A stretch of DNA of 64,000 bases from positions 171,837 to 235,836 of the forward strand of contig NW_003204277.1 in NCBI RefSeq assembly GCF_000006405.1. The letters run 5' to 3'. The notes under the pieces are model-generated. The model was given only the letters and a program-made list of their open reading frames with translations. It had not been told where the DNA came from and made no database searches. Shown one piece after another: positions 1-64,000 of the stretch. The stretch's first letter is position 1. Every line of letters begins with the position of its first letter. The stretch comes from Perkinsus marinus ATCC 50983. Its lineage: Eukaryota; Perkinsozoa; Perkinsida; Perkinsidae. Both the position numbers and the translations under genes were made by a program.

Positions 1-399
1 GACTAGTTTGACATTGCACTCCAGCAATATGACTAAGTTGAGAATTTCGTACTATTTTGTAAAGAGACCAATGAGGCTTGTTTATGAAGTCATTAGTGCT
101 GCTCTCAGATCGGAGCCATCGTGTTCGTCATTGGAACATTGTTGGCATGCTCAACTCGGAGTGGGAAGTAGACACGACGTTTGCCAACTTCGGCCCTGGA
201 ATTAGCTTGTGCTGTGATAACTAACCTCGTACCCATACTATCGATGAGTATTGCTTGACTCAAGACTCAACAGGGGTAGGTATAGAAACTATCTACAATT
301 ATCCATGACTTGTGTCATAACTTGCACAGCACGAGTGGTATCAGTCGAAGGACCATACAATAGGAAATACACCACTTGCACGCGAGCGCCGAAGCCTGG
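1..399. other. No gene recognised
   Basis: Only short open frames with no recognisable domain. The downstream end of the minus-strand gene that follows could reach into this stretch, but no exon could be supported. Confidence 0.3.
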
Positions 400-849
400 T
401 GCCTAGGGGAAGAATGACAACCATCACCTTTCAGCAACCCTACCGCCAGAGCTCTGCAGCAGCCCAACTCCACCACTGAGAATCCGAGCTTCCGAGTGAG
501 CTGTTCATCGAATGGATCGAAATTCAGTGGGCTGACCTCCTCACCAGAGCTCTCACATCTGGACAAAGCTGACGACTACGTGCAAGGGTGTCACTCACAA
601 CCGAAATGTGGACGGGTCGACGTAAAGGAATTTGACGTCTCCTAGTTCCTTCTCTATCACAGGTACCTGCTTTGAGACTACTGACCTCCTCCCTTACAAG
701 GACTATCATTTTTCAGGTAAACTATACTTCTCGAGTCGATAATGCCTTACGGCCTCAGCGGCAATTCTGTCTATTTCCTCCAAAGTCTCTTTGGTCATCT
801 TGGATACGACCGTCATCGCCTCTTGGGTTTCCAGAAGCACCTGTCAGCA

Positions 850-1885
850 TTATGCATCTCTTCCCATCCTCACACCTCCTCCTACTGTGACAAGCTGCCC
901 CTCAGCGTATTCAGGGTGTTGTAATATACCACTACCAAACATCTTGAGGAAGAGCCTAGTGCAGACTGGCGATTGCGGCTGTACCCGTACTGATCGAATC
1001 AACGTCATCAACAAACTGCGAGCTGCTGAACCGTGTAGACCACTACAGTAACACAACACACAGTAGACAGAAACATCTTGGTCATGAACATGCCTTGAGG
1101 AACCATCGTATTTCCACTTGAAACGAAACCACCCTCGATGCACTGCGGTGCATTTACCCCGAACGACCAAGACGTCTTCAGCTGTCATCAGCGACGGTAT
1201 CTCAGCAGCTCTATCCGCTCCAAATAAATCTCCTCTAAATCCTGGAGCCGAGCTCCCTGGATAGGCCAAGTCTAAGACAGGCGTAGAGACTAGAGTAGCT
1301 GTACTGACATGAAAATAGTCAAGTTGGGGACAGTTGGCAATACGCAGTAGGATGGGGGTCATGTTGTGTATCTGTGAGCTCGAATGCTATCACTGCTATC
1401 CTGGTGACACCAGCGGTGACAAAGACCGGGAGTCTCTAACATCGATTTAAGGAGGTCAGCGCGGATGCTTCTGAGGCTAAGTCTAGCACCAAGAGTGAAG
1501 GCCTCCTACGCGTTATAAGGAGTGGCTCCTGAGTTCCTTTCTGGAAGACCTCGCTTAAAGCCTTGAGGATTTTCGGCTCGTAAGTTGCAATCCTATCGTA
1601 AGGTCTTCATTCTCCTTGCATTAGTCCCCAAAAGTTCCCATGATATAACCCCAATTTTCCCACCCTCCACACAGTCTGTCCCATTTTTGTGACGCCGAAT
1701 CCTATTCCCACACGGACTGCGCCTAGTAGCTTTATGGAAATACGCCCCTCACAGTCCGATACATGAGGTTTGAGGGCGGTAACCGATACATGACCTTTGG
1801 GTAAGTCTACGCCTTCGAAGAGTGCTCCCATGGTTGCGCATCTAAACCATGATGAAGGGTAGAAGGAAGAGAGACAACAGCACAC
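850..1885 (-). CDS. Probable multi-exon leucine-rich-repeat-like protein, internal exons
   Basis: Three minus-strand segments read like protein but lie in different frames, as expected for exons separated by short introns. One covers about 1885-1610 and contains GHVSVTALKPHVSDCEGRIS. The next, about 1500-1400, contains SIRADLLKSMLETPG. The third, about 1375-1110, contains LRIANCPQLDYFHVST, whose C-P-x-L pattern is typical of LRR units as in F-box/LRR proteins. A CTCACAG acceptor fits just before the third segment. No F-box or other catalytic domain was found, and neither the start codon nor the true stop was identified. Coordinates bound the supported exons only. More exons may lie at 315-710, where minus-strand frames are open. 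Function is unknown. Confidence 0.33.
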
Positions 1886-2254
1886 AGCCTAGTAGCACTA
1901 ATATCATTCAAACTTGGGGGAGATTATTCGATTCAAATCCGCAGGAACCATGACGCCTTCACTGTGTTGTAAGGCGTCCTCTAGCAATGGCAAGGAATAA
2001 CTTGACTAGCAGCATGTCCCTTTGTAGCCGAGGGAGAATCATATGGACGAAGGATCGTAAACGCTTGAATGCTGACCTGGTTGTGAGTGATAATGGTTGG
2101 CGATGCTGCACAGATATGAACTGACGTATCTCGGATTTTATTCTCCGTGGAAAAATGTCATATCCAGCAGTGAATCCAGGGGCATCGAGCAGCAATGCGA
2201 GCATAAAAGGCCCCAAAAAGGACGTCCTGGCGTGATCGATTTACATGACATTAG
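1886..2254. other. Intergenic, nothing recognised
   Basis: No domain-bearing frame on either strand. It lies between the minus-strand LRR-like exons and the CRT-like relic. Confidence 0.3.
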
Positions 2255-2600
2255 ATGCTTATCCCCACTCTCATCGTCCTCCTTGTTGTGACAGGGACTT
2301 TTGCGGAGAATATTCGATTGCAGCCTCTGGGGGATGCATCCGGCTGCTATGTTACTAGTATTATCAGTCGTGTATTTCGAAATCTAATGGTGATCCTCCT
2401 ATGGGTCGTGAGTAAGGTCACTCATAAGGACATCATGACCAAGGAGGAGTTCCTCTGGGTATGGACCCCACGTTCAGATGTCGATGTGTCTACAAAAAGG
2501 CTTCCGTCGGTGGTCAGATAAACTGCCAGGGTTCAAGTACACCTTCTTCTGGCCCATCGCTGATGTGTTAGGAGACAATCTCATTTTCATCATTTCTGCA
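2255..2600 (+). pseudogene. Decayed CRT-like transporter relic
   Basis: The translated segment matches the N-terminal third of the two intact CRT-like genes downstream, including LIPTLIVLLVVTGTF, the block THKDIMTKEEFLWVWTPR, and in another frame LPGFKYTFF followed by ADVLGDNL. The reading frame shifts near 2480-2500, several residues are deleted or inserted relative to the paralogues (for example a shortened segment after GTF), and similarity stops near 2600, before the later membrane segments. It is therefore a truncated, frameshifted copy. The order relic, intact gene, intact gene on one strand implies tandem duplication followed by loss. Confidence 0.8.
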
Positions 2601-3210
2601 AATACAAACCGTATGCTACGACAATTCCGTAGACATCATAGCCTATGGCCATGGATGCAGTTTTGTGTTGGACAGTCCGGATGTGTCAAGAACAGCGATC
2701 CTCGACTGCAATCGTTCAACAGGCGCGCTCTTCCCAGTAGGCAATTTCAGGAATGGAATCAATTAACAGCGGTGACAACGAATGTGTTTTGCTTAGATTC
2801 AACTCCCCTTGTGCAATGGATCGCTAGAGGGATAGAGAATCCTAATAATATCTTTGTCTATACACCCTTAAGTTCGTATCGTGAAAACCCCAAATTTCAG
2901 TCTATCAACAGGCTCGCTATCTTGAAGATCTGTTCCATGGCATGACAATATGTATCCGCTCAGAAGGCGGTATGAGATAGAGAGAGCACCTAACGATGCC
3001 TGCCGAAAAACCAAGAGAGGGGACATCATAGGCTGAGCTAGCGAACTAGCCTTCCTGTGCCAAGTTCTATCCGATAGCTAAATTTCACTTATAGCACTGT
3101 AGTTGGTTTATGAGTTTGATAGTAATAATGGTTTTGATAACTTCCAAGGATTACTCTGAGATCGTGCTATGTGCAATCAATGTTAGGTCCAATCTTTGTG
3201 TTTCTTCTAA
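2601..3210. other. Spacer between CRT-like relic and first intact copy
   Basis: Open frames continue to about 2945 but no longer resemble the transporter. The rest is the presumed upstream region of the next gene, with no motif that could be supported. Confidence 0.3.
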
Positions 3211-4662
3211 ATGCCATCATCTGCAGTTAACTCGGGTCATCCGAGTAGCAGCAGTTACGGCGACATCCACGTTGACGACAAGGTGTCGGTGGTAGATAAG
3301 ACTTCGTGGCGAAGTAGGTTTACATGGCGTAAGATGCTTGTTCCCACTCTTATCGTCCTCCTTGTTACTTTTGGGACTTTCAACATTGTTTCGGGGAAGA
3401 TTCGATCACAGCCGTTGGGAGAAGCAGCAGGTTATGTTACCTGTATTATAAGTCAATATGTATATTTCACCACATACTGGTCTCTTTTGATCATTCTGTC
3501 TGTGCTGAGTAAGCTCACACATAAGGACATTATGACCAAGGAAGAGTTCCTATGGGTATGGGCCCCAAGAAAGGAAGCTGACGAGTCTAAGAAGGGTTTC
3601 CTCCGGTTGTGGAGTAGATTACCTGGCATCAAATATACCTTCTTCTCATCTATGGGTGATGTACTCGGAGATAATCTTATGTATCTTACTCAGCCCTTCT
3701 TATCGATTATCCTCTTCAACCTTCTCCAACAAGCAATGGTGCCCTATACTTTAATGTGGTCCTGCATTCTACTTGGAAGACGGTATATTTCTGAAGAGTT
3801 ATTGGGAGTGTGTATGGTTGTTGCAATGACACTCCTCTCAGCTGTGGTCTCGACTGGGTCAGGTGGATCGAACAGTGTGGGTATGACTATTGTCTGCCTT
3901 CTGTCAACCTTATTCCAGGCTCTAGCACAAGTTATAAGAGAGGCCATGTTCCTCGATTATGCACGATATGCTGAGAAGCACGACTTCAAAAACAAGAAAC
4001 TCAATGTCTTCGCCGTGGGTAGTTCTAACAATACGTTTGGTATCATTTGGGTATTCCCGATTTCCATCTTGGTAGAATCATTCAGGACGTCTGACAATGT
4101 GCTAGATGCTATGGGTGAGGGCTTCCAAACGCTCCTACATGCAAAAGGCGCCTTACCCGCCTTCGTGGTGTTCATGATCATCAACGTGTGCTTTAACATC
4201 ACTGTCTTCCTCCTTATCAGCTACGGTTCAAGTTTGCTCACTTTCGTTTGCTTCAAACTCTCAGTGCCTCTGTCCGCATTTCTGTCGCTTGTCAGTTGGC
4301 CTCTTATTGGTGCTGATACTATCAGTTGGATTGAGTGGGTGTGTCTGGCGGTCATCCTCGCTGGTGTGCTCATTTTTCGGCATGGTAATGGCATCCGATT
4401 TAAACTTGAGGCTGAGAATGAGCGGTTGGACGAGACTCATAATAAGAAGATACCAAAGGCTATCATCTGCTTTTGGCCTTTTTTCCGTCATCGGAAGCCT
4501 GTTAGAGAGGGTGAAGACCCTAACAAGGGCGTTGTGATCAACACCACCTGTTGTGGACCGCATGGTGTACCTCATGAGAACCGTACTAGGACTGTCGACG
4601 TGGAGTCGGTGTTGTCAGATATAGAGTCTGATGGTAAGGCTACTGAAATACCTCTGAAGTGA
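3211..4662 (+). CDS. CRT-like drug/metabolite transporter, copy 1
   Basis: A 483-residue intronless polytopic membrane protein. After a hydrophilic N-terminus of about 45 residues, roughly ten hydrophobic segments follow, ending near residue 390, then a charged cytosolic-type tail. Layout and motifs suggest the chloroquine-resistance-transporter-like branch of the drug/metabolite transporter superfamily: a first segment with GTFNIVSGKIRSQPLG, then KYTFFSSMGDVLGDNLMYLT at the predicted second helix, and KKLNVFAVGSSNN where family members have a DLNVFxVN-type loop. Family members move small solutes across vacuole or plastid membranes; the substrate here cannot be told. The start is the first ATG of the frame, about 120 nt upstream of the first helix. 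It is about 65% identical by eye to the gene at 5735. A generic SLC35-like transporter is the alternative. Confidence 0.7.
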   Translation: MPSSAVNSGHPSSSSYGDIHVDDKVSVVDKTSWRSRFTWRKMLVPTLIVLLVTFGTFNIVSGKIRSQPLGEAAGYVTCIISQYVYFTTYWSLLIILSVLSKLTHKDIMTKEEFLWVWAPRKEADESKKGFLRLWSRLPGIKYTFFSSMGDVLGDNLMYLTQPFLSIILFNLLQQAMVPYTLMWSCILLGRRYISEELLGVCMVVAMTLLSAVVSTGSGGSNSVGMTIVCLLSTLFQALAQVIREAMFLDYARYAEKHDFKNKKLNVFAVGSSNNTFGIIWVFPISILVESFRTSDNVLDAMGEGFQTLLHAKGALPAFVVFMIINVCFNITVFLLISYGSSLLTFVCFKLSVPLSAFLSLVSWPLIGADTISWIEWVCLAVILAGVLIFRHGNGIRFKLEAENERLDETHNKKIPKAIICFWPFFRHRKPVREGEDPNKGVVINTTCCGPHGVPHENRTRTVDVESVLSDIESDGKATEIPLK

Positions 4663-5734
4663 TCCTGCATGTATGGTCTGATCGTAACAAAGCTCAACGA
4701 CTACCTCTTGCAGTGAACATATAACATGGTCTCCATTGAGTAGTCCTAACTCTCACTGCTTGAGATTGATAATATGCTGCCTTGTTTTGCCCTGATGATT
4801 GTGTGCCAAACACTATTAATGACGTTGTATGGACGTATGTTTTAGGATCAGTGTTCAACACGGTCATTGTTCTGTTTAATCTTTCATTATATTGGCCAGT
4901 TGCCTGCGGGTTGTAATGATATTACTTTATACTGACTATTCTCTTATCCATTCCTTCGTTGCGGGCCGTATGTCTCGACAATTCTGCACGCATTCTACCA
5001 TGCCCTTTATCACTTCTATCTAGGTAATAATTTTGTGTTGACAGTTCCTCTACTGGAGTCGTCGAGCGGGAGAATGTTTGGCTCAAGAAGTTGATAATCA
5101 GTGCATATCGGAGGTCAAAACAATGCATACGTTCACTGTATACGGACAGCACGACTAAAGTGCGTAATCGTTTAAACTGTACTGCGTATGTGAAGTGGAC
5201 ATCCGCCATAAATGGTGGTGATATGTTCAGACGTTCGCTCTAATAGTTGTCTTATGATGAAGTTCACGGATGTTCGAAGTGTTCTATCTGAACTATCGTT
5301 GAACTTCTTTCAGAACTTTTACATACTTTTTTCGAGCTTATGTGTGCATTCGATGAAAGGTATTGTGCCGTGGAGGAAAAGAGTACTGCGAATCATAGCT
5401 CCACACGTTATGAGAGCACACAGGATTGACGAATAGTGTATATGAGGGCAACACATCATGTAAGCATGATTGCCACTTCATGACAAGGTTCTAGGGTCTC
5501 CTACACTCCTTATGCTATCCACAGAGATTTCCGTCACCCCAAGTCTTTTACCGGCGAACCGCGGTGAGACTTGATATGAGTCCAGTGTAAGAGATACCTC
5601 AAGTTGGGCTAGAGTGCTAGCCATCGCCGCTAGTGGGCTATGATACCTCAAAGCTAGAGGTGCTAGTGCTGTACCACTCATTCGTATCAGGTCGAAAGTA
5701 TTTGTATCTTCTATAAGTTCATTTCTTTCTTGTC
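4663..5734. other. Intergenic region between the two CRT-like genes
   Basis: About 1.1 kb with no domain-bearing frame. Short frames on both strands look random. It presumably contains the 3' end of the upstream gene and the promoter of the downstream gene; no specific element was identified. Confidence 0.35.
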
Positions 5735-7093
5735 ATGACAAAGGCTCCAACGAACTCTCCTTCTGAGTTGGAACGTCTAGAGAAAGAGGATAAGGTGGCG
5801 AGACCATCGACCTCTTTCAAGGACCGCCTCGGCAAATGGCTGGTACCTTTCCTCATAGTGATGTTGGTTATCACTGGTACCTTCAACACTGTTGCTGGTA
5901 AAATAAGATCTGAGCCTCTTGGAGAGTACTCAGGCTTTGTCACTAGTATCATCGGCCAGTTTGTTTACTTTACCGTGTATTGGAGTATTCTCGGTGGAAA
6001 GGCTCTCCTCGGGTTTGTTACCAAAGAGGAGTTCCTCTGGGTATGGACACCTCGAAAAGACGAAGACATTGATCCCTCCAAACGTGGTCTGAGGAGATGG
6101 TGGGCACGTCTGCCTGGTATCAAGTACACTTTCTTTTCATCGCTGAGTGACGTGATGGGCGATAACTTTATGTTCATGACACAACCTTATTTGTCTATTA
6201 TCGTCTTCAATCTACTTCAACAAGGTATGGTCCCCTTCACCTTGATCTGGTCTTGCCTCATCCTAGCAGCAAGATACACTTTGCAAGAGCTCTTTGGTGT
6301 TAGTTTGGTCGTTGCCATGACTATTGCCTCTGCTGTTACCTCTTCTACCAGTGAGGGGTCCAGCAGTGTTGGTATGTCCATCATTTGTCTGATGTCTACT
6401 ATGTTCCAAGCTCTAGGATTTGTGATAAAAGAGTACATGTTCCGCGACTATACTGCCTTTGCGGAAAAGCACAACTACAAACAGAAGAATTTAGACGTGT
6501 TTGCTGTGAGTAGTTCTAATCACACGTTTGGTATCATCTGGGTTTTCCCGATATCAATTATGGTCGAAATGGTTCGAACGGATGAGAACGTACTGGACGT
6601 CATGGCAGCTGGTTTCGACACTCTACTGCATGCTCATGGTGCTATGTCCTCATTCGTTGTTTACATGGTCATTAACGTTTGCTTTAACATCACCATCTAT
6701 CTACTGGTCTCATACGGGTCTAGTCTATTAACATTTGTAAGCCTCAAGATCACAGTGCCCTTGTCTGCTTTCATGTCATTGATTAGTTGGCCCTTGGTTG
6801 GCGCTGATACGGTCACTTGGTTTGAATGGTTATCTCTGGTCGTTATTATGAGTGGCGTTGTCATCTTCCGTCATGGTAATGGCAAACGTGAAATGTTGGA
6901 GGAGGAGAACAAGCGTATTGATGAGTCTGGTGACACGAATACTCCCAAGACTATCATTTGCTTCTGGCCTCTCTTCAGAAAAAGAAGAGGCAAGTCTCCT
7001 CAGGCAGCAGACGTCGAGATCCCCGTGAAAAGTAGTGAAGTTATCGAACAACGTGAGGCTGGTGTCAATGTAACGACTAAGAACTCTATGTAA
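5735..7093 (+). CDS. CRT-like drug/metabolite transporter, copy 2
   Basis: A 452-residue intronless paralogue of the gene at 3211, same strand. It keeps the same order of segments: a first helix with GTFNTVAGKIRSEPLG, then FVTKEEFLWVWTPRKDEDID in a loop, KYTFFSSLSDVMGDNFMFMT, and LDVFAVSSSNHTFGIIWVFP, followed by paired terminal helices with LLTFVSLKITVPLSAF. The tail after residue about 395 is hydrophilic and diverges from copy 1. Length matches the roughly 400-480 residues usual for CRT-like proteins. The ATG used lies 40 codons before the first helix. As for copy 1, an endomembrane solute exporter is likely, and the substrate is unknown. Confidence 0.7.
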   Translation: MTKAPTNSPSELERLEKEDKVARPSTSFKDRLGKWLVPFLIVMLVITGTFNTVAGKIRSEPLGEYSGFVTSIIGQFVYFTVYWSILGGKALLGFVTKEEFLWVWTPRKDEDIDPSKRGLRRWWARLPGIKYTFFSSLSDVMGDNFMFMTQPYLSIIVFNLLQQGMVPFTLIWSCLILAARYTLQELFGVSLVVAMTIASAVTSSTSEGSSSVGMSIICLMSTMFQALGFVIKEYMFRDYTAFAEKHNYKQKNLDVFAVSSSNHTFGIIWVFPISIMVEMVRTDENVLDVMAAGFDTLLHAHGAMSSFVVYMVINVCFNITIYLLVSYGSSLLTFVSLKITVPLSAFMSLISWPLVGADTVTWFEWLSLVVIMSGVVIFRHGNGKREMLEEENKRIDESGDTNTPKTIICFWPLFRKRRGKSPQAADVEIPVKSSEVIEQREAGVNVTTKNSM

Positions 7094-7619
7094 GAGTATG
7101 CTTGCTCATGCGAGCTGCTCATCGGTCTACTATCGATTTTTAAATGGTGTGCGCTGTCATAGCCGACCAAATCTAAAATGGTCACCTTTAGCCCCTCGAG
7201 GGCGTAGAGGAACCATCATTAATAGTTTATTTGACTACATCACCGATTCTGTCCAAGTTACTTTATCATTTTTACCAAAAAGTAATTGTGTTACGGTATT
7301 GCATTAAATATCGTCCGATCTCGAATTTGTTTAAACACCCACTAGAGTATCAGCCTACCTTCTCACTCTTCTCATGCCGTGCTCATATGATGATGATGAA
7401 CTTCGCCCGTGGATTAGGGCCTTATCGTCCGACCCGTATGCATAGAGAAAGTTGTGGATTTCTTGGACCTGCCTCAGTCGTTGATATGAAGTATAGGAAC
7501 TACCACTATGCGAGGTGGTCTATGGGCCGATAATAGGATGGCAATATACGCATGTTGATGACAATAAGGAAATTCTGAGAAAATTGTCGTTGGTGGTTAT
7601 GCACTTCTATTTCGTGTAT

Positions 7620-7675
7620 AAATATTCATAAAATAGTGGGAAAACCAAACACATATTCCAACACTGTTATTAACC
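7620..7675 (+). repeat. Dispersed repeat piece, family member 1
   Basis: Contains ATTCATAAAATAGTGGGAAA and then ACATATTCCAACACTGTT. The same two words, about 20-40 nt apart and slightly diverged, recur near 26788-26853. No terminal inverted repeats were seen. It could be a short non-autonomous element or a conserved flanking motif. Confidence 0.45.
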
Positions 7676-8394
7676 ATCTCTTACCATCCTACCGTCAACT
7701 CAGCGTTCCCCCCTTTACGGTATGCTTCGATGTTGGTCGTCGATGTAGGCTCCATACCAGGATGAATTAACAATCATCTCGGATATGTGGCTGAAGATCA
7801 CATAAAATCTTGCAATCTTGCATTTCCTCAACGCGAAACTCTTAACACCGTTTTCGTGCGTGCCACGTCGAGCCCTTTTCGATTTCCACACGAAAGTTTT
7901 TACTTTCCCGTGAGTACCGTAATTTTAGAAAATCAGCGACTGTAGTATTACTTCAAAATGTAACCTCAACAAGCCGTTACGAGCTACGTGAACTGATAGA
8001 AAAAGGGTAAAATCAATTTCACTACTCACTCTATGGCAGCCTGTACAGTAACTGTCTATACCTCGACTAGAAATCAGCGCGGGAAACTCATCATGTTTTC
8101 ATAGCAATAATTTTTTGTCAGTCGTGTATTGTCTGTCACCGTCGGGAGTTGGATGCCCGCTAAGATTCGTTATTGTTGTTGATGAATTCTATACGGTTGA
8201 TGAGGAGGATGACTTGTGATGTTCTCATGGTGTGGTATATGAGGTTACTAGCGGATGTAAGGAGGTGACCCAAGCTGGGTGGGGGGAATATATGCACATG
8301 GTAGTCAATTACATGTGTTGGTAGAAATGTGGTAATTCTGAGAGGAAATTTTGAGAAATCGTCGTTAGATTTGTACACTTCTACCCAAAATAGT

Positions 8395-8470
8395 GTGTGG
8401 ATTTTCATGATTTGGTGAGGAAACTTACAAGCTCGGTTGAGGAAACCGAACATATATTCCCGCATTTTTG
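8395..8470 (+). repeat. Dispersed repeat piece, diverged member
   Basis: Holds TTTTCATGATTTGGTGAGGA followed by ACCGAACATATATTCCCGCA, a looser version of the words at 7620 and 26788. The preceding segment 8330-8370 (AATTCTGAGAGGAAATTTTG) also resembles 7565-7600 (AATTCTGAGAAAATTGTCGT), which extends the relationship upstream. Confidence 0.35.
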
Positions 8471-9366
8471 GTACTAGTATAAAATTGAAATAATGGTCTG
8501 ATGGGGTTCTCTAATAGTATTGTGTGATAACCAAACATCAGTCTTCGCGCTGGATCTTGTCGGAGGTGATAACTAAAAAAATACGACTCGGCAGTTTGAG
8601 TGGGGAGTAATTCTACCATCATCTCATACGGAACTGTGTAAAATCAAGGGTTTACGAAGGTTGTAAATTACGACTGTGATGGTTGGTGGAAATTCAAAAA
8701 TGAATTCTCATTATTTTTCGATACACGGCATCGCGAACAGTTGCTAATACGACATGTATTTTGCCGCATTCACCAGGGTGGGAGGGGGCTTGAATAGTGA
8801 CTAAGAACTTTAGAAGATCGAAAAATATAACGGCTTGTGGTTTTGGTAAGAATGTATGCTATGTGTGTAGAAAGCTGTAATCGTGTAAAATGATACTACA
8901 CTGTGGGAGGAAATAGTGCTAGTACACTCTTAGGAAGACCCTGTTAGTTGCGAAACTTATCCGGTGTGACGATAAAGATTATCTTGCATACGTCGCTGTG
9001 CGCTAACCTGTGTGGGTTCCTGTGTAGATTTGGGAAGCGGTAGATTTGCAACATTTTTTCAATTGTAAGTAGCACTATGTAAAGTGATGAATGCCCACTA
9101 CCAATGGAACCGTAGTGGAATATTCTGACCGACGAGAAACATGTTGGAGTACTGGACCAAGGGCACGATCGAGGTAAGAGATGTTAGTTTGTGCATGCGT
9201 GCAGAGCTCGTATTGTTTTTCCGAGGTTTGTCTGAAGTGTTGGCGGTCACTTATCTCGAAATAACGCCATGTTAATGTTGTCTTTACCACGTTTCTATCT
9301 AGAGGGAAGAATCTTAGGTTCAGGGTGGTAAGATACAGATTAGGTCATGTTATAACACTCGAATGT

Positions 9367-12018
9367 ATGGCTACTACTACTAGGCCTATCAGCAGTCATT
9401 ATCCAACCCTTGTGGAGGAGACGAAGAAGATCAACCGTGCGGACTCAGCGATGAGTGGAGCAGCTACACCGAGCACTGTTGGGGACCTTACCCCGGGGCT
9501 CAGGGCTCGCCTTGATTCTAACGACCCTTTCTGGGGCCTAGACTTCACTCAGGAGATGGCGACGAAGGCCTTGAATGAGGAAATTGAGAGGAGAGCGCAC
9601 AGGGAAGATTTTAAAGATACTCACACTACGTGGAGACTGCATCCGGACGATGTGGACCTGGTTTGTATTCTTCCAGAAGGAGTAGAAGATTCCGATGGTT
9701 ATGTTATGAAGTTCGCCGACTTTGACTTAAATGTGTTATTTGATGACCACACCTTGGAGGTGTTTGAAGTGGAGAGGAATCTATGGGAGATAGAAATGTT
9801 TGGTCCCATCTCTTTGAAGAGTAAAGGGTTGTTCATGCCTGATCCGATTCAAGAGGAAAGGTTTGTTACTCATGGTCTTGACTATGACAACATCGATGAG
9901 AGCGAATTGTGCGACTTCTGGCAGTGTTGGACACTGAGTCCGATCAAGGCCGTTGATATTGTGAATGCAGTTGAGGAGGTCCTCAAGGACCCGGTGTACG
10001 TCCTGGCTATTGACTCATCGATTATACGAGGAGCTCATTGGCTCAGCCTCATCCGCCCTAAGGTCCTTGTTAGGTTGCCATTGGTACTCAGTAGTTCGCA
10101 GAGTATTGATATCACTCAGCCAGAGGTGTCCATATCATCGATGGTCTCAGTACTGGTCGGAGGGGCTAAGCTGGCTCACTTGAATGCCCTCTTGGTACGG
10201 TTGAAGCATCACGAGTTGGTGGAGGCGGATCCTAGGGTAGTTGAAAAGTATAAATGGTGTGGTATGAAGCAGAGAGTACTAGATCGTTTCCCTGCTGATG
10301 CATGGCCTACCTGTAGGTGGATCGGTCCGGTAGAGAAGTTGTATGTTGTGGCTCAAGTGGTATTCGTAAGGGACCGCAGTGCTATTAAGGATATTGTCAA
10401 GGACGCTCATATTTCGTGGCGCGCGGTCAGCGATGTGGGACAGTGTCCGGGTCTAGCGGTGGCTCGTGGGGCTACAGCGGCCAGAGTGCTACTATTCGAG
10501 GATTCGAAGGTGTTAGAGATGGCGTGGTATGAGTTAAGCGCTTTGGCTCAAGAAGTGGCTACTATGGTGGTCTCCTCTGCATTGGATTCTCCCTGGCCTT
10601 GTCAGAAGCCACCACCAGCCCCCCAAACTGGGACTACCTTCTCACACCGATTCGAGAGGGAACCCTGGGTCCCGCTGTCGAGGCTAAGTTCCGTCTATGC
10701 TGGCTCCGCTACGGGACCGTTGATGGTTGAACATTGGAAGGATAAAGAACCGAGTGAGTACACTGTGCTGGTTGAAAGGCTCCATGCAGGGGTAGAGGGG
10801 GGAAGGATCTATACGGGCCCAAGGTATTTGCCTCCATCATGCACCCTTTCAGAGCGTGTCAAATGTTGTCTAGATTTCCTAAGCTGGACTTTGCTCTATC
10901 ACCCTGAACGTTGTAGGTCAATGCCCCTAAGAGAGGCCTTCAGGCCCCTCACACATTACTCCGATTATGTGGCCGTGCGGGTGTATGATATGCTAACTGG
11001 TATAGGGGCATTGATGGGTCTTGTCAAACCTGGGTTGTGGGTGGATGCCTATTGGCTACAGTGGCGGTCGCCTCGCCCGACCCCTAAGGTGTCGTCATAC
11101 GGTTCGGATAGGTTCGCTTGGAAGCAACCAGGGGTAGCTGCATGTGAGACTATGTGTGTGAGGGCTCCTCGAGCACCACCATGTAAGAGGGTTATCGATG
11201 CTATTGGCTCGGCCGGCGCCATACCAGTAGACCATCTGGCTTCCTACATTGAGATGAAAACTATAGAACGCTCCTCTTGGTCCTATATGGCTTTGGATAA
11301 ACTAGCTCACCGTGTGGTGTTGGTGATGAAATGCCTGGGTGTGTTGGTGATGATGTATGCTACTCTCCCGACTCAGGAGGGCCACTTACCTTGTATAGGG
11401 CCAGTATCAGTCTACACTTGTGGTATTCTGTCTATGGCCTGGGCTTCTGGTAGAGGGATTTGGTTGGGTGTACTAGGGACATGGTTCAAGGTCCCGACAA
11501 GCCTTACAGGGGAGTGGCCGGTGGACGACTATGTCTTAGTCTTAGCGATCACCACATTACTCTCCCCATCGGGCCTCCCTGCTGCATTAACCTTCCCAAC
11601 TACCCCTGAATGGGTCGTAAGCTCCCTAGCTCTACCGAGCCTATTTCCAGAGGTGGGCATTCAAGCGCTGTGGCTGTACCTGCTGGGCTCAATCCTTGGC
11701 AATCTGCTGCTGTGCCGTGAGATGCAGGGACAGGCTGGGGTGGCTGCGGTGTTAGGGTATATGCTTGGGAAGAAGCTCATGAATGTTGGACAGGTGGGTG
11801 AGCTTAGCCTGGTAGGATTTCATCATCTTGGTCCTCTTATGTTCACTCTTATATACGGTCTTGTAGTGTGGGCAGTTCATGAGGTCTTCACTCCTAGGGG
11901 GAAGAAGGCGACCCTTGGTGGCATTATATGGTTGAAGTCTTGTGCGCTCGTTGTGCTGGCGGGAATTGTGGGCAGTGCGGTAGTTGTCCCCATTATTAAT
12001 GATTTCATATTCTCATAG
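9367..12018 (+). CDS. Large orphan protein with multi-pass C-terminal membrane domain
   Basis: An uninterrupted 883-codon frame starting at the first ATG (MATTTRPISSH); the frame is open 14 codons further upstream without an ATG. Residues 1 to about 640 are soluble and mildly acidic, with tryptophans in conserved-looking spots such as NDPFWGLDF and ELCDFWQCW but no domain I recognise. The last 230 or so residues hold about six or seven hydrophobic helices, for example VVLVMKCLGVLVMMYATL, VLVLAITTLLSPSGL, IQALWLYLLGSILGNLLL and the terminal ALVVLAGIVGSAVVVPII. The protein therefore probably sits in a membrane with a large soluble N-terminal part. It stands alone between the transporters and the cyclins. 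Coding is supported by length and even codon use, not by homology. Confidence 0.75.
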   Translation: MATTTRPISSHYPTLVEETKKINRADSAMSGAATPSTVGDLTPGLRARLDSNDPFWGLDFTQEMATKALNEEIERRAHREDFKDTHTTWRLHPDDVDLVCILPEGVEDSDGYVMKFADFDLNVLFDDHTLEVFEVERNLWEIEMFGPISLKSKGLFMPDPIQEERFVTHGLDYDNIDESELCDFWQCWTLSPIKAVDIVNAVEEVLKDPVYVLAIDSSIIRGAHWLSLIRPKVLVRLPLVLSSSQSIDITQPEVSISSMVSVLVGGAKLAHLNALLVRLKHHELVEADPRVVEKYKWCGMKQRVLDRFPADAWPTCRWIGPVEKLYVVAQVVFVRDRSAIKDIVKDAHISWRAVSDVGQCPGLAVARGATAARVLLFEDSKVLEMAWYELSALAQEVATMVVSSALDSPWPCQKPPPAPQTGTTFSHRFEREPWVPLSRLSSVYAGSATGPLMVEHWKDKEPSEYTVLVERLHAGVEGGRIYTGPRYLPPSCTLSERVKCCLDFLSWTLLYHPERCRSMPLREAFRPLTHYSDYVAVRVYDMLTGIGALMGLVKPGLWVDAYWLQWRSPRPTPKVSSYGSDRFAWKQPGVAACETMCVRAPRAPPCKRVIDAIGSAGAIPVDHLASYIEMKTIERSSWSYMALDKLAHRVVLVMKCLGVLVMMYATLPTQEGHLPCIGPVSVYTCGILSMAWASGRGIWLGVLGTWFKVPTSLTGEWPVDDYVLVLAITTLLSPSGLPAALTFPTTPEWVVSSLALPSLFPEVGIQALWLYLLGSILGNLLLCREMQGQAGVAAVLGYMLGKKLMNVGQVGELSLVGFHHLGPLMFTLIYGLVVWAVHEVFTPRGKKATLGGIIWLKSCALVVLAGIVGSAVVVPIINDFIFS

Positions 12019-13391
12019 CCCTTGGAGGGTCTTGGTTGTCCTCCTGTATCATTCACAAGTTTATTCCCATTTACCATCATCATCATCATCATCATCATCA
12101 TCGTTGTTGTTGTTGCTGAGTGCTCTGTCTAGCTTTGTCCCTCAGCACCCTTATTGCGAGTTTAACCCTTCACCCTAGGTCAGAGTTCTTTCGCTCGCCC
12201 ACCGACTGTCCCCTGCTCAGTTGACTTACGCTAGATGATAACGACCATCCCCCTTCTACCTGGTAGTAGAAGTAGAAGCTCGTCGTGCGTACTACTCAGG
12301 CTCCGAGTATTTGGGAGGATAATCGGATGCTTTTGGTGAGGACATTGGTAGCAAAGGCGATTCTGAAGGTGTATGTCGGGTGAGTATTTTACGACGTTAT
12401 CAGCCGTTATAAGGAAGTTACAGGTGAGTAGAGGAGGAGGACAAGCATCGATCATTCAAGAGATATTCCCTGAAGAGGTTTTAGTGAGGTCGCATTCTGT
12501 ATTTATGATGCTGAGATACGTATATTGTCAACCAAATGTGTCGAGAGAATTCAGGGAATTTTCATTGAATTTCCCACCGAGCCGCGCGTAGATTCTCATG
12601 GTGTAGTGAGTAAACGCCTTAGGCTGAGGAGCAGTTCAGGTAGCGTCCATGCATCCACACATTCAAGCCAGTGCTTGGCGTCTTGCTCTCTTGAAGGGGT
12701 TGGTGATCGACCGCAATCGACGGTTTGCTCTGGAGAGGGCTGAAAAAGTGGGTTCTTGGTCACGTCAAGTAGTGTATCGTATTGCTGGTGCTTTGAGTAA
12801 TACGGTTAGGTCCTGAGCTCAGCTGAGGTGAGCGAGCATATATTCAATCGCCGTTACACTTTGTCTCCCCGAACAGTATTATGAACGCCTCCGAGCTCAT
12901 TGTATAGCGTTATTCAAACTCAGACGAGGTATCTTTCTCCCCGCATTAACGATCATCCACTTGCCGCATTACGTATGGGTCGTATTGGCGAAAAAGCACA
13001 ACTCAGTGTTATATCTGGTGTTTTGTGATGGACGGACGTGAAATTGAAAATTGTTTCTGTGGCTAAATGAAACTCCTGGACTTTCAAAACGACCGGATAT
13101 AATGCTAATCTATTTTTGGTATTTGAAAATGTTCACGAAAAAAGTAAATCATCAACGAAATGGGTGAAAAATTAATTTGCACTGAAAATACTGTAGACGA
13201 AGGTATCGATTCGTTCTCATCATCCCTGTACTAGATTACGGTACGACTAGGACAAGGCTGTGTAGTGGCTTGCCCCCAGAAGGCTCCCCCGTTTCCTGAG
13301 ACATGCATAAGTGAATTTACTTGTACCAATGAAGAATGTGTTTAATTGTGTGAGGGCTCGTGAATAACATTTTCTAGGAGTTGTCCTAAGA
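12019..13391. other. Intergenic region with ATC/TTG microsatellite
   Basis: No domain-bearing frame. It begins with a triplet repeat at about 12074-12117 and otherwise shows only short random frames. The right end should hold the promoter of cyclin gene 1. Confidence 0.4.
12074..12117 (+). repeat. (ATC)n-(GTT)n compound microsatellite
   Basis: About nine CAT/ATC triplets run directly into four to five GTT/TTG triplets, about 55 nt after the stop of the orphan membrane protein, probably in its 3' untranslated region. Confidence 0.85.
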
Positions 13392-14863
13392 ATGCCTCTC
13401 GTCCTGTCTTTGTCGTCATCGTCCGATCAATCAGTCTCGCCGCGATCTGGTCGATCTGATGTCTCTACTACATGCGATGATGTTACGCGCCAATCGCTGA
13501 AGCTTCGTAATCGCGAAGTCCCTTGCACGACTTACCAGGTGGAGGTTATGAATGATGGGTATCATCATCATCAACAACGCATCATACAAGAAAATGGAGA
13601 CCCGAAGGAGAATATTATGAATCCGACGTCTGCGGTAAGTGTTGGGTACTCAGTCGAGATTGTTCACTCGAGATTGTGTAGGTGAAATTCTTATCAGCAA
13701 TCATCACAGCGTTGACTATAACTATTCAACAGAGCGAGGCGGATGGTGGTAAGTATTCATGTCTATGATGCTGATGATAATGATGATGGTGTCAGAAGTC
13801 TTTGGACCAGGGGTGCTTACACGCTTTCATGCTGTCAATGTGCCAACTATCCCTTTGGGAACTTATCTAAGACGTCTTGCTAGGAAATTTAATGTAGGTA
13901 TCTATACCCACTATCACTACTACTACTACTACTACTCCTACTACTATTACTCTAACTATTACTATCACTACTACTATTACCACTGCTATTGTTACTACTG
14001 CTATTGTTACTACTGCTATTGTTACTACTGCTATTGTTGCTACTGCTATTGTTACTACTGCTACTGTTGCTACTGCTATTGTTACTACTGCTATTGTTAC
14101 TACTGCTATTGTTGCTACTGCTATTGTTACTACTGCTATTGTTGCTACTGCTATTGTTACTACTGCTACTGTTGCTACTGCTATTGTTACTACTGCTATT
14201 GTTGCTACTGCTATTGTTACTAATACTATAGTTACTACTGCTATTGTTGCTACTGCTGTTGTTACTAATACTATTATTACTACTGCTATCGTTACTACTG
14301 CTATCGTTTCTACTGCTATCGTTGCTACTGCTATCACTACTCGATGAGGCGTCCCCCATTCTGCGTGCTAAAACCGGCAGTTCTTCCTGCTCAGTGTTCT
14401 ACCATCTTCTTTATCATCGCTCTCATTTACATCGACAGAGTTAAGCTAGGGCGGCGCGAAACATTCAGGATCAACTCATACAGTATTCACAGGTATCCTT
14501 CTCTGTGCGCAGCGCGGACTCTCTCTGAATTTGGTGCTCTATTAGATTGCTACTATCAGCACTCCTGGTCTCCATCAAGTTCTATGATGACTGTTATTAC
14601 ACCAATGCGAATTATGCTAAGTTCGCAGGGGTCCGCTTGGCTGAGCTTAACTCCCTTGAGGAGGGATTTCTCAGACTCATAAGTAATGAGGAACATTATT
14701 CGCCCTTTTGTGGATCATTGATTACGTGATATCAGACTGGAAACTGACCGTCACCGCAGAAGAGTTCGAGGCCTACAGGACTTTACTCGGGAACATCTCG
14801 AACGAGGCAGTAGCATTCACCGAATGGCATTGTTACTCGTATGTGCGAATTTCTTGTAGGTAA
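13392..14863 (+). CDS. PHO80-type (P/U-type) cyclin, gene 1
   Basis: Six exons join in phase: 13392-13634, 13682-13748, 13796-13893, 14395-14492, 14546-14682 and 14736-14863. After an 81-codon low-complexity N-terminus comes VKFLSAIITALTITIQQ (first helix), TRFHAVNVPTIPLGTYLRRL (the family's FHxxxxPxIxxxxYLxR block), FFIIALIYIDR, then LLLSALLVSIKFYDDCYYTN and AKFAGVRLAELNSLEEGFLR, the diagnostic end of PHO80-like cyclins. These bind cyclin-dependent kinases and often link cell cycle or phosphate state to growth; the kinase partner is unknown. Intron 3 (501 nt) is ten times longer than its neighbours because it contains a 15-bp minisatellite. Intron positions match the two other cyclins downstream. 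Confidence 0.82.
13910..14340 (+). repeat. 15-bp minisatellite inside cyclin 1 intron 3
   Basis: About 25-30 units of a pyrimidine-rich 15-mer, TTACTACTGCTATTG, with a common variant starting TTGCTAC, flanked by simpler ACT triplets. All frames are open because the unit is a multiple of three without stops, so long poly-leucine or Tyr-Cys frames appear here; these are artefacts. The array sits between the donor GTAGGT at 13894 and the acceptor ending at 14394. Confidence 0.93.
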
Positions 14864-16363
14864 CTCTGCTCCCATTGAAACCCCTTGCTCCGTCAACTAT
14901 CGATGATGATGGAAAGGTGTGGTATGACGTTTGAAGACGTGATACCTTCCAGTCATCTGATCAATCGCTGTTCGTTATTCCCCTGTTGCCCTTCCTCTGT
15001 TAAAAGATGGCGGAATATCGAGGAGTGAATAGTCGATTATCTATCTTGAACTGCAACCTCCATTTTTATCTCTGCTCGAGATACCTCATGCATTTTGCTG
15101 CTGCTGCTGCTGCTCATATTCGTCTACCTCGTTGATCGATGCGTGGTTCGACCGAGCACTCTGTAACCAGCCTTGACCGTCTACCGAGCTCGTTTCTCAC
15201 CAACGCTTTGACCGCTGTAGAATTGTCTATCATATTTACGAGGAAGGCCTTACTTCTTACACTTGTTATTGTATCTTATTGTGGCTGCAACTGTTCATGA
15301 TGAACTTCCCTAGAAGTGATGTACTCCAGTTTGTGAGCCCAAAATGTTACACTTGCTATCAATTCTTTTGTGCACCCTTAACCTTCTACGGTGACCTTTT
15401 ATCGTGGGAGTGAATACTTCATCTATGGTTATCTACGGCTATGGTTATCAATACAAATCTCCGATCGTTCACGATATGTTTATGTACTATTGTAACGCGG
15501 TCAGTTTACACAGCTTTTGGTCTTTATAGTGTCCTCAGGATACTGTAAGCTTCAATGCTTCCTTACTCGAGTCCTCTCGAGATTGTTTGTCCAGTCTCTC
15601 TTTGTTCTTCCTTCATTATTATCCCATACTGCTCTCATCGACCTCGACTATTCATACTCTGACTGAGGTTACTCTCAGGAATACTGTGCTTGAGGGGCAT
15701 CTATTTTTCCCCAACCGTTCGGATATTAGCTGAGTAGATGATGATTTATATCCGAACCGGGGACAACTACTGTTCTCTCATTACTGAGGTTGCTGCTGCA
15801 TCCATAATAGTGTGGTACTGTTTCACACTCATCTTTATAAACGCCTTCCTGGCCAATGCGCTTGAGTGTGGTAATCCTATTAATTGCTTATTCATTGTGA
15901 TTATAACAACATCATTCAACTCGTTCAACGGTAGTAGTATCATTCATTGGTCTCATGAAATATGTCTCTTTTCCTTGCCCATGGATAACGATTCGGAAAG
16001 CAAACCTATTTGACACGAACATTACTTCTTTTTCTTGAGATTGAACAACCTAACTACTGTTGCTGCCAACAATCCCCGCAGGCACCATTACTATCGCTGC
16101 TGTTCCCACAAGGGACGAGTGTCATTTCTTTTCAGCAGCTGAGCGATTTTACACACGTAGTTCACCGCATTGAACCAATTGTCCGAGTCAATAGTGTTGA
16201 TGAAAGTAGCTCAGTGTAGTTCAGTGTGATGTTGATGATGGCAGGGATTGACGGCTTCACTGTAGTTGATGGAATCACGGTTTCGTTATTTCCTCTGATT
16301 GCGTTTTCTTATTGGAATGCTCGGTTGGTATGTTGGGGAGCAGTCTTTTTGATCTTCCTATTA
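14864..16363. other. Spacer between cyclin genes 1 and 2
   Basis: No cyclin motif or other domain. A short (CTG)n run lies near 15100-15114. Frames at 15738-16013 and 16010-16219 show no homology and may be random or belong to unmodelled 5' exons of cyclin 2. Confidence 0.35.
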
Positions 16364-17227
16364 ATGGAGGATAAGCTCTCACTGAAACGCGCTGCTGCTA
16401 CTCGTCGTCGTAATGGCGGTGGTCGCATGGTGAGTATTATTCTATATGCCGCTGCTGGGGTTAGAACTTGCGACCTTCCGCAGGATGGCTTCCTCCAAGC
16501 GATGTCCAATCTTCTGGAGCATATGGTCCTTGTCGCCTCATTAGAAAGGGCTGACTGTAAGTGAATGTGAAGCATGAGTGCTCGTCATGGTCCATGTCTT
16601 AGGTCCGGGAACACCCACCCGATTCCATGGTGTCAGCCCCCCAACCATTTCAATCTACCACTACCTTCAACGAGTAGAAGCGCACTTCAGAGTAAGCCGG
16701 TATTCATGTGTTTGTAGCTGGTGAGATTTGTATGTGTTCAGTGCTCTTCCGAATGCTTCGTCATTGCACTCATTTACATTCATCGACTACTCAAGACACA
16801 AGGCCCGAACTTCGTTGTTAGTATGTGCGCCATTCATCGGTAGTCTCAATCACCCAGAGTTCGCTATCTTACATTATTTCGATTTTCTTGCCAGAGTTAT
16901 CCTTACTGCGGTCGTGCTAGCAGCGAAGTTCTTCGACGATCGTTATTACAGTAACAGGTTTTATGCTGCTGTTGGCGGTGTTAGAACGAAAGAGCTAAAC
17001 GCACTAGAGGCTGATTTCCTCAGACTCATCAGTGAGGCACTTCTCAGTGAAGAGCTCATTATTGTGTATTTCTTTTAGATTGGAACCTCCACACTTCACC
17101 TCAGGAATACGAGTCTTATCGGATGAGTGTTTGGTCATCAGTTGAGCCAACGATGCTGCCACTATCATCATCCCCTCCCCCACCAGAAATGCTTATCAAT
17201 CTCATTAAAGTAGCATATGGAAGTTGA
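16364..17227 (+). CDS. PHO80-type (P/U-type) cyclin, gene 2
   Basis: Six exons in phase: 16364-16429, 16484-16556, 16603-16691, 16742-16839, 16895-17031 and 17079-17227. The product has [20 protein letters not shown] (first helix), [52 protein letters not shown], and [19 protein letters not shown], in the order expected of PHO80-like cyclins. All internal splice phases equal those of cyclins 1 and 3, so they are tandem duplicates. The ATG at 16364 gives a basic 22-residue leader; an earlier in-frame ATG at 16226 exists but would add a hydrophobic stretch unlike the other copies. The first intron (16430-16483) contains a tRNA T-arm-like segment in antisense orientation. Confidence 0.8.
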
Positions 17228-18502
17228 CCAACTATGAACACGAAGTTCACAAAGTTTTGTATTTTCCGTTCCCCGTTCTGTGCACTAGTTGCCATTCTTG
17301 TCAAAAGTTGTATTTTCTGTCGTCATCGTTTTGACTACCGTTGCTGTGTGTAAACACTGTACCTATAACATGATAAGTGACTAGACTCTCCTTGCCACTG
17401 TCCATGAGGCCTCTTCGAGTTAAGACTATCCAATACGTCTCGCACTCTGCCATAGCTCGCTCATGAGGGTTACCATTGCCAACAATAGCTTTACACTTTT
17501 ACCCGTTTCACTCGTAGCCTGAAAGGCACAATAAGACCAAACCTTTCGCAACATTCGGTGATAGTTGAAGTAGTGCAATCACCGTCATAAGACGATCATT
17601 ATCAAAGCATGAGCTGAGGTTGGGTAGAGGTTGCCTTCTTATTTCGGTGTCGGCGGTTGTCCACAGTGTATTCATCTGATCTTAGACTCGCTTGTGGCAA
17701 CTTTCTTTTCAATGCATGAGGAGTTAAACCGTCGATCATACTTGTTGTTTGTTCGTTCAGGTAGTCCCTCGTGGTGCTTCATGTGTAGCTACTGTAAGCA
17801 GTATGAACACTTGTATTGAGTCGCCAGATATTTCGAGAGCAATAGATTCGTATGCTGCCTGTGATTATCCTACCACTCCATCGAGTGTTATCACTCAGTG
17901 ATGGTATTCGCTTATCGACATCTGGCTCTTATTACCTATACTTGCCAACAGAGGAGTTTCCATTACCATTATGCAGGCTTTCTCTGCCTCATCTTATGAT
18001 TATTATTATTGATTTTCGCTCTCGACAGCGCTTTCGAGAGTATTCGACGATAGAGTGATTATCCCCCCCCCCCTCAGGTGGTATCTGTTCATTCCTTTTC
18101 TCTTTCGTCAGAATCCCACAGACTTATTGAAACTTCATATTGGGCGCTCGCCAATCAGAATCTGTAATAGATCACTTATCTCAGATCATCCCCTCATCAA
18201 ATGTATACAGCGAAACAGCTGTCACTTTTCCATGCCCGTCGTTGGCAGTCTGTACACTTTGCTCGACCTGATGTATTCAAAGGAATAGGAATAACTTGAG
18301 TCATGATGTTGGAGTAGATGTTATTCGTTCCTGTGGGCTCTGGAACCGTTCCTATGTTCGGTAATGATAGATGTTCATAACACTAGTAATCTCAGAGAAT
18401 ATGGTCATCACTCTACGGAGAATTTCGTTGGAGGGTTCTCATATTGAAACTATCGACCTTAGTATGCTGTTTGGTTTTTTCCTCTCCTAAGACGGCCTGA
18501 AA
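17228..18502. other. Spacer between cyclin genes 2 and 3
   Basis: No domain-bearing frame. A run of about a dozen C residues lies at 18062-18074. The right edge should include the promoter of cyclin 3. Confidence 0.35.
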
Positions 18503-19808
18503 ATGCTATCATTGGCGGTCACTAATAATCGTAACACCTTCTCCGTGTCACCACCGGCATCACCAAATCTCTCGCCAGCTAGACCAAGGCCAGCTGTCTC
18601 GATCATTCGCGAGGAGACCTCCTCTGTAGATTATCAAACGCAGCAGTTCTTGAGACGAGTCTGTCGATGCAATAGCAGCGATGCTGCGATATTCCTCACA
18701 CAAGTGAGGGACGACGACGACAAACACAACTGTAATTTTTCGAGGCCTCGGAATATGACCAGTGATGGTGACTTTTTCGCTCATCCTTCGCACTCCTCTG
18801 TGAATACAACAGATAAGGGTAGCAAGGAAAGCCCCGTCACTTGTACTGATACCGATGGCTCTGTTACTGCTCCCAGCACAGGAGTAGTATCCTGTTTACC
18901 ACATAATGAGAGTCAGGCAAGTCTGATGACTCTGGTGGGCATAGCTGATGATAATGATGATCGACACGTGTGCTGTGATGGCAATGTTTCAATGCGTGTC
19001 GACGCTGATGAGGAGTTTTTGCAGGAGTTCGTCTTCGGGACTTCAGCATTTCAGGTTAGTCCAAATTCGCTGCTTAAGTTTTTGAGACGACTTTCAGGTC
19101 GATTTCGTGGCTACCCTGGCCAAGTCGGTCCTCGAAATGATATCTCCTGCAGAGATAGTCGCCTTTCCAGGCAAGTCAATTATCCTTCTACTGCATCCAC
19201 CGTTTTCCCCCATAATCGTGCGTAATTCGTTCCGTCAGATATCCCGCTGAACCTTCGGGGAGTTACTCGATTTTACTCACTTCGGCCACCGAGCATCTCA
19301 ATTCATGCGTATTTGAAACGCCTGGAGAAGCATTTCATGGTGAGAGCTTTCCATGCTACGCTCCGCCGCAATTTTCATTTTCAGTGCTCGCGAGAATGCT
19401 ATCTGATCGCCCTCATCTACCTCGATCGAATTTCCAAAAACTACTCTGAATTTCGAATAACAAGAAGGAGCGTCCACAAGTGAGTGTTCGCACTATAGCC
19501 GTTGACTTATTTTTTTCCTTTAGATTTTTCCTCGCTGCTTTGGTGATTGCAGTAAAGTACTTTGACGACCTCTACTATGACAACAAGTTTTATGCCCATG
19601 TTGGTGGCGTTAGAGTGGCAGAACTTGATGTGATGGAGGCCGCTTTTTTGCAGCTTATCGGTAGGCGGCGGAGCGAAGCTGTGTCGTAACTATCATTTTA
19701 TCAGATTGGCATCTGTTTGTACCAGGAGATGAATTCGCCCTGTGTGCCAAGAGATTCCTAATGATGGGTTGCCGTCCTGCCTCTACAGAAGGACCTGTAG
19801 ACTTGTGA
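18503..19808 (+). CDS. PHO80-type (P/U-type) cyclin, gene 3
   Basis: Seven exons: 18503-19054, 19098-19170, 19239-19339, 19385-19479, 19524-19660 and 19705-19808 are all in phase (six listed, the first being long). The first exon encodes a 184-residue serine-rich, probably disordered extension absent from copies 1 and 2. The cyclin core follows: VDFVATLAKSVLEMIS, VTRFYSLRPPSISIHAYLKR, ECYLIALIYLDR, FFLAALVIAVKYFDDLYYDN and GGVRVAELDVMEAAFLQLI, ending WHLFVPGDEF. The intron 19171-19238 starts GCAAGT and ends CAG, a GC-AG intron needed to keep frame. Other introns are GT-AG of 43-53 nt. The count is six exons; the word seven above would apply only if the long first exon is itself split. Confidence 0.82.
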
Positions 19809-21111
19809 CTATCCTCTACCCTCGACTATGCGCATTATAGTAACCACATGGAAGTCTGTCGATATCAACAGGAGCGATCATTCTACTGTTCTCAATCATC
19901 TGTCGGCAGCTCAAGACTTCCGACTGTTCGTCTCGTCTATAGACTCACTCTACTATCGCCTATTTTTGTATTGGCAATTTTTCTGAGCTCAGAGGCTCCT
20001 GTACTATTGCACTGTATGGGAAGGCATGTCAGTGGCGTCGGCTGTGAAGCTGCTATTACTTTTGGTTGCCTCAAACTGTAGCAAAACGCTAAGACTTTTT
20101 TCACGGAGGGTTGTCTACTCTCCAACTATAACTCCAATTCGATAATGATGGTGTCGCGTTGCTGCCTAAAGGCTGTTCACGGTCGTATTTGGAATATCCT
20201 ATCCGCTTCCATACCGCCAACATTGGCCTTCAAATACATCCTAGCGAAAGCGCAGACAGGCGGCTCATGCGTCGTTCGGACCATCACGATTGGCCTACCC
20301 ACATGAGAGCTTCCCTCAGTTGGTGAGGAGTCTCGATGAGCGCTCGACCGTGACTGCTGTCGAACTGAGCAATACTCATACACTGACACAGAGGGAAAAA
20401 GGGATCGAACGGTGGGGCTACCACCGTTCGATATGTTGACATATCGTGGTTGGTCAAAAGGAAAGCACAAAGGCTACAGCAGGCTCATCCCGTGTGAGAT
20501 GATACGCCTCAGCGCTCTTTACCATGGAGTTGTCGATATATGTAGTCAAAGGCATCCCCTACCTCTTCGAGTTTAATACACAGTGGAAGCATGAAACACG
20601 AGCTCCGACTCAGACACGATCAGAACAGTCGTTGACTAAAAATCCTTATATTTAATTCACCGTGTCTCGCTCGGTAGACTTACCTCGTTGACGGCAATAG
20701 TTAACTTCCTCAGCCTGGGGCTACTGCATATCTCAAAGAGCAGTACGACGATTCTATCTCTATGATACTCATCACCATCTGAACTGATCTCGTGTCACCT
20801 CCCGTCATACGCTAACTATGATCTATACGTTGCTTTGCTCGCAGTAGAGAGGAATCCGCATCAGCTAACAGTGCAGCACCCTCATCTGAGAGCCTTCCTA
20901 TCAATAAAGCGGGTTGGTATATGAAGAACTTCTTATCTATCATTATTTCAGTTTTCAAGTGTTGAATTTCTTCATGTCGAAGTACTGAAGGTCACTTAAG
21001 TATTTTTCTAAGTACACTCTGTTATAAGAGAATAAGACTGTACTGATATTATTTCGTTATAATCCCCACTGTAGCACAACAATGACAATGGTTACAACAA
21101 TAAAGCTGAGT
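19809..21111. other. Intergenic region with tandem hairpins
   Basis: No convincing coding segment. A strong hairpin pair sits at 20404-20448. The minus-strand LRR gene ends at 21112, converging on cyclin 3. Confidence 0.35.
20404..20448. other. Two adjacent perfect hairpins
   Basis: First stem: ATCGAACGGTGG and CCACCGTTCGAT, 12 bp perfect with loop GGCTA. It is overlapped at its end by a second palindrome CGATATGT-TG-ACATATCG (8 bp stem, 2-nt loop). Located between convergent genes. No T-run follows, so a bacterial-type terminator does not apply; an RNA processing or replication role is only a guess. Confidence 0.75.
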
Positions 21112-24100
21112 TTAGAACTCATAAGCACAATACGTCATGGCAATATCTTTCCGTACGTTCATCTTGCTGTTGGTACCAACATAAGTTCCCTCCCAATATC
21201 CTTCAAAGGGAACACATTGATACCATGCCGGTGGAGCGTCCATCGGTAAGATAACCTGAGAGAATAAACAATCACAAGCTCTGGTCGTTAACTGGTGGAG
21301 ATACTTCCAGAGAAGCGCCAAAACGAGAGTTGATGATGCGATTGTCTTCTGTCTTTTTTAAACGTAAAATTATCTGTGCCATTAAACGGCCTTCGTGACT
21401 GTTAAAGTCACATTTAAAAGCTGCATTATCGGCCTTTAAAGGGTTGAAAAGGTTTAACCTGAGCACGAGTAAATTCAGCTCATACAGTTGATTTTCCTGA
21501 GACGGCTACATTCCAATCTGCCGTTCTAAAATGGCGATACAAGCTGGTCCAAAGGCCGGCGGAAGGCCTAGTCGCGGACGACAGAAATGCTCTCGAATAT
21601 CCACATAATCAACAATACGATTATACCTGAAGACCATGCACTGAAGGGACTTCTCCGTTATGAATAGCACTCACAAGGTTGTGAATATATCTCTTCTAAT
21701 CTGCAGATTTTGACTAGTCTGTGGGAACATCGCGAGGAGAACATCAATTTGGCTACAATTGACGTAGAAAAGGTGACTGACTCGTCTCAAACACATTACA
21801 ATCTACAACGATTATCAAAGTTGGGTCCAACAAGTTCCGTTACCTACCACTTCGTTGCTGAGCCGCCCCTCATCCAATGCATTCTGAATGGACTGTGTAA
21901 CCTAAGAGTAGAGGTATCTATAGTAACAGTTGTGTGGTCCCTACCCGGAGCCATGCCTCAGCAGTTATGGCACCGCCCTTTAGAGCTCTACGAGGGGATA
22001 CGTAGTCAAACTCCCAAATACCGCTAGTTGGTAGAATCCAATCTCGACCGTATCTGATGACGATCAGTGTTCGCGAGTGCCTTTCAGCACTTCTCACTTG
22101 AATGGCATCCCATCGTAGTGTTCATTCCTGAAGCATTGATAATTACCGTACTGACTGACATCTGGTCTCCCTTTAACTTTACACCATTCTACATCCCATC
22201 TATTTGTCAATCTAAAATAAATCTACCTCATCGACATCATTAATGTTGAGCAAGTGAGCTACATGAGATGCTCAGCGACCATGTAATGGTCAGGAATTCT
22301 CAATCCAACTTATAGTGTCCTGTCGGGTTGGATCCGCTATACGTAAAGTACCTGCTATTTACCATCAGAATTCGATAGTGAGATGAGCCGGAAGGCGCAG
22401 TACAGTTTGAAATCTGTTGGCTTCACTTTGCCTTTGACCAGCGTCTTCTTAGATATAGGCGAGGCGGAGGTCGAATAATTCGTCGGCTACATAAAGCTAA
22501 CATCCCTGATTGCGGTTAATTCGGGCGTTACATGTTTGGTGAGTATTGTGCTCTTGGATAGATACTCTACCAGGAACAAGGCATTGGCTGGGTCCGCGAT
22601 GTTGTCCATGAGCGACTTTAACAATGGTATCTACAGATAAGAATTCCTGATGTCAGGGCTGCTGCAGCAGTGTAGTGGTTACTTTAAACTCGCCATTAAC
22701 AGTAGCGTGGAAGAGCATCGTGACCTGTGATGCTGTGAGGACAAAGTCCTTAGAAAGAGCCTTGATGATTGGCCTTCTGGAAGTATCTTGTCCGCAACTC
22801 ATGTAACTGACCAATAGGAATAGTGCTATGGTGTTGCTATCCCTAATAGTAGATAACGGGATGCGAACTCAAGTTCTATCTAGGCATTCTTGCTGAGTGG
22901 TTATTCCGAGCACCTGGCTACCGCGAGATCATAGGATTGAATCACCGCTACGCTTTCAGATAACACGCGATAGTTATGATATTATCAGTATAAGAGCCCC
23001 GTGAGATGATCCCAACATCGCTTTCTCTCGATATCCTATTACACATTGATTATCAATATGAAGAAATAACTACTCTAGGCGAGTCTCGGTGGTGTAACAC
23101 AGCTAGACGTTATGAAGTGGTAAGTCCAACCTACCATCGTATTAGCCTCTGGAAGAGATCATCCGACAGCGTCTCCCTCGCGGCCCTCCCAAGATCGTCA
23201 TTCAAGGTTCCGGGGTCGAGAGCTGCTTCCGAGGCTTTCTGTCGGTATCTATGCAAGTCCTTCTATTCCTGTGATCAACTATGTGACCATGTACACTGCC
23301 GTATAGGTGAGCATTCCCTGAGTTGGCAAGTGCCACACGTTCTTATCATCCAATTCAAACGATGCAATTGGAGATCCATTATGGCGTATCTATTATATTG
23401 ATACATGGAAGTAACAGAGGGAATACTCACATCATAGAAAGTTTCAGAGAAGCTTGTGGAATCTTGTATAAGTTGCCATCGTCGTAAACACTGTCGAACT
23501 ACTGCACGATAATAAGGATTCTCAACATGGAGTCGGTAGGAGCCGGTCGGGTCCAGGAAGTTGTACCTGGTTGCCCAAGCTGTGGGATAAACAAAAAGTG
23601 ACATCATGACTCACTCCGCTCCGCCGTCTGGAGATCCACCAACACTCCCTCCTGCCAAGATTGATATAGAGATAAGTCCATACGTCCCCCCCCACCAAGA
23701 GCTGTGTCATCCATTGTAGCGTTTTCACACCGGTCCAGAGCGATTGAATGCATCTTACGGTCGGAGGGGAAGGGATTAAGATACCTACCAGGGCCACTGA
23801 GATCGGACATAGTAAACTGATGTCCGACATGATCTTGAGGAGGGCTCGGATACCGTCGGGGCCCATGGGGTTGTTGGAGAGTATAAGCGTGCGGATGTTG
23901 AGATGAAAACACAGGGAATCTGCGAGGACCTGCGCCGCGAAACGATATGCAAGCTCATGTTTTCTAAATGAATTCAATTTCAAGAGTATTGGCCACGAGG
24001 TAGCTCCACAACATTGTCAAGCGATTCATCATGATACTATAAGTCGATTTCGATAATCAGAGAGTTAAATCACAGAAGGGAAGAAGATACTTACAAATGC

Positions 24101-26649
24101 TGATTGGTGGTTGAGCTGTGAGTTGCATAAATCGACATACTCCAATGTAGGAATGCCTAAGTGAAGAAACTGAGCAGCAGCTGGTGATGTTACTATTGTT
24201 CACTCACTTCCGAGGTAACTGCATAGTATGTTCATACATGGAAAACATCGATCGAGGGCTTCCCGACCAACAGAGTCTTCCAAAGCGACCATACCAGCCT
24301 TGCCGAGATAACCCGATCGAGCAAAGTGGCTTCCAAAAGAGTGGGACAGTTGTCTGGGAAAAGATAGGAGACTAATAACAAGTTTTCCAATGTTCTTGGT
24401 TTTAATTCTAGTCGCGGCTACAGAAAGCTGTCGAGCTGAACTGAGGTAAAGAAAGATATTCTTATCACGTGCCTACCCGGAATTATTAGAGCAACTCAAT
24501 GAGGTAAGTTTGCCAGCCTTCGTCAACGCGGTTCCAATATGGACCATCGCGCTGAGTGGAAAAATGTAACTCTTATCTGCTGGAATAGAAGCTTACGAAT
24601 GGTTGAGGTGGTTTCCAGAGATATTCAGTGATTTCAGATTCTTTAGATGTACAATCATTTCCGCAACACAGATAGGTCCCTGAATTGACCATCGACCTGA
24701 GCAGTGAGAGACATCGATGAGGTTTATGTATTTCCACAGGATGCTGACCGAGGCCGGTGTAGCTGAGATCGAGCTCTTCGATGGTCTCGTTGTGGAGTTG
24801 TTGGGATAATAGGGCGTATGCGTAGTCTGTTATGGTGATATCCGATAGTTTAAGAATCTGTGAGGTTGATGATGTAAGATGCAGAATTAGTATGCAGCTT
24901 ACCATCAATCTGGGTACCAAGTTTGTATGTAATAGCCGACCGATAGCACGTATGGTATCAGTTCCAATTCCACTGTTGTCACCAAGGTCGATACTCTCCA
25001 CCACGTCAAGCCATCCCGCATGCTCAAATCGGTCCAGGAGGAATCTAGAGGACTCGGGATGCACAAAGCGGAGTAGGATAAATCTTACAGGAAGCCACGG
25101 TCAGTTATGGAATTACCACTGAGTACGAGTCGCTTTAACGGCTGAGAGCGTATCTTAAGTGAAGAATTGTGTAGTTGCATATTCGTGGTGGTGGTGATGA
25201 CTTACCTCAACGGCACCAGTGACCACCGCTTCCAATTCCTGGTCGGACAACCCTCTATACGACAGTATCTAAGATAAGGGTTATCGGTAGTAGTACTCGG
25301 GACTGTCAGCAGGCGTATTAATGGACGCCCTAGACCTAAAGTTGATGAAGACGCCGCAAAAAAAGATGGAGTATACTTTCTATGGGAGCGAAAAGCGTAC
25401 TGCATACACCCACGAGAGAAATCTCTACTAGTGTGTTACTAGATGATTCCGAGATTAGCTTTAAGAATAGAATTAGGGAATGATAGGAAACAAGGAATAC
25501 GAGTTAGTGAAACGTGTTCAGTCGGCTGAAGGTATGAGAACTCCTTGAAATAAGAAGTGGTTATAATGCTGACCATACGGTGGATCTCATACAAGCAACC
25601 ATGTCATAATGCATTCAGCTTGGAGTTGTATAACTCGTTATTGATGATACTTTTGGAAAGTACATATATCATGACATTGTTACTTAGGAATATGAATAGA
25701 AATAGTTCTCACCAAATCATTGATCTCCTGTGTGCCAGCCAAGATTGGCAAAGGCGTTGGTGGTATTCCCCTATCCTTGACAGCCTCAAAGAAAGCCACA
25801 CAACCCGGGTATCTGTATATAGTTCAAATACTATTGCAATATCGACTTCTGATATCTCACTTGAATTCTTGTGTAACCGATTTTTCTAAAGAAATGTCAA
25901 TCCGAGGAGCCACAGTTGTGAACTCCTTCCAGCGGGATGGGTCTCGACGGGGACTGCTCATCTCGAGAGCGCCGGTCGATGCACTTCGGGTGACCGAATG
26001 AGGGATGTCACTTTTGGAGGGCATCAAATGTCGCCCTGGGAGGATCTCCAGGGAAGATAATCTCTGTTCATACATACCCATTTTATCGAATATCGCCGGT
26101 AAGGCACTTTCGACGTCGTTCGTGATGGTGTTTGTGAATAACTTGCTATAGGTCTTAGCCCTTCTCCCTGTTGCTTCAGATTGCGAGTCTGATCGTAAGA
26201 AGTGGCAAAGGAGTGGTATGAGGTATTTTCTCACCCATCATTTTCGTCCAAAGCTGAGAGCCCAGCAGACCTTTATCATGCAATTTCCTCTTCACGCCGA
26301 GGGGCATTTTCTCTATCTCTCTTCCGTTGGGATAATCCTCGCATACATGCATCATTCGAGAGTTGGCTAGAGACAGAGCGTCATCCTCTTCGATAGAGAC
26401 ATCACAACACTCCTGTGTTGTGGTGGTTGTGGGAGCGTTTGTGAGGCAATTCGGGTTAGACGGTAGAGGCTGTGCTGTGTGAGCTTCCAAAGGCCAGTTC
26501 CTCATAGACAACATCCTGAGTACCCTGAGAGACTTCGATATGGTGACGCTAAGGATCGTTGATAAGTCGGCTGACTTGAGCTGTGGTTTAGCATTGGTTC
26601 TCTTGGCATCGTCTGAGTGATTTTTTGGAGCTGCCGACTTATTGTCCAT
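21112..26649 (-). CDS. Long multi-exon leucine-rich-repeat (RNI-like) protein
   Basis: Minus-strand exons of a large gene. The 5' part joins in phase: 26649-26235, 26188-25861 and 25812-25713, giving an N-terminus MDNKSAAPKNHSDD through TQEFKYPGCVAFFEAVKDRG. Later exons show ribonuclease-inhibitor-type repeats: LKRLVLSGNSITDRGFL (about 25140-25100), VESIDLGDNSGIGTDTIRAI (about 25020-24940), IEELDLSYTGLGQ (about 24790) and IRTLILSNNPMGPDGIRALL (about 23900-23840). C-terminal exons near 21470-21112 end in DAPPAWYQCVPFEGYWEG and a stop at 21112. Exons between 23500 and 21500 are not resolved, so a split into two genes is possible. Such repeats mediate protein binding; no NACHT, F-box or kinase domain was seen. 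A tRNA-like segment lies at 22890-22944. Confidence 0.5.
22890..22946 (+). other. tRNA-like segment with A-box and B-box resemblance
   Basis: TTGCTGAGTGGTTATTCC resembles a tRNA D-arm/A-box, is followed by GAGCACCTGGCT (as in elongator tRNA anticodon arms) and, about 30 nt on, by ATAGGATTGAATCACC, a degraded B-box/T-arm. No matching acceptor stem was found, so this is not a functional tRNA gene; a tRNA-derived SINE remnant or an old pseudo-tRNA is likelier. Confidence 0.4.
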
Positions 26650-27197
26650 CGACCTGAGTGTTGGATAATATGCCCATGATGAACTACGCGTGTTGATGAT
26701 AGTATGGAGGAACGCAGCAAATTTGATAATACTCGTTGATTTTTCACACTGTATGAATATAATATTCCATTATTAGATTTTTAGGGTATTCATAATATAA
26801 TGGGAAAACTCCTGAGCCCAGGTGTAGGAGGTAAATATATATTCCAACACTGGTTGCTGAGTAAGATCTATAAACTCACTTTCGCTTTCCATTTCCACGA
26901 GGTATGAGGTATTTAGATTGCTCACTTATGCGATACCTAAAACTGATTACATTTTCCTATTGTAGAGTTCCAACTTTACATATGCCAGAAACTCGCATAG
27001 GCGTGCCTATGTTGGATGTTTCTCGTACGTCGTCGTTCAGCAGTGAACAAATCTGCAAGGGGTAGATGGAAGTTCGGAAGGGTTTATATTTACCAAGAAT
27101 TCTGCCTTTCAAGCTGACGACAGGTTGTCTTACAAAAGTCATGGAATTGCGCGAGTTGAGGAGTGAAAGCTGAGAATTGCAAAAAGAGTGGTATGAA
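26650..27197. other. Intergenic region with dispersed repeat
   Basis: Spacer between two minus-strand genes. It contains the repeat piece at 26785-26855. No domain-bearing frame. Confidence 0.35.
26785..26857 (+). repeat. Dispersed repeat piece, family member 2
   Basis: Contains TATTCATAATATAATGGGAA and, after a GC-richer insert, AAATATATATTCCAACACTG, matching the two words at 7620-7675 in the same order. Confidence 0.45.
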
Positions 27198-28254
27198 CTA
27201 AGATGATGAGCATTGGTTTATTACTCTGGGATGGTCTGATTTACGATGATGAATCTTGATCTCGAGATCAGAGAGGTATTCGACAACCTCAGCTTGCAGA
27301 GTCGACAAGGCCAATGTCGTCTCAGTGTTGGCAGCGAACTCGGCACGTGCGTACTGAAAGAGGAGGCTTTCTACACTCAGCTGAGACTGTGAATCAGATC
27401 AATTCCCTTGGAGTATGGTATCAATCTATTCCCAATCATATTGGAATCGATATCAGATACTAATAACTGATTTTGAATTGAAGAGATTTGTGTTCTGAAA
27501 GTATCATGTCCCACCTTGGATCTGAGATCCACTATCTTATCTACTTCCTTCTTTTTTAGAATACCCTCCTCGTTCAATGCGAGGGAGTGCATAAAGCGTA
27601 CCTGTTGAATAAGGCACGAATCAAAGTTGGAGAAAACAAAATAAAACAATACAAAATTTTATCAGAATTCCTTTACTGTCATCACCACGAAGAGCAAACC
27701 TCATTCATATCTTCCCGATTGATCGACATTGTAATATTTCAATGCTTTATTTGAAAGCTTACCAGCCATCCAGTGCTCCGTGGTTTATAATAGAGTCTGA
27801 AGGGATCCTTATCCTCTTCATCATAATCGTCTTCTGCTTTCTCGTCATCGTCATCATCATCAACACTCGAAGGATTCGAACTGTCACTGGAATCGGAAAG
27901 CTTCCTCTGTGAAAGAACATCGTTAAGCAGTAGTGTTGATGATCTCGAGATAGGTGCGGGTACTTCATCGAATAGTCTTGAGTTTATTGAGCCTGATGTG
28001 GAACGAAGTCCTGAATTGGAAAGGGAATGATGATATCCCATCACCTCTCTTTTCGGAAGCTAAGGCAGGCTTAACGATTTCCTTATTAAAAATAGCATTG
28101 TGGATTTTCATAATCCATCCATCGACCTGAATGATAATTGAGCTTCATACATTGACGAAGTGTGAGGTTAATTTACAATTTTTGTTATCTCCTCAGCGGG
28201 GTCGACTGAGGCTTCCTGCCTTAGGGTGTCCATTCTTCGTAGTTGCCTTTTCAT
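27198..28254 (-). CDS. Unrecognised multi-exon gene, coiled-coil N-terminus
   Basis: Minus-strand exons with short introns. A likely start at 28254 gives MKRQLRRMDTLRQEASVDPA followed by EEITKI; next come VDGWIMKIHNAIFNKEIVKP (about 28130-28065), a serine-rich segment with an acidic run SVDDDDDDEKAEDDYDEED (about 27990-27780), then KKKEVDKIVDLRSKVGHDTF (about 27575-27515), and finally SQLSVESLLFQYARAEFAAN with a stop at 27198. Heptad-like spacing suggests coiled coil at both ends. No known domain was recognised and the internal splice sites are only partly resolved. A different upstream start is possible, because the frame beginning at 28384 is also open. Confidence 0.45.
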
Positions 28255-28384
28255 TTCCAACAAGTGATATTAATACGACAACTGCGAGAAGGTTGATGAG
28301 ATTCTGACAAGGCAGCGACTGTAGCGATATCTGTACAGTCGTGGAAACGTCGTGTTCGTGACAAGCTCGATTGGATCGAAACAT

Positions 28385-29373
28385 TTTCCATCATGGAAGG
28401 AGACGAGATGATAACTATTGGTGCAATCTTGCATTCTTGCCAGATCTTACACTTCCTCAGATCAAGCTCGAATTTGTCAGGGGCAACTTCGGTTTAACGA
28501 CATGGATGGTATGTCATTTACCATCTCTTTGTGTAGTTCTGGCAGTGTATTACTACAGATTATCGTATATTCTACTGTGCAATATACTTTCGGGCTGTAC
28601 TACAACGACGCACACTGAGATAGTCGACTTGGAGTGGGTTGCTGATGGTGCCGGTATGTATAGGTGCATTACCAAGAATGATTTTACTCTTCTGAGATTG
28701 GCTGTAAACGAAAGAGGAAGTAGGATTGTTGAGTATTACGAAACTGAAGTTTGTGGAATCAGGAAGGTAGCGATCGCCCGACATGAAACGGCTGGCCGAA
28801 CGCGGAGGACGATAATTCTCAGGTTGGACTTCAGACGTATGCGTTACTAACACTGCAATTGATGTAGATCTTGTTTTGTTGTGAACCCCGATCTATTCTC
28901 CGTATCGGTTTCACAGTGCTAGGGAAGGTTCCATAAACAGAGTTTCTGTCATGAAGAAGCTTATCATACTGCCCGTAATTTATGCAGATATACCTGTTCA
29001 CCTCTCCGAGTTTGGTAGAGGAGTGATCTCGCGTAATAGGGGGAGTTCTCCGGTCTACGGTATCTAGAGGAAGGACTGTTATTCGCCTGTATCGGGACTG
29101 GGAAGATTGCCTATTAGGGCTTTATCAATGGCAGAATGATTCGAATGAATCGTCATGATCGTCGAGGCGAATATTGACGAATTCGCCGAGGTGTGGTATG
29201 GATAGGATTCGAAGTAGGTTTTATGAACGTCGTGCAAAAACCGAAGGAGTATATGCGAAATCTCTTCATTGTTCGATGTGTAGTTAACTATCGATGTGTT
29301 TTCTGTTGTCGCAGCTGTGTTGTAGTTGTAAACAGTTAGGGAGATGCTTGCTGTAGCGCGATTCATTTACCTC
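28385..29373. other. Intergenic region with one doubtful frame
   Basis: A plus-strand frame from about 28509 to 28850 (TEIVDLEWVADGAGMYRCIT and so on, with a hydrophobic start) could be a small secreted protein, but codon use and lack of homology leave it unsupported. The rest shows nothing. Confidence 0.25.
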
Positions 29374-32165
29374 ATGACTGCGCAGTGCAGTGACACATCG
29401 GCTACTCCGGGAGTGGCCGTGGAGGAAGGAATGGAGTCTGTGGCTGGCCAGGAGCTATTGACTAGCGATCCTGATGAGCTCAGGTGATAGAAAGTGTTTG
29501 ATTCGTTTGTACAGGAGTTGTGAATGTGCAGACAATTGGCGAGGATCGCTCGGGAAAAGGGTGATATCGATCGGGCATGTAACTTGCTTGGTGACGCTTG
29601 TGAGATCACTTGCAGGAGGGAAGGAACGGATACGTGCAAAGCTATGGCGGCGGTGCTTTTCGATTTCGGGTGGGTGGGAGGGCGGCTCGAGATAGGTCTG
29701 GAGTATATGTCGCTCGCCACGAAACTCTTGAGGCTTTACGGTTATCGAAGTGGATTTTGCTGGAATTTTATTACCCTCAAATTTGAAGTGTTAGTCGATG
29801 CTCATTGTGTAATGCAGGGATTGTTTGTTGGCGAAAGAGGAAGAATCTGTGGATCTCTTGAACGCCGATGTTGGAGAGAATAGTGGCAATATTGATAACG
29901 CGTTGGAAGGTAGACGCCTACAGTGGAAGTCCGTAGGGATTCGGTGATGGGCTGTAGGGTCGTCATCAAAGAGTGCAATGGATCGGCTGCAGGAGGCAGT
30001 TGATATGGTGAAAGCAACGAGGGAGAAGGAGCTGGCTGGAGATAAGGGAGCCGAAGGTAGTCAGAAGTGCAGATGGTTATACTTAAGGGCTCATCGTACA
30101 GACGAGTATGCCGAGTCTGAAGTGGACGACCTTCAGTTGGCGTGGGAGAATCTCGAGCAGTGTCGTAAGTGCCTGCAGCTTTTTTCGGAGGAGGAGATGC
30201 CGTGGGATCTGGCCAGGTGAATTTTCTGCTCACCTTGGGCATTGAATGAGGAAGTTGATCAATGCCGCAAGTATAGGCTAAATAGTCGTTTGGGACAATT
30301 CGTTATCTCAGGCGGTGTCACAGTCGACTTGGTGACTTTTTGCAGCTGCAAGAGCGATACCCTCAAGCCTGCGAGGAGTTTGAAAAGGTGATGGAGATTG
30401 GGCGTTGGCTCCATTCACTTTGTCATTCAACAGGCTTTGCAAATCTGTGAGAAATGCCACCCAGCTGCGTCTGAAGCGCGGAAGAAAGCCGCGGTGAGTT
30501 CGTTATTAATGAATCGTTAATAATGGACATATTGGCTGCCTTTCGAGAGGAGTTCGTCGATGGGTTGGTGATTAGATAATGTTGGGGTTGGGTGAATGCC
30601 AACGACATGCGGATAAGGAGAAGGGAAAGGAGACTTTATTAGAAGCTAAAGCGTTGCTGGAAAATCGTGCACAGGGAGATGACGAGGCTGATGATGTGAG
30701 AATCTTCTCATGCAAAATCGACGGACCTCACAGAACTCTCTGAATCGTTGTGGTGTATGTATTCGTAGGGGTCGTACGTCTGTAAGTTACTCGCTAGGTT
30801 GCTGGTCCTCCGGCATGTGATATTGGATATGCCTCGATCGATCATGGTATTCTGAGTAGGCGTTATCGGTATAATGCACTTCAGGTCCTCGCCGCTATCA
30901 ATGAAGCATTAGAGGATAGTCGCGAGGGGGAGAGGAATGATCAAGTGAAGGTCATCCAGCAGATGATGTCTTCCGCGCCGGTGACGTCTGGCGGAACGGC
31001 ATGCTCTCTGGAAGTTTCCACCTCCGCCAAGTTCGACAAAGCGACGCTTGGATCTTCTTACAAGGTGAGGTATCGTTCGCTCGCGATATAATGGGAATGG
31101 AAATCGGAATTCCTGTACCTCCCTGCTCGTCGCTGACAGGGTGAGCCGGCACACCGGTGGTGTGACTAGTCGCTTTCCTCAACGATCACTACAATGTTGT
31201 GATGAAGGACGGCGATGTTGAGAATTTCCGGGGCGGAGCGAAGACAGGGCCCATGCGCCAGGTGACGAAGGCCGCCGTGGCGCGACGAGAGAGCACGGTC
31301 TCACCATCAGAAGAGACTAGGTGGATCGGTTCTGGCGACATGATTGATCCGGGGTGTAGAGAAACGGGGAGGGTGCGCTACAATTTCAAGGATGCGCCGT
31401 CCTTCCTCGCATCTCACTGGAGCCGAGAATACATCAGGGTCCGTCCCATGAGGGAGATTGAGTTGACTTTGTAGATACTACTGGTGTTTATCTACCGAGT
31501 TGGCACCAGTAGGTAAACAGGCCCATACCCTACATGTTGATAGGCGCTATCCAGCAACCGGGAAGCTTCTGTCCTATCGCAGTGGGCTTCACTGCGAGAG
31601 AAAGCGCTGGGGCCGTCGAAGTGTTGCTCAGTACATTGGCGAAAAAGTGCAAAAACTCGATATTGTTCATGCCCCAACGATCTTCATCGGCGACTCAGCC
31701 GGAATATTCAGCAAGGGCTACGAGAAGGTGTACGGCTCATTGCGATATTATGGGTCCAGGATTCATCAGAACCAGTCGAACTTCCTATTCACAGGAAGGT
31801 CACCAGCTGCGAATCTTAGCAACGACGAAGCGGACTATGCTGAGTCGTGTTGAAACTTCCGATCAATGGTCGGCGAGCAGATATCTTCGGACAGAAGTGT
31901 GAAAATGTTGCTGTGATTATACTCCGTGAATGTTCATGTTCCGGCAGTTGGTACAAGACATTGCGTTACTCTTTCGAATGAATTTATCTCGGCGGAGCCA
32001 GGTATAATGGCTGGACAATGATCCGATAGCGAATCGCTGTTCGGGAACGTCGATTCACTATCGTTCACTGTGGTCCAGTAGAACTTGGTGCTTCAGGTTA
32101 TTGATTTTGGCGTTCTGAAGTCCAAAAAGCGTCGACGGTCGGAATCTGAACACGGTCCCGAGTGA
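29374..32165 (+). CDS. NASP/Hif1-like SHNi-TPR histone chaperone
   Basis: Ten exons join perfectly in phase: 29374-29483, 29532-29669, 29818-29909, 29958-30056, 30102-30216, 30312-30387, 30434-30493, 30576-30695, 30885-31064 and 32097-32165, giving about 352 residues. A first TPR (LARIAREKGDIDRACNLLGD) is interrupted by an acidic insert (LLAKEEESVDLLNADVGENS), then comes the SHNi-TPR signature SEVDDLQLAWENLEQCRKCL, further TPRs (RLGDFLQLQERYPQACEEFE, ALQICEKCHPAASEARKKAA) and a basic tail KSKKRRRSESEHGPE that looks like a nuclear localisation signal. NASP-family proteins escort histone H3 or linker histones to chromatin. The last intron is about 1 kb and carries a broken MULE-like transposase. 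An alternative, less attractive last exon is 31140-31169. Confidence 0.72.
31199..31853 (+). pseudogene. Broken MULE-type transposase fragment inside an intron
   Basis: Two adjacent frames together read like the central part of a MULE transposase domain: SFCPIAVGFTARESAGAVEV then LLSTLAKK in one frame, continued at a GCGAAAAAGTG run near 31640 by HAPTIFIGDSAGIFSKGYEK and VYGSLRYY in another. The arrangement of a strand with PIAVGFT, a helix, then a strand with FIGDSAxxFxxGY fits the family's second and third catalytic-core strands. The frame change marks it as inactive. An upstream open frame from 31199 may be part of the same element. Terminal inverted repeats were not found by eye. It lies in the last intron of the NASP-like gene, same strand. 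Confidence 0.5.
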
Positions 32166-32665
32166 TCCATTCGGCAACTGGAATTACTACTTTATAAATG
32201 GACGACCCTCTGTAGCAGTGCACGCTTCATCTATTCAATGCGTTTTTGTGTGACCAAATCAGGGAAGAGTTTCCTCGACGGGCTATGCGATATGCTTGTG
32301 GAGTCTCATGACAGGTCGAATCGACTCTATTGATACGTCGAATGCCGTCGTGATTTTGACTGCATTAGCATACGGCATTGGTGATTTATGTTTGGGTCAG
32401 CCTTTCCTGTGGCGCTGGGGGACCATCCGAGTAGCAGCTCTCACTTACCGGAATAACTCTGATGATTCTCGTGCTGCTTTTCGTCCGGGCGTGGTTTGGT
32501 CTTGTACCATAAAGTATAGAACTCTTAGACGGAAATAAACGGCTCTGTGCAACTCGAAAATCCACTGAACATTTACTGATCGATGGGCTGTTCACGGCGA
32601 TCGCTGCATCATTGACTGTAGTAGTCGCCTTTTGTTCATCCTGTTGGTGCTACCGGTCCCGACGT
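32166..32665. other. Short intergenic region
   Basis: Between the NASP-like and MATH-domain genes, same strand. An open frame at 32296-32538 shows no recognisable domain. Confidence 0.35.
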
Positions 32666-34328
32666 ATGGCGGATAATGATTGGAAATACCGAATCAATCG
32701 TAAGGGGAGTATTCCTGAGGAACTGTTGAAACGATCACGCACTGGTAGAACTGGGAGCTCACATCGCCGATATCGAGCAGAAGCATATGACGGAGATGAG
32801 ACGGCAAGAGAGGGAAATACAGGCACTCAAGGACAGGGTCGATGGTAGGCAGTGAGAGGTGGGTAGGATGATGATGAATTGGATGTAGGTTTGAGGATGG
32901 AGAACGAGCAGTTGACTACGCTTGTGGGGACGTCAGATGCAGGGAATGATCCTCTTACCAGAAGGGTGGAATGGACTATAACTGGTGAAAAATAGCGGGT
33001 CTGGGGATCGAACCGGATATCTCTGTTCGTAACGTTCAGGTATTAGAGAGCAGTTGAAGGTGTGCCCGAAAAACGTCAGCATTTGGAGTCCCGAGGTAGA
33101 ATACTGAGTCTTGGCGACATAACGTAAAGCGTCTTCAGTTCTCTGCTTGCGGGATTCGTAACATGCAGTTGGAATTCTTCCCACAAGGTCGTGAGACTGC
33201 AACTCTCGATGGTTTCTGTTCGGTCTTTTTCTGGTGTCCTGAAGGAACCAATATCAAATATCAGCTTTTTGTGGGCAATCACTACAGGTGAGCTGCATCT
33301 TGAGAACTCATTTGATGGGCGCTGATAGGGCGCGGAAATTATCAGTAATTTACCAGTGGTAATTACATCTCTAAAGAGATCGCAGTGGTGATTCAGCGTG
33401 GCAGTTTCTCTCTTCCAAATATCTCTCAGAGCTCCTGATGAGGATATTTACGACTCACGTATGGGTCATGGACACTCCAATTTCTGTTTGCTCGACGCGG
33501 AAATCGATAACGTTACTGACAGGTGGAATGCTGCTGTACATTGGGCTTCATTGGAATCTTGTTGTTCTTGTAGTGTCACTGTTGGCGTTGACATCTTAGA
33601 CGTGTCGAAGGTGTATGAGATGGGCAGGGGAGAAATTAAAGTAAGTAGTGAATGTGCTCATCTGAATAGCCTGAGAACACCCCCCTTTGAAGATTCATAG
33701 GTTGTCGTTGAACAATCTAATACGGCGGGAAGTGTTAGTAGTGGAGAATCGTGATGTATCTACGGTGGAATGGAAGATATCGAAAATATCTTCCAAGTTA
33801 GCCGCTGCACCTCGTGGAGCAAGCCTGTACAGTCCTATCTTCACGGCTGCAGGTAGGCCCTATATATCTAGCTTATCGATCACATGATCGATTATATAGG
33901 CATTCGGGATATGCTCCTGGAGTTCTACCCCAACGGCAATGCTAATACCAAGAAGGTGCGCCTCCATTGTGATACCATCTTTGTCGCAACTATCATCTTC
34001 AGGAAGGATATTGCAGTCTTTATCTACGCTGTCCAGAAGGTACACAAATAGTCGTCACTTTGATAGTGGGCTCTTACAAAAAAGGGCCGATAATGGCTAA
34101 GGTAGGCTTGACGTAGGGCTGTGTCGTTTATGAGATTCACATCAGTTCGACGGTTCGGCTGGTAAAGGCCTTCCGGAGTTCTGTGAGTTGATGGGGCAAA
34201 TTAATAAAGACGATGATTCCATAGTGGTGGGGTTGGAATTGAAGAATGCTGCTGCGCCTGGTACTGACCACGGCAGCGGTAAGAAGACGCTCCTCAAGCT
34301 CGAGAGTGGTGGGCAATCCTTTCAATAA
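32666..34328 (+). CDS. Coiled-coil protein with two MATH (TRAF-like) domains
   Basis: Eleven exons join in phase: 32666-32699, 32749-32844, 32889-32984, 33040-33095, 33139-33287, 33430-33522, 33574-33640, 33693-33852, 33900-33955, 34003-34101 and 34146-34328, giving about 362 residues. Residues 10-55 form a coiled coil (AHIADIEQKHMTEMRRQERE, IQALKDRVDGLRMENEQL). MATH domain 1 starts RRVEWTITG, has IRNMQLEFFPQGRE, GFCSVFFWCPEGTNIKYQLF and ends VTDSVTVGVDIL. MATH domain 2 starts STVEWKISKISSKL, has SLYSPIFTAAG, LEFYPNGNANTKKEGYCSLY and LRCPEGTQIVVTLIVG, and ends DSIVVGLEL. MATH domains bind peptides in adaptor and ubiquitin-ligase systems. No RING or BTB domain is present. The intron 32985-33039 carries an antisense tRNA T-arm-like segment. 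Confidence 0.8.
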
Positions 34329-34857
34329 TTACTTTGTTGTTACATGCAGTAGCCGATAGAATTATCTTGTTGTCGAGTTGTCGGGTGCAGGGATCGAACC
34401 TCCGATGTCAGGGCTCGTTGCAGTTGACCGTATATTATCAGAAATGTCAGTACAACCGCCAAGGAATACGCGATTCATTGGTCTAGCCATTGATGGTGGA
34501 CTGGTGAGGAAGGGAATCGTCATCTCCTCAACTCGTCGTCTTGGGGCCATTTGCTTGCTGTGCATCTCTTTCGTGTTGTTAACGCCGACAGAACAGATCT
34601 TCCTAGTGAGTTTTGCCTCATCGAGGCTGTATAGGCATGGACATCGTAATTGTGATTGTGTAGAGTATAGCTGACGATATTGGTCCCTCTCTTTAGCCAC
34701 CATCAGAGACCAGTGACATCTACCATATGCATGATCCCCTTATTGAGAGGACTTATCCTATAATTAGAGGATTTATCGCTGGGAGGATTCCGGTAAGAAT
34801 AATTCGATTCCAGCCTCTACACCGTCAATTGTAACTTCTATCGAACATTTCAACTTT
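34329..34857. other. Intergenic region, tRNA-like motif, no supported gene
   Basis: Overlapping open frames exist on both strands (34378-34674 plus, 34362-34703 minus) without recognisable domains. At 34385-34410 the sequence GTGCAGGGATCGAACCTCCG, read on the minus strand, resembles a tRNA T-arm, and it is followed by a possible acceptor TTGCAG. Confidence 0.35.
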
Positions 34858-35352
34858 TTGAGCACCTTTGTTTTCCCTCAGCCTTGGTCATTCGCTGATC
34901 GTCTCCGTGAAGTCGGTGTCCCCGAATGCATCTTCGCCACGCGTGAGTTCCAACTCCTCCTTCAACGAGAGTACGAAGTCGACTGTCTCCCCTTCAATAC
35001 GGTTCGACTGGTCCTAAAGAGGCTCATCAAAGCATGTAGAGATAAACGCTTTCGCGCACGCCACGGTGATCGATTTGATGATACTAGAGATGAAGCCACT
35101 TCGACTGATGACAGGATGTTCTCCCGCACCGTTTCGAAGTTGGAGGAAAGTGCAGTACAGACTGATGGCATGGATTTGACGAGAGTGCATGGTACACCAC
35201 TGGAACATCGAGTTGGACTGTCGCCAGAGAAGAGGTTGCAGTACCTTCCTCTCAATGAACGACAGTGCTATCTACGAGATGAACAGCAACGGGAAACGTC
35301 GAAGGGTGGGGATTCAGAGACGTGGACGAGGCCAAGGTCTCAACGTCATTGA
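34858..35352 (+). CDS. Uncharacterised protein, probable single or last exon
   Basis: An open frame with SFADRLREVGVPECIFATRE and NTVRLVLKRLIKACRDKRFR, which looks helical and protein-like, followed by a polar C-terminus. No ATG is present near the left end, so an upstream exon or a later internal start is needed. No known domain was recognised. The frame ends just before the block that is repeated after the assembly gap. Confidence 0.4.
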   Translation: MSTFVFPQPWSFADRLREVGVPECIFATREFQLLLQREYEVDCLPFNTVRLVLKRLIKACRDKRFRARHGDRFDDTRDEATSTDDRMFSRTVSKLEESAVQTDGMDLTRVHGTPLEHRVGLSPEKRLQYLPLNERQCYLRDEQQRETSKGGDSETWTRPRSQRH

Positions 35353-35355
35353 TAT

Positions 35356-36533
35356 GATGACGAGGTGATGGTAGCTGATGAAAGTCTAAAGCAGGACGGT
35401 GTTGGTTTGGTCCGTTGATATCATTTATTAATAGTACATTATCGTATTGAAGACATTCTTGCATCGTTCTTCCCTTTCCTCCTCGTAAAACTGCTTCTGT
35501 TGCAGTTGAGGGTCGTATGATGCATAAGTCGCAGCAGGGAGGAGGATCACCGATCACTTGTCTAATGTAAGACAAAGATGATGATCTTATCTGTTCTGTT
35601 TTCATGTTGAGTCGTAACAATGGTGGATTACGTGATTCAGAGGCTAAGAATTGTCGTATTGGGATGAGCATTGACAGTAGCTATCTCATAAATATCGTCG
35701 AGGGGTAATCTTTGGTACGTCATCAGCTATGCTGTGACTGCTTCAATAAGTCGCAAGCAGTCAAGTGAGTTCAGCTATGGGTGAATCTATTGCCGATCAA
35801 CCATAAGCAACTGAATCAGTGAAGTATATCAGTTGATAATCATCGCAACTAAGAGATGGTAATCGAATTAAACGCGACCACAGTCGCTCTATCCTGAGCA
35901 GCCTTGATAGATAGGAATTCTCTCTGTAGATAGTGAGAATCCGGATTTGTCAAGTATAGGACTTGCCTCGTCCTATCATACGAGGAAGCGAATATCCAGT
36001 AGATCGCCTAACTAGTAAGGCCGAAGGAAGCACGGCACTGAACTAGATTATTTCATGATATATCTCGGATTCTGATCTCTCGTGCTGGATTCAGCTCAGC
36101 TCAGCTCCAGCGATTGCCACAGATTTGTACGTATTCTAATGGCCTCGATCCGCGAGATCATGTGGAATTCCTCTTCTTCCAGTATATGCTGCCATACACA
36201 GTTCGTTTGGAACTTGCACCATGTTCAAGGGAAGGATCATTCGCACGCACGTGCATATTACACACCGAAACACCCGTGTGACGACTCTAGATGCTAATGC
36301 TGCGATATAACTTGGTCGATGAGACAAAACCCTCAGTTCAGTAGTATATGCCTATTCATTCGATACTAAAAGTGAAGAGAGTGCCTTTATCCTTACTGGA
36401 GTCACTCAATCGCTTCATATGCATTCCCCCCTGCTCCTTCCAACTGAACACGATAACAATATCTTGAAAAACACTTATGAGTAGTCATTAGAGTTCCTAA
36501 AAATAAGGTCGCTTATCCTCCCACTAGAACGAC
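35356..36533. other. Downstream flank of the PDI gene
   Basis: No domain-bearing frame. Short frames such as 36082-36297 also occur in the second copy but do not resemble proteins. A CAGCT pentamer repeats three times at 36088-36106. Confidence 0.4.
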
Positions 36534-38618
36534 TCAAGTCGCTACCATATCCTCCTCAGGCTCTTGCTGAGCGTCCTTACCATCCCACTGGGTGACAGTA
36601 TGCAGCTTAGGAAGATTCTTAGGAATTGGATCGAGGGTAACCTGAGCGAAGATGTGATCATGTGAATGGTTGAGGTTTGACGATATACCTTCCCAGCCAT
36701 TAGACCCGACACAAATTCTCTGATATTGGCCTCGTCGAACCCCCCACGATGAACTCCATAGTGGCCTTTTGATAAATGGACCGCCACCAACGCCGGATAG
36801 CTGAAGGGATACTGTGGACTATGAAGTAATTGCGTAACTACCCGAACTGTAGTCGAAGAGCTTCCTCGAACTCAAATTGGTCCCCACCTTGCGACCAGTA
36901 ATAATGAACAGGAATACCAGGGTTAGCTACAATGAGGAGATTAGCGTGGGCATACGGTGAGGCTACTGCTACCTTTGATGGCAGCATTGTACTCCTCGAT
37001 GTAAGCATTCCTCCCCTGGGCTCCTGAGTCCAATATATGGGGTAAAATGGCGATAACGCAGACACGACCTGATGATCGAAACCCATCAAAATTACGAAGG
37101 AACGACATTGACGATTTCCACTACTGTTGCAGTTGTCCTCAAAGTCGTCCTGACTAAGTAACTGGGTCGCCTCTATAGCATAACTCAGATATCTAAATGG
37201 TTAAGTCACCAACAAGATGAGAGGACTGAGTACAGTGAACCTACTTCTCGGCGAACTCGACTATACTACTGGTTTCCCGCTGTTCCTGATAGTCAACTGC
37301 AAGGCCATCCGACTTCTTCCCACCTGGGAATAGTTTGATCTGAGTTAGGCAAGCGTGGGTTAGGCAGGATCCTAGTAGTAGCTATCTACAGTAGGGAAGC
37401 CCTGCACGCCGAACCTCTGGGCCAAGGACTGCTCTTCAGTGGCATCAACCTGGTGAATCACATCACAAGGTTGATCTAATGAGAGGGTCACTTTCCCAAA
37501 CTTGACTCGTCCTTTCATCTTAGTAGCTGCTGCCGTCCAATGAGGAGCCAATGCTTTACAATGACCACACCAAGGGGCGTAAAACTCTGATAATTAGAAC
37601 TGATAATATTCACTGTGACACAGGAATGCTCACCGACAAACCACACTGACTTCGGATCTTGCATAACTAACTTGTCGAAATTGCTGCCAGTGAGAGCCTA
37701 CTGACGACATGACTAAAGATAACATCATCACCTAAACCATGTTTGATTTCTCCAGTTGAGCTCACCAGTCTTCAGAGCTACATTATGGAGATCTACACAC
37801 GGCTTAGGGAATACAATAACCAACAACTACTCCCCTAAATTCGTAAAGAACTTTCATATTGTCATTAGCACATGTAGTGGACCCTGTACATATTCCCACA
37901 CCGACTCGAAACCCTACAATGACGTCATCCTCATTCCCCTCCGGTTGCGTGTCGGCCTTCTTGGATTTACCACCAGAGTCCTTCTTGGCCTTCTTCGGCT
38001 TGGATTTCTCAGCGAGTCGATCGTTCGCGATCTTCTTAGCCTATATATTACCAAATCACAAGATAATACTCATGCACGGTCACATGTGAGAGAGCATATT
38101 TGACCAGCCCCTTGGCTTCCCTTGGACCGCTGTAGTCAACAGGCTTAGACTTGTCCTCACCAAAAAACTTAACAGTGGGGAAGCCTAAAAGCAGTCACCA
38201 GGGATCGAACTTGCGTCCTACATAAGTACGTACCCTGAACACCATAGAGACCCATCACCGACTGATCATTCACAGCCGCCAAGTTGACAATCCCCGCGAG
38301 AGCACTGGCAGCCTGAGGAAGAAAATACCCCTGGTGGGAATAGAACCGGGGACCTTCCGATTACCTTCTCATATTCAGGTGCAAATTGTTGACAATGACC
38401 ACACCAATCAGCATAGAACTCCACTACCCACAATTCATTACCTACAACACCAATAAAACGATGGCGATAATGGCAATTATGCTACTACTTTGAACAACCG
38501 TTTTGGTGAATGTTTGAGCGTCCAACACTTGAACGAAGGAACTCTTCTTGCCATAGAGAGCACCGGCCAGCGTACACTCGCTCAGTAGGCAGATGAGAGA
38601 GAGGAAAAATAATAACAT
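36534..38618 (-). CDS. P5-type protein disulfide isomerase (PDIA6-like), copy A
   Basis: Multi-exon ER oxidoreductase. Exon 1 (38618-38486) encodes a signal peptide [20 protein letters not shown]. Exon 2 (38441-38365) holds the first thioredoxin active site [20 protein letters not shown], exon 3 is 38312-38234, exon 4 starts at 38184 with [21 protein letters not shown] lysine-rich linker follows, then a second active site [17 protein letters not shown] near 37590-37540, [20 protein letters not shown], and the P5-specific C-terminal domain with [37 protein letters not shown] and [12 protein letters not shown]. It catalyses disulfide formation and exchange in the ER. The final frame ends EPEEDMVAT without a KDEL-like signal; an unmodelled last exon may supply one. 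Two introns (38313-38364 and 38185-38233) contain sense-strand tRNA T-arm-like segments. Confidence 0.8.
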
Positions 38619-38860
38619 CGTGGATATACCACACCAAGGTGAACTATGATGGAGTTGAATAATACTGCCACGTGGCACTCTGAGCTAGACGGTGCAGAAA
38701 ATGTAAGAGAATGGTCCCTGCCAGTAGCGGATGTATTGGTATTAAGTCAATCGTCCTCTTCTTCCCTTCCTCGCTGCCAATTTAACGATCACTTCGATCA
38801 CTTCATTTCTTTCCCCTTATACCTACACGATGTGATGTTGCAAAAGAGTAGTATGGAGTA

Positions 38861-39671
38861 CTACGATTTCTTCCCATGCGACCAAGGCACATATCTACGT
38901 TTTATCATATGCTGAAGTACAACAATAAGATCACCATCATAGCGGTGCCATTGTATGTACCTTTATCTGTTGCTTCATAGTGAGAGTGAAAAGCATTATA
39001 AAGTACATCAAGAGGATAGGCCAGAACACGGGTAGGTCGAAGAAAGGGAAAAACTGAGAGGGAATTATCAAAGTGGGCGGGGTGAATGAGGCTACCGTCA
39101 TAGTGATGGAGATTACTGTCGCTTGCATGGCCCTCTTCCAGAATACGAACTCTGGCAGTCTGCGCTGGAACGGTCTGAATTCATCCGAATCTCTGAGAAG
39201 AAGAATTACTGCCATAACCTCTTGCATAGTTATGATTACCGCGTTGGTAGAACGGGAGAGTTGCTATCCTCGTCGTCCACTTGAGGGGATATAAAGCCTA
39301 TAAACAGATTGAGTAGGTAGATAGACCAGGCATAGGTGATGATGTAAAAACCTAATAATCAATGGTGAATGGCAGTAAGGCGTAGTCTGATCACCCTGGA
39401 GGAGGTATACTCTGATACCGTATAAAACGCATGCTGTGAGGAAGGCCAACCAACGGCTCTTCGACCAGATTGTGGTCTTCTCGAGGTAATAGGTGTACCT
39501 TCAACAACAGAGGGAGATATAGTGATAGTTAAGATGGTGGTTCCATCACATTCGAGAGAGGCCTCGGGCAGTTCGAACAGGGAAGGACGGTCGTACTATC
39601 TGGTGGGCATCCCCTCCGGTTGATGATGATGACGATGACATAACACCATCTAGGGCAGAAGGCTCCATCAT
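38861..39671 (-). CDS. RER1: RER1, Golgi-to-ER retrieval receptor, copy A
   Basis: Six exons in phase: 39671-39550, 39498-39395, 39351-39240, 39192-39096, 39053-38961 and 38911-38861, giving 192 residues, the usual RER1 length. The product has [20 protein letters not shown], then [29 protein letters not shown] with SPQVDDEDS, the family hallmark [40 protein letters not shown], and the tail [16 protein letters not shown]. Four membrane segments are evident. RER1 recognises polar residues in transmembrane segments of escaped ER proteins and returns them by COPI vesicles. It lies 240 nt upstream of the PDI gene, same strand. The 42-nt intron 39054-39095 restores exactly the family spacing before PVFWP. 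The ATG at 39668 is an equally good start. Confidence 0.93.
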
Positions 39672-40614
39672 GAAGTGGAAATAATTACATGAAAAGGCGC
39701 AGGAGTGGTATCTTATGGTAGGCCCAAGATTTACCAGAAATTAAGTAGCCACTGTAGGTGATCATGTCAACATAAGCGACCGATCAGTTAGGGGATACAT
39801 TAGACACATTCCCCACAGGGGATGGCGGCCGGCATGTAGGCCTTACATGTCTTGCCCTTTTCTTGTTATTAGTGATCTCTCCAATGAACTCTGTGATGAT
39901 CTCTCATCGTGTGGGAGATGAGCTTCCGTGCTCTGGGATGCCCTTTCCCCTTTCCCGAGCATTACGCTAGTGACACTATTGTGATAGAAATCAGGTATTA
40001 TTTATCTGATGATATTGCCTCTCATTGGATAGTGTCATCAAGTTCTTCCGCAAAGCTCATGTATCAGGATTTTATCAGGCACCCAGCGATCAGGTCTTGA
40101 ACACTGGGACATTCGACTCGCCTTAGTAAGGGCAACAGATCGCCAAGCCAGTATATGAGAGCCTTCCAAAATCGTTCAGTTTCCACCAAAAGTGGGAATT
40201 TGAAGAGGAAATGAGATATCGTTGAGATTTGGAGAGGAGTCGAAAGCCCTGATCAGCATCACGATACAATGATCCGATCACTGAGCTGATACATTACAGA
40301 CGGCCGGTATGAGAAAGATTAACAAGTGATTGCCAACAACAGTCGCTCACTTCTGGCCGCCAGAAATTCAGTAACTTCACCCTGATGGCTGCACGAACTG
40401 GGCTCATGGAGTCTCCTTCTTGTGTGAAACTTATCCGATTATCAGACATCAATGAATCGTTGCTGTTATTCCGGCAATTTACTGATATCCATGGACTTAC
40501 CACAGCAATGGAACCCCCACAAATCGATTGAATGGGCGCGCGCTACTGTCTTGCGCAGTCCGGGGACTACGGTGAAAGCCTCGTCTGTGGCGATTTAGTT
40601 TTTTGTCTCCCACA
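39672..40614. other. Divergent promoter region between RER1 and pyruvate kinase, copy A
   Basis: Shared head-to-head upstream region of RER1 (minus) and the pyruvate kinase gene (plus). No domain-bearing frame. The same region recurs at 43697-44716 with small indels, including about 60 nt around 43752-43800 present only in the second copy. Confidence 0.45.
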
Positions 40615-40969
40615 ATGTTGTCGACCCATGGATACACCGGACGTTTTATCAAGGACCACTGCGTGTATGGTCAAGCTTCCATAGTGCTATCTGATAACAT
40701 GGCGGCATTGTCTAAGTGGAGTTCTAATCCTAGTGATACTTTTGGGAGGAAGACCAAGATCATATGCACTATGGGACCATCATGTTGGGATGTTGATACC
40801 TTGGTAAAGATGATCGATCAGGGTATGAACGTGGCGAGGTAATTATTACATTTGTGATGATCGTAGCTGAGGCTGTTAATTTCAGACTCAATTTTTCTCA
40901 TGGTGATTTTGAAACCCACGGTGCTACGGTCCAGCGTATCCGAGAGGCATTGAAGCAGCGTCCTGGGAA
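40615..40969 (+). CDS. PYK: Pyruvate kinase, 5' part cut by assembly gap (copy A)
   Basis: Exon 1 (40615-40838) encodes [20 protein letters not shown] to [10 protein letters not shown]; exon 2 starts at 40886 after a 47-nt intron and reads [12 protein letters not shown] until the N run begins at 40970. Start is the first ATG, aligned with the starts of the paralogues downstream. Nearly identical to 44717-45071, so it is probably the other allele of that gene rather than a sixth gene. Confidence 0.9.
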
Positions 40970-41069
40970 NNNNNNNNNNNNNNNNNNNNNNNNNNNNNNN
41001 NNNNNNNNNNNNNNNNNNNNNNNNNNNNNNNNNNNNNNNNNNNNNNNNNNNNNNNNNNNNNNNNNNNNN
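40970..41069. other. Assembly gap of exactly 100 N
   Basis: A run of 100 unknown bases, the conventional length for a gap of unknown size. The sequence on the right does not continue the gene on the left but restarts at the equivalent of 35517. Confidence 1.
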
Positions 41070-42136
41070 ATGATGCATAAGTCGCAGCAGGAGAGGATCA
41101 CCGATCACTGTCTATGTAGACAAAGATGATGACTATCTATCTGTTTCATGTGAGTCGTAACAATGTGGATACGTGATTCAGAGGCTAAGAATCATCATAT
41201 CGGGATGAGCATTGACAGTAGCCATCTCATAAATATCGTCGAGGGGTAATCTTTGGTACGTCATCAGCTATGCTGTGACTGCTTCAATAAGTCGCAAGCA
41301 GTCAAGTGAGCTCAGCTATGGGTGAATCTATTGCCGATCAACCATAAGCAACTGAATCAGTGAAGTATATCAGTTGATAATCATCGCAACTAAGAGATGG
41401 TAGTCGAATTAAACGCGACCACAGTCGCTCTATCCTAAGCAGCCTTGATAGATAGGAATTCTCTCTGTAGATAGTGAGAACCCGGATTTGTCAAGTATGG
41501 TACTTGCCTCGTCCTATCATACGAGGAAGCGAATATCCAGTAGATCGCCTAACTAGTAAGGCCGAAGGAAGCACGGCATTGAACTAGATTATTTCATGAT
41601 ATATCTCGGATTCTGATATCTCGTGCTGGATTCAGCTCAGCTCAGCTCCAGCGATTGCCACAGATTTGTACGTATTCTAATTGCCTCGATCCGCAAGGTC
41701 ATGTACCGCACCATGAGGATTTCCTCTTCTTATTGTATATGCTGCCATACACAGTTCGTTTGGAACTTCCACCATGTTCAAGGGAAGGATCATTCGCACG
41801 CACGTGCAGATTACGCACCGAAACACCCGTGTGACGACTCTAGATGTTCATGCTGGGATATAACTTGGTCGACGGGACAAAACCCTCAGTTCACTAGCAT
41901 GTGCCTATTCATTCGATACTAAAAGTGAAGAGAGTGCCTTTATCCTTACTGGAGTCACTCAATCGCTTCATATGCATTGCCCCCTGCTCCTTCCAACTGA
42001 ACACGATAACAATATCTTGAGAAACACTCATGAGTATTCAAAACCACACTTACGACGAGCGTCCACTCGGAAGCCAGGGTCATTAGAGTTCCTAAAAATA
42101 AGATCACTTATCCTCTCACTAGAACGACTCAAGTCG

Positions 42137-42651
42137 CTACCATATCCTCCTCTTGGCTTCCCTTGGACCGCTGTAGTCGACCGGCTTAGACTTGTCCTCA
42201 CCAAAAAACCTAACAGTGGGGAAGCCTAAAAGCAGTCACGAGGGATCGAACTTGCGCCCTACATAAGTACCTACCCTGAACACCATAGGGACCCATCACC
42301 GGCTGATCATTCACAGCCGCCAAGTTAACAATCCCCGCAAGAGCACTGGCAGCCTGAGGAAGAAAAATACCCCTGGTGGGAAAAGAACCGGGGACCTTCC
42401 GATTACCTTCTTATATTCAGGTGCAAATTGCTGACAATGACCACACCAATCAGCATAGAACTCCACTACCCACAATTCGTTACCTACAACACCAATAAAA
42501 TGATGGCAATTATGCTACTACTTTGAACAACCGTTTTGGTGAATGTTTGAGCGTCCAACACTTGAACGAAGGAACCCTTCTTGCCATAGAGAGCACCAGC
42601 CAGCGTACACTCGCTCAGTAGGCAGATGAGAGAGAGGAAAAATAATTGCAT
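42137..42651 (-). pseudogene. P5-type PDI, copy B, truncated by internal deletion
   Basis: Same signal peptide and first thioredoxin domain as copy A ([20 protein letters not shown], then [12 protein letters not shown] and [15 protein letters not shown]), with the same introns. After PREAK the sequence jumps to the very end of the gene: 36558-38109 of copy A is missing, and the join shifts the frame so that translation stops at 42137 four residues later. The second active site and C-terminal domain are lost. This may be a real deletion allele or an assembly error. Confidence 0.75.
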
Positions 42652-42835
42652 CGTGGACATACCACACCAAGGTGAACTATGATGGAGTTGAATAATACTG
42701 CCACGTCGTACTCTGAGCTAGACGGTGCAGAAAATGTAAGAGAATGGTCCCTGCCAGTAGCGGATGTATTGGTATTAAGTCAATCGTCCTCTTCGTCCCT
42801 TCCTCGCCGCCAATTTAATGATCACTTCGATCACT

Positions 42836-43696
42836 TCATTTCTTTCCCCTTATACCTACACGATGTGATGTTACAGAGGAGTGGTATGAAGTACTACGAT
42901 TTCTTCCCATGCGACCAAGCACATATCTATGTTTTATCATATGCTGAGTACAACAATAAGATCACCATCATAGCGGTGCCATTGTATGTACCTTTATCTG
43001 TTGCTTCATAGTGAGAGTGAAAAGCATTATAAAGTACATCAAGAGGATAGGCCAGAACACGGGTAGGTCGAAGAAAGGGAAAAACTGAGAGGGAATTATC
43101 AAAGTGGGCGGGGTGAATGAGGCTACCGTCATAGTGATGGAGATTACTGTCGCTTGCATGGCCCTCTTCCAGAATACGAACTCTGGCAGTCTGCGCTGGA
43201 ACGGTCTGAATTCATCCGAATCTCTGAGAAGAAGAATTACTGCCATAACCTCTTGCATAGTTATGATTACCGCGTTGGTAGAACGGGAGAGTTGCTATCC
43301 TCGTCGTCCACTTGAGGGGATATAAAGCCTATAAACAGATTGAGTAGGTAGATAGACCAGGCATAGGTGATGATGTAAAAACCTAATAATCAATGGTGAA
43401 TGGCAGTAAGGCGTAGTCTGATCACCCTGGAGGAGGTATACTCTGATACCGTATAAAACGCATGCTGTGAGGAAGGCCAACCAACGGCTCTTCGACCAGA
43501 TTGTGGTCTTCTCGAGGTAATAGGTGTACCTTCAACAACAGAGGGAGATATAGTGATAGTTAAGATGGTGGTTCCATCACATTCGAGAGAGGCCTCGGGC
43601 AGTTCGAACAGGGAAGGACGGTCGTACTATCTGGTGGGCATCCCCTCCGGTTGATGATGATGACGTAACACCATCTAGGGCAGAAGGCTCCATCAT
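42836..43696 (-). CDS. RER1: RER1, copy B, with frameshifted C-terminus
   Basis: Same six-exon structure as copy A. In the last exon one C of GTGCCTTGG is missing (GTGCTTGG, about 42915-42925), so the family tail [12 protein letters not shown] becomes [13 protein letters not shown] and runs on to a stop at 42836. All four membrane segments and [13 protein letters not shown] are intact. In the first exon six bases are missing in frame within the serine run. If the single-base loss is a sequencing error, this is simply the second allele of an intact gene. Confidence 0.85.
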
Positions 43697-44716
43697 GAAG
43701 TGGAAATAATTACATGAAAAGGCGAAGGAGTGGTATCTTATGGTAGGCCCAATAATATACGGAATATGTCCCGTACCCGCACATAAACCTACACAACACT
43801 TGCCAGGCTTTACCAGGAATTAAGGAGCCACTGTGTATGCTAAGAAGACAAACTAGAGGTGATCATGTCAACGTAAGCGACCGATCAGTTAGGTGATACA
43901 TTAGACACATCTCCCACAGGGGATGACGGCCGGCATGTAGGCCTTACATGTCTTGTTCTTTTCTTGTTATAAGTGATCTCTCCGATGAACTCTGTGATGA
44001 TCTCTCATCGTGTGGGAGATGAGCTTCCGTGCTCTGGGATGCCCTTTCCCCTTTCCCGAGCATTACGCTAGTGACACTATTGTGATAGAAATCAGGTATT
44101 ATTTATCTGATGATATTGCCTCTCATTGGATAGTGTCATCAAGTTCTTCCGCAAAGCTCATGTATCAGGATTTTATCAGGCACCCAGCGATCAGGTCTTG
44201 AACACTGGGACATTCGACTCGCCTTAGTAAGGGCAACAGATCGCCAAGCCAGTATATGAGAGCATTCCAAAATCGTTCAGTTTCCACCTAAAGTGGGAAT
44301 TTGGAGAGGGAATGAGAAATCGTTGAGATTTGGAGAGGAGTCGAAAGCCCTGATCAGCATCACGATACAATGATCCGATCACTGAGCTGATACATTACAG
44401 ACGGTCGGTATGAGAAAGATTAACAAGTGATTGCCAACAACAGTTGCGCACTTCTGGCCGCCAGAAATTCAATAACTTCAACCTGAGGGCTGCACGAACT
44501 GGGCTCATGGAGTCTCCTTCTTGTGTGAAACTTATCCGATTATCAGACATCAATGAATCGTTGCTGTTGTTCCGGCAATTTACTGATATCCATGGACTTA
44601 CCACAGCAATGGAACCCACACAAATCGAATTGAATGGGCGCGCGCTACCGTCTTGCGCAGTCCGGGTACTACGGTGAAAGCCTCGTCTGTGGCGATTTAG
44701 TTTTTTGTCTCCCACA
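43697..44716. other. Divergent promoter region between RER1 and pyruvate kinase, copy B
   Basis: Equivalent of 39672-40614. No coding segment. Contains about 60 nt near 43752-43800 that copy A lacks. Confidence 0.45.
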
Positions 44717-46465
44717 ATGTTGTCGACCCATGGATACACCGGACGTTTTATCAAGGACCACTGCGTGTATGGTCAAGCTTCCATAGTGCTGTCTGATAAC
44801 ATGGCGGCATTGTCTAAGTGGAGTTCTAATCCTAGTGATACTTTTGGGAGGAAGACCAAGATCATATGCACTATGGGACCATCATGTTGGGATGTTGATA
44901 CCTTGGTAAAGATGATCGATCAGGGTATGAACGTGGCGAGGTAATTATTACATTTGTGATGATCGTAGCTGAGGCTGTTAATTTCAGACTCAATTTTTCT
45001 CATGGTGATTTTGAAACCCACGGTGCTACGGTCCAGCGTATTCGAGAGGCATTGAAGCAGCGTCCTGGGAAGCATGTTGCGGTCCTTCTGGATACTAAAG
45101 GGCCTGAAATTAGAAGTGGTTTTTTCAAAGAGTCTGGTGGCAAGGTTAAGCTAGTGGCTGGTAATGAGCTTATCCTTACTACTGACTATGGTTACAAAGG
45201 CGATTCTGATATGATCGCATGCAGTTATAGTAAACTGCCTCAGAGTGTCAAGCCTGGGTCTACGATCCTAATGGCTGATGGCACTGTCAGTTTGAAGGTT
45301 ATTGAATGCCTCGAGGACAGCGTTAGAACTCGGGTTATGAACAATGCTATCATTGGTGAACGTAAGAATATGAACTTGCCTGGGGTTAAAGTGGATCTGC
45401 CATGTATTAGCGAGAAAGATAAGAATGATATTTTGAATTTTGGTATACCGCAAGGGGCCAATTTTATAGCAGCTTCCTTTGTCCAGGATGGCGATGATGT
45501 AATGACCTCTTCTGTTCGCTTATTGTCGATTGTTATTTTGTAGGTAAGGAGTCTACGTAAGCTGCTTGGCCCGAGAGGTCGCCATATTAAGATCATATCC
45601 AAAATCGAGAATGAGTCCGGTATGAAGAACTTTGATGACATCCTGGCGGCCTCTGATGGTATCATGATCGCTCGTGGTGATCTTGGTATGGAAATCCCAC
45701 CTGAGAAGGTCTTCCTCGCTCAGAAGATGATGACTGGACGATGCAATATCCTGGGCAAGCCGGTCATCACCGCTACTCAGATGCTTGAGTCCATGATCAC
45801 TAACCCCAGGCCTACTCGTGCTGAGGCTAGTGATGTCGCCAATGCCGTGTTGGATGGAACTGATGCTGTGATGCTATCTGGGGAGTCGGCAGGAGGGGCA
45901 TTCCCTATACAAGCTGTGACTATTATGAGAAGGATCTGCGAGGAGGCGGAGACCTGTATTGACTACGATACTTTGTTCCAGAGAATACGTGAGACTGTTA
46001 TGAATCAAAGCCAAGGGGTAGGCTGTGGTAATTGTTCTTGTTATTGTAGCACTCAGGGATTGGCCATACCAGAAGCTGTATGTTCATCTGCAGTGAAGGC
46101 TTGTATTGAATGCAACGCTAAGCTCATCGTTGCACTAACTGAGACGGTAATGCTAGAAATTGATTATTACGATGAATGTCCTTTAGGGGTCTACGGCAAA
46201 GTTGTTGGCGAAGTATCGTCCGTATCCACCAATACTGGCCCTGTCTGCATCTGAGTCTACTGTCAAGCATTTGCAGCTATATAGAGGGATCGTAGCCTTA
46301 CAAGTGCCGTCTTTTCAAGGCACTGATCATGTCATAAGGAATGCTCTTGATCACGCTAAGCAGATGGGCCTATGTTCGATTGGTGATAAGATAGTCGCTG
46401 TGCATGGTGTAAAGGAGGAGGTGAGCGGATCTAGTAATCTGATGAAGGTCCTCGAGGTAGACTAG
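44717..46465 (+). CDS. PYK: Pyruvate kinase, intron-containing copy (PK1)
   Basis: Five exons in phase: 44717-44940, 44988-45498, 45544-46017, 46057-46146 and 46187-46465, about 525 residues. It converts phosphoenolpyruvate and ADP to pyruvate and ATP, the last step of glycolysis. Visible are [46 protein letters not shown], the active-site lysine motif [57 protein letters not shown] and the C-terminal domain ending [13 protein letters not shown]. Glu in KGPEIR is the residue linked to potassium dependence. The 39-nt intron 46018-46056 is a multiple of three and readable through, but its removal gives exactly the length of the paralogues. It is the only complete pyruvate kinase here with introns. 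Confidence 0.93.
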
Positions 46466-46858
46466 ATCGGGGGGAACGACGTTACCATAAGGAGCACACA
46501 CTTTTTTGCTAATGAGATCAGGAAGGTATTTGATGATCTGCTATTGATTAGTAAACATTCATCGTGCTATGATGGTCTCACTTCAAGTTTTTCATGGTCT
46601 ATCCAATGAGGGTTGCGTTCTGCTCTCTCGGTAGCTATCAAGTTTCGTCATGCACAATTACGATGGAAGGTTTCCGTTGCGATGATCACCTAGTGGGTCG
46701 ACCACTAATTTGCACATGTGACTCTCCGCCGTCTTCGAAAGCTTTCTATCCCTGGGGTGACTAAAGAGTTGTTACGTATTGGGTTTTGACAATTTCAAAG
46801 GGTGAAAAAGTACGATGCTTTCAGACTGGTTTTCAATCATTCAGTACGATTCTCTATA
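46466..46858. other. Spacer between pyruvate kinases PK1 and PK2
   Basis: About 390 nt. The next frame is open upstream to 46802 but has no ATG before 46859. No element recognised. Confidence 0.4.
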
Positions 46859-48463
46859 ATGGTTGATGATCTTGTTGATTCTCCGTTAGCTCGCCATGGC
46901 TTCACTGGACGTTGTGTACGAGGGAAGCGAGTACTTGGTCAAACACATGTTGCTATGGGTGATGACCTGGCGGGGTTGTCGGTTTGGACTGAAAACTGCT
47001 ATGCTCCCGACCCGCTGTATAGGAAGACCAAGCTCATATGCACTATGGGACCATCATGTTGGGATGTTGATACCTTGGTGAAGATGATCGATCAGGGTAT
47101 GAACGTGGCGAGGTTCAACTTCTCTCATGGTGACTTTGAGACCCATAGTAGAACTCTGAGGAATTTGATGGATGCACTCAGGGAGCGGCCAAATAAGGAC
47201 GTTGCTGTCATGCTCGATACCAAGGGACCCGAGATCCGTTCGGGTTTCTTCGCCGCTGGTGGTAAGGTCGAGCTCGAGGCCGGTCAGGACTTGATCCTCA
47301 CCACTGATTACTCCTTCAAGGGTGATGCTCATAAGATCGCCTGTACCTATGAGAAGCTCCCCCAGAGTGTCAAGCCCGGTTCCATCATCCTTATGGCTGA
47401 TGGTACGGTTAACCTGGAGGTTGTTGAGTGCTACGAGGACAGCGTTAAGACTCGTGTCTTGAACCACGCTATCATCGGTGAGCGTAAGAACATGAACCTC
47501 CCCGGCGTCAGAGTCGACCTTCCCTGCATTGGTGAAAAGGAGGCCAACGATATCCTCAACTGGGGACTTCCTAACGGAATCGATTTCATTGCCGTCTCCT
47601 TCGTCCAGCATGGTGATGATATTCGTGAACTGCGGAAGGTGTTGGGAAGTCGTGGTCGGAAGGTTCAGATCATCTCCAAGATCGAGAGCACTGAGGGTCT
47701 TAGGAACTTTGATGATATCCTTGAGGCTTCCGATGCCATTATGATTGCTCGTGGTGATCTTGGTATGGAGATGCCCCCTGAGAAGGTCTTCCTCGCTCAG
47801 AAGATGATGACTGCTCGCTGCAACCTCGCTGGCAAGCCCGTCATCACCGCTACTCAGATGCTCGAGTCCATGATCGAGAACCCCAGACCCACTCGTGCTG
47901 AGGTCAGTGATGTTGCTAACGCCGTTCTCGACGGTTCTGATGGTGTTATGCTATCTGGTGAAAGTGCAAGTGGCAAGTTTCCTATCAGTGCAGTTCACTT
48001 CCAGCGCTCCATCTGTGAGGTTGCTGAGCATTCAATCGACCATGATGCCCTTTACTGTCGCATTCGCCAGGCTGTTATCAACACCCACCCACAAGGTATG
48101 TGTTATGCTGAAGCGGTTTGTACATCAGCGGTTAAAGCAGCTCTCGAGTGTGATGCTTCCCTCATAATAGCTCTCACTGAGACCGGCAACACCGCCCGAC
48201 TTATAGCCAAGTACAGACCACCTCAACAGATATTGGCTCTGTCTCGGTTTGAGTCAACTGTGAAGCACTTATCCCTCTGTAGAGGCGTTATTCCTCTACA
48301 AGTGCCCTCGTTCCAAGGTTCTGATCATATACTACATAATGCACTCGCACATGCTACGCAAATGGGGATGTGCCGAGTTGGCGACAAAGTTGTTGCCGTC
48401 CATGGTAGACAAGATTCGACCCCTCGTGCTTGTAAGCAGGTGAAGATTCTTGTTGTGGAGTGA
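46859..48463 (+). CDS. PYK: Pyruvate kinase PK2, intronless, mosaic
   Basis: 534 codons from ATG 46859. All pyruvate kinase motifs are present: [92 protein letters not shown]. The N-terminal 115 and C-terminal 170 codons have their own, less biased codon use and diverged sequence (for example HPQGMCYAEAVC and GRQDSTPRACKQV), whereas 47203-47515 and 47660-47920 are practically identical, base for base, with PK4 at 52517, silent sites included. This indicates gene conversion by a PK3/PK4-type donor. The leader is 10 or so residues longer than in the paralogues. Confidence 0.93.
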   Translation: MVDDLVDSPLARHGFTGRCVRGKRVLGQTHVAMGDDLAGLSVWTENCYAPDPLYRKTKLICTMGPSCWDVDTLVKMIDQGMNVARFNFSHGDFETHSRTLRNLMDALRERPNKDVAVMLDTKGPEIRSGFFAAGGKVELEAGQDLILTTDYSFKGDAHKIACTYEKLPQSVKPGSIILMADGTVNLEVVECYEDSVKTRVLNHAIIGERKNMNLPGVRVDLPCIGEKEANDILNWGLPNGIDFIAVSFVQHGDDIRELRKVLGSRGRKVQIISKIESTEGLRNFDDILEASDAIMIARGDLGMEMPPEKVFLAQKMMTARCNLAGKPVITATQMLESMIENPRPTRAEVSDVANAVLDGSDGVMLSGESASGKFPISAVHFQRSICEVAEHSIDHDALYCRIRQAVINTHPQGMCYAEAVCTSAVKAALECDASLIIALTETGNTARLIAKYRPPQQILALSRFESTVKHLSLCRGVIPLQVPSFQGSDHILHNALAHATQMGMCRVGDKVVAVHGRQDSTPRACKQVKILVVE

Positions 48464-49472
48464 AGTTATCAGCTGTTTTTATTGTAAATATTGTCCATTT
48501 GACTGCTGTTCTCAAAGTAGTCGTTGGCAGATACTCCTATTCAGTATCAGTGTTGTTGACCATCGTGGCAGGTTTCTCAATCTTTTTCTAAGTTTCCCTC
48601 TCCCCCTAGAGAGTATACATCACTAGTAAGCTTAGTATGAGCTAGTTCACTCACCAATCGCAGTTACTGCGTACACCTTGTAGGGTTGATGTGTCTTAAA
48701 CCATCTACCTCTTGCTAATCTTCCGCCTTATCGACTTCCTTGCTATTGGTGATGCCAAGAGATGCTGAAGCCATTTCGTTGAGACATGTACGGTTGAGTT
48801 CTGCCTTTCCGTCAATAGAGAACTTCCGCGATGCTCAAAGTTTGTAACTGAACAGCACGAGGTGAGGATTGATAGCAAGGCGAAGACGGTTCAGTGATAT
48901 ACATATGGAGACGCGTTTGCACGCATGCACAACCAATCACGACTAGATGTTATGGTCATCTCTACTGTTCAGTTCCAGCATTTGACATTCGTTGTTTCTG
49001 GTCCTGACGTAACTTTCTGAACAACTGGTTGGTCTGTTGTGACGCAACAGGTCATCATGACTTACTGGGCCCACAATTAGCGATGGATAGTGTGGTTTCG
49101 TAACGAGTGGTATGTCAGCCTGAGGTGAGCTTATCCTCGCATTATGGTGATTCCGTGATGATAATACATTCAATGTAACTCGATTCGAACGACTATGTAT
49201 GGCTCAACAAAGCCTTGCCTGTCTCTGGAGACGATCTTGCGCTAAGGGGAGGCTCTCGAGCTTTGTGTGATGTTGTCTCCCGAGCGATCGTGGCTGCTTA
49301 GCTAATTCTCCCGAATTCTTAAGGGCAAACAATACTGACATTCTGCATAGAATCGGTGAATTGGCGTATACTAGGGGGATAGTGTGATGTGGGATTGGTA
49401 TTGGAGAGAAAAGGTGAACGCTTTGGGCGGACGATGATGGGGTTCTCGCAGTGAATTACTTTCCCTAACAAC
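48464..49472. other. Spacer between pyruvate kinases PK2 and PK3
   Basis: About 1 kb without a supported gene. Minus-strand frames at 48943-49173 look random. It should contain the PK3 promoter. Confidence 0.4.
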
Positions 49473-51041
49473 ATGTCTCACGGCTTCAGCGGACGCTCTA
49501 TCAAGGACCACGGTGTTCTCGGTCAGGCCGCCGTCTCTATCACTGATCAGATGGCCGACCTCGCCGCCTGGGATGGTTCCAGCTGTGACCCCATCACCCG
49601 TAAGACCACTCTTACCTGCACTATGGGTCCTTCTGATTGGGATGTCGAGACCTTGGTTAAGATGATCAACCAGGGACTCAACATCGCCAGGTTCAACTTC
49701 TCCCACGGTGACTTCGAGAGCCACAGCAAGTGCCTTGCTAACCTCAAGGAGGCTCTCAAGCAGTGCCCCGGCAAGCACGTCGCTGTCATGCTCGATACCA
49801 AGGGACCCGAGATCCGTTCGGGTTTCTTCGCCGCTGGTGGTAAGGTCGAGCTCGAGGCCGGTCAGGACTTGATCCTCACCACTGATTACTCCTTCAAGGG
49901 TGATGCTCATAAGATCGCCTGTACCTACGACAAGCTCCCCCAGAGTGTCAAGCCCGGTTCCATCATCCTTATGGCTGATGGTACGGTTAACCTGGAGGTT
50001 GTTGAGTGCTACGAGGACAGCGTTAAGACTCGTGTCTTGAACCACGCTATCATCGGTGAGCGTAAGAACATGAACCTCCCCGGCGTCAGAGTCGACCTTC
50101 CTTGCATTGGTGAGAAGGAGGCCAACGATATCCTCAACTGGGGACTTCCTAACGGAATCGATTTCATCTCCGCTTCCTTCGTCCAGCATGGTGATGATAT
50201 CCGTGGTCTTCGTAAGTTGATGGGTGAGGCCGGTAAGAACGTTCAGATCATCTCCAAGATCGAGAGCACTGAGGGTCTTAGGAACTTCGATGATATCCTT
50301 GAGGCTTCCGATGCCATTATGATTGCTCGTGGTGATCTTGGTATGGAGATGCCCCCTGAGAAGGTCTTCCTCGCTCAGAAGATGATGACTGCTCGCTGCA
50401 ACCTCGCTGGCAAGCCCGTCATCACCGCTACTCAGATGCTCGAGTCCATGATCGAGAACCCCAGACCCACTCGTGCCGAGGTCAGTGATGTTGCTAACGC
50501 CGTTCTTGACGGTTCTGATGGTGTTATGCTCTCTGGTGAAGCCGCCAGCGGCAAGTTCCCTGTGAACGCCATTTCCATCCAGCGTCGCATCTGCGAGAGC
50601 GCCGAGTCTGTCATCGATTATGACTCTCTTTACCTCCGCATCCGTGAGGCTGTCATGAACAAGCACCCTGAGGGTCTCTCTGTTGCCGAGTCCATCTGCT
50701 CTAACGCTGTTGGTCTCGCCTCCGAGGTCAATGCCTCTCTCATCCTCGCCCTCAGTCAGACTGGTTCTACTTCTCGTCTTTTGGGCAAGTACCGTCCTCG
50801 TCAGCAGATCTTGTGCGTCACCGACAACAAGCACACCGTTGCCCACACCGCCGTCGCTCGTGGCATCCTCCCCTTCCAGGTTGAGTCTCTCAAGGATACC
50901 GAGACTGTCATTGCCAAGGCCCTCGAGTACGCCAAGTCTGTGGGTCTCGTGAAGGTTGGTGATAAGGTTGTTGCCGTTCACGGTATCAAGGAGAACACTG
51001 CTGGTGCCACCAACATGATGGAGGTTGTCAATGTCGAGTAA
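49473..51041 (+). CDS. PYK: Pyruvate kinase PK3, intronless, strongly codon-biased
   Basis: 522 codons, start MSHGFSGRSIKDHGVLGQAA. Complete enzyme: [66 protein letters not shown] with the catalytic lysine, [36 protein letters not shown], and a C-terminal domain ending VAVHGIKENTAGATNMMEVV. The N-terminal helix differs from PK1/PK2/PK5 (PSDWDVE instead of PSCWDVD). Codons are overwhelmingly C- or T-ending with AAG, GAG and CTC preferred, which normally signals high expression, so PK3 and PK4 are probably the main housekeeping enzymes. The bias also leaves a 536-codon antisense frame open. Confidence 0.96.
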   Translation: MSHGFSGRSIKDHGVLGQAAVSITDQMADLAAWDGSSCDPITRKTTLTCTMGPSDWDVETLVKMINQGLNIARFNFSHGDFESHSKCLANLKEALKQCPGKHVAVMLDTKGPEIRSGFFAAGGKVELEAGQDLILTTDYSFKGDAHKIACTYDKLPQSVKPGSIILMADGTVNLEVVECYEDSVKTRVLNHAIIGERKNMNLPGVRVDLPCIGEKEANDILNWGLPNGIDFISASFVQHGDDIRGLRKLMGEAGKNVQIISKIESTEGLRNFDDILEASDAIMIARGDLGMEMPPEKVFLAQKMMTARCNLAGKPVITATQMLESMIENPRPTRAEVSDVANAVLDGSDGVMLSGEAASGKFPVNAISIQRRICESAESVIDYDSLYLRIREAVMNKHPEGLSVAESICSNAVGLASEVNASLILALSQTGSTSRLLGKYRPRQQILCVTDNKHTVAHTAVARGILPFQVESLKDTETVIAKALEYAKSVGLVKVGDKVVAVHGIKENTAGATNMMEVVNVE

Positions 51042-52516
51042 GCTATTCGCTATCGTTCCTTGTTTCTCGATTAAAACACTGGCTTTCTGAACAATTTAGT
51101 ACAATAATTGTACCTTCCTTACGTGATAGCTGTTCCTAAAGACAAGTATTTCGGTGATTCCGTGTTTCTTGTTTCTGCACTCGAGAATGTTGAGCTGGTC
51201 ATCGCCATAGTTGAGGGTAAACGGGTATTGATTGCTGTGAGAGTAAAAGACTTGCAGGAAAGCTTCGCGAGATATGGAAGTACCACATCGGGTGGCATCA
51301 ATATCCTGAAAAGTCTTGTTGGATAGTGATGTCCTGCGTCAGTGTCATTAAGAGTGTCATGGTCGCTACATTCATTATGAGCACGTCGAGAAGCATACAC
51401 CTCGAATATAGTACATCAAGTGGCCACCATCAGAAATTGCGAGACCAACAGCTCTCTCATCCTCACCAAAGGTCAGACTAGCTCTACTCTGGACATTATC
51501 GTGGCTGATGATGAGATGACCAGATATTATCGTGGTGGATGATGAGGTAGACGCCGAAGCAGCGTTCTCAAAGCATCGATGCCTTTCTCACAGTTTTCAA
51601 AAACTAAGCTCTCCTCCAAAGTGAGATAAGTTTCTTCTATGGACAGCTAGGCCATCCCAGATTCCTGGTATAATCGATTCTGCAGTCACCCAGCATAAAG
51701 TCGCACGAGATGGGACGATCAGCTCGTGGAAACGTACAGGAGAACTTCTCCTTCGACAGATTGCGATCATCAATTTAGTTGTTGGTGAGTCCTATCCCGC
51801 TTGAGGGGAGATATACAAATCGGAGATTCCAGTGTGACGTACTAGGTTGTTGGAAGAAGCCTTGGCGTGTAGTCAGTAGCAGCGTGGCACTGAGAACGGA
51901 GACTAGTCTTTATGTTGCATATGCGACTTTTAACACCCTTACTAACAGCGACCTCACTGACTCTGCGTAATCAGTTGTAACTGGTGTTGAGCGTTGCGAC
52001 GAAATCTGGCTCTCCACCGTGAGGCTGATAGACTGATCCTGCCATGCCGGGCAAATGGGGATCTGATTATATTGAAGCATATCTTCGGGTCACATGACTA
52101 CCCGGCTAGAAGAAGTTAATCTTACTGAGCGCGGAATGAGCCTAGAGAGGGTGATGATGACTGCGATCGGCACACTCGCATCGAAGTTATTACTCGTTAT
52201 TCATGAGAAGAGTGTCAAGAAGCTGTTCCGCAGACTTGATCGGGGCAATCACTCCTGATTTCCCGAAACCTCGCTCAACGAAACCTAGGAACATTAGAGT
52301 GCTCCCCATGGGTGAAGCTTTGGGACAGCGGGTGTGAAGCTTGTGTGCTCACCGACGGAGCTGCGCAGTGTTAAGCCTCCGACATGATCAGTCGATACTC
52401 AAAGTTTCGTGAGTGTTTCTGGTGTGCTCGATTGTACCAATGTTGAAAGCGTCTCTCGGTGAGATGGTGACCATCTCTTACGAAAACCTTTTCGCAGTTG
52501 TTTTTCCTCATAAAAT
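51042..52516. other. Spacer between PK3 and PK4 with a pyruvate kinase relic
   Basis: A plus-strand frame at 51108-51326 (FGDSVFLVSALENVELVIAI) has no recognisable domain. A decayed pyruvate kinase piece lies at 51435-51495. A roughly 25-bp near-repeat (ATTATCGTGGCTGATGATGA and ATTATCGTGGTGGATGATGA) follows at about 51498-51547. Confidence 0.45.
51435..51495 (+). pseudogene. Pyruvate kinase relic, C-terminal fragment
   Basis: ACCAACAGCTCTCTCATCCT followed by CAGACTAGCTCTACT aligns with the PK3/PK4 segment encoding NASLILALSQTGSTS, with substitutions and no surrounding open enzyme frame. It points to a further, mostly deleted array member. Confidence 0.6.
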
Positions 52517-54085
52517 ATGTCTCACGGTTTCAGCGGACGCTCTGTCAAAGACCACGGTGTTCTCGGTCAGGCCGCCGTCTCTATCACTGATCAGATGGCC
52601 GACCTCGCCGCCTGGGATGGTTCCAGCAGTGACCCCATCACCCGTAAGACCACTCTTACCTGCACTATGGGTCCTTCTGATTGGGATGTCGAGACCTTGG
52701 TTAAGATGATCAACCAGGGACTCAACATCGCCAGGTTCAACTTCTCCCACGGTGACTTTGAGAGCCACAGCAAGTGCCTTGCCAACCTCAAGGAGGCTCT
52801 CAAGCAGTGCCCCGGCAAGCACGTCGCTGTCATGCTCGATACCAAGGGACCCGAGATCCGTTCGGGTTTCTTCGCCGCTGGTGGTAAGGTCGAGCTCGAG
52901 GCCGGTCAGGACTTGATCCTCACCACTGATTACTCCTTCAAGGGTGATGCTCATAAGATCGCCTGTACCTATGAGAAGCTCCCCCAGAGTGTCAAGCCCG
53001 GTTCCATCATCCTTATGGCTGATGGTACGGTTAACCTGGAGGTTGTTGAGTGCTACGAGGACAGCGTTAAGACTCGTGTCTTGAACCACGCTATCATCGG
53101 TGAGCGTAAGAACATGAACCTCCCCGGCGTCAGAGTCGACCTTCCTTGCATTGGTGAGAAGGAGGCCAACGATATTCTTAACTGGGGACTCCCTAACGGA
53201 ATCGATTTCATCTCCGCTTCTTTCGTCCAGCATGGTGATGATATCCGTGGTCTTCGTAAGTTGATGGGTGAGGCCGGTAAGAACGTTCAGATCATCTCCA
53301 AGATCGAGAGCACTGAGGGTCTTAGGAACTTTGATGATATCCTTGAGGCTTCCGATGCCATTATGATTGCTCGTGGTGATCTTGGTATGGAGATGCCCCC
53401 TGAGAAGGTCTTCCTCGCTCAGAAGATGATGACTGCTCGCTGCAACCTCGCTGGCAAGCCCGTCATCACCGCTACTCAGATGCTCGAGTCCATGATCGAG
53501 AACCCCAGACCCACTCGTGCTGAGGTCAGTGATGTCGCCGACGCTGTTCTTGACGGTTCTGATGGTGTTATGCTCTCTGGTGAAGCCGCCAACGGCAAGT
53601 TCCCTGTGAACGCCATTTCCATCCAGCGTCGCATCTGCGAGAGCGCCGAGTCTGTCATCGATTATGACTCTCTTTACCTCCGCATCCGTGAGGCTGTCAT
53701 GAACAAGCACCCTGAGGGTCTTTCTGTTGCCGAGTCCATCTCTGCTAACGCTGTTGGTCTCGCCTCCGAGGTCAATGCCTCTCTCATCCTCGCCCTCAGT
53801 CAGACTGGTTCTACTTCTCGTCTTTTGGGCAAGTACCGTCCTCGTCAGCAGATCTTGTGCGTCACCGACAACAAGCACACCGTTGCCCACACCGCCGTTG
53901 CTCGTGGCATCCTCCCCTTCCAGGTTGAGTCTCTCAAGGATACCGAGGTTGTCATCGCCAAGGCCCTCGAGTACGCCAAGTCTGTGGGTCTAGTGAAGGT
54001 CGGTGATAAGGTTGTCGCCGTTCACGGTGTCAAGGAGAACACTGCTGGTGCCACCAACATGATGGAGGTTGTCAATGTTGAATAA
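52517..54085 (+). CDS. PYK: Pyruvate kinase PK4, intronless, near-identical to PK3
   Basis: 522 codons with the same start (MSHGFSGRSVKDHGVLGQAA) and about 98% protein identity to PK3. Differences are few: S for C near residue 30, EK for DK around residue 152, D for N in SDVADAVLDGS, N for S in EAANGKFP, and SISANA for SICSNA. The same strong codon bias occurs. The similarity stops at the coding ends, so the duplication is old but the coding regions are kept alike by conversion or selection. All catalytic motifs are intact, including the SKIESTEGL lysine and KGPEIR. Confidence 0.96.
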   Translation: MSHGFSGRSVKDHGVLGQAAVSITDQMADLAAWDGSSSDPITRKTTLTCTMGPSDWDVETLVKMINQGLNIARFNFSHGDFESHSKCLANLKEALKQCPGKHVAVMLDTKGPEIRSGFFAAGGKVELEAGQDLILTTDYSFKGDAHKIACTYEKLPQSVKPGSIILMADGTVNLEVVECYEDSVKTRVLNHAIIGERKNMNLPGVRVDLPCIGEKEANDILNWGLPNGIDFISASFVQHGDDIRGLRKLMGEAGKNVQIISKIESTEGLRNFDDILEASDAIMIARGDLGMEMPPEKVFLAQKMMTARCNLAGKPVITATQMLESMIENPRPTRAEVSDVADAVLDGSDGVMLSGEAANGKFPVNAISIQRRICESAESVIDYDSLYLRIREAVMNKHPEGLSVAESISANAVGLASEVNASLILALSQTGSTSRLLGKYRPRQQILCVTDNKHTVAHTAVARGILPFQVESLKDTEVVIAKALEYAKSVGLVKVGDKVVAVHGVKENTAGATNMMEVVNVE

Positions 54086-54951
54086 ATACTAGACGTTCCT
54101 GTTCATAGTGCGAGTTTCCTTGGGTACCAATTTCCCTTCATACCACTTAGTGTGGTATATCTGGCGTAACAGTTAGCCAGTTCGTTCCAACAGTCGGTTA
54201 CACCGCTGTGTTGTTTAACGAATTTCAGTGTTGTGTTGCTCTCTCAATATTGAGGACAAACACCAGTCCCAATGTGGCGGAGTCCTGGATTGGCATATGT
54301 GCCCCAAAGTGGAGCTGGCTTTACCAACAGTGGTCCATCTAAGTGGGAGTTTCGCCAGTCATATTCATTGACCTTCCCATTTCGTGTTGAGTACTTGCTT
54401 CTACCAAGGCATATCTTGGAGTGGCATAGCTGCCCCTTATGGAAACTGATTATACTAAGAGGGGGAAAGGCTTCAAAACGGTGTAGTCTGACTCACGGCC
54501 CGTGGAATATAGGAGTCCTCAACTCTCGCCGATACACGATTCACTCCTATCCCAATCCTCAGCCTCGCCGGCAATATCCCGGTAGACACTGCTAAACACG
54601 ACCTCTGGTCTTTATAACGTGGCGGGCATGCGTGCAATACTTGGTCGTGTAATACCCACAAAGTCCGTACCGTTCGTTCGACATTCATCTTCCAGTGGCT
54701 TCAGCTAGACCATTGTCGATCCAGACATGCAGGTAAGGTGAAGTGATTACGGCGAAACGCGGATCGACTTGCACGTAGATATTGTCGAGATGACCGCGCA
54801 AGCCTCGCTACGAGTTTATCACGTTCAGGCGTGCTGGTCATGATCTGCGCCGTGGGTCCGGTGTAAATGTCTAATCTGTAGATGGTCGGAGGAAGATATA
54901 TAGGTCGGTCTAGGATATCTTTTCGAGTCTCTCTGTTGCATCATCACGTGA
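54086..54951. other. Spacer between PK4 and PK5
   Basis: About 870 nt; open frames at 54272-54595 and 54473-54688 lack homology. No element recognised. Confidence 0.4.
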
Positions 54952-56523
54952 ATGTCGTATCAAGCTTTCAGCGGACGCAAGGTGGAGGGACATGCTGTTC
55001 TGGGTCAAGCCGCAATCGCTATATCCGATGACATGTCCAAGATCTCGGCCTGGGATGGCAAGGCTGCAGACTCGCTGTATAGGAAGACCAAGATCATATG
55101 CACTATGGGACCATCATGTTGGGATGTTGATACGTTGGTGAAGATGATCGATCAGGGCTTAAACATCGCGAGATTCAACTTCTCTCATGGTGACTTCGAG
55201 ACGCATGGTAACACTCTCAAGAACCTAAAGGCTGCTCTGAAGCAACGTCCTGGTAGGGTAGTTGCGGTTTTGTTGGATACCAAGGGGCCCGAGATCCGTT
55301 CGGGTTTCTTCGCCGCTGGTGGCAAGGTGCAGTTACAAGCTGGCCAGGACTTGATGCTCACCACTGATTATGACTTCAAGGGTGACGCGACTAAGATCGC
55401 CTGTACTTATCCCAAACTCCCACAGAGTGTTAAGCCGGGGTCGACTATTCTCATGGCCGATGGTACTTTGAGCTTAAAGGTCCTTGAGTGCTACGAGGAC
55501 GGGGTGAAGACCCGTGTTATGAATAATGCAACAATCGGTGAGCGTAAGAACATGAACCTCCCCGGAGTCAAGGTAGACCTTCCCTGCATTGGTGAGAAGG
55601 AGGCCAACGATATCCTTAACTGGGGAATCCCCAATGGCATTGATTTTATCGCTGTCTCCTTCGTCCAGCATGGTGATGATATCCGTGGTCTCCGCAAGCT
55701 GATGGGCGAACGTGGGAGGAACGTTCATCTAATTTCTAAGATCGAGAACGAAGAGGGATTAAAGAACTTCGATGACATCCTGGCGGCCTCTGATGGTATC
55801 ATGATCGCTCGTGGTGATCTTGGTATGGAAATCCCACCTGAGAAGGTCTTCCTCGCTCAGAAGATGATGATGGCTCGTTGTAACCTGGTTGGCAAGCCGG
55901 TCATCACCGCTACTCAGATGCTTGAGTCCATGATCACCAATCCCAGGCCTACTCGTGCTGAGGCTAGTGATGTCGCCAATGCTGTCTTGGATGGAACTGA
56001 TGGCGTCATGCTATCTGGGGAGTCAGCTGGTGGTAGCTTTCCTATTAACGCTATCTCCATTCAGCGCCGTATCTGTGAGGAGGCTGAGGCTGTGATCGAC
56101 TATGATACTCTCTTCCTCCGCATTCGTGAGGCTGTTCTTAACGCTACTCCTCAAGGCCTCTCAGTCGTCGAATCTGTATGCTCAGCAGCAGTCGAGCTCG
56201 CTGGACAAGTGAGGGCCTCTCTCATCGTTTCTCTCACCGAGACCGGAAGCACTGCTCAGCTGCTCGCCAAGTACCGTCCTGGCGTGCAGATCCTGGCTCT
56301 TGCCGCCGCTGACTCTACTGTTAAACATCTCTGTGCTGTCCGCGGTATCATCTCCCTCAAAGTCCCTTCCTTCCAAGGAACTGATCATGTCATCCAGAGT
56401 GCTATCACCTATGGTAAGGAGGTCGGACTGTTAAAGACTGGCGATAAGATTGTTGCTGTACACGGTATGAGAGAGGAGACCGCTGGAGCTACTAATCTGG
56501 TTAAGGTCCTTCCTGTTGAGTAG
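54952..56523 (+). CDS. PYK: Pyruvate kinase PK5, intronless
   Basis: 523 codons, start MSYQAFSGRKVEGHAVLGQA. Full set of motifs: [60 protein letters not shown] (catalytic lysine), [40 protein letters not shown], and end VHGMREETAGATNLVKV. By protein it groups with PK1 (CWDVD, IENE, MEIPPEK), but it shares nearly identical DNA tracts with PK1 (about 55774-55870 against 45639-45735) and, elsewhere, with PK3/PK4 (GAGCGTAAGAACATGAACCT). Codon bias is intermediate. It has no introns although its closest protein relative PK1 has four. Confidence 0.95.
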   Translation: MSYQAFSGRKVEGHAVLGQAAIAISDDMSKISAWDGKAADSLYRKTKIICTMGPSCWDVDTLVKMIDQGLNIARFNFSHGDFETHGNTLKNLKAALKQRPGRVVAVLLDTKGPEIRSGFFAAGGKVQLQAGQDLMLTTDYDFKGDATKIACTYPKLPQSVKPGSTILMADGTLSLKVLECYEDGVKTRVMNNATIGERKNMNLPGVKVDLPCIGEKEANDILNWGIPNGIDFIAVSFVQHGDDIRGLRKLMGERGRNVHLISKIENEEGLKNFDDILAASDGIMIARGDLGMEIPPEKVFLAQKMMMARCNLVGKPVITATQMLESMITNPRPTRAEASDVANAVLDGTDGVMLSGESAGGSFPINAISIQRRICEEAEAVIDYDTLFLRIREAVLNATPQGLSVVESVCSAAVELAGQVRASLIVSLTETGSTAQLLAKYRPGVQILALAAADSTVKHLCAVRGIISLKVPSFQGTDHVIQSAITYGKEVGLLKTGDKIVAVHGMREETAGATNLVKVLPVE

Positions 56524-57000
56524 ACTGTATTGAGGGACTGCCTTCCACTAGAGGCTCTTATAACTCATAAACTTATCAGGCTCTGACTTATCATATTATT
56601 ATTGTTACCGCTTTGATGCTATCTTTCAGCTGCACCAAACTACTGTTGCTACGAACGAGGACTTGTGCCTGAAAAATGTAAAGTGTATATTGAATTGTTG
56701 AGTTTGAGCTCAAGTAGTCAAGGACCCGGACAACTATGCCGTAGCAGTCGGGGACATCGTTGTCACAAAGAAGAGGACATAGGTCACTTCTAGCAGTCCG
56801 GGAGTTATGGCGAGCCGCGAAGTAGATTGCGTGTTAGTTTATATTGCTTTGCTGATTCGTTAGCAGAATGCCCGATCATGACTGAACAGATTGCCGTATT
56901 GACGGTTGTGCTATGCGCTATATCGCTAGTTGGGGTGATGGTTCGGAGGACTGTTTCAGAGTAAGGCCAAGCTTATCGGCAGCACCATGGTGTACTATGA
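56524..57000. other. Downstream flank of PK5
   Basis: No supported gene. It leads into a pyruvate kinase relic. Confidence 0.35.
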
Positions 57001-57240
57001 GATCAGCGATGTTGCCAACGCCATTCTCGATGGCAATGGCGGCGTCGTGCTAGCCAGTGAGACTATTGGTGGTTAGTTCCCGGTCAAGGCCGTTAGCATT
57101 CGTGGTAGCATTCAATACTTTATCTGTGACCAAACCAAGATACTACGACTCATTATTCTTGAGGATCCACAGTCGCGTATCCAATGACAGCCCCTCTGGC
57201 CTCTACACTCTCTGGAGAAGCTTTTTTCCGGTCTGCAGGT
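57001..57240 (+). pseudogene. Pyruvate kinase relic, middle to C-terminal fragment
   Basis: One frame reads ISDVANAILDGNGGVVLASE then a stop where the paralogues have the Lys of GKFPV, followed by FPVKAVSIRGS; a second frame continues YYDSLFLRIHSRVSNDSPSG, matching YDSLYLRIREAVMNKHPEG. The in-frame stop and frameshift make it a pseudogene. It marks the downstream end of the array. Confidence 0.8.
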
Positions 57241-57477
57241 GATCCTTGAGCCGAGGTGAAGTGTAGTCTAATCATTGCTATAACAGTGACTGCTACAGTA
57301 GAGTTGATGGACATAAAGGGTGTGGATCCGTCAGGGGAGGAGCTATAGGCACTACGCATGGTGATCGTTTCGTAGGGTGTCGTGTGTGTTGGGTTTTATA
57401 AGTCTGGGGAGTGATAGCATCAAGAACATATGTACCTTAGTGATCAGGTTAGAATGGGGTTGTTGTAGTTGTATTAG

Positions 57478-58835
57478 ATGAGCGGTTTGATGGCAGACCC
57501 CAATGCTGCTAACATGGCTGATGCTGTAGAGGTAAGTATCTACCTTCAAAACTGTTACCTGGTCCCGTATGGATTCACATTTAACCCTGTGTTTTGGGGC
57601 TGCACTCGACAGGAGGAGAGGAGTAGGGGTATCGGAGAGATGGCTGCGAAGCATGATCTCGCACTGCTACAGGAGGTGAGGGCTTGGAAACTCCAGCGAG
57701 GAGTTGGACGAGGAGTGGTATGATTAGGTATGGGGTTCGTATACATACAATATTGACCGTGCACTGAAGAGCAGCCATGATGTTTTAGAAGGGTACTCAA
57801 GTAGCAGTGGCAGTAACTATACTGATTGGTGGTATATGTATTGGAAGCAGACTGGAGGCTTGTATGAGGCATGGAGAAAGGAAGGACCACTTAGAAAACT
57901 GAAGTGGTGGAAGAAGACGTTCAGAAAGAGGTTAGGCCATAGGCTCTACTGCAGGTGTTGACGTAACTCTACCCATCTCTCTTCAGTGTCCCTTTCACAC
58001 AGCAAGGTTGTATCTGTACATGCTTTCAAGTAGCCGATGCTCAAGGAGTCGACACTCCGATGAAGTTGATGGTGGTGAACTCGCACTATGACGTCCTTGG
58101 AGGTTATACCCATCGCCAATCCAACACTGAGGATTTGAAGAGCCTCATCAAAACTGCACTGGAGGAGTAAGAGACAACGCTGCTAATTTCTGCTTGTATG
58201 GTTTTAGAGCGATCGCTTCCGAGTTGATTGACCCGCAGCGCACAGGGTTTCTGGTCTGCGGGGACTTCAATGTATTCGACATTTCTCCGTGAGCAAGAGC
58301 GAAGCGGAGTAAGTTCGGAATATTACGCTTTACGATCGATAGGTATTATGAGAAACTCCGAACTCTGGATGGTGTAGCGAAGACCCGTGATTTGTGGCGA
58401 GAGGTTCATGGCGATGATGATGGAGAGTAACCCATAGGTCCCCGGTTCGAATCTTAGGAACGGCATCTCATCTACAGATATCGTTATACGGTTCACAGCC
58501 ATCATAAGAAGGCCAAAGAAACGTTGCCAAACGCCGACGGCAACAGTTTGTTCCCGTGGCCCTTGCCTCCAATAAGAGTGAGGTCATCAGTCACTGCATT
58601 AATCAGATTCATGATGTTTCAGATTGATCATTTCCTCGCCTTGGACGAGTTCGAGGGTATCAAGTTCGCTAGAATTGAATGTTCTGAGATAGAAGTATGT
58701 GCTTCTTACATTTTCTCTGATAATTCGGCAGCGGAGCGAAGCGAATCTTGTCAGGTTCTGCGACAGCCGTATGGCAAGGAGCTTGCTGACCACTGGGGCC
58801 AACACTGTGTTATATCAATGAAGATTGTTAGATAG
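57478..58835 (+). CDS. Endonuclease/exonuclease/phosphatase-fold enzyme, nSMase-like
   Basis: Multi-exon gene. Exon 1 (57478 to about 57675) gives YLVPYGFTFNPVFWGCTRQE, ERSRGIGEMAAKHDLALLQE, matching the first strands of the fold, with the metal-binding Glu in LLQE. Later exons hold MKLMVVNSHYDVLGGYTHRQ (catalytic His region), ELIDPQRTGFLVCGDFNVFD (the GDFN motif), YEKLRTLDGVAKTRDLWRE, IDHFLALDEFEGIKFARIE and KELADHWGQHCV, the final Asp-His. The order and the NPVFWG/ERxxxIGE start recall neutral sphingomyelinase or inositol phosphosphingolipid phospholipase C; a nuclease is the alternative. Intron 58427-58477 carries a sense-strand tRNA T-arm-like segment. The middle exon borders (about 57770-57960) are uncertain. 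Confidence 0.68.
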
Positions 58836-59614
58836 TTTGTGGACATCTTATGCTGATCCTCTCACTCCCTAAAATCGGCAATACTAATATCACTTCTTTC
58901 GGAGAAGCTCTGCAATATCACCTTTTTTACTCATTCGAAGGTCATTCGAATTTCTGAACCCATAAGGCTGTCGCATTATCCCTTACCCGCTCATACAATG
59001 TAGTGGAATTATTTGTAAAGAGTGGAGTTCCTTATGGTGATAGACCGGATCGCGCCTAATAATATCAATCGGTTTACCGAAGTTAATGTTGAGTTCGTCC
59101 ATGTTGTCTATCAGTCTAGTAAAGGCATTGTTTTCGTTGCCATTAATAGCTCGCCGACTCGAGTAAAAAAGTCTTGAGTCATGTGGGTTTGCCGATAGCA
59201 TCATCAACCACAAAGCATACTATTGAATACGTGATAAAACATCATCCCATATCGCCAATGATTTTCTCCATCATTCCTCTAGCGCAGACTCTGCAGCTCT
59301 TCGTGTTTAAGTCGGTATCTTCTTAAGCAGGCTTTCCTAGCGCGACCTGGAGCTCCTCATAGTACCATTTAAGTCAGGTCGACGCTAGGGCTACTGGGCT
59401 TACGGACAATGATAGGAATCAATCTCACGAAGTCTAATGATTTCATTTCATTTTCATTTTACTGTATGATGATTAACACAACAATGATCCTCAAATAGAA
59501 GTATCACCAGTTAGCATGTAAAGCAGCGTGCCTTAGTCTTCCTCCTCCTCCTCTTCCTCCTCTTCCTCCGCATCACCAGGGCCGTTCTCATCAGTCGTAT
59601 AATCTTTCTCACAC
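58836..59614. other. Intergenic region between convergent genes
   Basis: No supported gene. At 59537-59570 a CTC/TCC-rich run, read on the minus strand, encodes a string of glutamates ending in a stop; it may be the last exon or 3' untranslated region of the response regulator next to it. Confidence 0.4.
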
Positions 59615-60273
59615 CTACGCATAAATCCAGTCGATAATTACGTCGGGCTGTATTGACCCGTTATCGAGCCATTCCGAGCAGCTAGCGACCATCTCCTCGA
59701 CAACATCCATCATCATCGGCTTAGCTGCAAAATGGTGGAAGAGATGAGCCCAGGGCTTGGCCTTGAGATCCTCGATAACCTGTAGGGCTGCATCTAACCT
59801 TATGATGTGTTGATAAGTTACCTCAGCCGAGCAACACACGATGAATGGCTTCCTCTCGTACTCATCATACTTCTCCTTCAACTGCTCAGCTGCCAGGTTA
59901 CCATCCATACCACCAGTCATGTGCAAATCCAGTAAGACCTGTATGCAGCAGGGATAAGACCATAAAGATGCCAACACGGGAAGGCCTACTATGATAGGGC
60001 CTTCCCCTCCATTATCCTGGAGTTCGGCGAACTTATCTAGAGCCTCCTGACCGTCTTCAGCTGGAAGGCAATGTATCTAGGAGAGTGCAGCGGTGTCATC
60101 TACCTTCATAAATAAGCTCATTGTCCTCGTCAAAACCAGCTAGACCGAGATTGCCTTGTGCCACCTGATCATGTCCACTTGCAGGATGGGATATGTGTGT
60201 ACTAACTCACCATTCGATTCGCCAACTCATCGTCAGCGAGGATCACTTCGCAGGTCTCAACGTCAAGAGGCAT
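59615..60273 (-). CDS. Response-regulator receiver-domain protein
   Basis: Four exons in phase: 60273-60211, 60164-60104, 60060-59990 and 59938-59615, about 172 residues. It is a complete receiver domain: the acidic pair in CEVILADDELANRM, EDGQEALDKFAEL, the phosphorylatable aspartate in PIIVLLDLHMTGGMDGN, the conserved Ser in PFIVCCSAEVT, and Lys in HHFAAKPMMMDVVEEM. Receiver domains accept phosphate from histidine kinases. No output domain is attached, apart from a possible acidic tail encoded near 59570-59537, so it is either a stand-alone regulator like Rec-only proteins or the piece of a larger gene with unmodelled exons. Position of all catalytic residues suggests it is active. Confidence 0.75.
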
Positions 60274-61308
60274 CCGTCAAGAATACAGTTAGCCGCATGA
60301 GCTGTTCCTGCCGAGCCTCTTGCACCGCACTATGAAAAAAATCTTTCTGTGTTATCGCGCTCGCCCGAGATTCTACACTCAAAATTGAAACTCACTTGGA
60401 AACTTCAGACCCCAATCTATGCTAGCCATCGGTACTAAACCGTATCGTAGAGATATATATGAGGTCAGCTAGTGGGCTCGTTATGGGAATCATGTGGAGT
60501 GTGTTCAGTATGTGTCCTACTTCAGTACTACTGAACCAGTAGTCATCATGTATAGTGCGTAGTCGGACGGTGGTATTTAAGAGGGGTCTTAAGAGGAGCT
60601 ACTACCGGCAAGTAGTGACTTAAACTGAAGTAGGGAAGTATATTTGATCGCACTACTGGCGACGCTCGTTTTTGATGTTACAATTAATGACGAAGGTGAT
60701 ACACTATGGTGATACCTTCATCCAGATTTAGGCCCAGGTCAACTGTGAGGTCTGATGTAGCGACGTTCCATACCACTCTTCGACGAACTCGAAGGATGAT
60801 CGTCGAGGGTTTAAGTGCACATCAAAGTCATCGAAACTTTTGTTGTCCGGGAGTGAACGCTATTGGAAGTAGTCGAGCTACTTGCAAATTGTAACTAGTT
60901 CGGCACGAATTGTAACTTACTATTGGAGAGGGATGGACGCAGTCATCCATGCTAGGAAGAACCTGTGAAGATTATAGGATGCCGGACCTGCCCCTACTCT
61001 ACTTAGGGGATAACGGTAATGGGAAGCAGCCGTATCATGTCCTTCAAATCGTTATAGATGACCTCCCTCGACGGTCCGAATGACACTTTATCAGCTGCGA
61101 TAGTAAAGGACGACGACGAGCGCAATATGTAGGGATGGTTCAATTCGACCCCCCTACTGTATACAGTTGGTGTGCCTTGGCACTCTCCTATGGGTAATGT
61201 TCATGGCATGGCGTAGTAATAAGGCCGGCCTGAAGGATAGATAATAATGACGTGTCTAGCTCTACTAGGATTGTCATTGAGTATCTGATTACAGCTGTCT
61301 AGTAATAT
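60274..61308. other. Intergenic region
   Basis: About 1 kb between divergent genes. A short plus-strand frame at 60706-60894 shows no homology. No element recognised. Confidence 0.4.
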
Positions 61309-61672
61309 ATGTCATCATCCACTACTGACCTTCTCCCCTCCCTCCTCCACAAATGTCTACGAGTTACTCTCACTGATGGTCGAGACATTACAGGCCGTCT
61401 CTACTGTATCGACAACAAAGAGAATATAGTACTACGGAACGCTGTTGAGAAGCGACGACGAGACGGAGGTAGGTTATATGGAGTCCTTATTATCGTCCTA
61501 CCTCGATGCTTGTATACGGAACTAAATAGGTTGTGGGAGAATTTCGTGGCGCAGTGACGCAGTAATGAGGTTGTATTCAGAATACTCATCCGTCCGCAAG
61601 ATCGGCATAGTGATGATCCCAGGAAAGGAGGCTGTGAAGATTGGATGCCTCAAGAAGGATTTTCCTCAATGA
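61309..61672 (+). CDS. LSm-domain protein resembling NAA38 (LSMD1)
   Basis: Two exons, 61309-61468 and 61581-61672, giving 83 residues. Sm motif 1 is LLHKCLRVTLTDGRDITGRL followed by YCIDNKENIVLRNAVEKRR; Sm motif 2 is KIGIVMIPGKEAVKIGCL, where IPGK replaces the RG of canonical Sm proteins. This pattern matches NAA38, the auxiliary subunit of the NatC N-terminal acetyltransferase, better than spliceosomal LSm proteins. The junction RRRDG-E-YSSVRK is in phase and the protein is the normal minimal length. Confidence 0.75.
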
Positions 61673-61990
61673 ATTTTGTGTCTACAGTTTCTCCTATTCC
61701 ATCACCTCCTATGTTGTGCTTAGTGTGAGGTTATCTCTCATTCAATGTACGGTGTTGTTGTTGTCCTTCTCTGTGAGGGAGGGCTTACTGCAAGTTGTTT
61801 TAGCATCACAGCACTCGGGATCTAACAAGATCATAGCTGGTGGCAGACGCCACTCCTACTGCTAGGTCGACGCCATACCTCCCACGAGTCGTGGAAGTTT
61901 CTTATTCTTAGGGTGTATTTTTCCATAGTACAGGAGAACTCCCAATAATGTTGAAAAACGTACTGTACGAGTTCTTAGTTTCCGCTGCTC
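61673..61990. other. Short intergenic region
   Basis: No supported gene; a frame at 61641-61865 overlaps the LSm gene end in another frame and looks random. Confidence 0.35.
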
Positions 61991-62770
61991 GGAACGAGGC
62001 TCATTAACCAGCTTTTGGTGGCAAGTATTATTTAATTCGTATTCGATCCAATGGGAAGAGAGTCTCTCTTGGAGATATCTCTTCAGGCTTCATCCTCCAT
62101 GTTGTATCCTATGGGATGAAAGAGGCAGTCAGAATGGTCGATGAACTGGTTATGGGAACAATTCGGACGTGTTGTTGCTACTACATATTGCTGTTGAGGT
62201 TTAGCATGCTCGATGGTTACGGAGCGTCATCGTCAGGCAGTGATGTGTTCTACTGGTGAAAGAGACTGCTCGGTCGATGGTAAGATTCCATCCTTGACTC
62301 ACCAATGCTGTGGTCGATACTTTCAGGAAAGCCTTCTCCCAGCGTGAATTGGTCGCTTCCAAGGCGTGGTCAGATTGATGGACGGCGTTTTGGCAGCAAT
62401 CGCGGAGATCAAGCTGGAGATGCTTGTAAGAATCGATTAGCCCATCATACGGGTTGATACGGGTTAATCGGATAATCAAGAGCCGTCCCCGGAACTGTCG
62501 TTATTGCTTTGGAGGTTGAGATTAGTTTGTGATGTTCACAAACTCGTGGATACGCACTCAGAATGTGCGAGAACGACGATTCGAACAAGTGTGGATTCGC
62601 AAGATTCTGGTCCATGGAATGTACATCGGCGCACGTCCTGAGGAATATTGTAATATATCTTTTACGATCAGATGTGTTACACTAGAGTTAGAGACGAAGT
62701 CGATATCGAGGCTGAGGGAAATGCTGTGATTGCAGGAGCGATGTTCAAAGCGGCTGTAGACGGGTAAGCG
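61991..62770 (+). CDS. Possible AP2-like DNA-binding protein exons
   Basis: Plus-strand segments in several frames. At about 62018-62170 the translation GKYYLIRIRSNGKRVSLG and, after it, VVSYGMKEAVRMVDELVMG resembles an alveolate AP2 domain (W/Y-x-V, NGKR, then a YGxxEA helix), though the loop between is longer than usual. Further coding-like pieces are AVVDTFRKAFSQRELVASKA (about 62305-62365) and VRDEVDIEAEGNAVIAGAMF (about 62688-62747), the latter ending at a GTAAGC donor near 62767. Start and stop are not identified. If the AP2 call is wrong this remains an unrecognised multi-exon gene. Confidence 0.3.
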
Positions 62771-63129
62771 GTTTCAAATCGATCGGATGAGCGAGCGCCA
62801 ACTGCTGCGGTCGTTTTTTCGTGGTATCTTCGACTAAACTCGTCAGAAATAAGTTGATATGGATGCCTAATGTATCTAAGTTCGGCACTGTAGTGATGAT
62901 AATTTGGTGATGTGGGAGGGGAGGTAAAGTAAGTGTTGCGGTAGCAGTGTTGTAGATACGTCGAACACATTGGATAGGACCGTGCTGACAATCTGAGTGG
63001 TCCTAATCCTACCCTTTCCCCAGTGTTTCTGAGCTTCTACAGACTAATCACACCTACACGCATATCACTTGATAACAACAAGTAGTTGTGTTGTAACTGA
63101 GTAGGTTATCCTCGATAGATTTTTCTACT
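62771..63129. other. Intergenic region upstream of the carrier gene
   Basis: No supported exon. Near 62764-62785 the sequence AAGCGGTTTCAAATCGATCG after the donor has weak similarity to a tRNA T-arm. Confidence 0.3.
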
Positions 63130-64000
63130 ATGCCAACGACCAAAGCCACCCCTTCCGCGTTCGATACCCTACCTCCCGTTACTGGGGCTGCAGTGGTGAC
63201 GGCCTTCGCTATGTACCCAGTGGACATCGTTCGTGCCTTGGTCATGGCACAGGCCTCGGGTCAACGCTCATCTGTCACAACTCTGGTTAAGAACTTCTAT
63301 CAAACTCATGGTGCTTCTGGATTCGTATCCAAGGGCTTGGGCGCTGAAATGATGCGTGCGACTTTCTCGAGGGTCATCAAGTTTTGGCTGCAGCCAATTT
63401 TCCATCAGAGGGTTTTCAATTCCAAACAGAAGGATGGTACGCCATTTTCTAAGGGAGTTGCGGGTTCATTGGCTACTATACCTGAGGTCATTGCTATATC
63501 GCCGTTTGAAAACGCCAAGTTAGCTCAGCAGTTGGACGCTGAAGGCAAATTCAAAGGAACTGCTGATACCATGAGGTGGGGATAGGCTACAGCATTGGGG
63601 ATGGGAATTTGGCAAATTCTTGTTCGTTTGTGTACACTCGCAAGCTGGGTTTTTTGAGTATTTTGACTGCTTGTGGCAGGCACCTAGTCCGAAGCCGTGG
63701 AGTTGTTGGTCTTTATATCGGCTATACAGGGATGCAACTACGTCAGATGTTATGGACTGGTGGATACTTTTTCTCATTGGATATATTCCGTGAGCGAACT
63801 GATAAGATCTTTGGTCGTGGTAAGATGTCGGACGTAACGGGTGGGTTCTGTGCTGGGGTCTTTGGTACGGCATTGAACTGTTGGTGTGATGTGGTCCGTA
63901 CGGTTATCCAAAAGCAAGCAGTAGCAGAGACCTTCAACCCTGAGATAGCTCGTCTCCCGCTTACTCCAGGATACTTCATCTCTGGTGTTACAGACATGTT
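63130..64000 (+). CDS. Mitochondrial-carrier-family protein, 3' end outside window
   Basis: Exon 1 63130-63575, intron 63576-63679, exon 2 from 63680 to the window edge, in phase. The product starts ATPSAFDTLPPVTGAAVVTA and shows the carrier repeat features: AMYPVDIVRALVMAQ (a PxD motif at the end of an odd helix), a matrix helix with FVSKGLGAEMMRATFSRVIK, the second repeat SPFENAKLAQQLD, GVVGLYIGYTGMQLRQMLWT, and the third ALNCWCDVVRTVIQKQ. The signature PxDxxRxR motifs are degenerate, so it belongs to a divergent branch, resembling plant/protist carriers of unknown substrate. Probably located in the mitochondrial inner membrane. Confidence 0.78.

Follow-up and report, generated by a model that had tools for sequence, protein, structure and literature searches.

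The closest described systems are introners, dispersed families of similar sequences that make up the introns of many unrelated genes. Most introner families described so far bear one or more signatures of DNA transposition, according to the main text of Gozashti et al. (2022, PMC9860276), in which the terms tRNA, SINE and Perkinsus do not occur. The family reported here from Perkinsus marinus resembles those introners in its dispersal and its place in the introns of many genes; unlike them as that text presents them, it has a tRNA 3'-half core and copies that appear old and divergent, and neither inverted repeats nor target-site duplications were found in it. The introner elements of Amoebophrya, an early-branching dinoflagellate, are likewise repeated introns, reported to have inverted repeats of 8-20 nt, direct repeats of 3-5 nt and non-canonical splice sites (Farhat et al. 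2021, PMC7789003), whereas the family here has GT-AG introns, the sole kind that our gene models allow, and no such repeats. The literature listings and opening portions of abstracts that we searched held no tRNA-derived intron family and no Perkinsus introners.

tRNA-derived SINEs have a B-box, tRNA spacing, an oligo-T end and genome-wide dispersal. All four are common to them and to the P. marinus family; in contrast to SINEs, nearly all copies here are without the A-box or 5' half, the unit is ~37-50 bp, and no target-site duplication was found. Extra-TFIIIC (ETC) sites have a B-box without an A-box, as do copies of this family, which adds a variable loop, C72-A73 and a T-run at tRNA spacing.

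The family came to notice in the window, by which we mean the whole 64,000-nucleotide stretch analysed (C72:171837-235836), where the tRNA-like words quoted in the preliminary description are indeed present. A position-weight profile found eight copies there, and in the gene models all eight lie in predicted introns. Two of these, both in sense, belong to a PDI-like gene on the minus strand: intron 2 (52 nt, 38313..38364), with the unit running from AGGTC at 38355 to an A and T-run, and intron 3 (49 nt, 38185..38233). Both are GT..AG introns, and their excision restores a thioredoxin domain (residues 29-125, E 1e-36) across both junctions, at residue 69 for intron 2 and residue 95 for intron 3; the joined exons read EYEK/AASALAG at one of the two. 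The gene model of a tandem PDI copy, also on the minus strand, has sense units in intron 2 (53 nt, 42354..42406) and intron 3 (49 nt, 42226..42274). The remaining four copies are in plus-strand predicted introns. One is in sense (51 nt, 58427..58477); three are antisense, the unit being on the minus strand, at 32985..33039 (55 nt), at 16430..16483 (54 nt, upstream of a cyclin domain and outside the Pfam match) and at 34309..34411 (103 nt, the weakest of the eight). The introns at 58427, 32985 and 34309 are gene-model predictions, and the MATH and EEP-fold labels earlier given to two host genes were not upheld, the models of those genes having no such Pfam match.

Other features of the window are a several-kb tandem duplication at 35629-44928 that includes the PDI-like gene, with blocks 94-100% identical, and a tandem array of four similar unbroken open frames at 46802-56523. 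The last of these frames matches pyruvate kinases, its closest named relatives among the 120 best matches listed being from Perkinsus olseni (73%) and P. chesapeaki (70%). A 15-base unit is repeated in tandem about 24 times at 13977-14334, within a predicted minus-strand gene.

The unit is also present in both introns of a third PDI gene, on C74, so that both introns predate that duplication. PDI genes on C122, C82 and C186, which are 43-46% identical, have residues 2-82 or 2-83 in a single unbroken frame, a pattern that intron gain and intron loss would produce alike.

Word searches of the genome (54.46 Mb, 347 contigs) gave counts far above those of reversed controls. The exact 13-mer AGGTCCCCGGTTC occurs at 153 places and its reversal at none; the 10-mer GGTTCGATCC occurs 1,199 times and its reversal 48 times; and GGGTAATSNNAAGGTC, which extends the unit on its 5' side, occurs at 19 places against 0 in the control. 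In 316 kb of sampled DNA, part of which comes from 30 tRNA loci and from 20 loci that the 13-mer had fetched, the profile scored above 14 at 86 places, compared with none in reversed sequence. When the tRNA genes were masked and a profile refitted to every sampled locus was used, 114 places scored above 10 (2 in reversed sequence), which collapsed into 94 distinct copies. Looser motifs were not enriched in the window, GGTTCRANNC with at most one mismatch being found 79 times (82 expected) and GGTTCGAATC 6 times (3.9 expected), and the claim therefore rests on the longer profile. Chance likeness of short GC-rich words, with which these loose-motif results would agree, is ruled out by the genome-wide counts of 153 vs 0, 1,199 vs 48 and 19 vs 0, and we give it practically no weight. 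Since GGTTCGATCC is present in exact form in 19 of 43 unbaited copies (44%), the family is estimated at ~2,500 copies, by extrapolation from those 43: (1199-48)/0.44 gives ~2,600, of which a small part are real tRNA genes.

The unit and its edges were defined with 60 of the first 64 listed places of GGTTCGATCC, taken in genome order from C1-C19; of the four omitted, two had already been sampled, one is beside a known tRNA gene and one is near a contig end. The common unit is ~37 bp long and corresponds to tRNA positions 44-73 followed by a T-run. A44-G-G-T-C48, C50, C62, G64, C72, A73 and T74-78 all stand at tRNA spacing, which bears out the proposal that the layout of AGGTC, a stem and GTTCRAnnC is that of a tRNA variable loop and T-arm. 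Column frequencies were.53 for A44,.48 for G45,.62 for G46,.42 for T47,.78 for C48 and.82 for C50; in the 3' part they were.77 for C62,.72 for G64,.62 for G65,.65 for G70,.70 for C72 and.67 for A73, and along T74-78 they were.65,.68,.73,.47 and.60. Positions 52-61 are the bait and are fixed by construction in this profile. The edges are sharp. In 55 copies (five belonging to longer repeats were dropped), mean information per position rose abruptly at position 44, from 0.03-0.07 before it (sampling bias 0.04) to 0.44 at 44-48; it was 0.33-0.45 at 64-78 and 0.14 at 79-83, and reached background beyond ~84. Most of the 60 copies have no sequence in common outside the unit. The B-box and T-run are at the spacing seen in tRNA-derived SINEs.

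Other marks of tRNAs and mobile elements were sought. An A-box like those of the genome's tRNAs was present in only 1 of the 60 copies, and the Rfam tRNA covariance model matched no copy up to E 10 in the window and eight further loci. Acceptor-stem pairing was not above that in shuffles (78 copies). Target-site duplications at intron borders, which the preliminary description had suggested looking for, were not found above shuffles in the same 78 copies: direct repeats of at least 6 were present in 12.8% vs 8.7%, although old copies could have lost them. Terminal inverted repeats of the kind that mark MITEs and DNA transposons were likewise at shuffled level (6.4% vs 7.4%). Together with the A-box and Rfam results, these values led us to reject identification as a canonical SINE, a MITE or a tRNA pseudogene.

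The idea that the T-arm is kept as an RNA structure fared no better, T-stem covariation being unclear. An earlier set gave 3.29 pairs vs 3.34 in shuffles, and the 60 copies gave 3.58 vs 3.44, a value equalled or exceeded by 118 of 2000 shuffles (248 of 2000 for the combined set). Such near-independent T-stem columns seem unusual if the copies are decayed from paired tRNAs. At some positions two letters are mixed (C/G at 49, G/C at 65), which suggests either several sources or a constraint like that on a binding site. Among 37 distinct genomic tRNA sequences, tRNA-Val(TAC) scored best against the profile (36.8), followed by Thr (27.2), the median copy scoring 30.5; because Ala, Gly, Asp, Met and other isotypes are absent from the compared set, we name no source tRNA.

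The resemblance of the independent two-letter columns to those of a binding site makes a B-box-type site a serious rival, and indeed the main one, though we consider it unlikely. The unit would then be a functional DNA site, namely an extended B-box to which TFIIIC or a comparable factor would bind, retained in introns and intergenic DNA because exons cannot carry it. The B-box core is the best conserved part of the unit (in the 60-copy profile that part is the bait), both orientations occur, and the lack of common sequence outside the unit in most copies is what such a site would show. Moreover, the three PDI paralogs agree at 11 nt of the intron 3 core and differ heavily over the first ~20 nt of that intron. 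Taken as wholes, however, introns 2 and 3 differ at 14/48 (29%) and 15/49 (31%) aligned sites, near the 8/26 for third codon positions of the exon between them, a divergence that appears to speak against strong constraint. Nor does a bound site lead one to expect C72, A73 and a T-run with the spacing of a tRNA, and the extended 5' flank at 19 places and BLAST relatives over 45-48 nt point instead to common descent.

In order to place the copies relative to genes, we used a gene finder self-trained on the sampled DNA, which drew on no RNA data and allowed GT-AG introns only. The run used was a lenient retraining; the first settings were too greedy and the next too strict (16% coding). It covered 75 of the 94 copies, the other 19 being on 401-base loci. 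Predicted introns held 35 of the 75 (19 sense, 16 antisense) and exons 8, with 32 outside genes, compared with base shares of 16% intron, 34% exon and 50% outside genes; predicted introns thus have an excess of copies, in both orientations. The 32 copies outside predicted genes mean that this is not exclusively an intron family. The 26 copies fetched with the 13-mer were divided 11 intron, 5 exon and 10 outside, and the 49 fetched otherwise 24, 3 and 22. When the long repeat described below was excluded (35 intron, 7 exon, 26 intergenic), the intron excess by base share had p 7e-12 vs exon and 2e-8 vs intergenic, values that are optimistic because a few copies are recent duplicates of one another. 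GC-matched random 30-mers fell in predicted introns in 15% of cases.

Splice-site scores around the 60 copies exceeded 10 in 45% of cases, vs 25% at 4,000 random places (rank test p 0.005 for the better strand, 0.06 sense, 0.04 antisense), which with a rough sensitivity of 0.67 would imply that about half of the 60 are in introns. A test of flanking coding potential gave 19% of the 94 copies vs 10% of 1,349 random places above the null 90th percentile, 6% vs 5% above the 95th and 0% vs 1% above the 99th; because random places inside long exons score high, we gave this test no weight either way.

Conserved domains provide a check on some of these introns. Of 10 proteins scanned, three have element introns inside a Pfam domain. 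These introns are four in number, all distinct and all in sense: the two PDI introns, one at residue 119 of an AMP-binding enzyme (L004, domain residues 3-171) and one at residue 138 of a response regulator (L057, domain residues 58-175). These four introns have GT-AG ends and join the frame inside a conserved domain, as spliceosomal introns do. The other seven proteins verified no element intron, so that the antisense introns rest on gene models. With that qualification, the recurrence of the unit in unrelated genes and in both orientations, first claimed from the window, holds genome-wide in predicted introns, and similar sequences in the introns of unrelated genes are what introners present. 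The response regulator locus (C104:118341-126341) has nine unit copies within 8 kb, of which predicted introns contain four in sense and three in antisense; an AT-rich locus, L058, has a similar number of units, mostly outside predicted genes.

The length of the introns bears on how the unit relates to them. Element introns have a median length of 51 nt (n=35), compared with 48 nt for 898 other predicted introns, so the unit fills an intron of normal length. A 37-nt insert into an existing intron would have given ~85 nt; because element introns are no longer than others, the unit is the body of the intron rather than an insert into an older one. P. marinus introns are reported to range from 39 to 1622 bp, most being below 100 bp (PMC3101222), and the short introns predicted here fit that range. 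In the 19 sense models the donor is 3-19 nt before position 44 in 16 and inside the unit in three, and the acceptor is 5-18 nt past the start of the T-run in 15 and inside the unit in two; in the gene models, antisense borders scatter more than sense ones.

It is improbable, then, that tRNA-derived SINE fragments or tRNA pseudogenes were inserted into pre-existing introns. Some sampled copies are part of longer repeats (a ~300 bp family), and reading by eye found A-box-like sequence upstream of a few (L041, L052, L009, L156), as such insertions might leave. They predict introns of ~85 nt or more, however, and of the 35 element introns 33 do not exceed 66 nt; this finding largely refutes them, and the single A-box in 60 copies and the lack of any Rfam tRNA score even at E 10 in the window and eight loci add to the case against.

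Several longer repeats were seen in the sampled loci. L050, L042, L049, L051, L052, L054, L058, L071, L074 and L076 each carry a longer dispersed repeat of ~250-340 bp, 82-94% identical to the L050 copy. This repeat bears the same T-arm, AGGTCCCCGGTTCGATCCCCGGGTAGGACATTT, and six of its seven modelled copies are outside predicted genes; it may be a SINE related to tRNA, and the unit's source may be a relative of it. L123, L124 and L050:2268-2361 have a 3' tail beyond the T-run in common (75-81% identity), suggesting another SINE-like family. L039:3242-3302 is a 61-nt hairpin, an inverted repeat that is close to perfect, amid sequence that is otherwise ordinary.

Evidence of descent from a common source comes from sequence retained beyond the minimal unit. 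Of ten distinct sampled copies with the extended flank, six appear on visual inspection to be sense introns, their donors including GTAAGTGGG, GTGAGTGGG and GTGGGTAAT. A whole-genome BLAST search with an intron from the response regulator locus (L057) found three other places, 87-94% identical over 36-48 nt. One of these matches starts exactly at position 44 and the other two start 9 and 13 nt before it; each stops at the T-run, short of the acceptor. A 33-mer from an L057 intron, allowing up to 3 mismatches, matched its own place alone in the genome. A whole sense intron of another subfamily, at L162, matched itself, a segmental duplicate on C162 and one further place over 33 nt, which indicates that close copies are rare; no recent copy or empty site was seen. 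On sequence comparison, common descent is thus supported for a subset of the copies.

Another candidate explanation is that introns multiplied as introns, by reverse splicing or intron copying, with the tRNA likeness going back to one founder intron. Sense introns of one subfamily do have a common donor region, around GTGGGTAATC. Against this stand the antisense position of the unit in 16 of 35 predicted introns, the end of homology at the T-run rather than at the acceptor, and the 32 of 75 copies outside predicted genes, which together make multiplication as introns very improbable.

The explanation that we favor, with a probability of roughly 0.58, is an old dispersed family from the 3' half of a tRNA or tRNA-like gene, which often became, and probably created, minimal introns. 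The preliminary description had proposed a tRNA-derived, introner-like or SINE-like family of about 50 nt. The recurring tRNA unit, its identity with the intron body and common descent for a subset of copies are in line with that proposal; SINE or MITE anatomy is not, given the near-absence of the A-box and the lack of target-site duplications or terminal inverted repeats above shuffles.

The source would have been tRNA positions 44-73 and a Pol III-type T-run, with up to ~15 nt extra on the 5' side in some copies, dispersed to ~2,500 places. The copies may have moved through a Pol III RNA that was reverse-transcribed, or by insertion at the DNA level; that they end at the T-run suggests an RNA source, the hallmarks of retroposition being gone. 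On landing in an exon, a copy would provide a ~37-50 nt spacer between a nearby GT and a nearby AG, close to the ~45-55 nt between GT and AG that appears to be spliceable in this genome. Such a spacer could work in either orientation, given a chance GT and AG nearby. In sense copies the T-run may provide the polypyrimidine tract, and the donor may come from a GTRRG that some subfamilies have near the 5' end; in antisense copies the donor and acceptor would mostly be just outside the unit. Selection against unspliced exon insertions would then leave only the spliceable cases.

On this evidence the family appears to work like an introner, short of established membership, target-site duplications not having been found. 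More tentatively, and with somewhat less than even odds, at least ~1,000 minimal perkinsid introns may have been made by inserts of 3' tRNA halves with a Pol III terminator, in either orientation, and would constitute a new class of introner.

The origin of spliceosomal introns is a long-standing question. Should the B-box site prove to be the right explanation, introns would conceal B-box-like DNA sites in very large numbers. If the tRNA-half explanation is true, a tRNA by-product would be a source of introns, its inserts serving as spacers that join a chance GT and AG at a spliceable distance. A family of tRNA 3' halves that works in either orientation with no change in intron length would add a different source of introns and suggest a simple spacer mechanism by which they arise.
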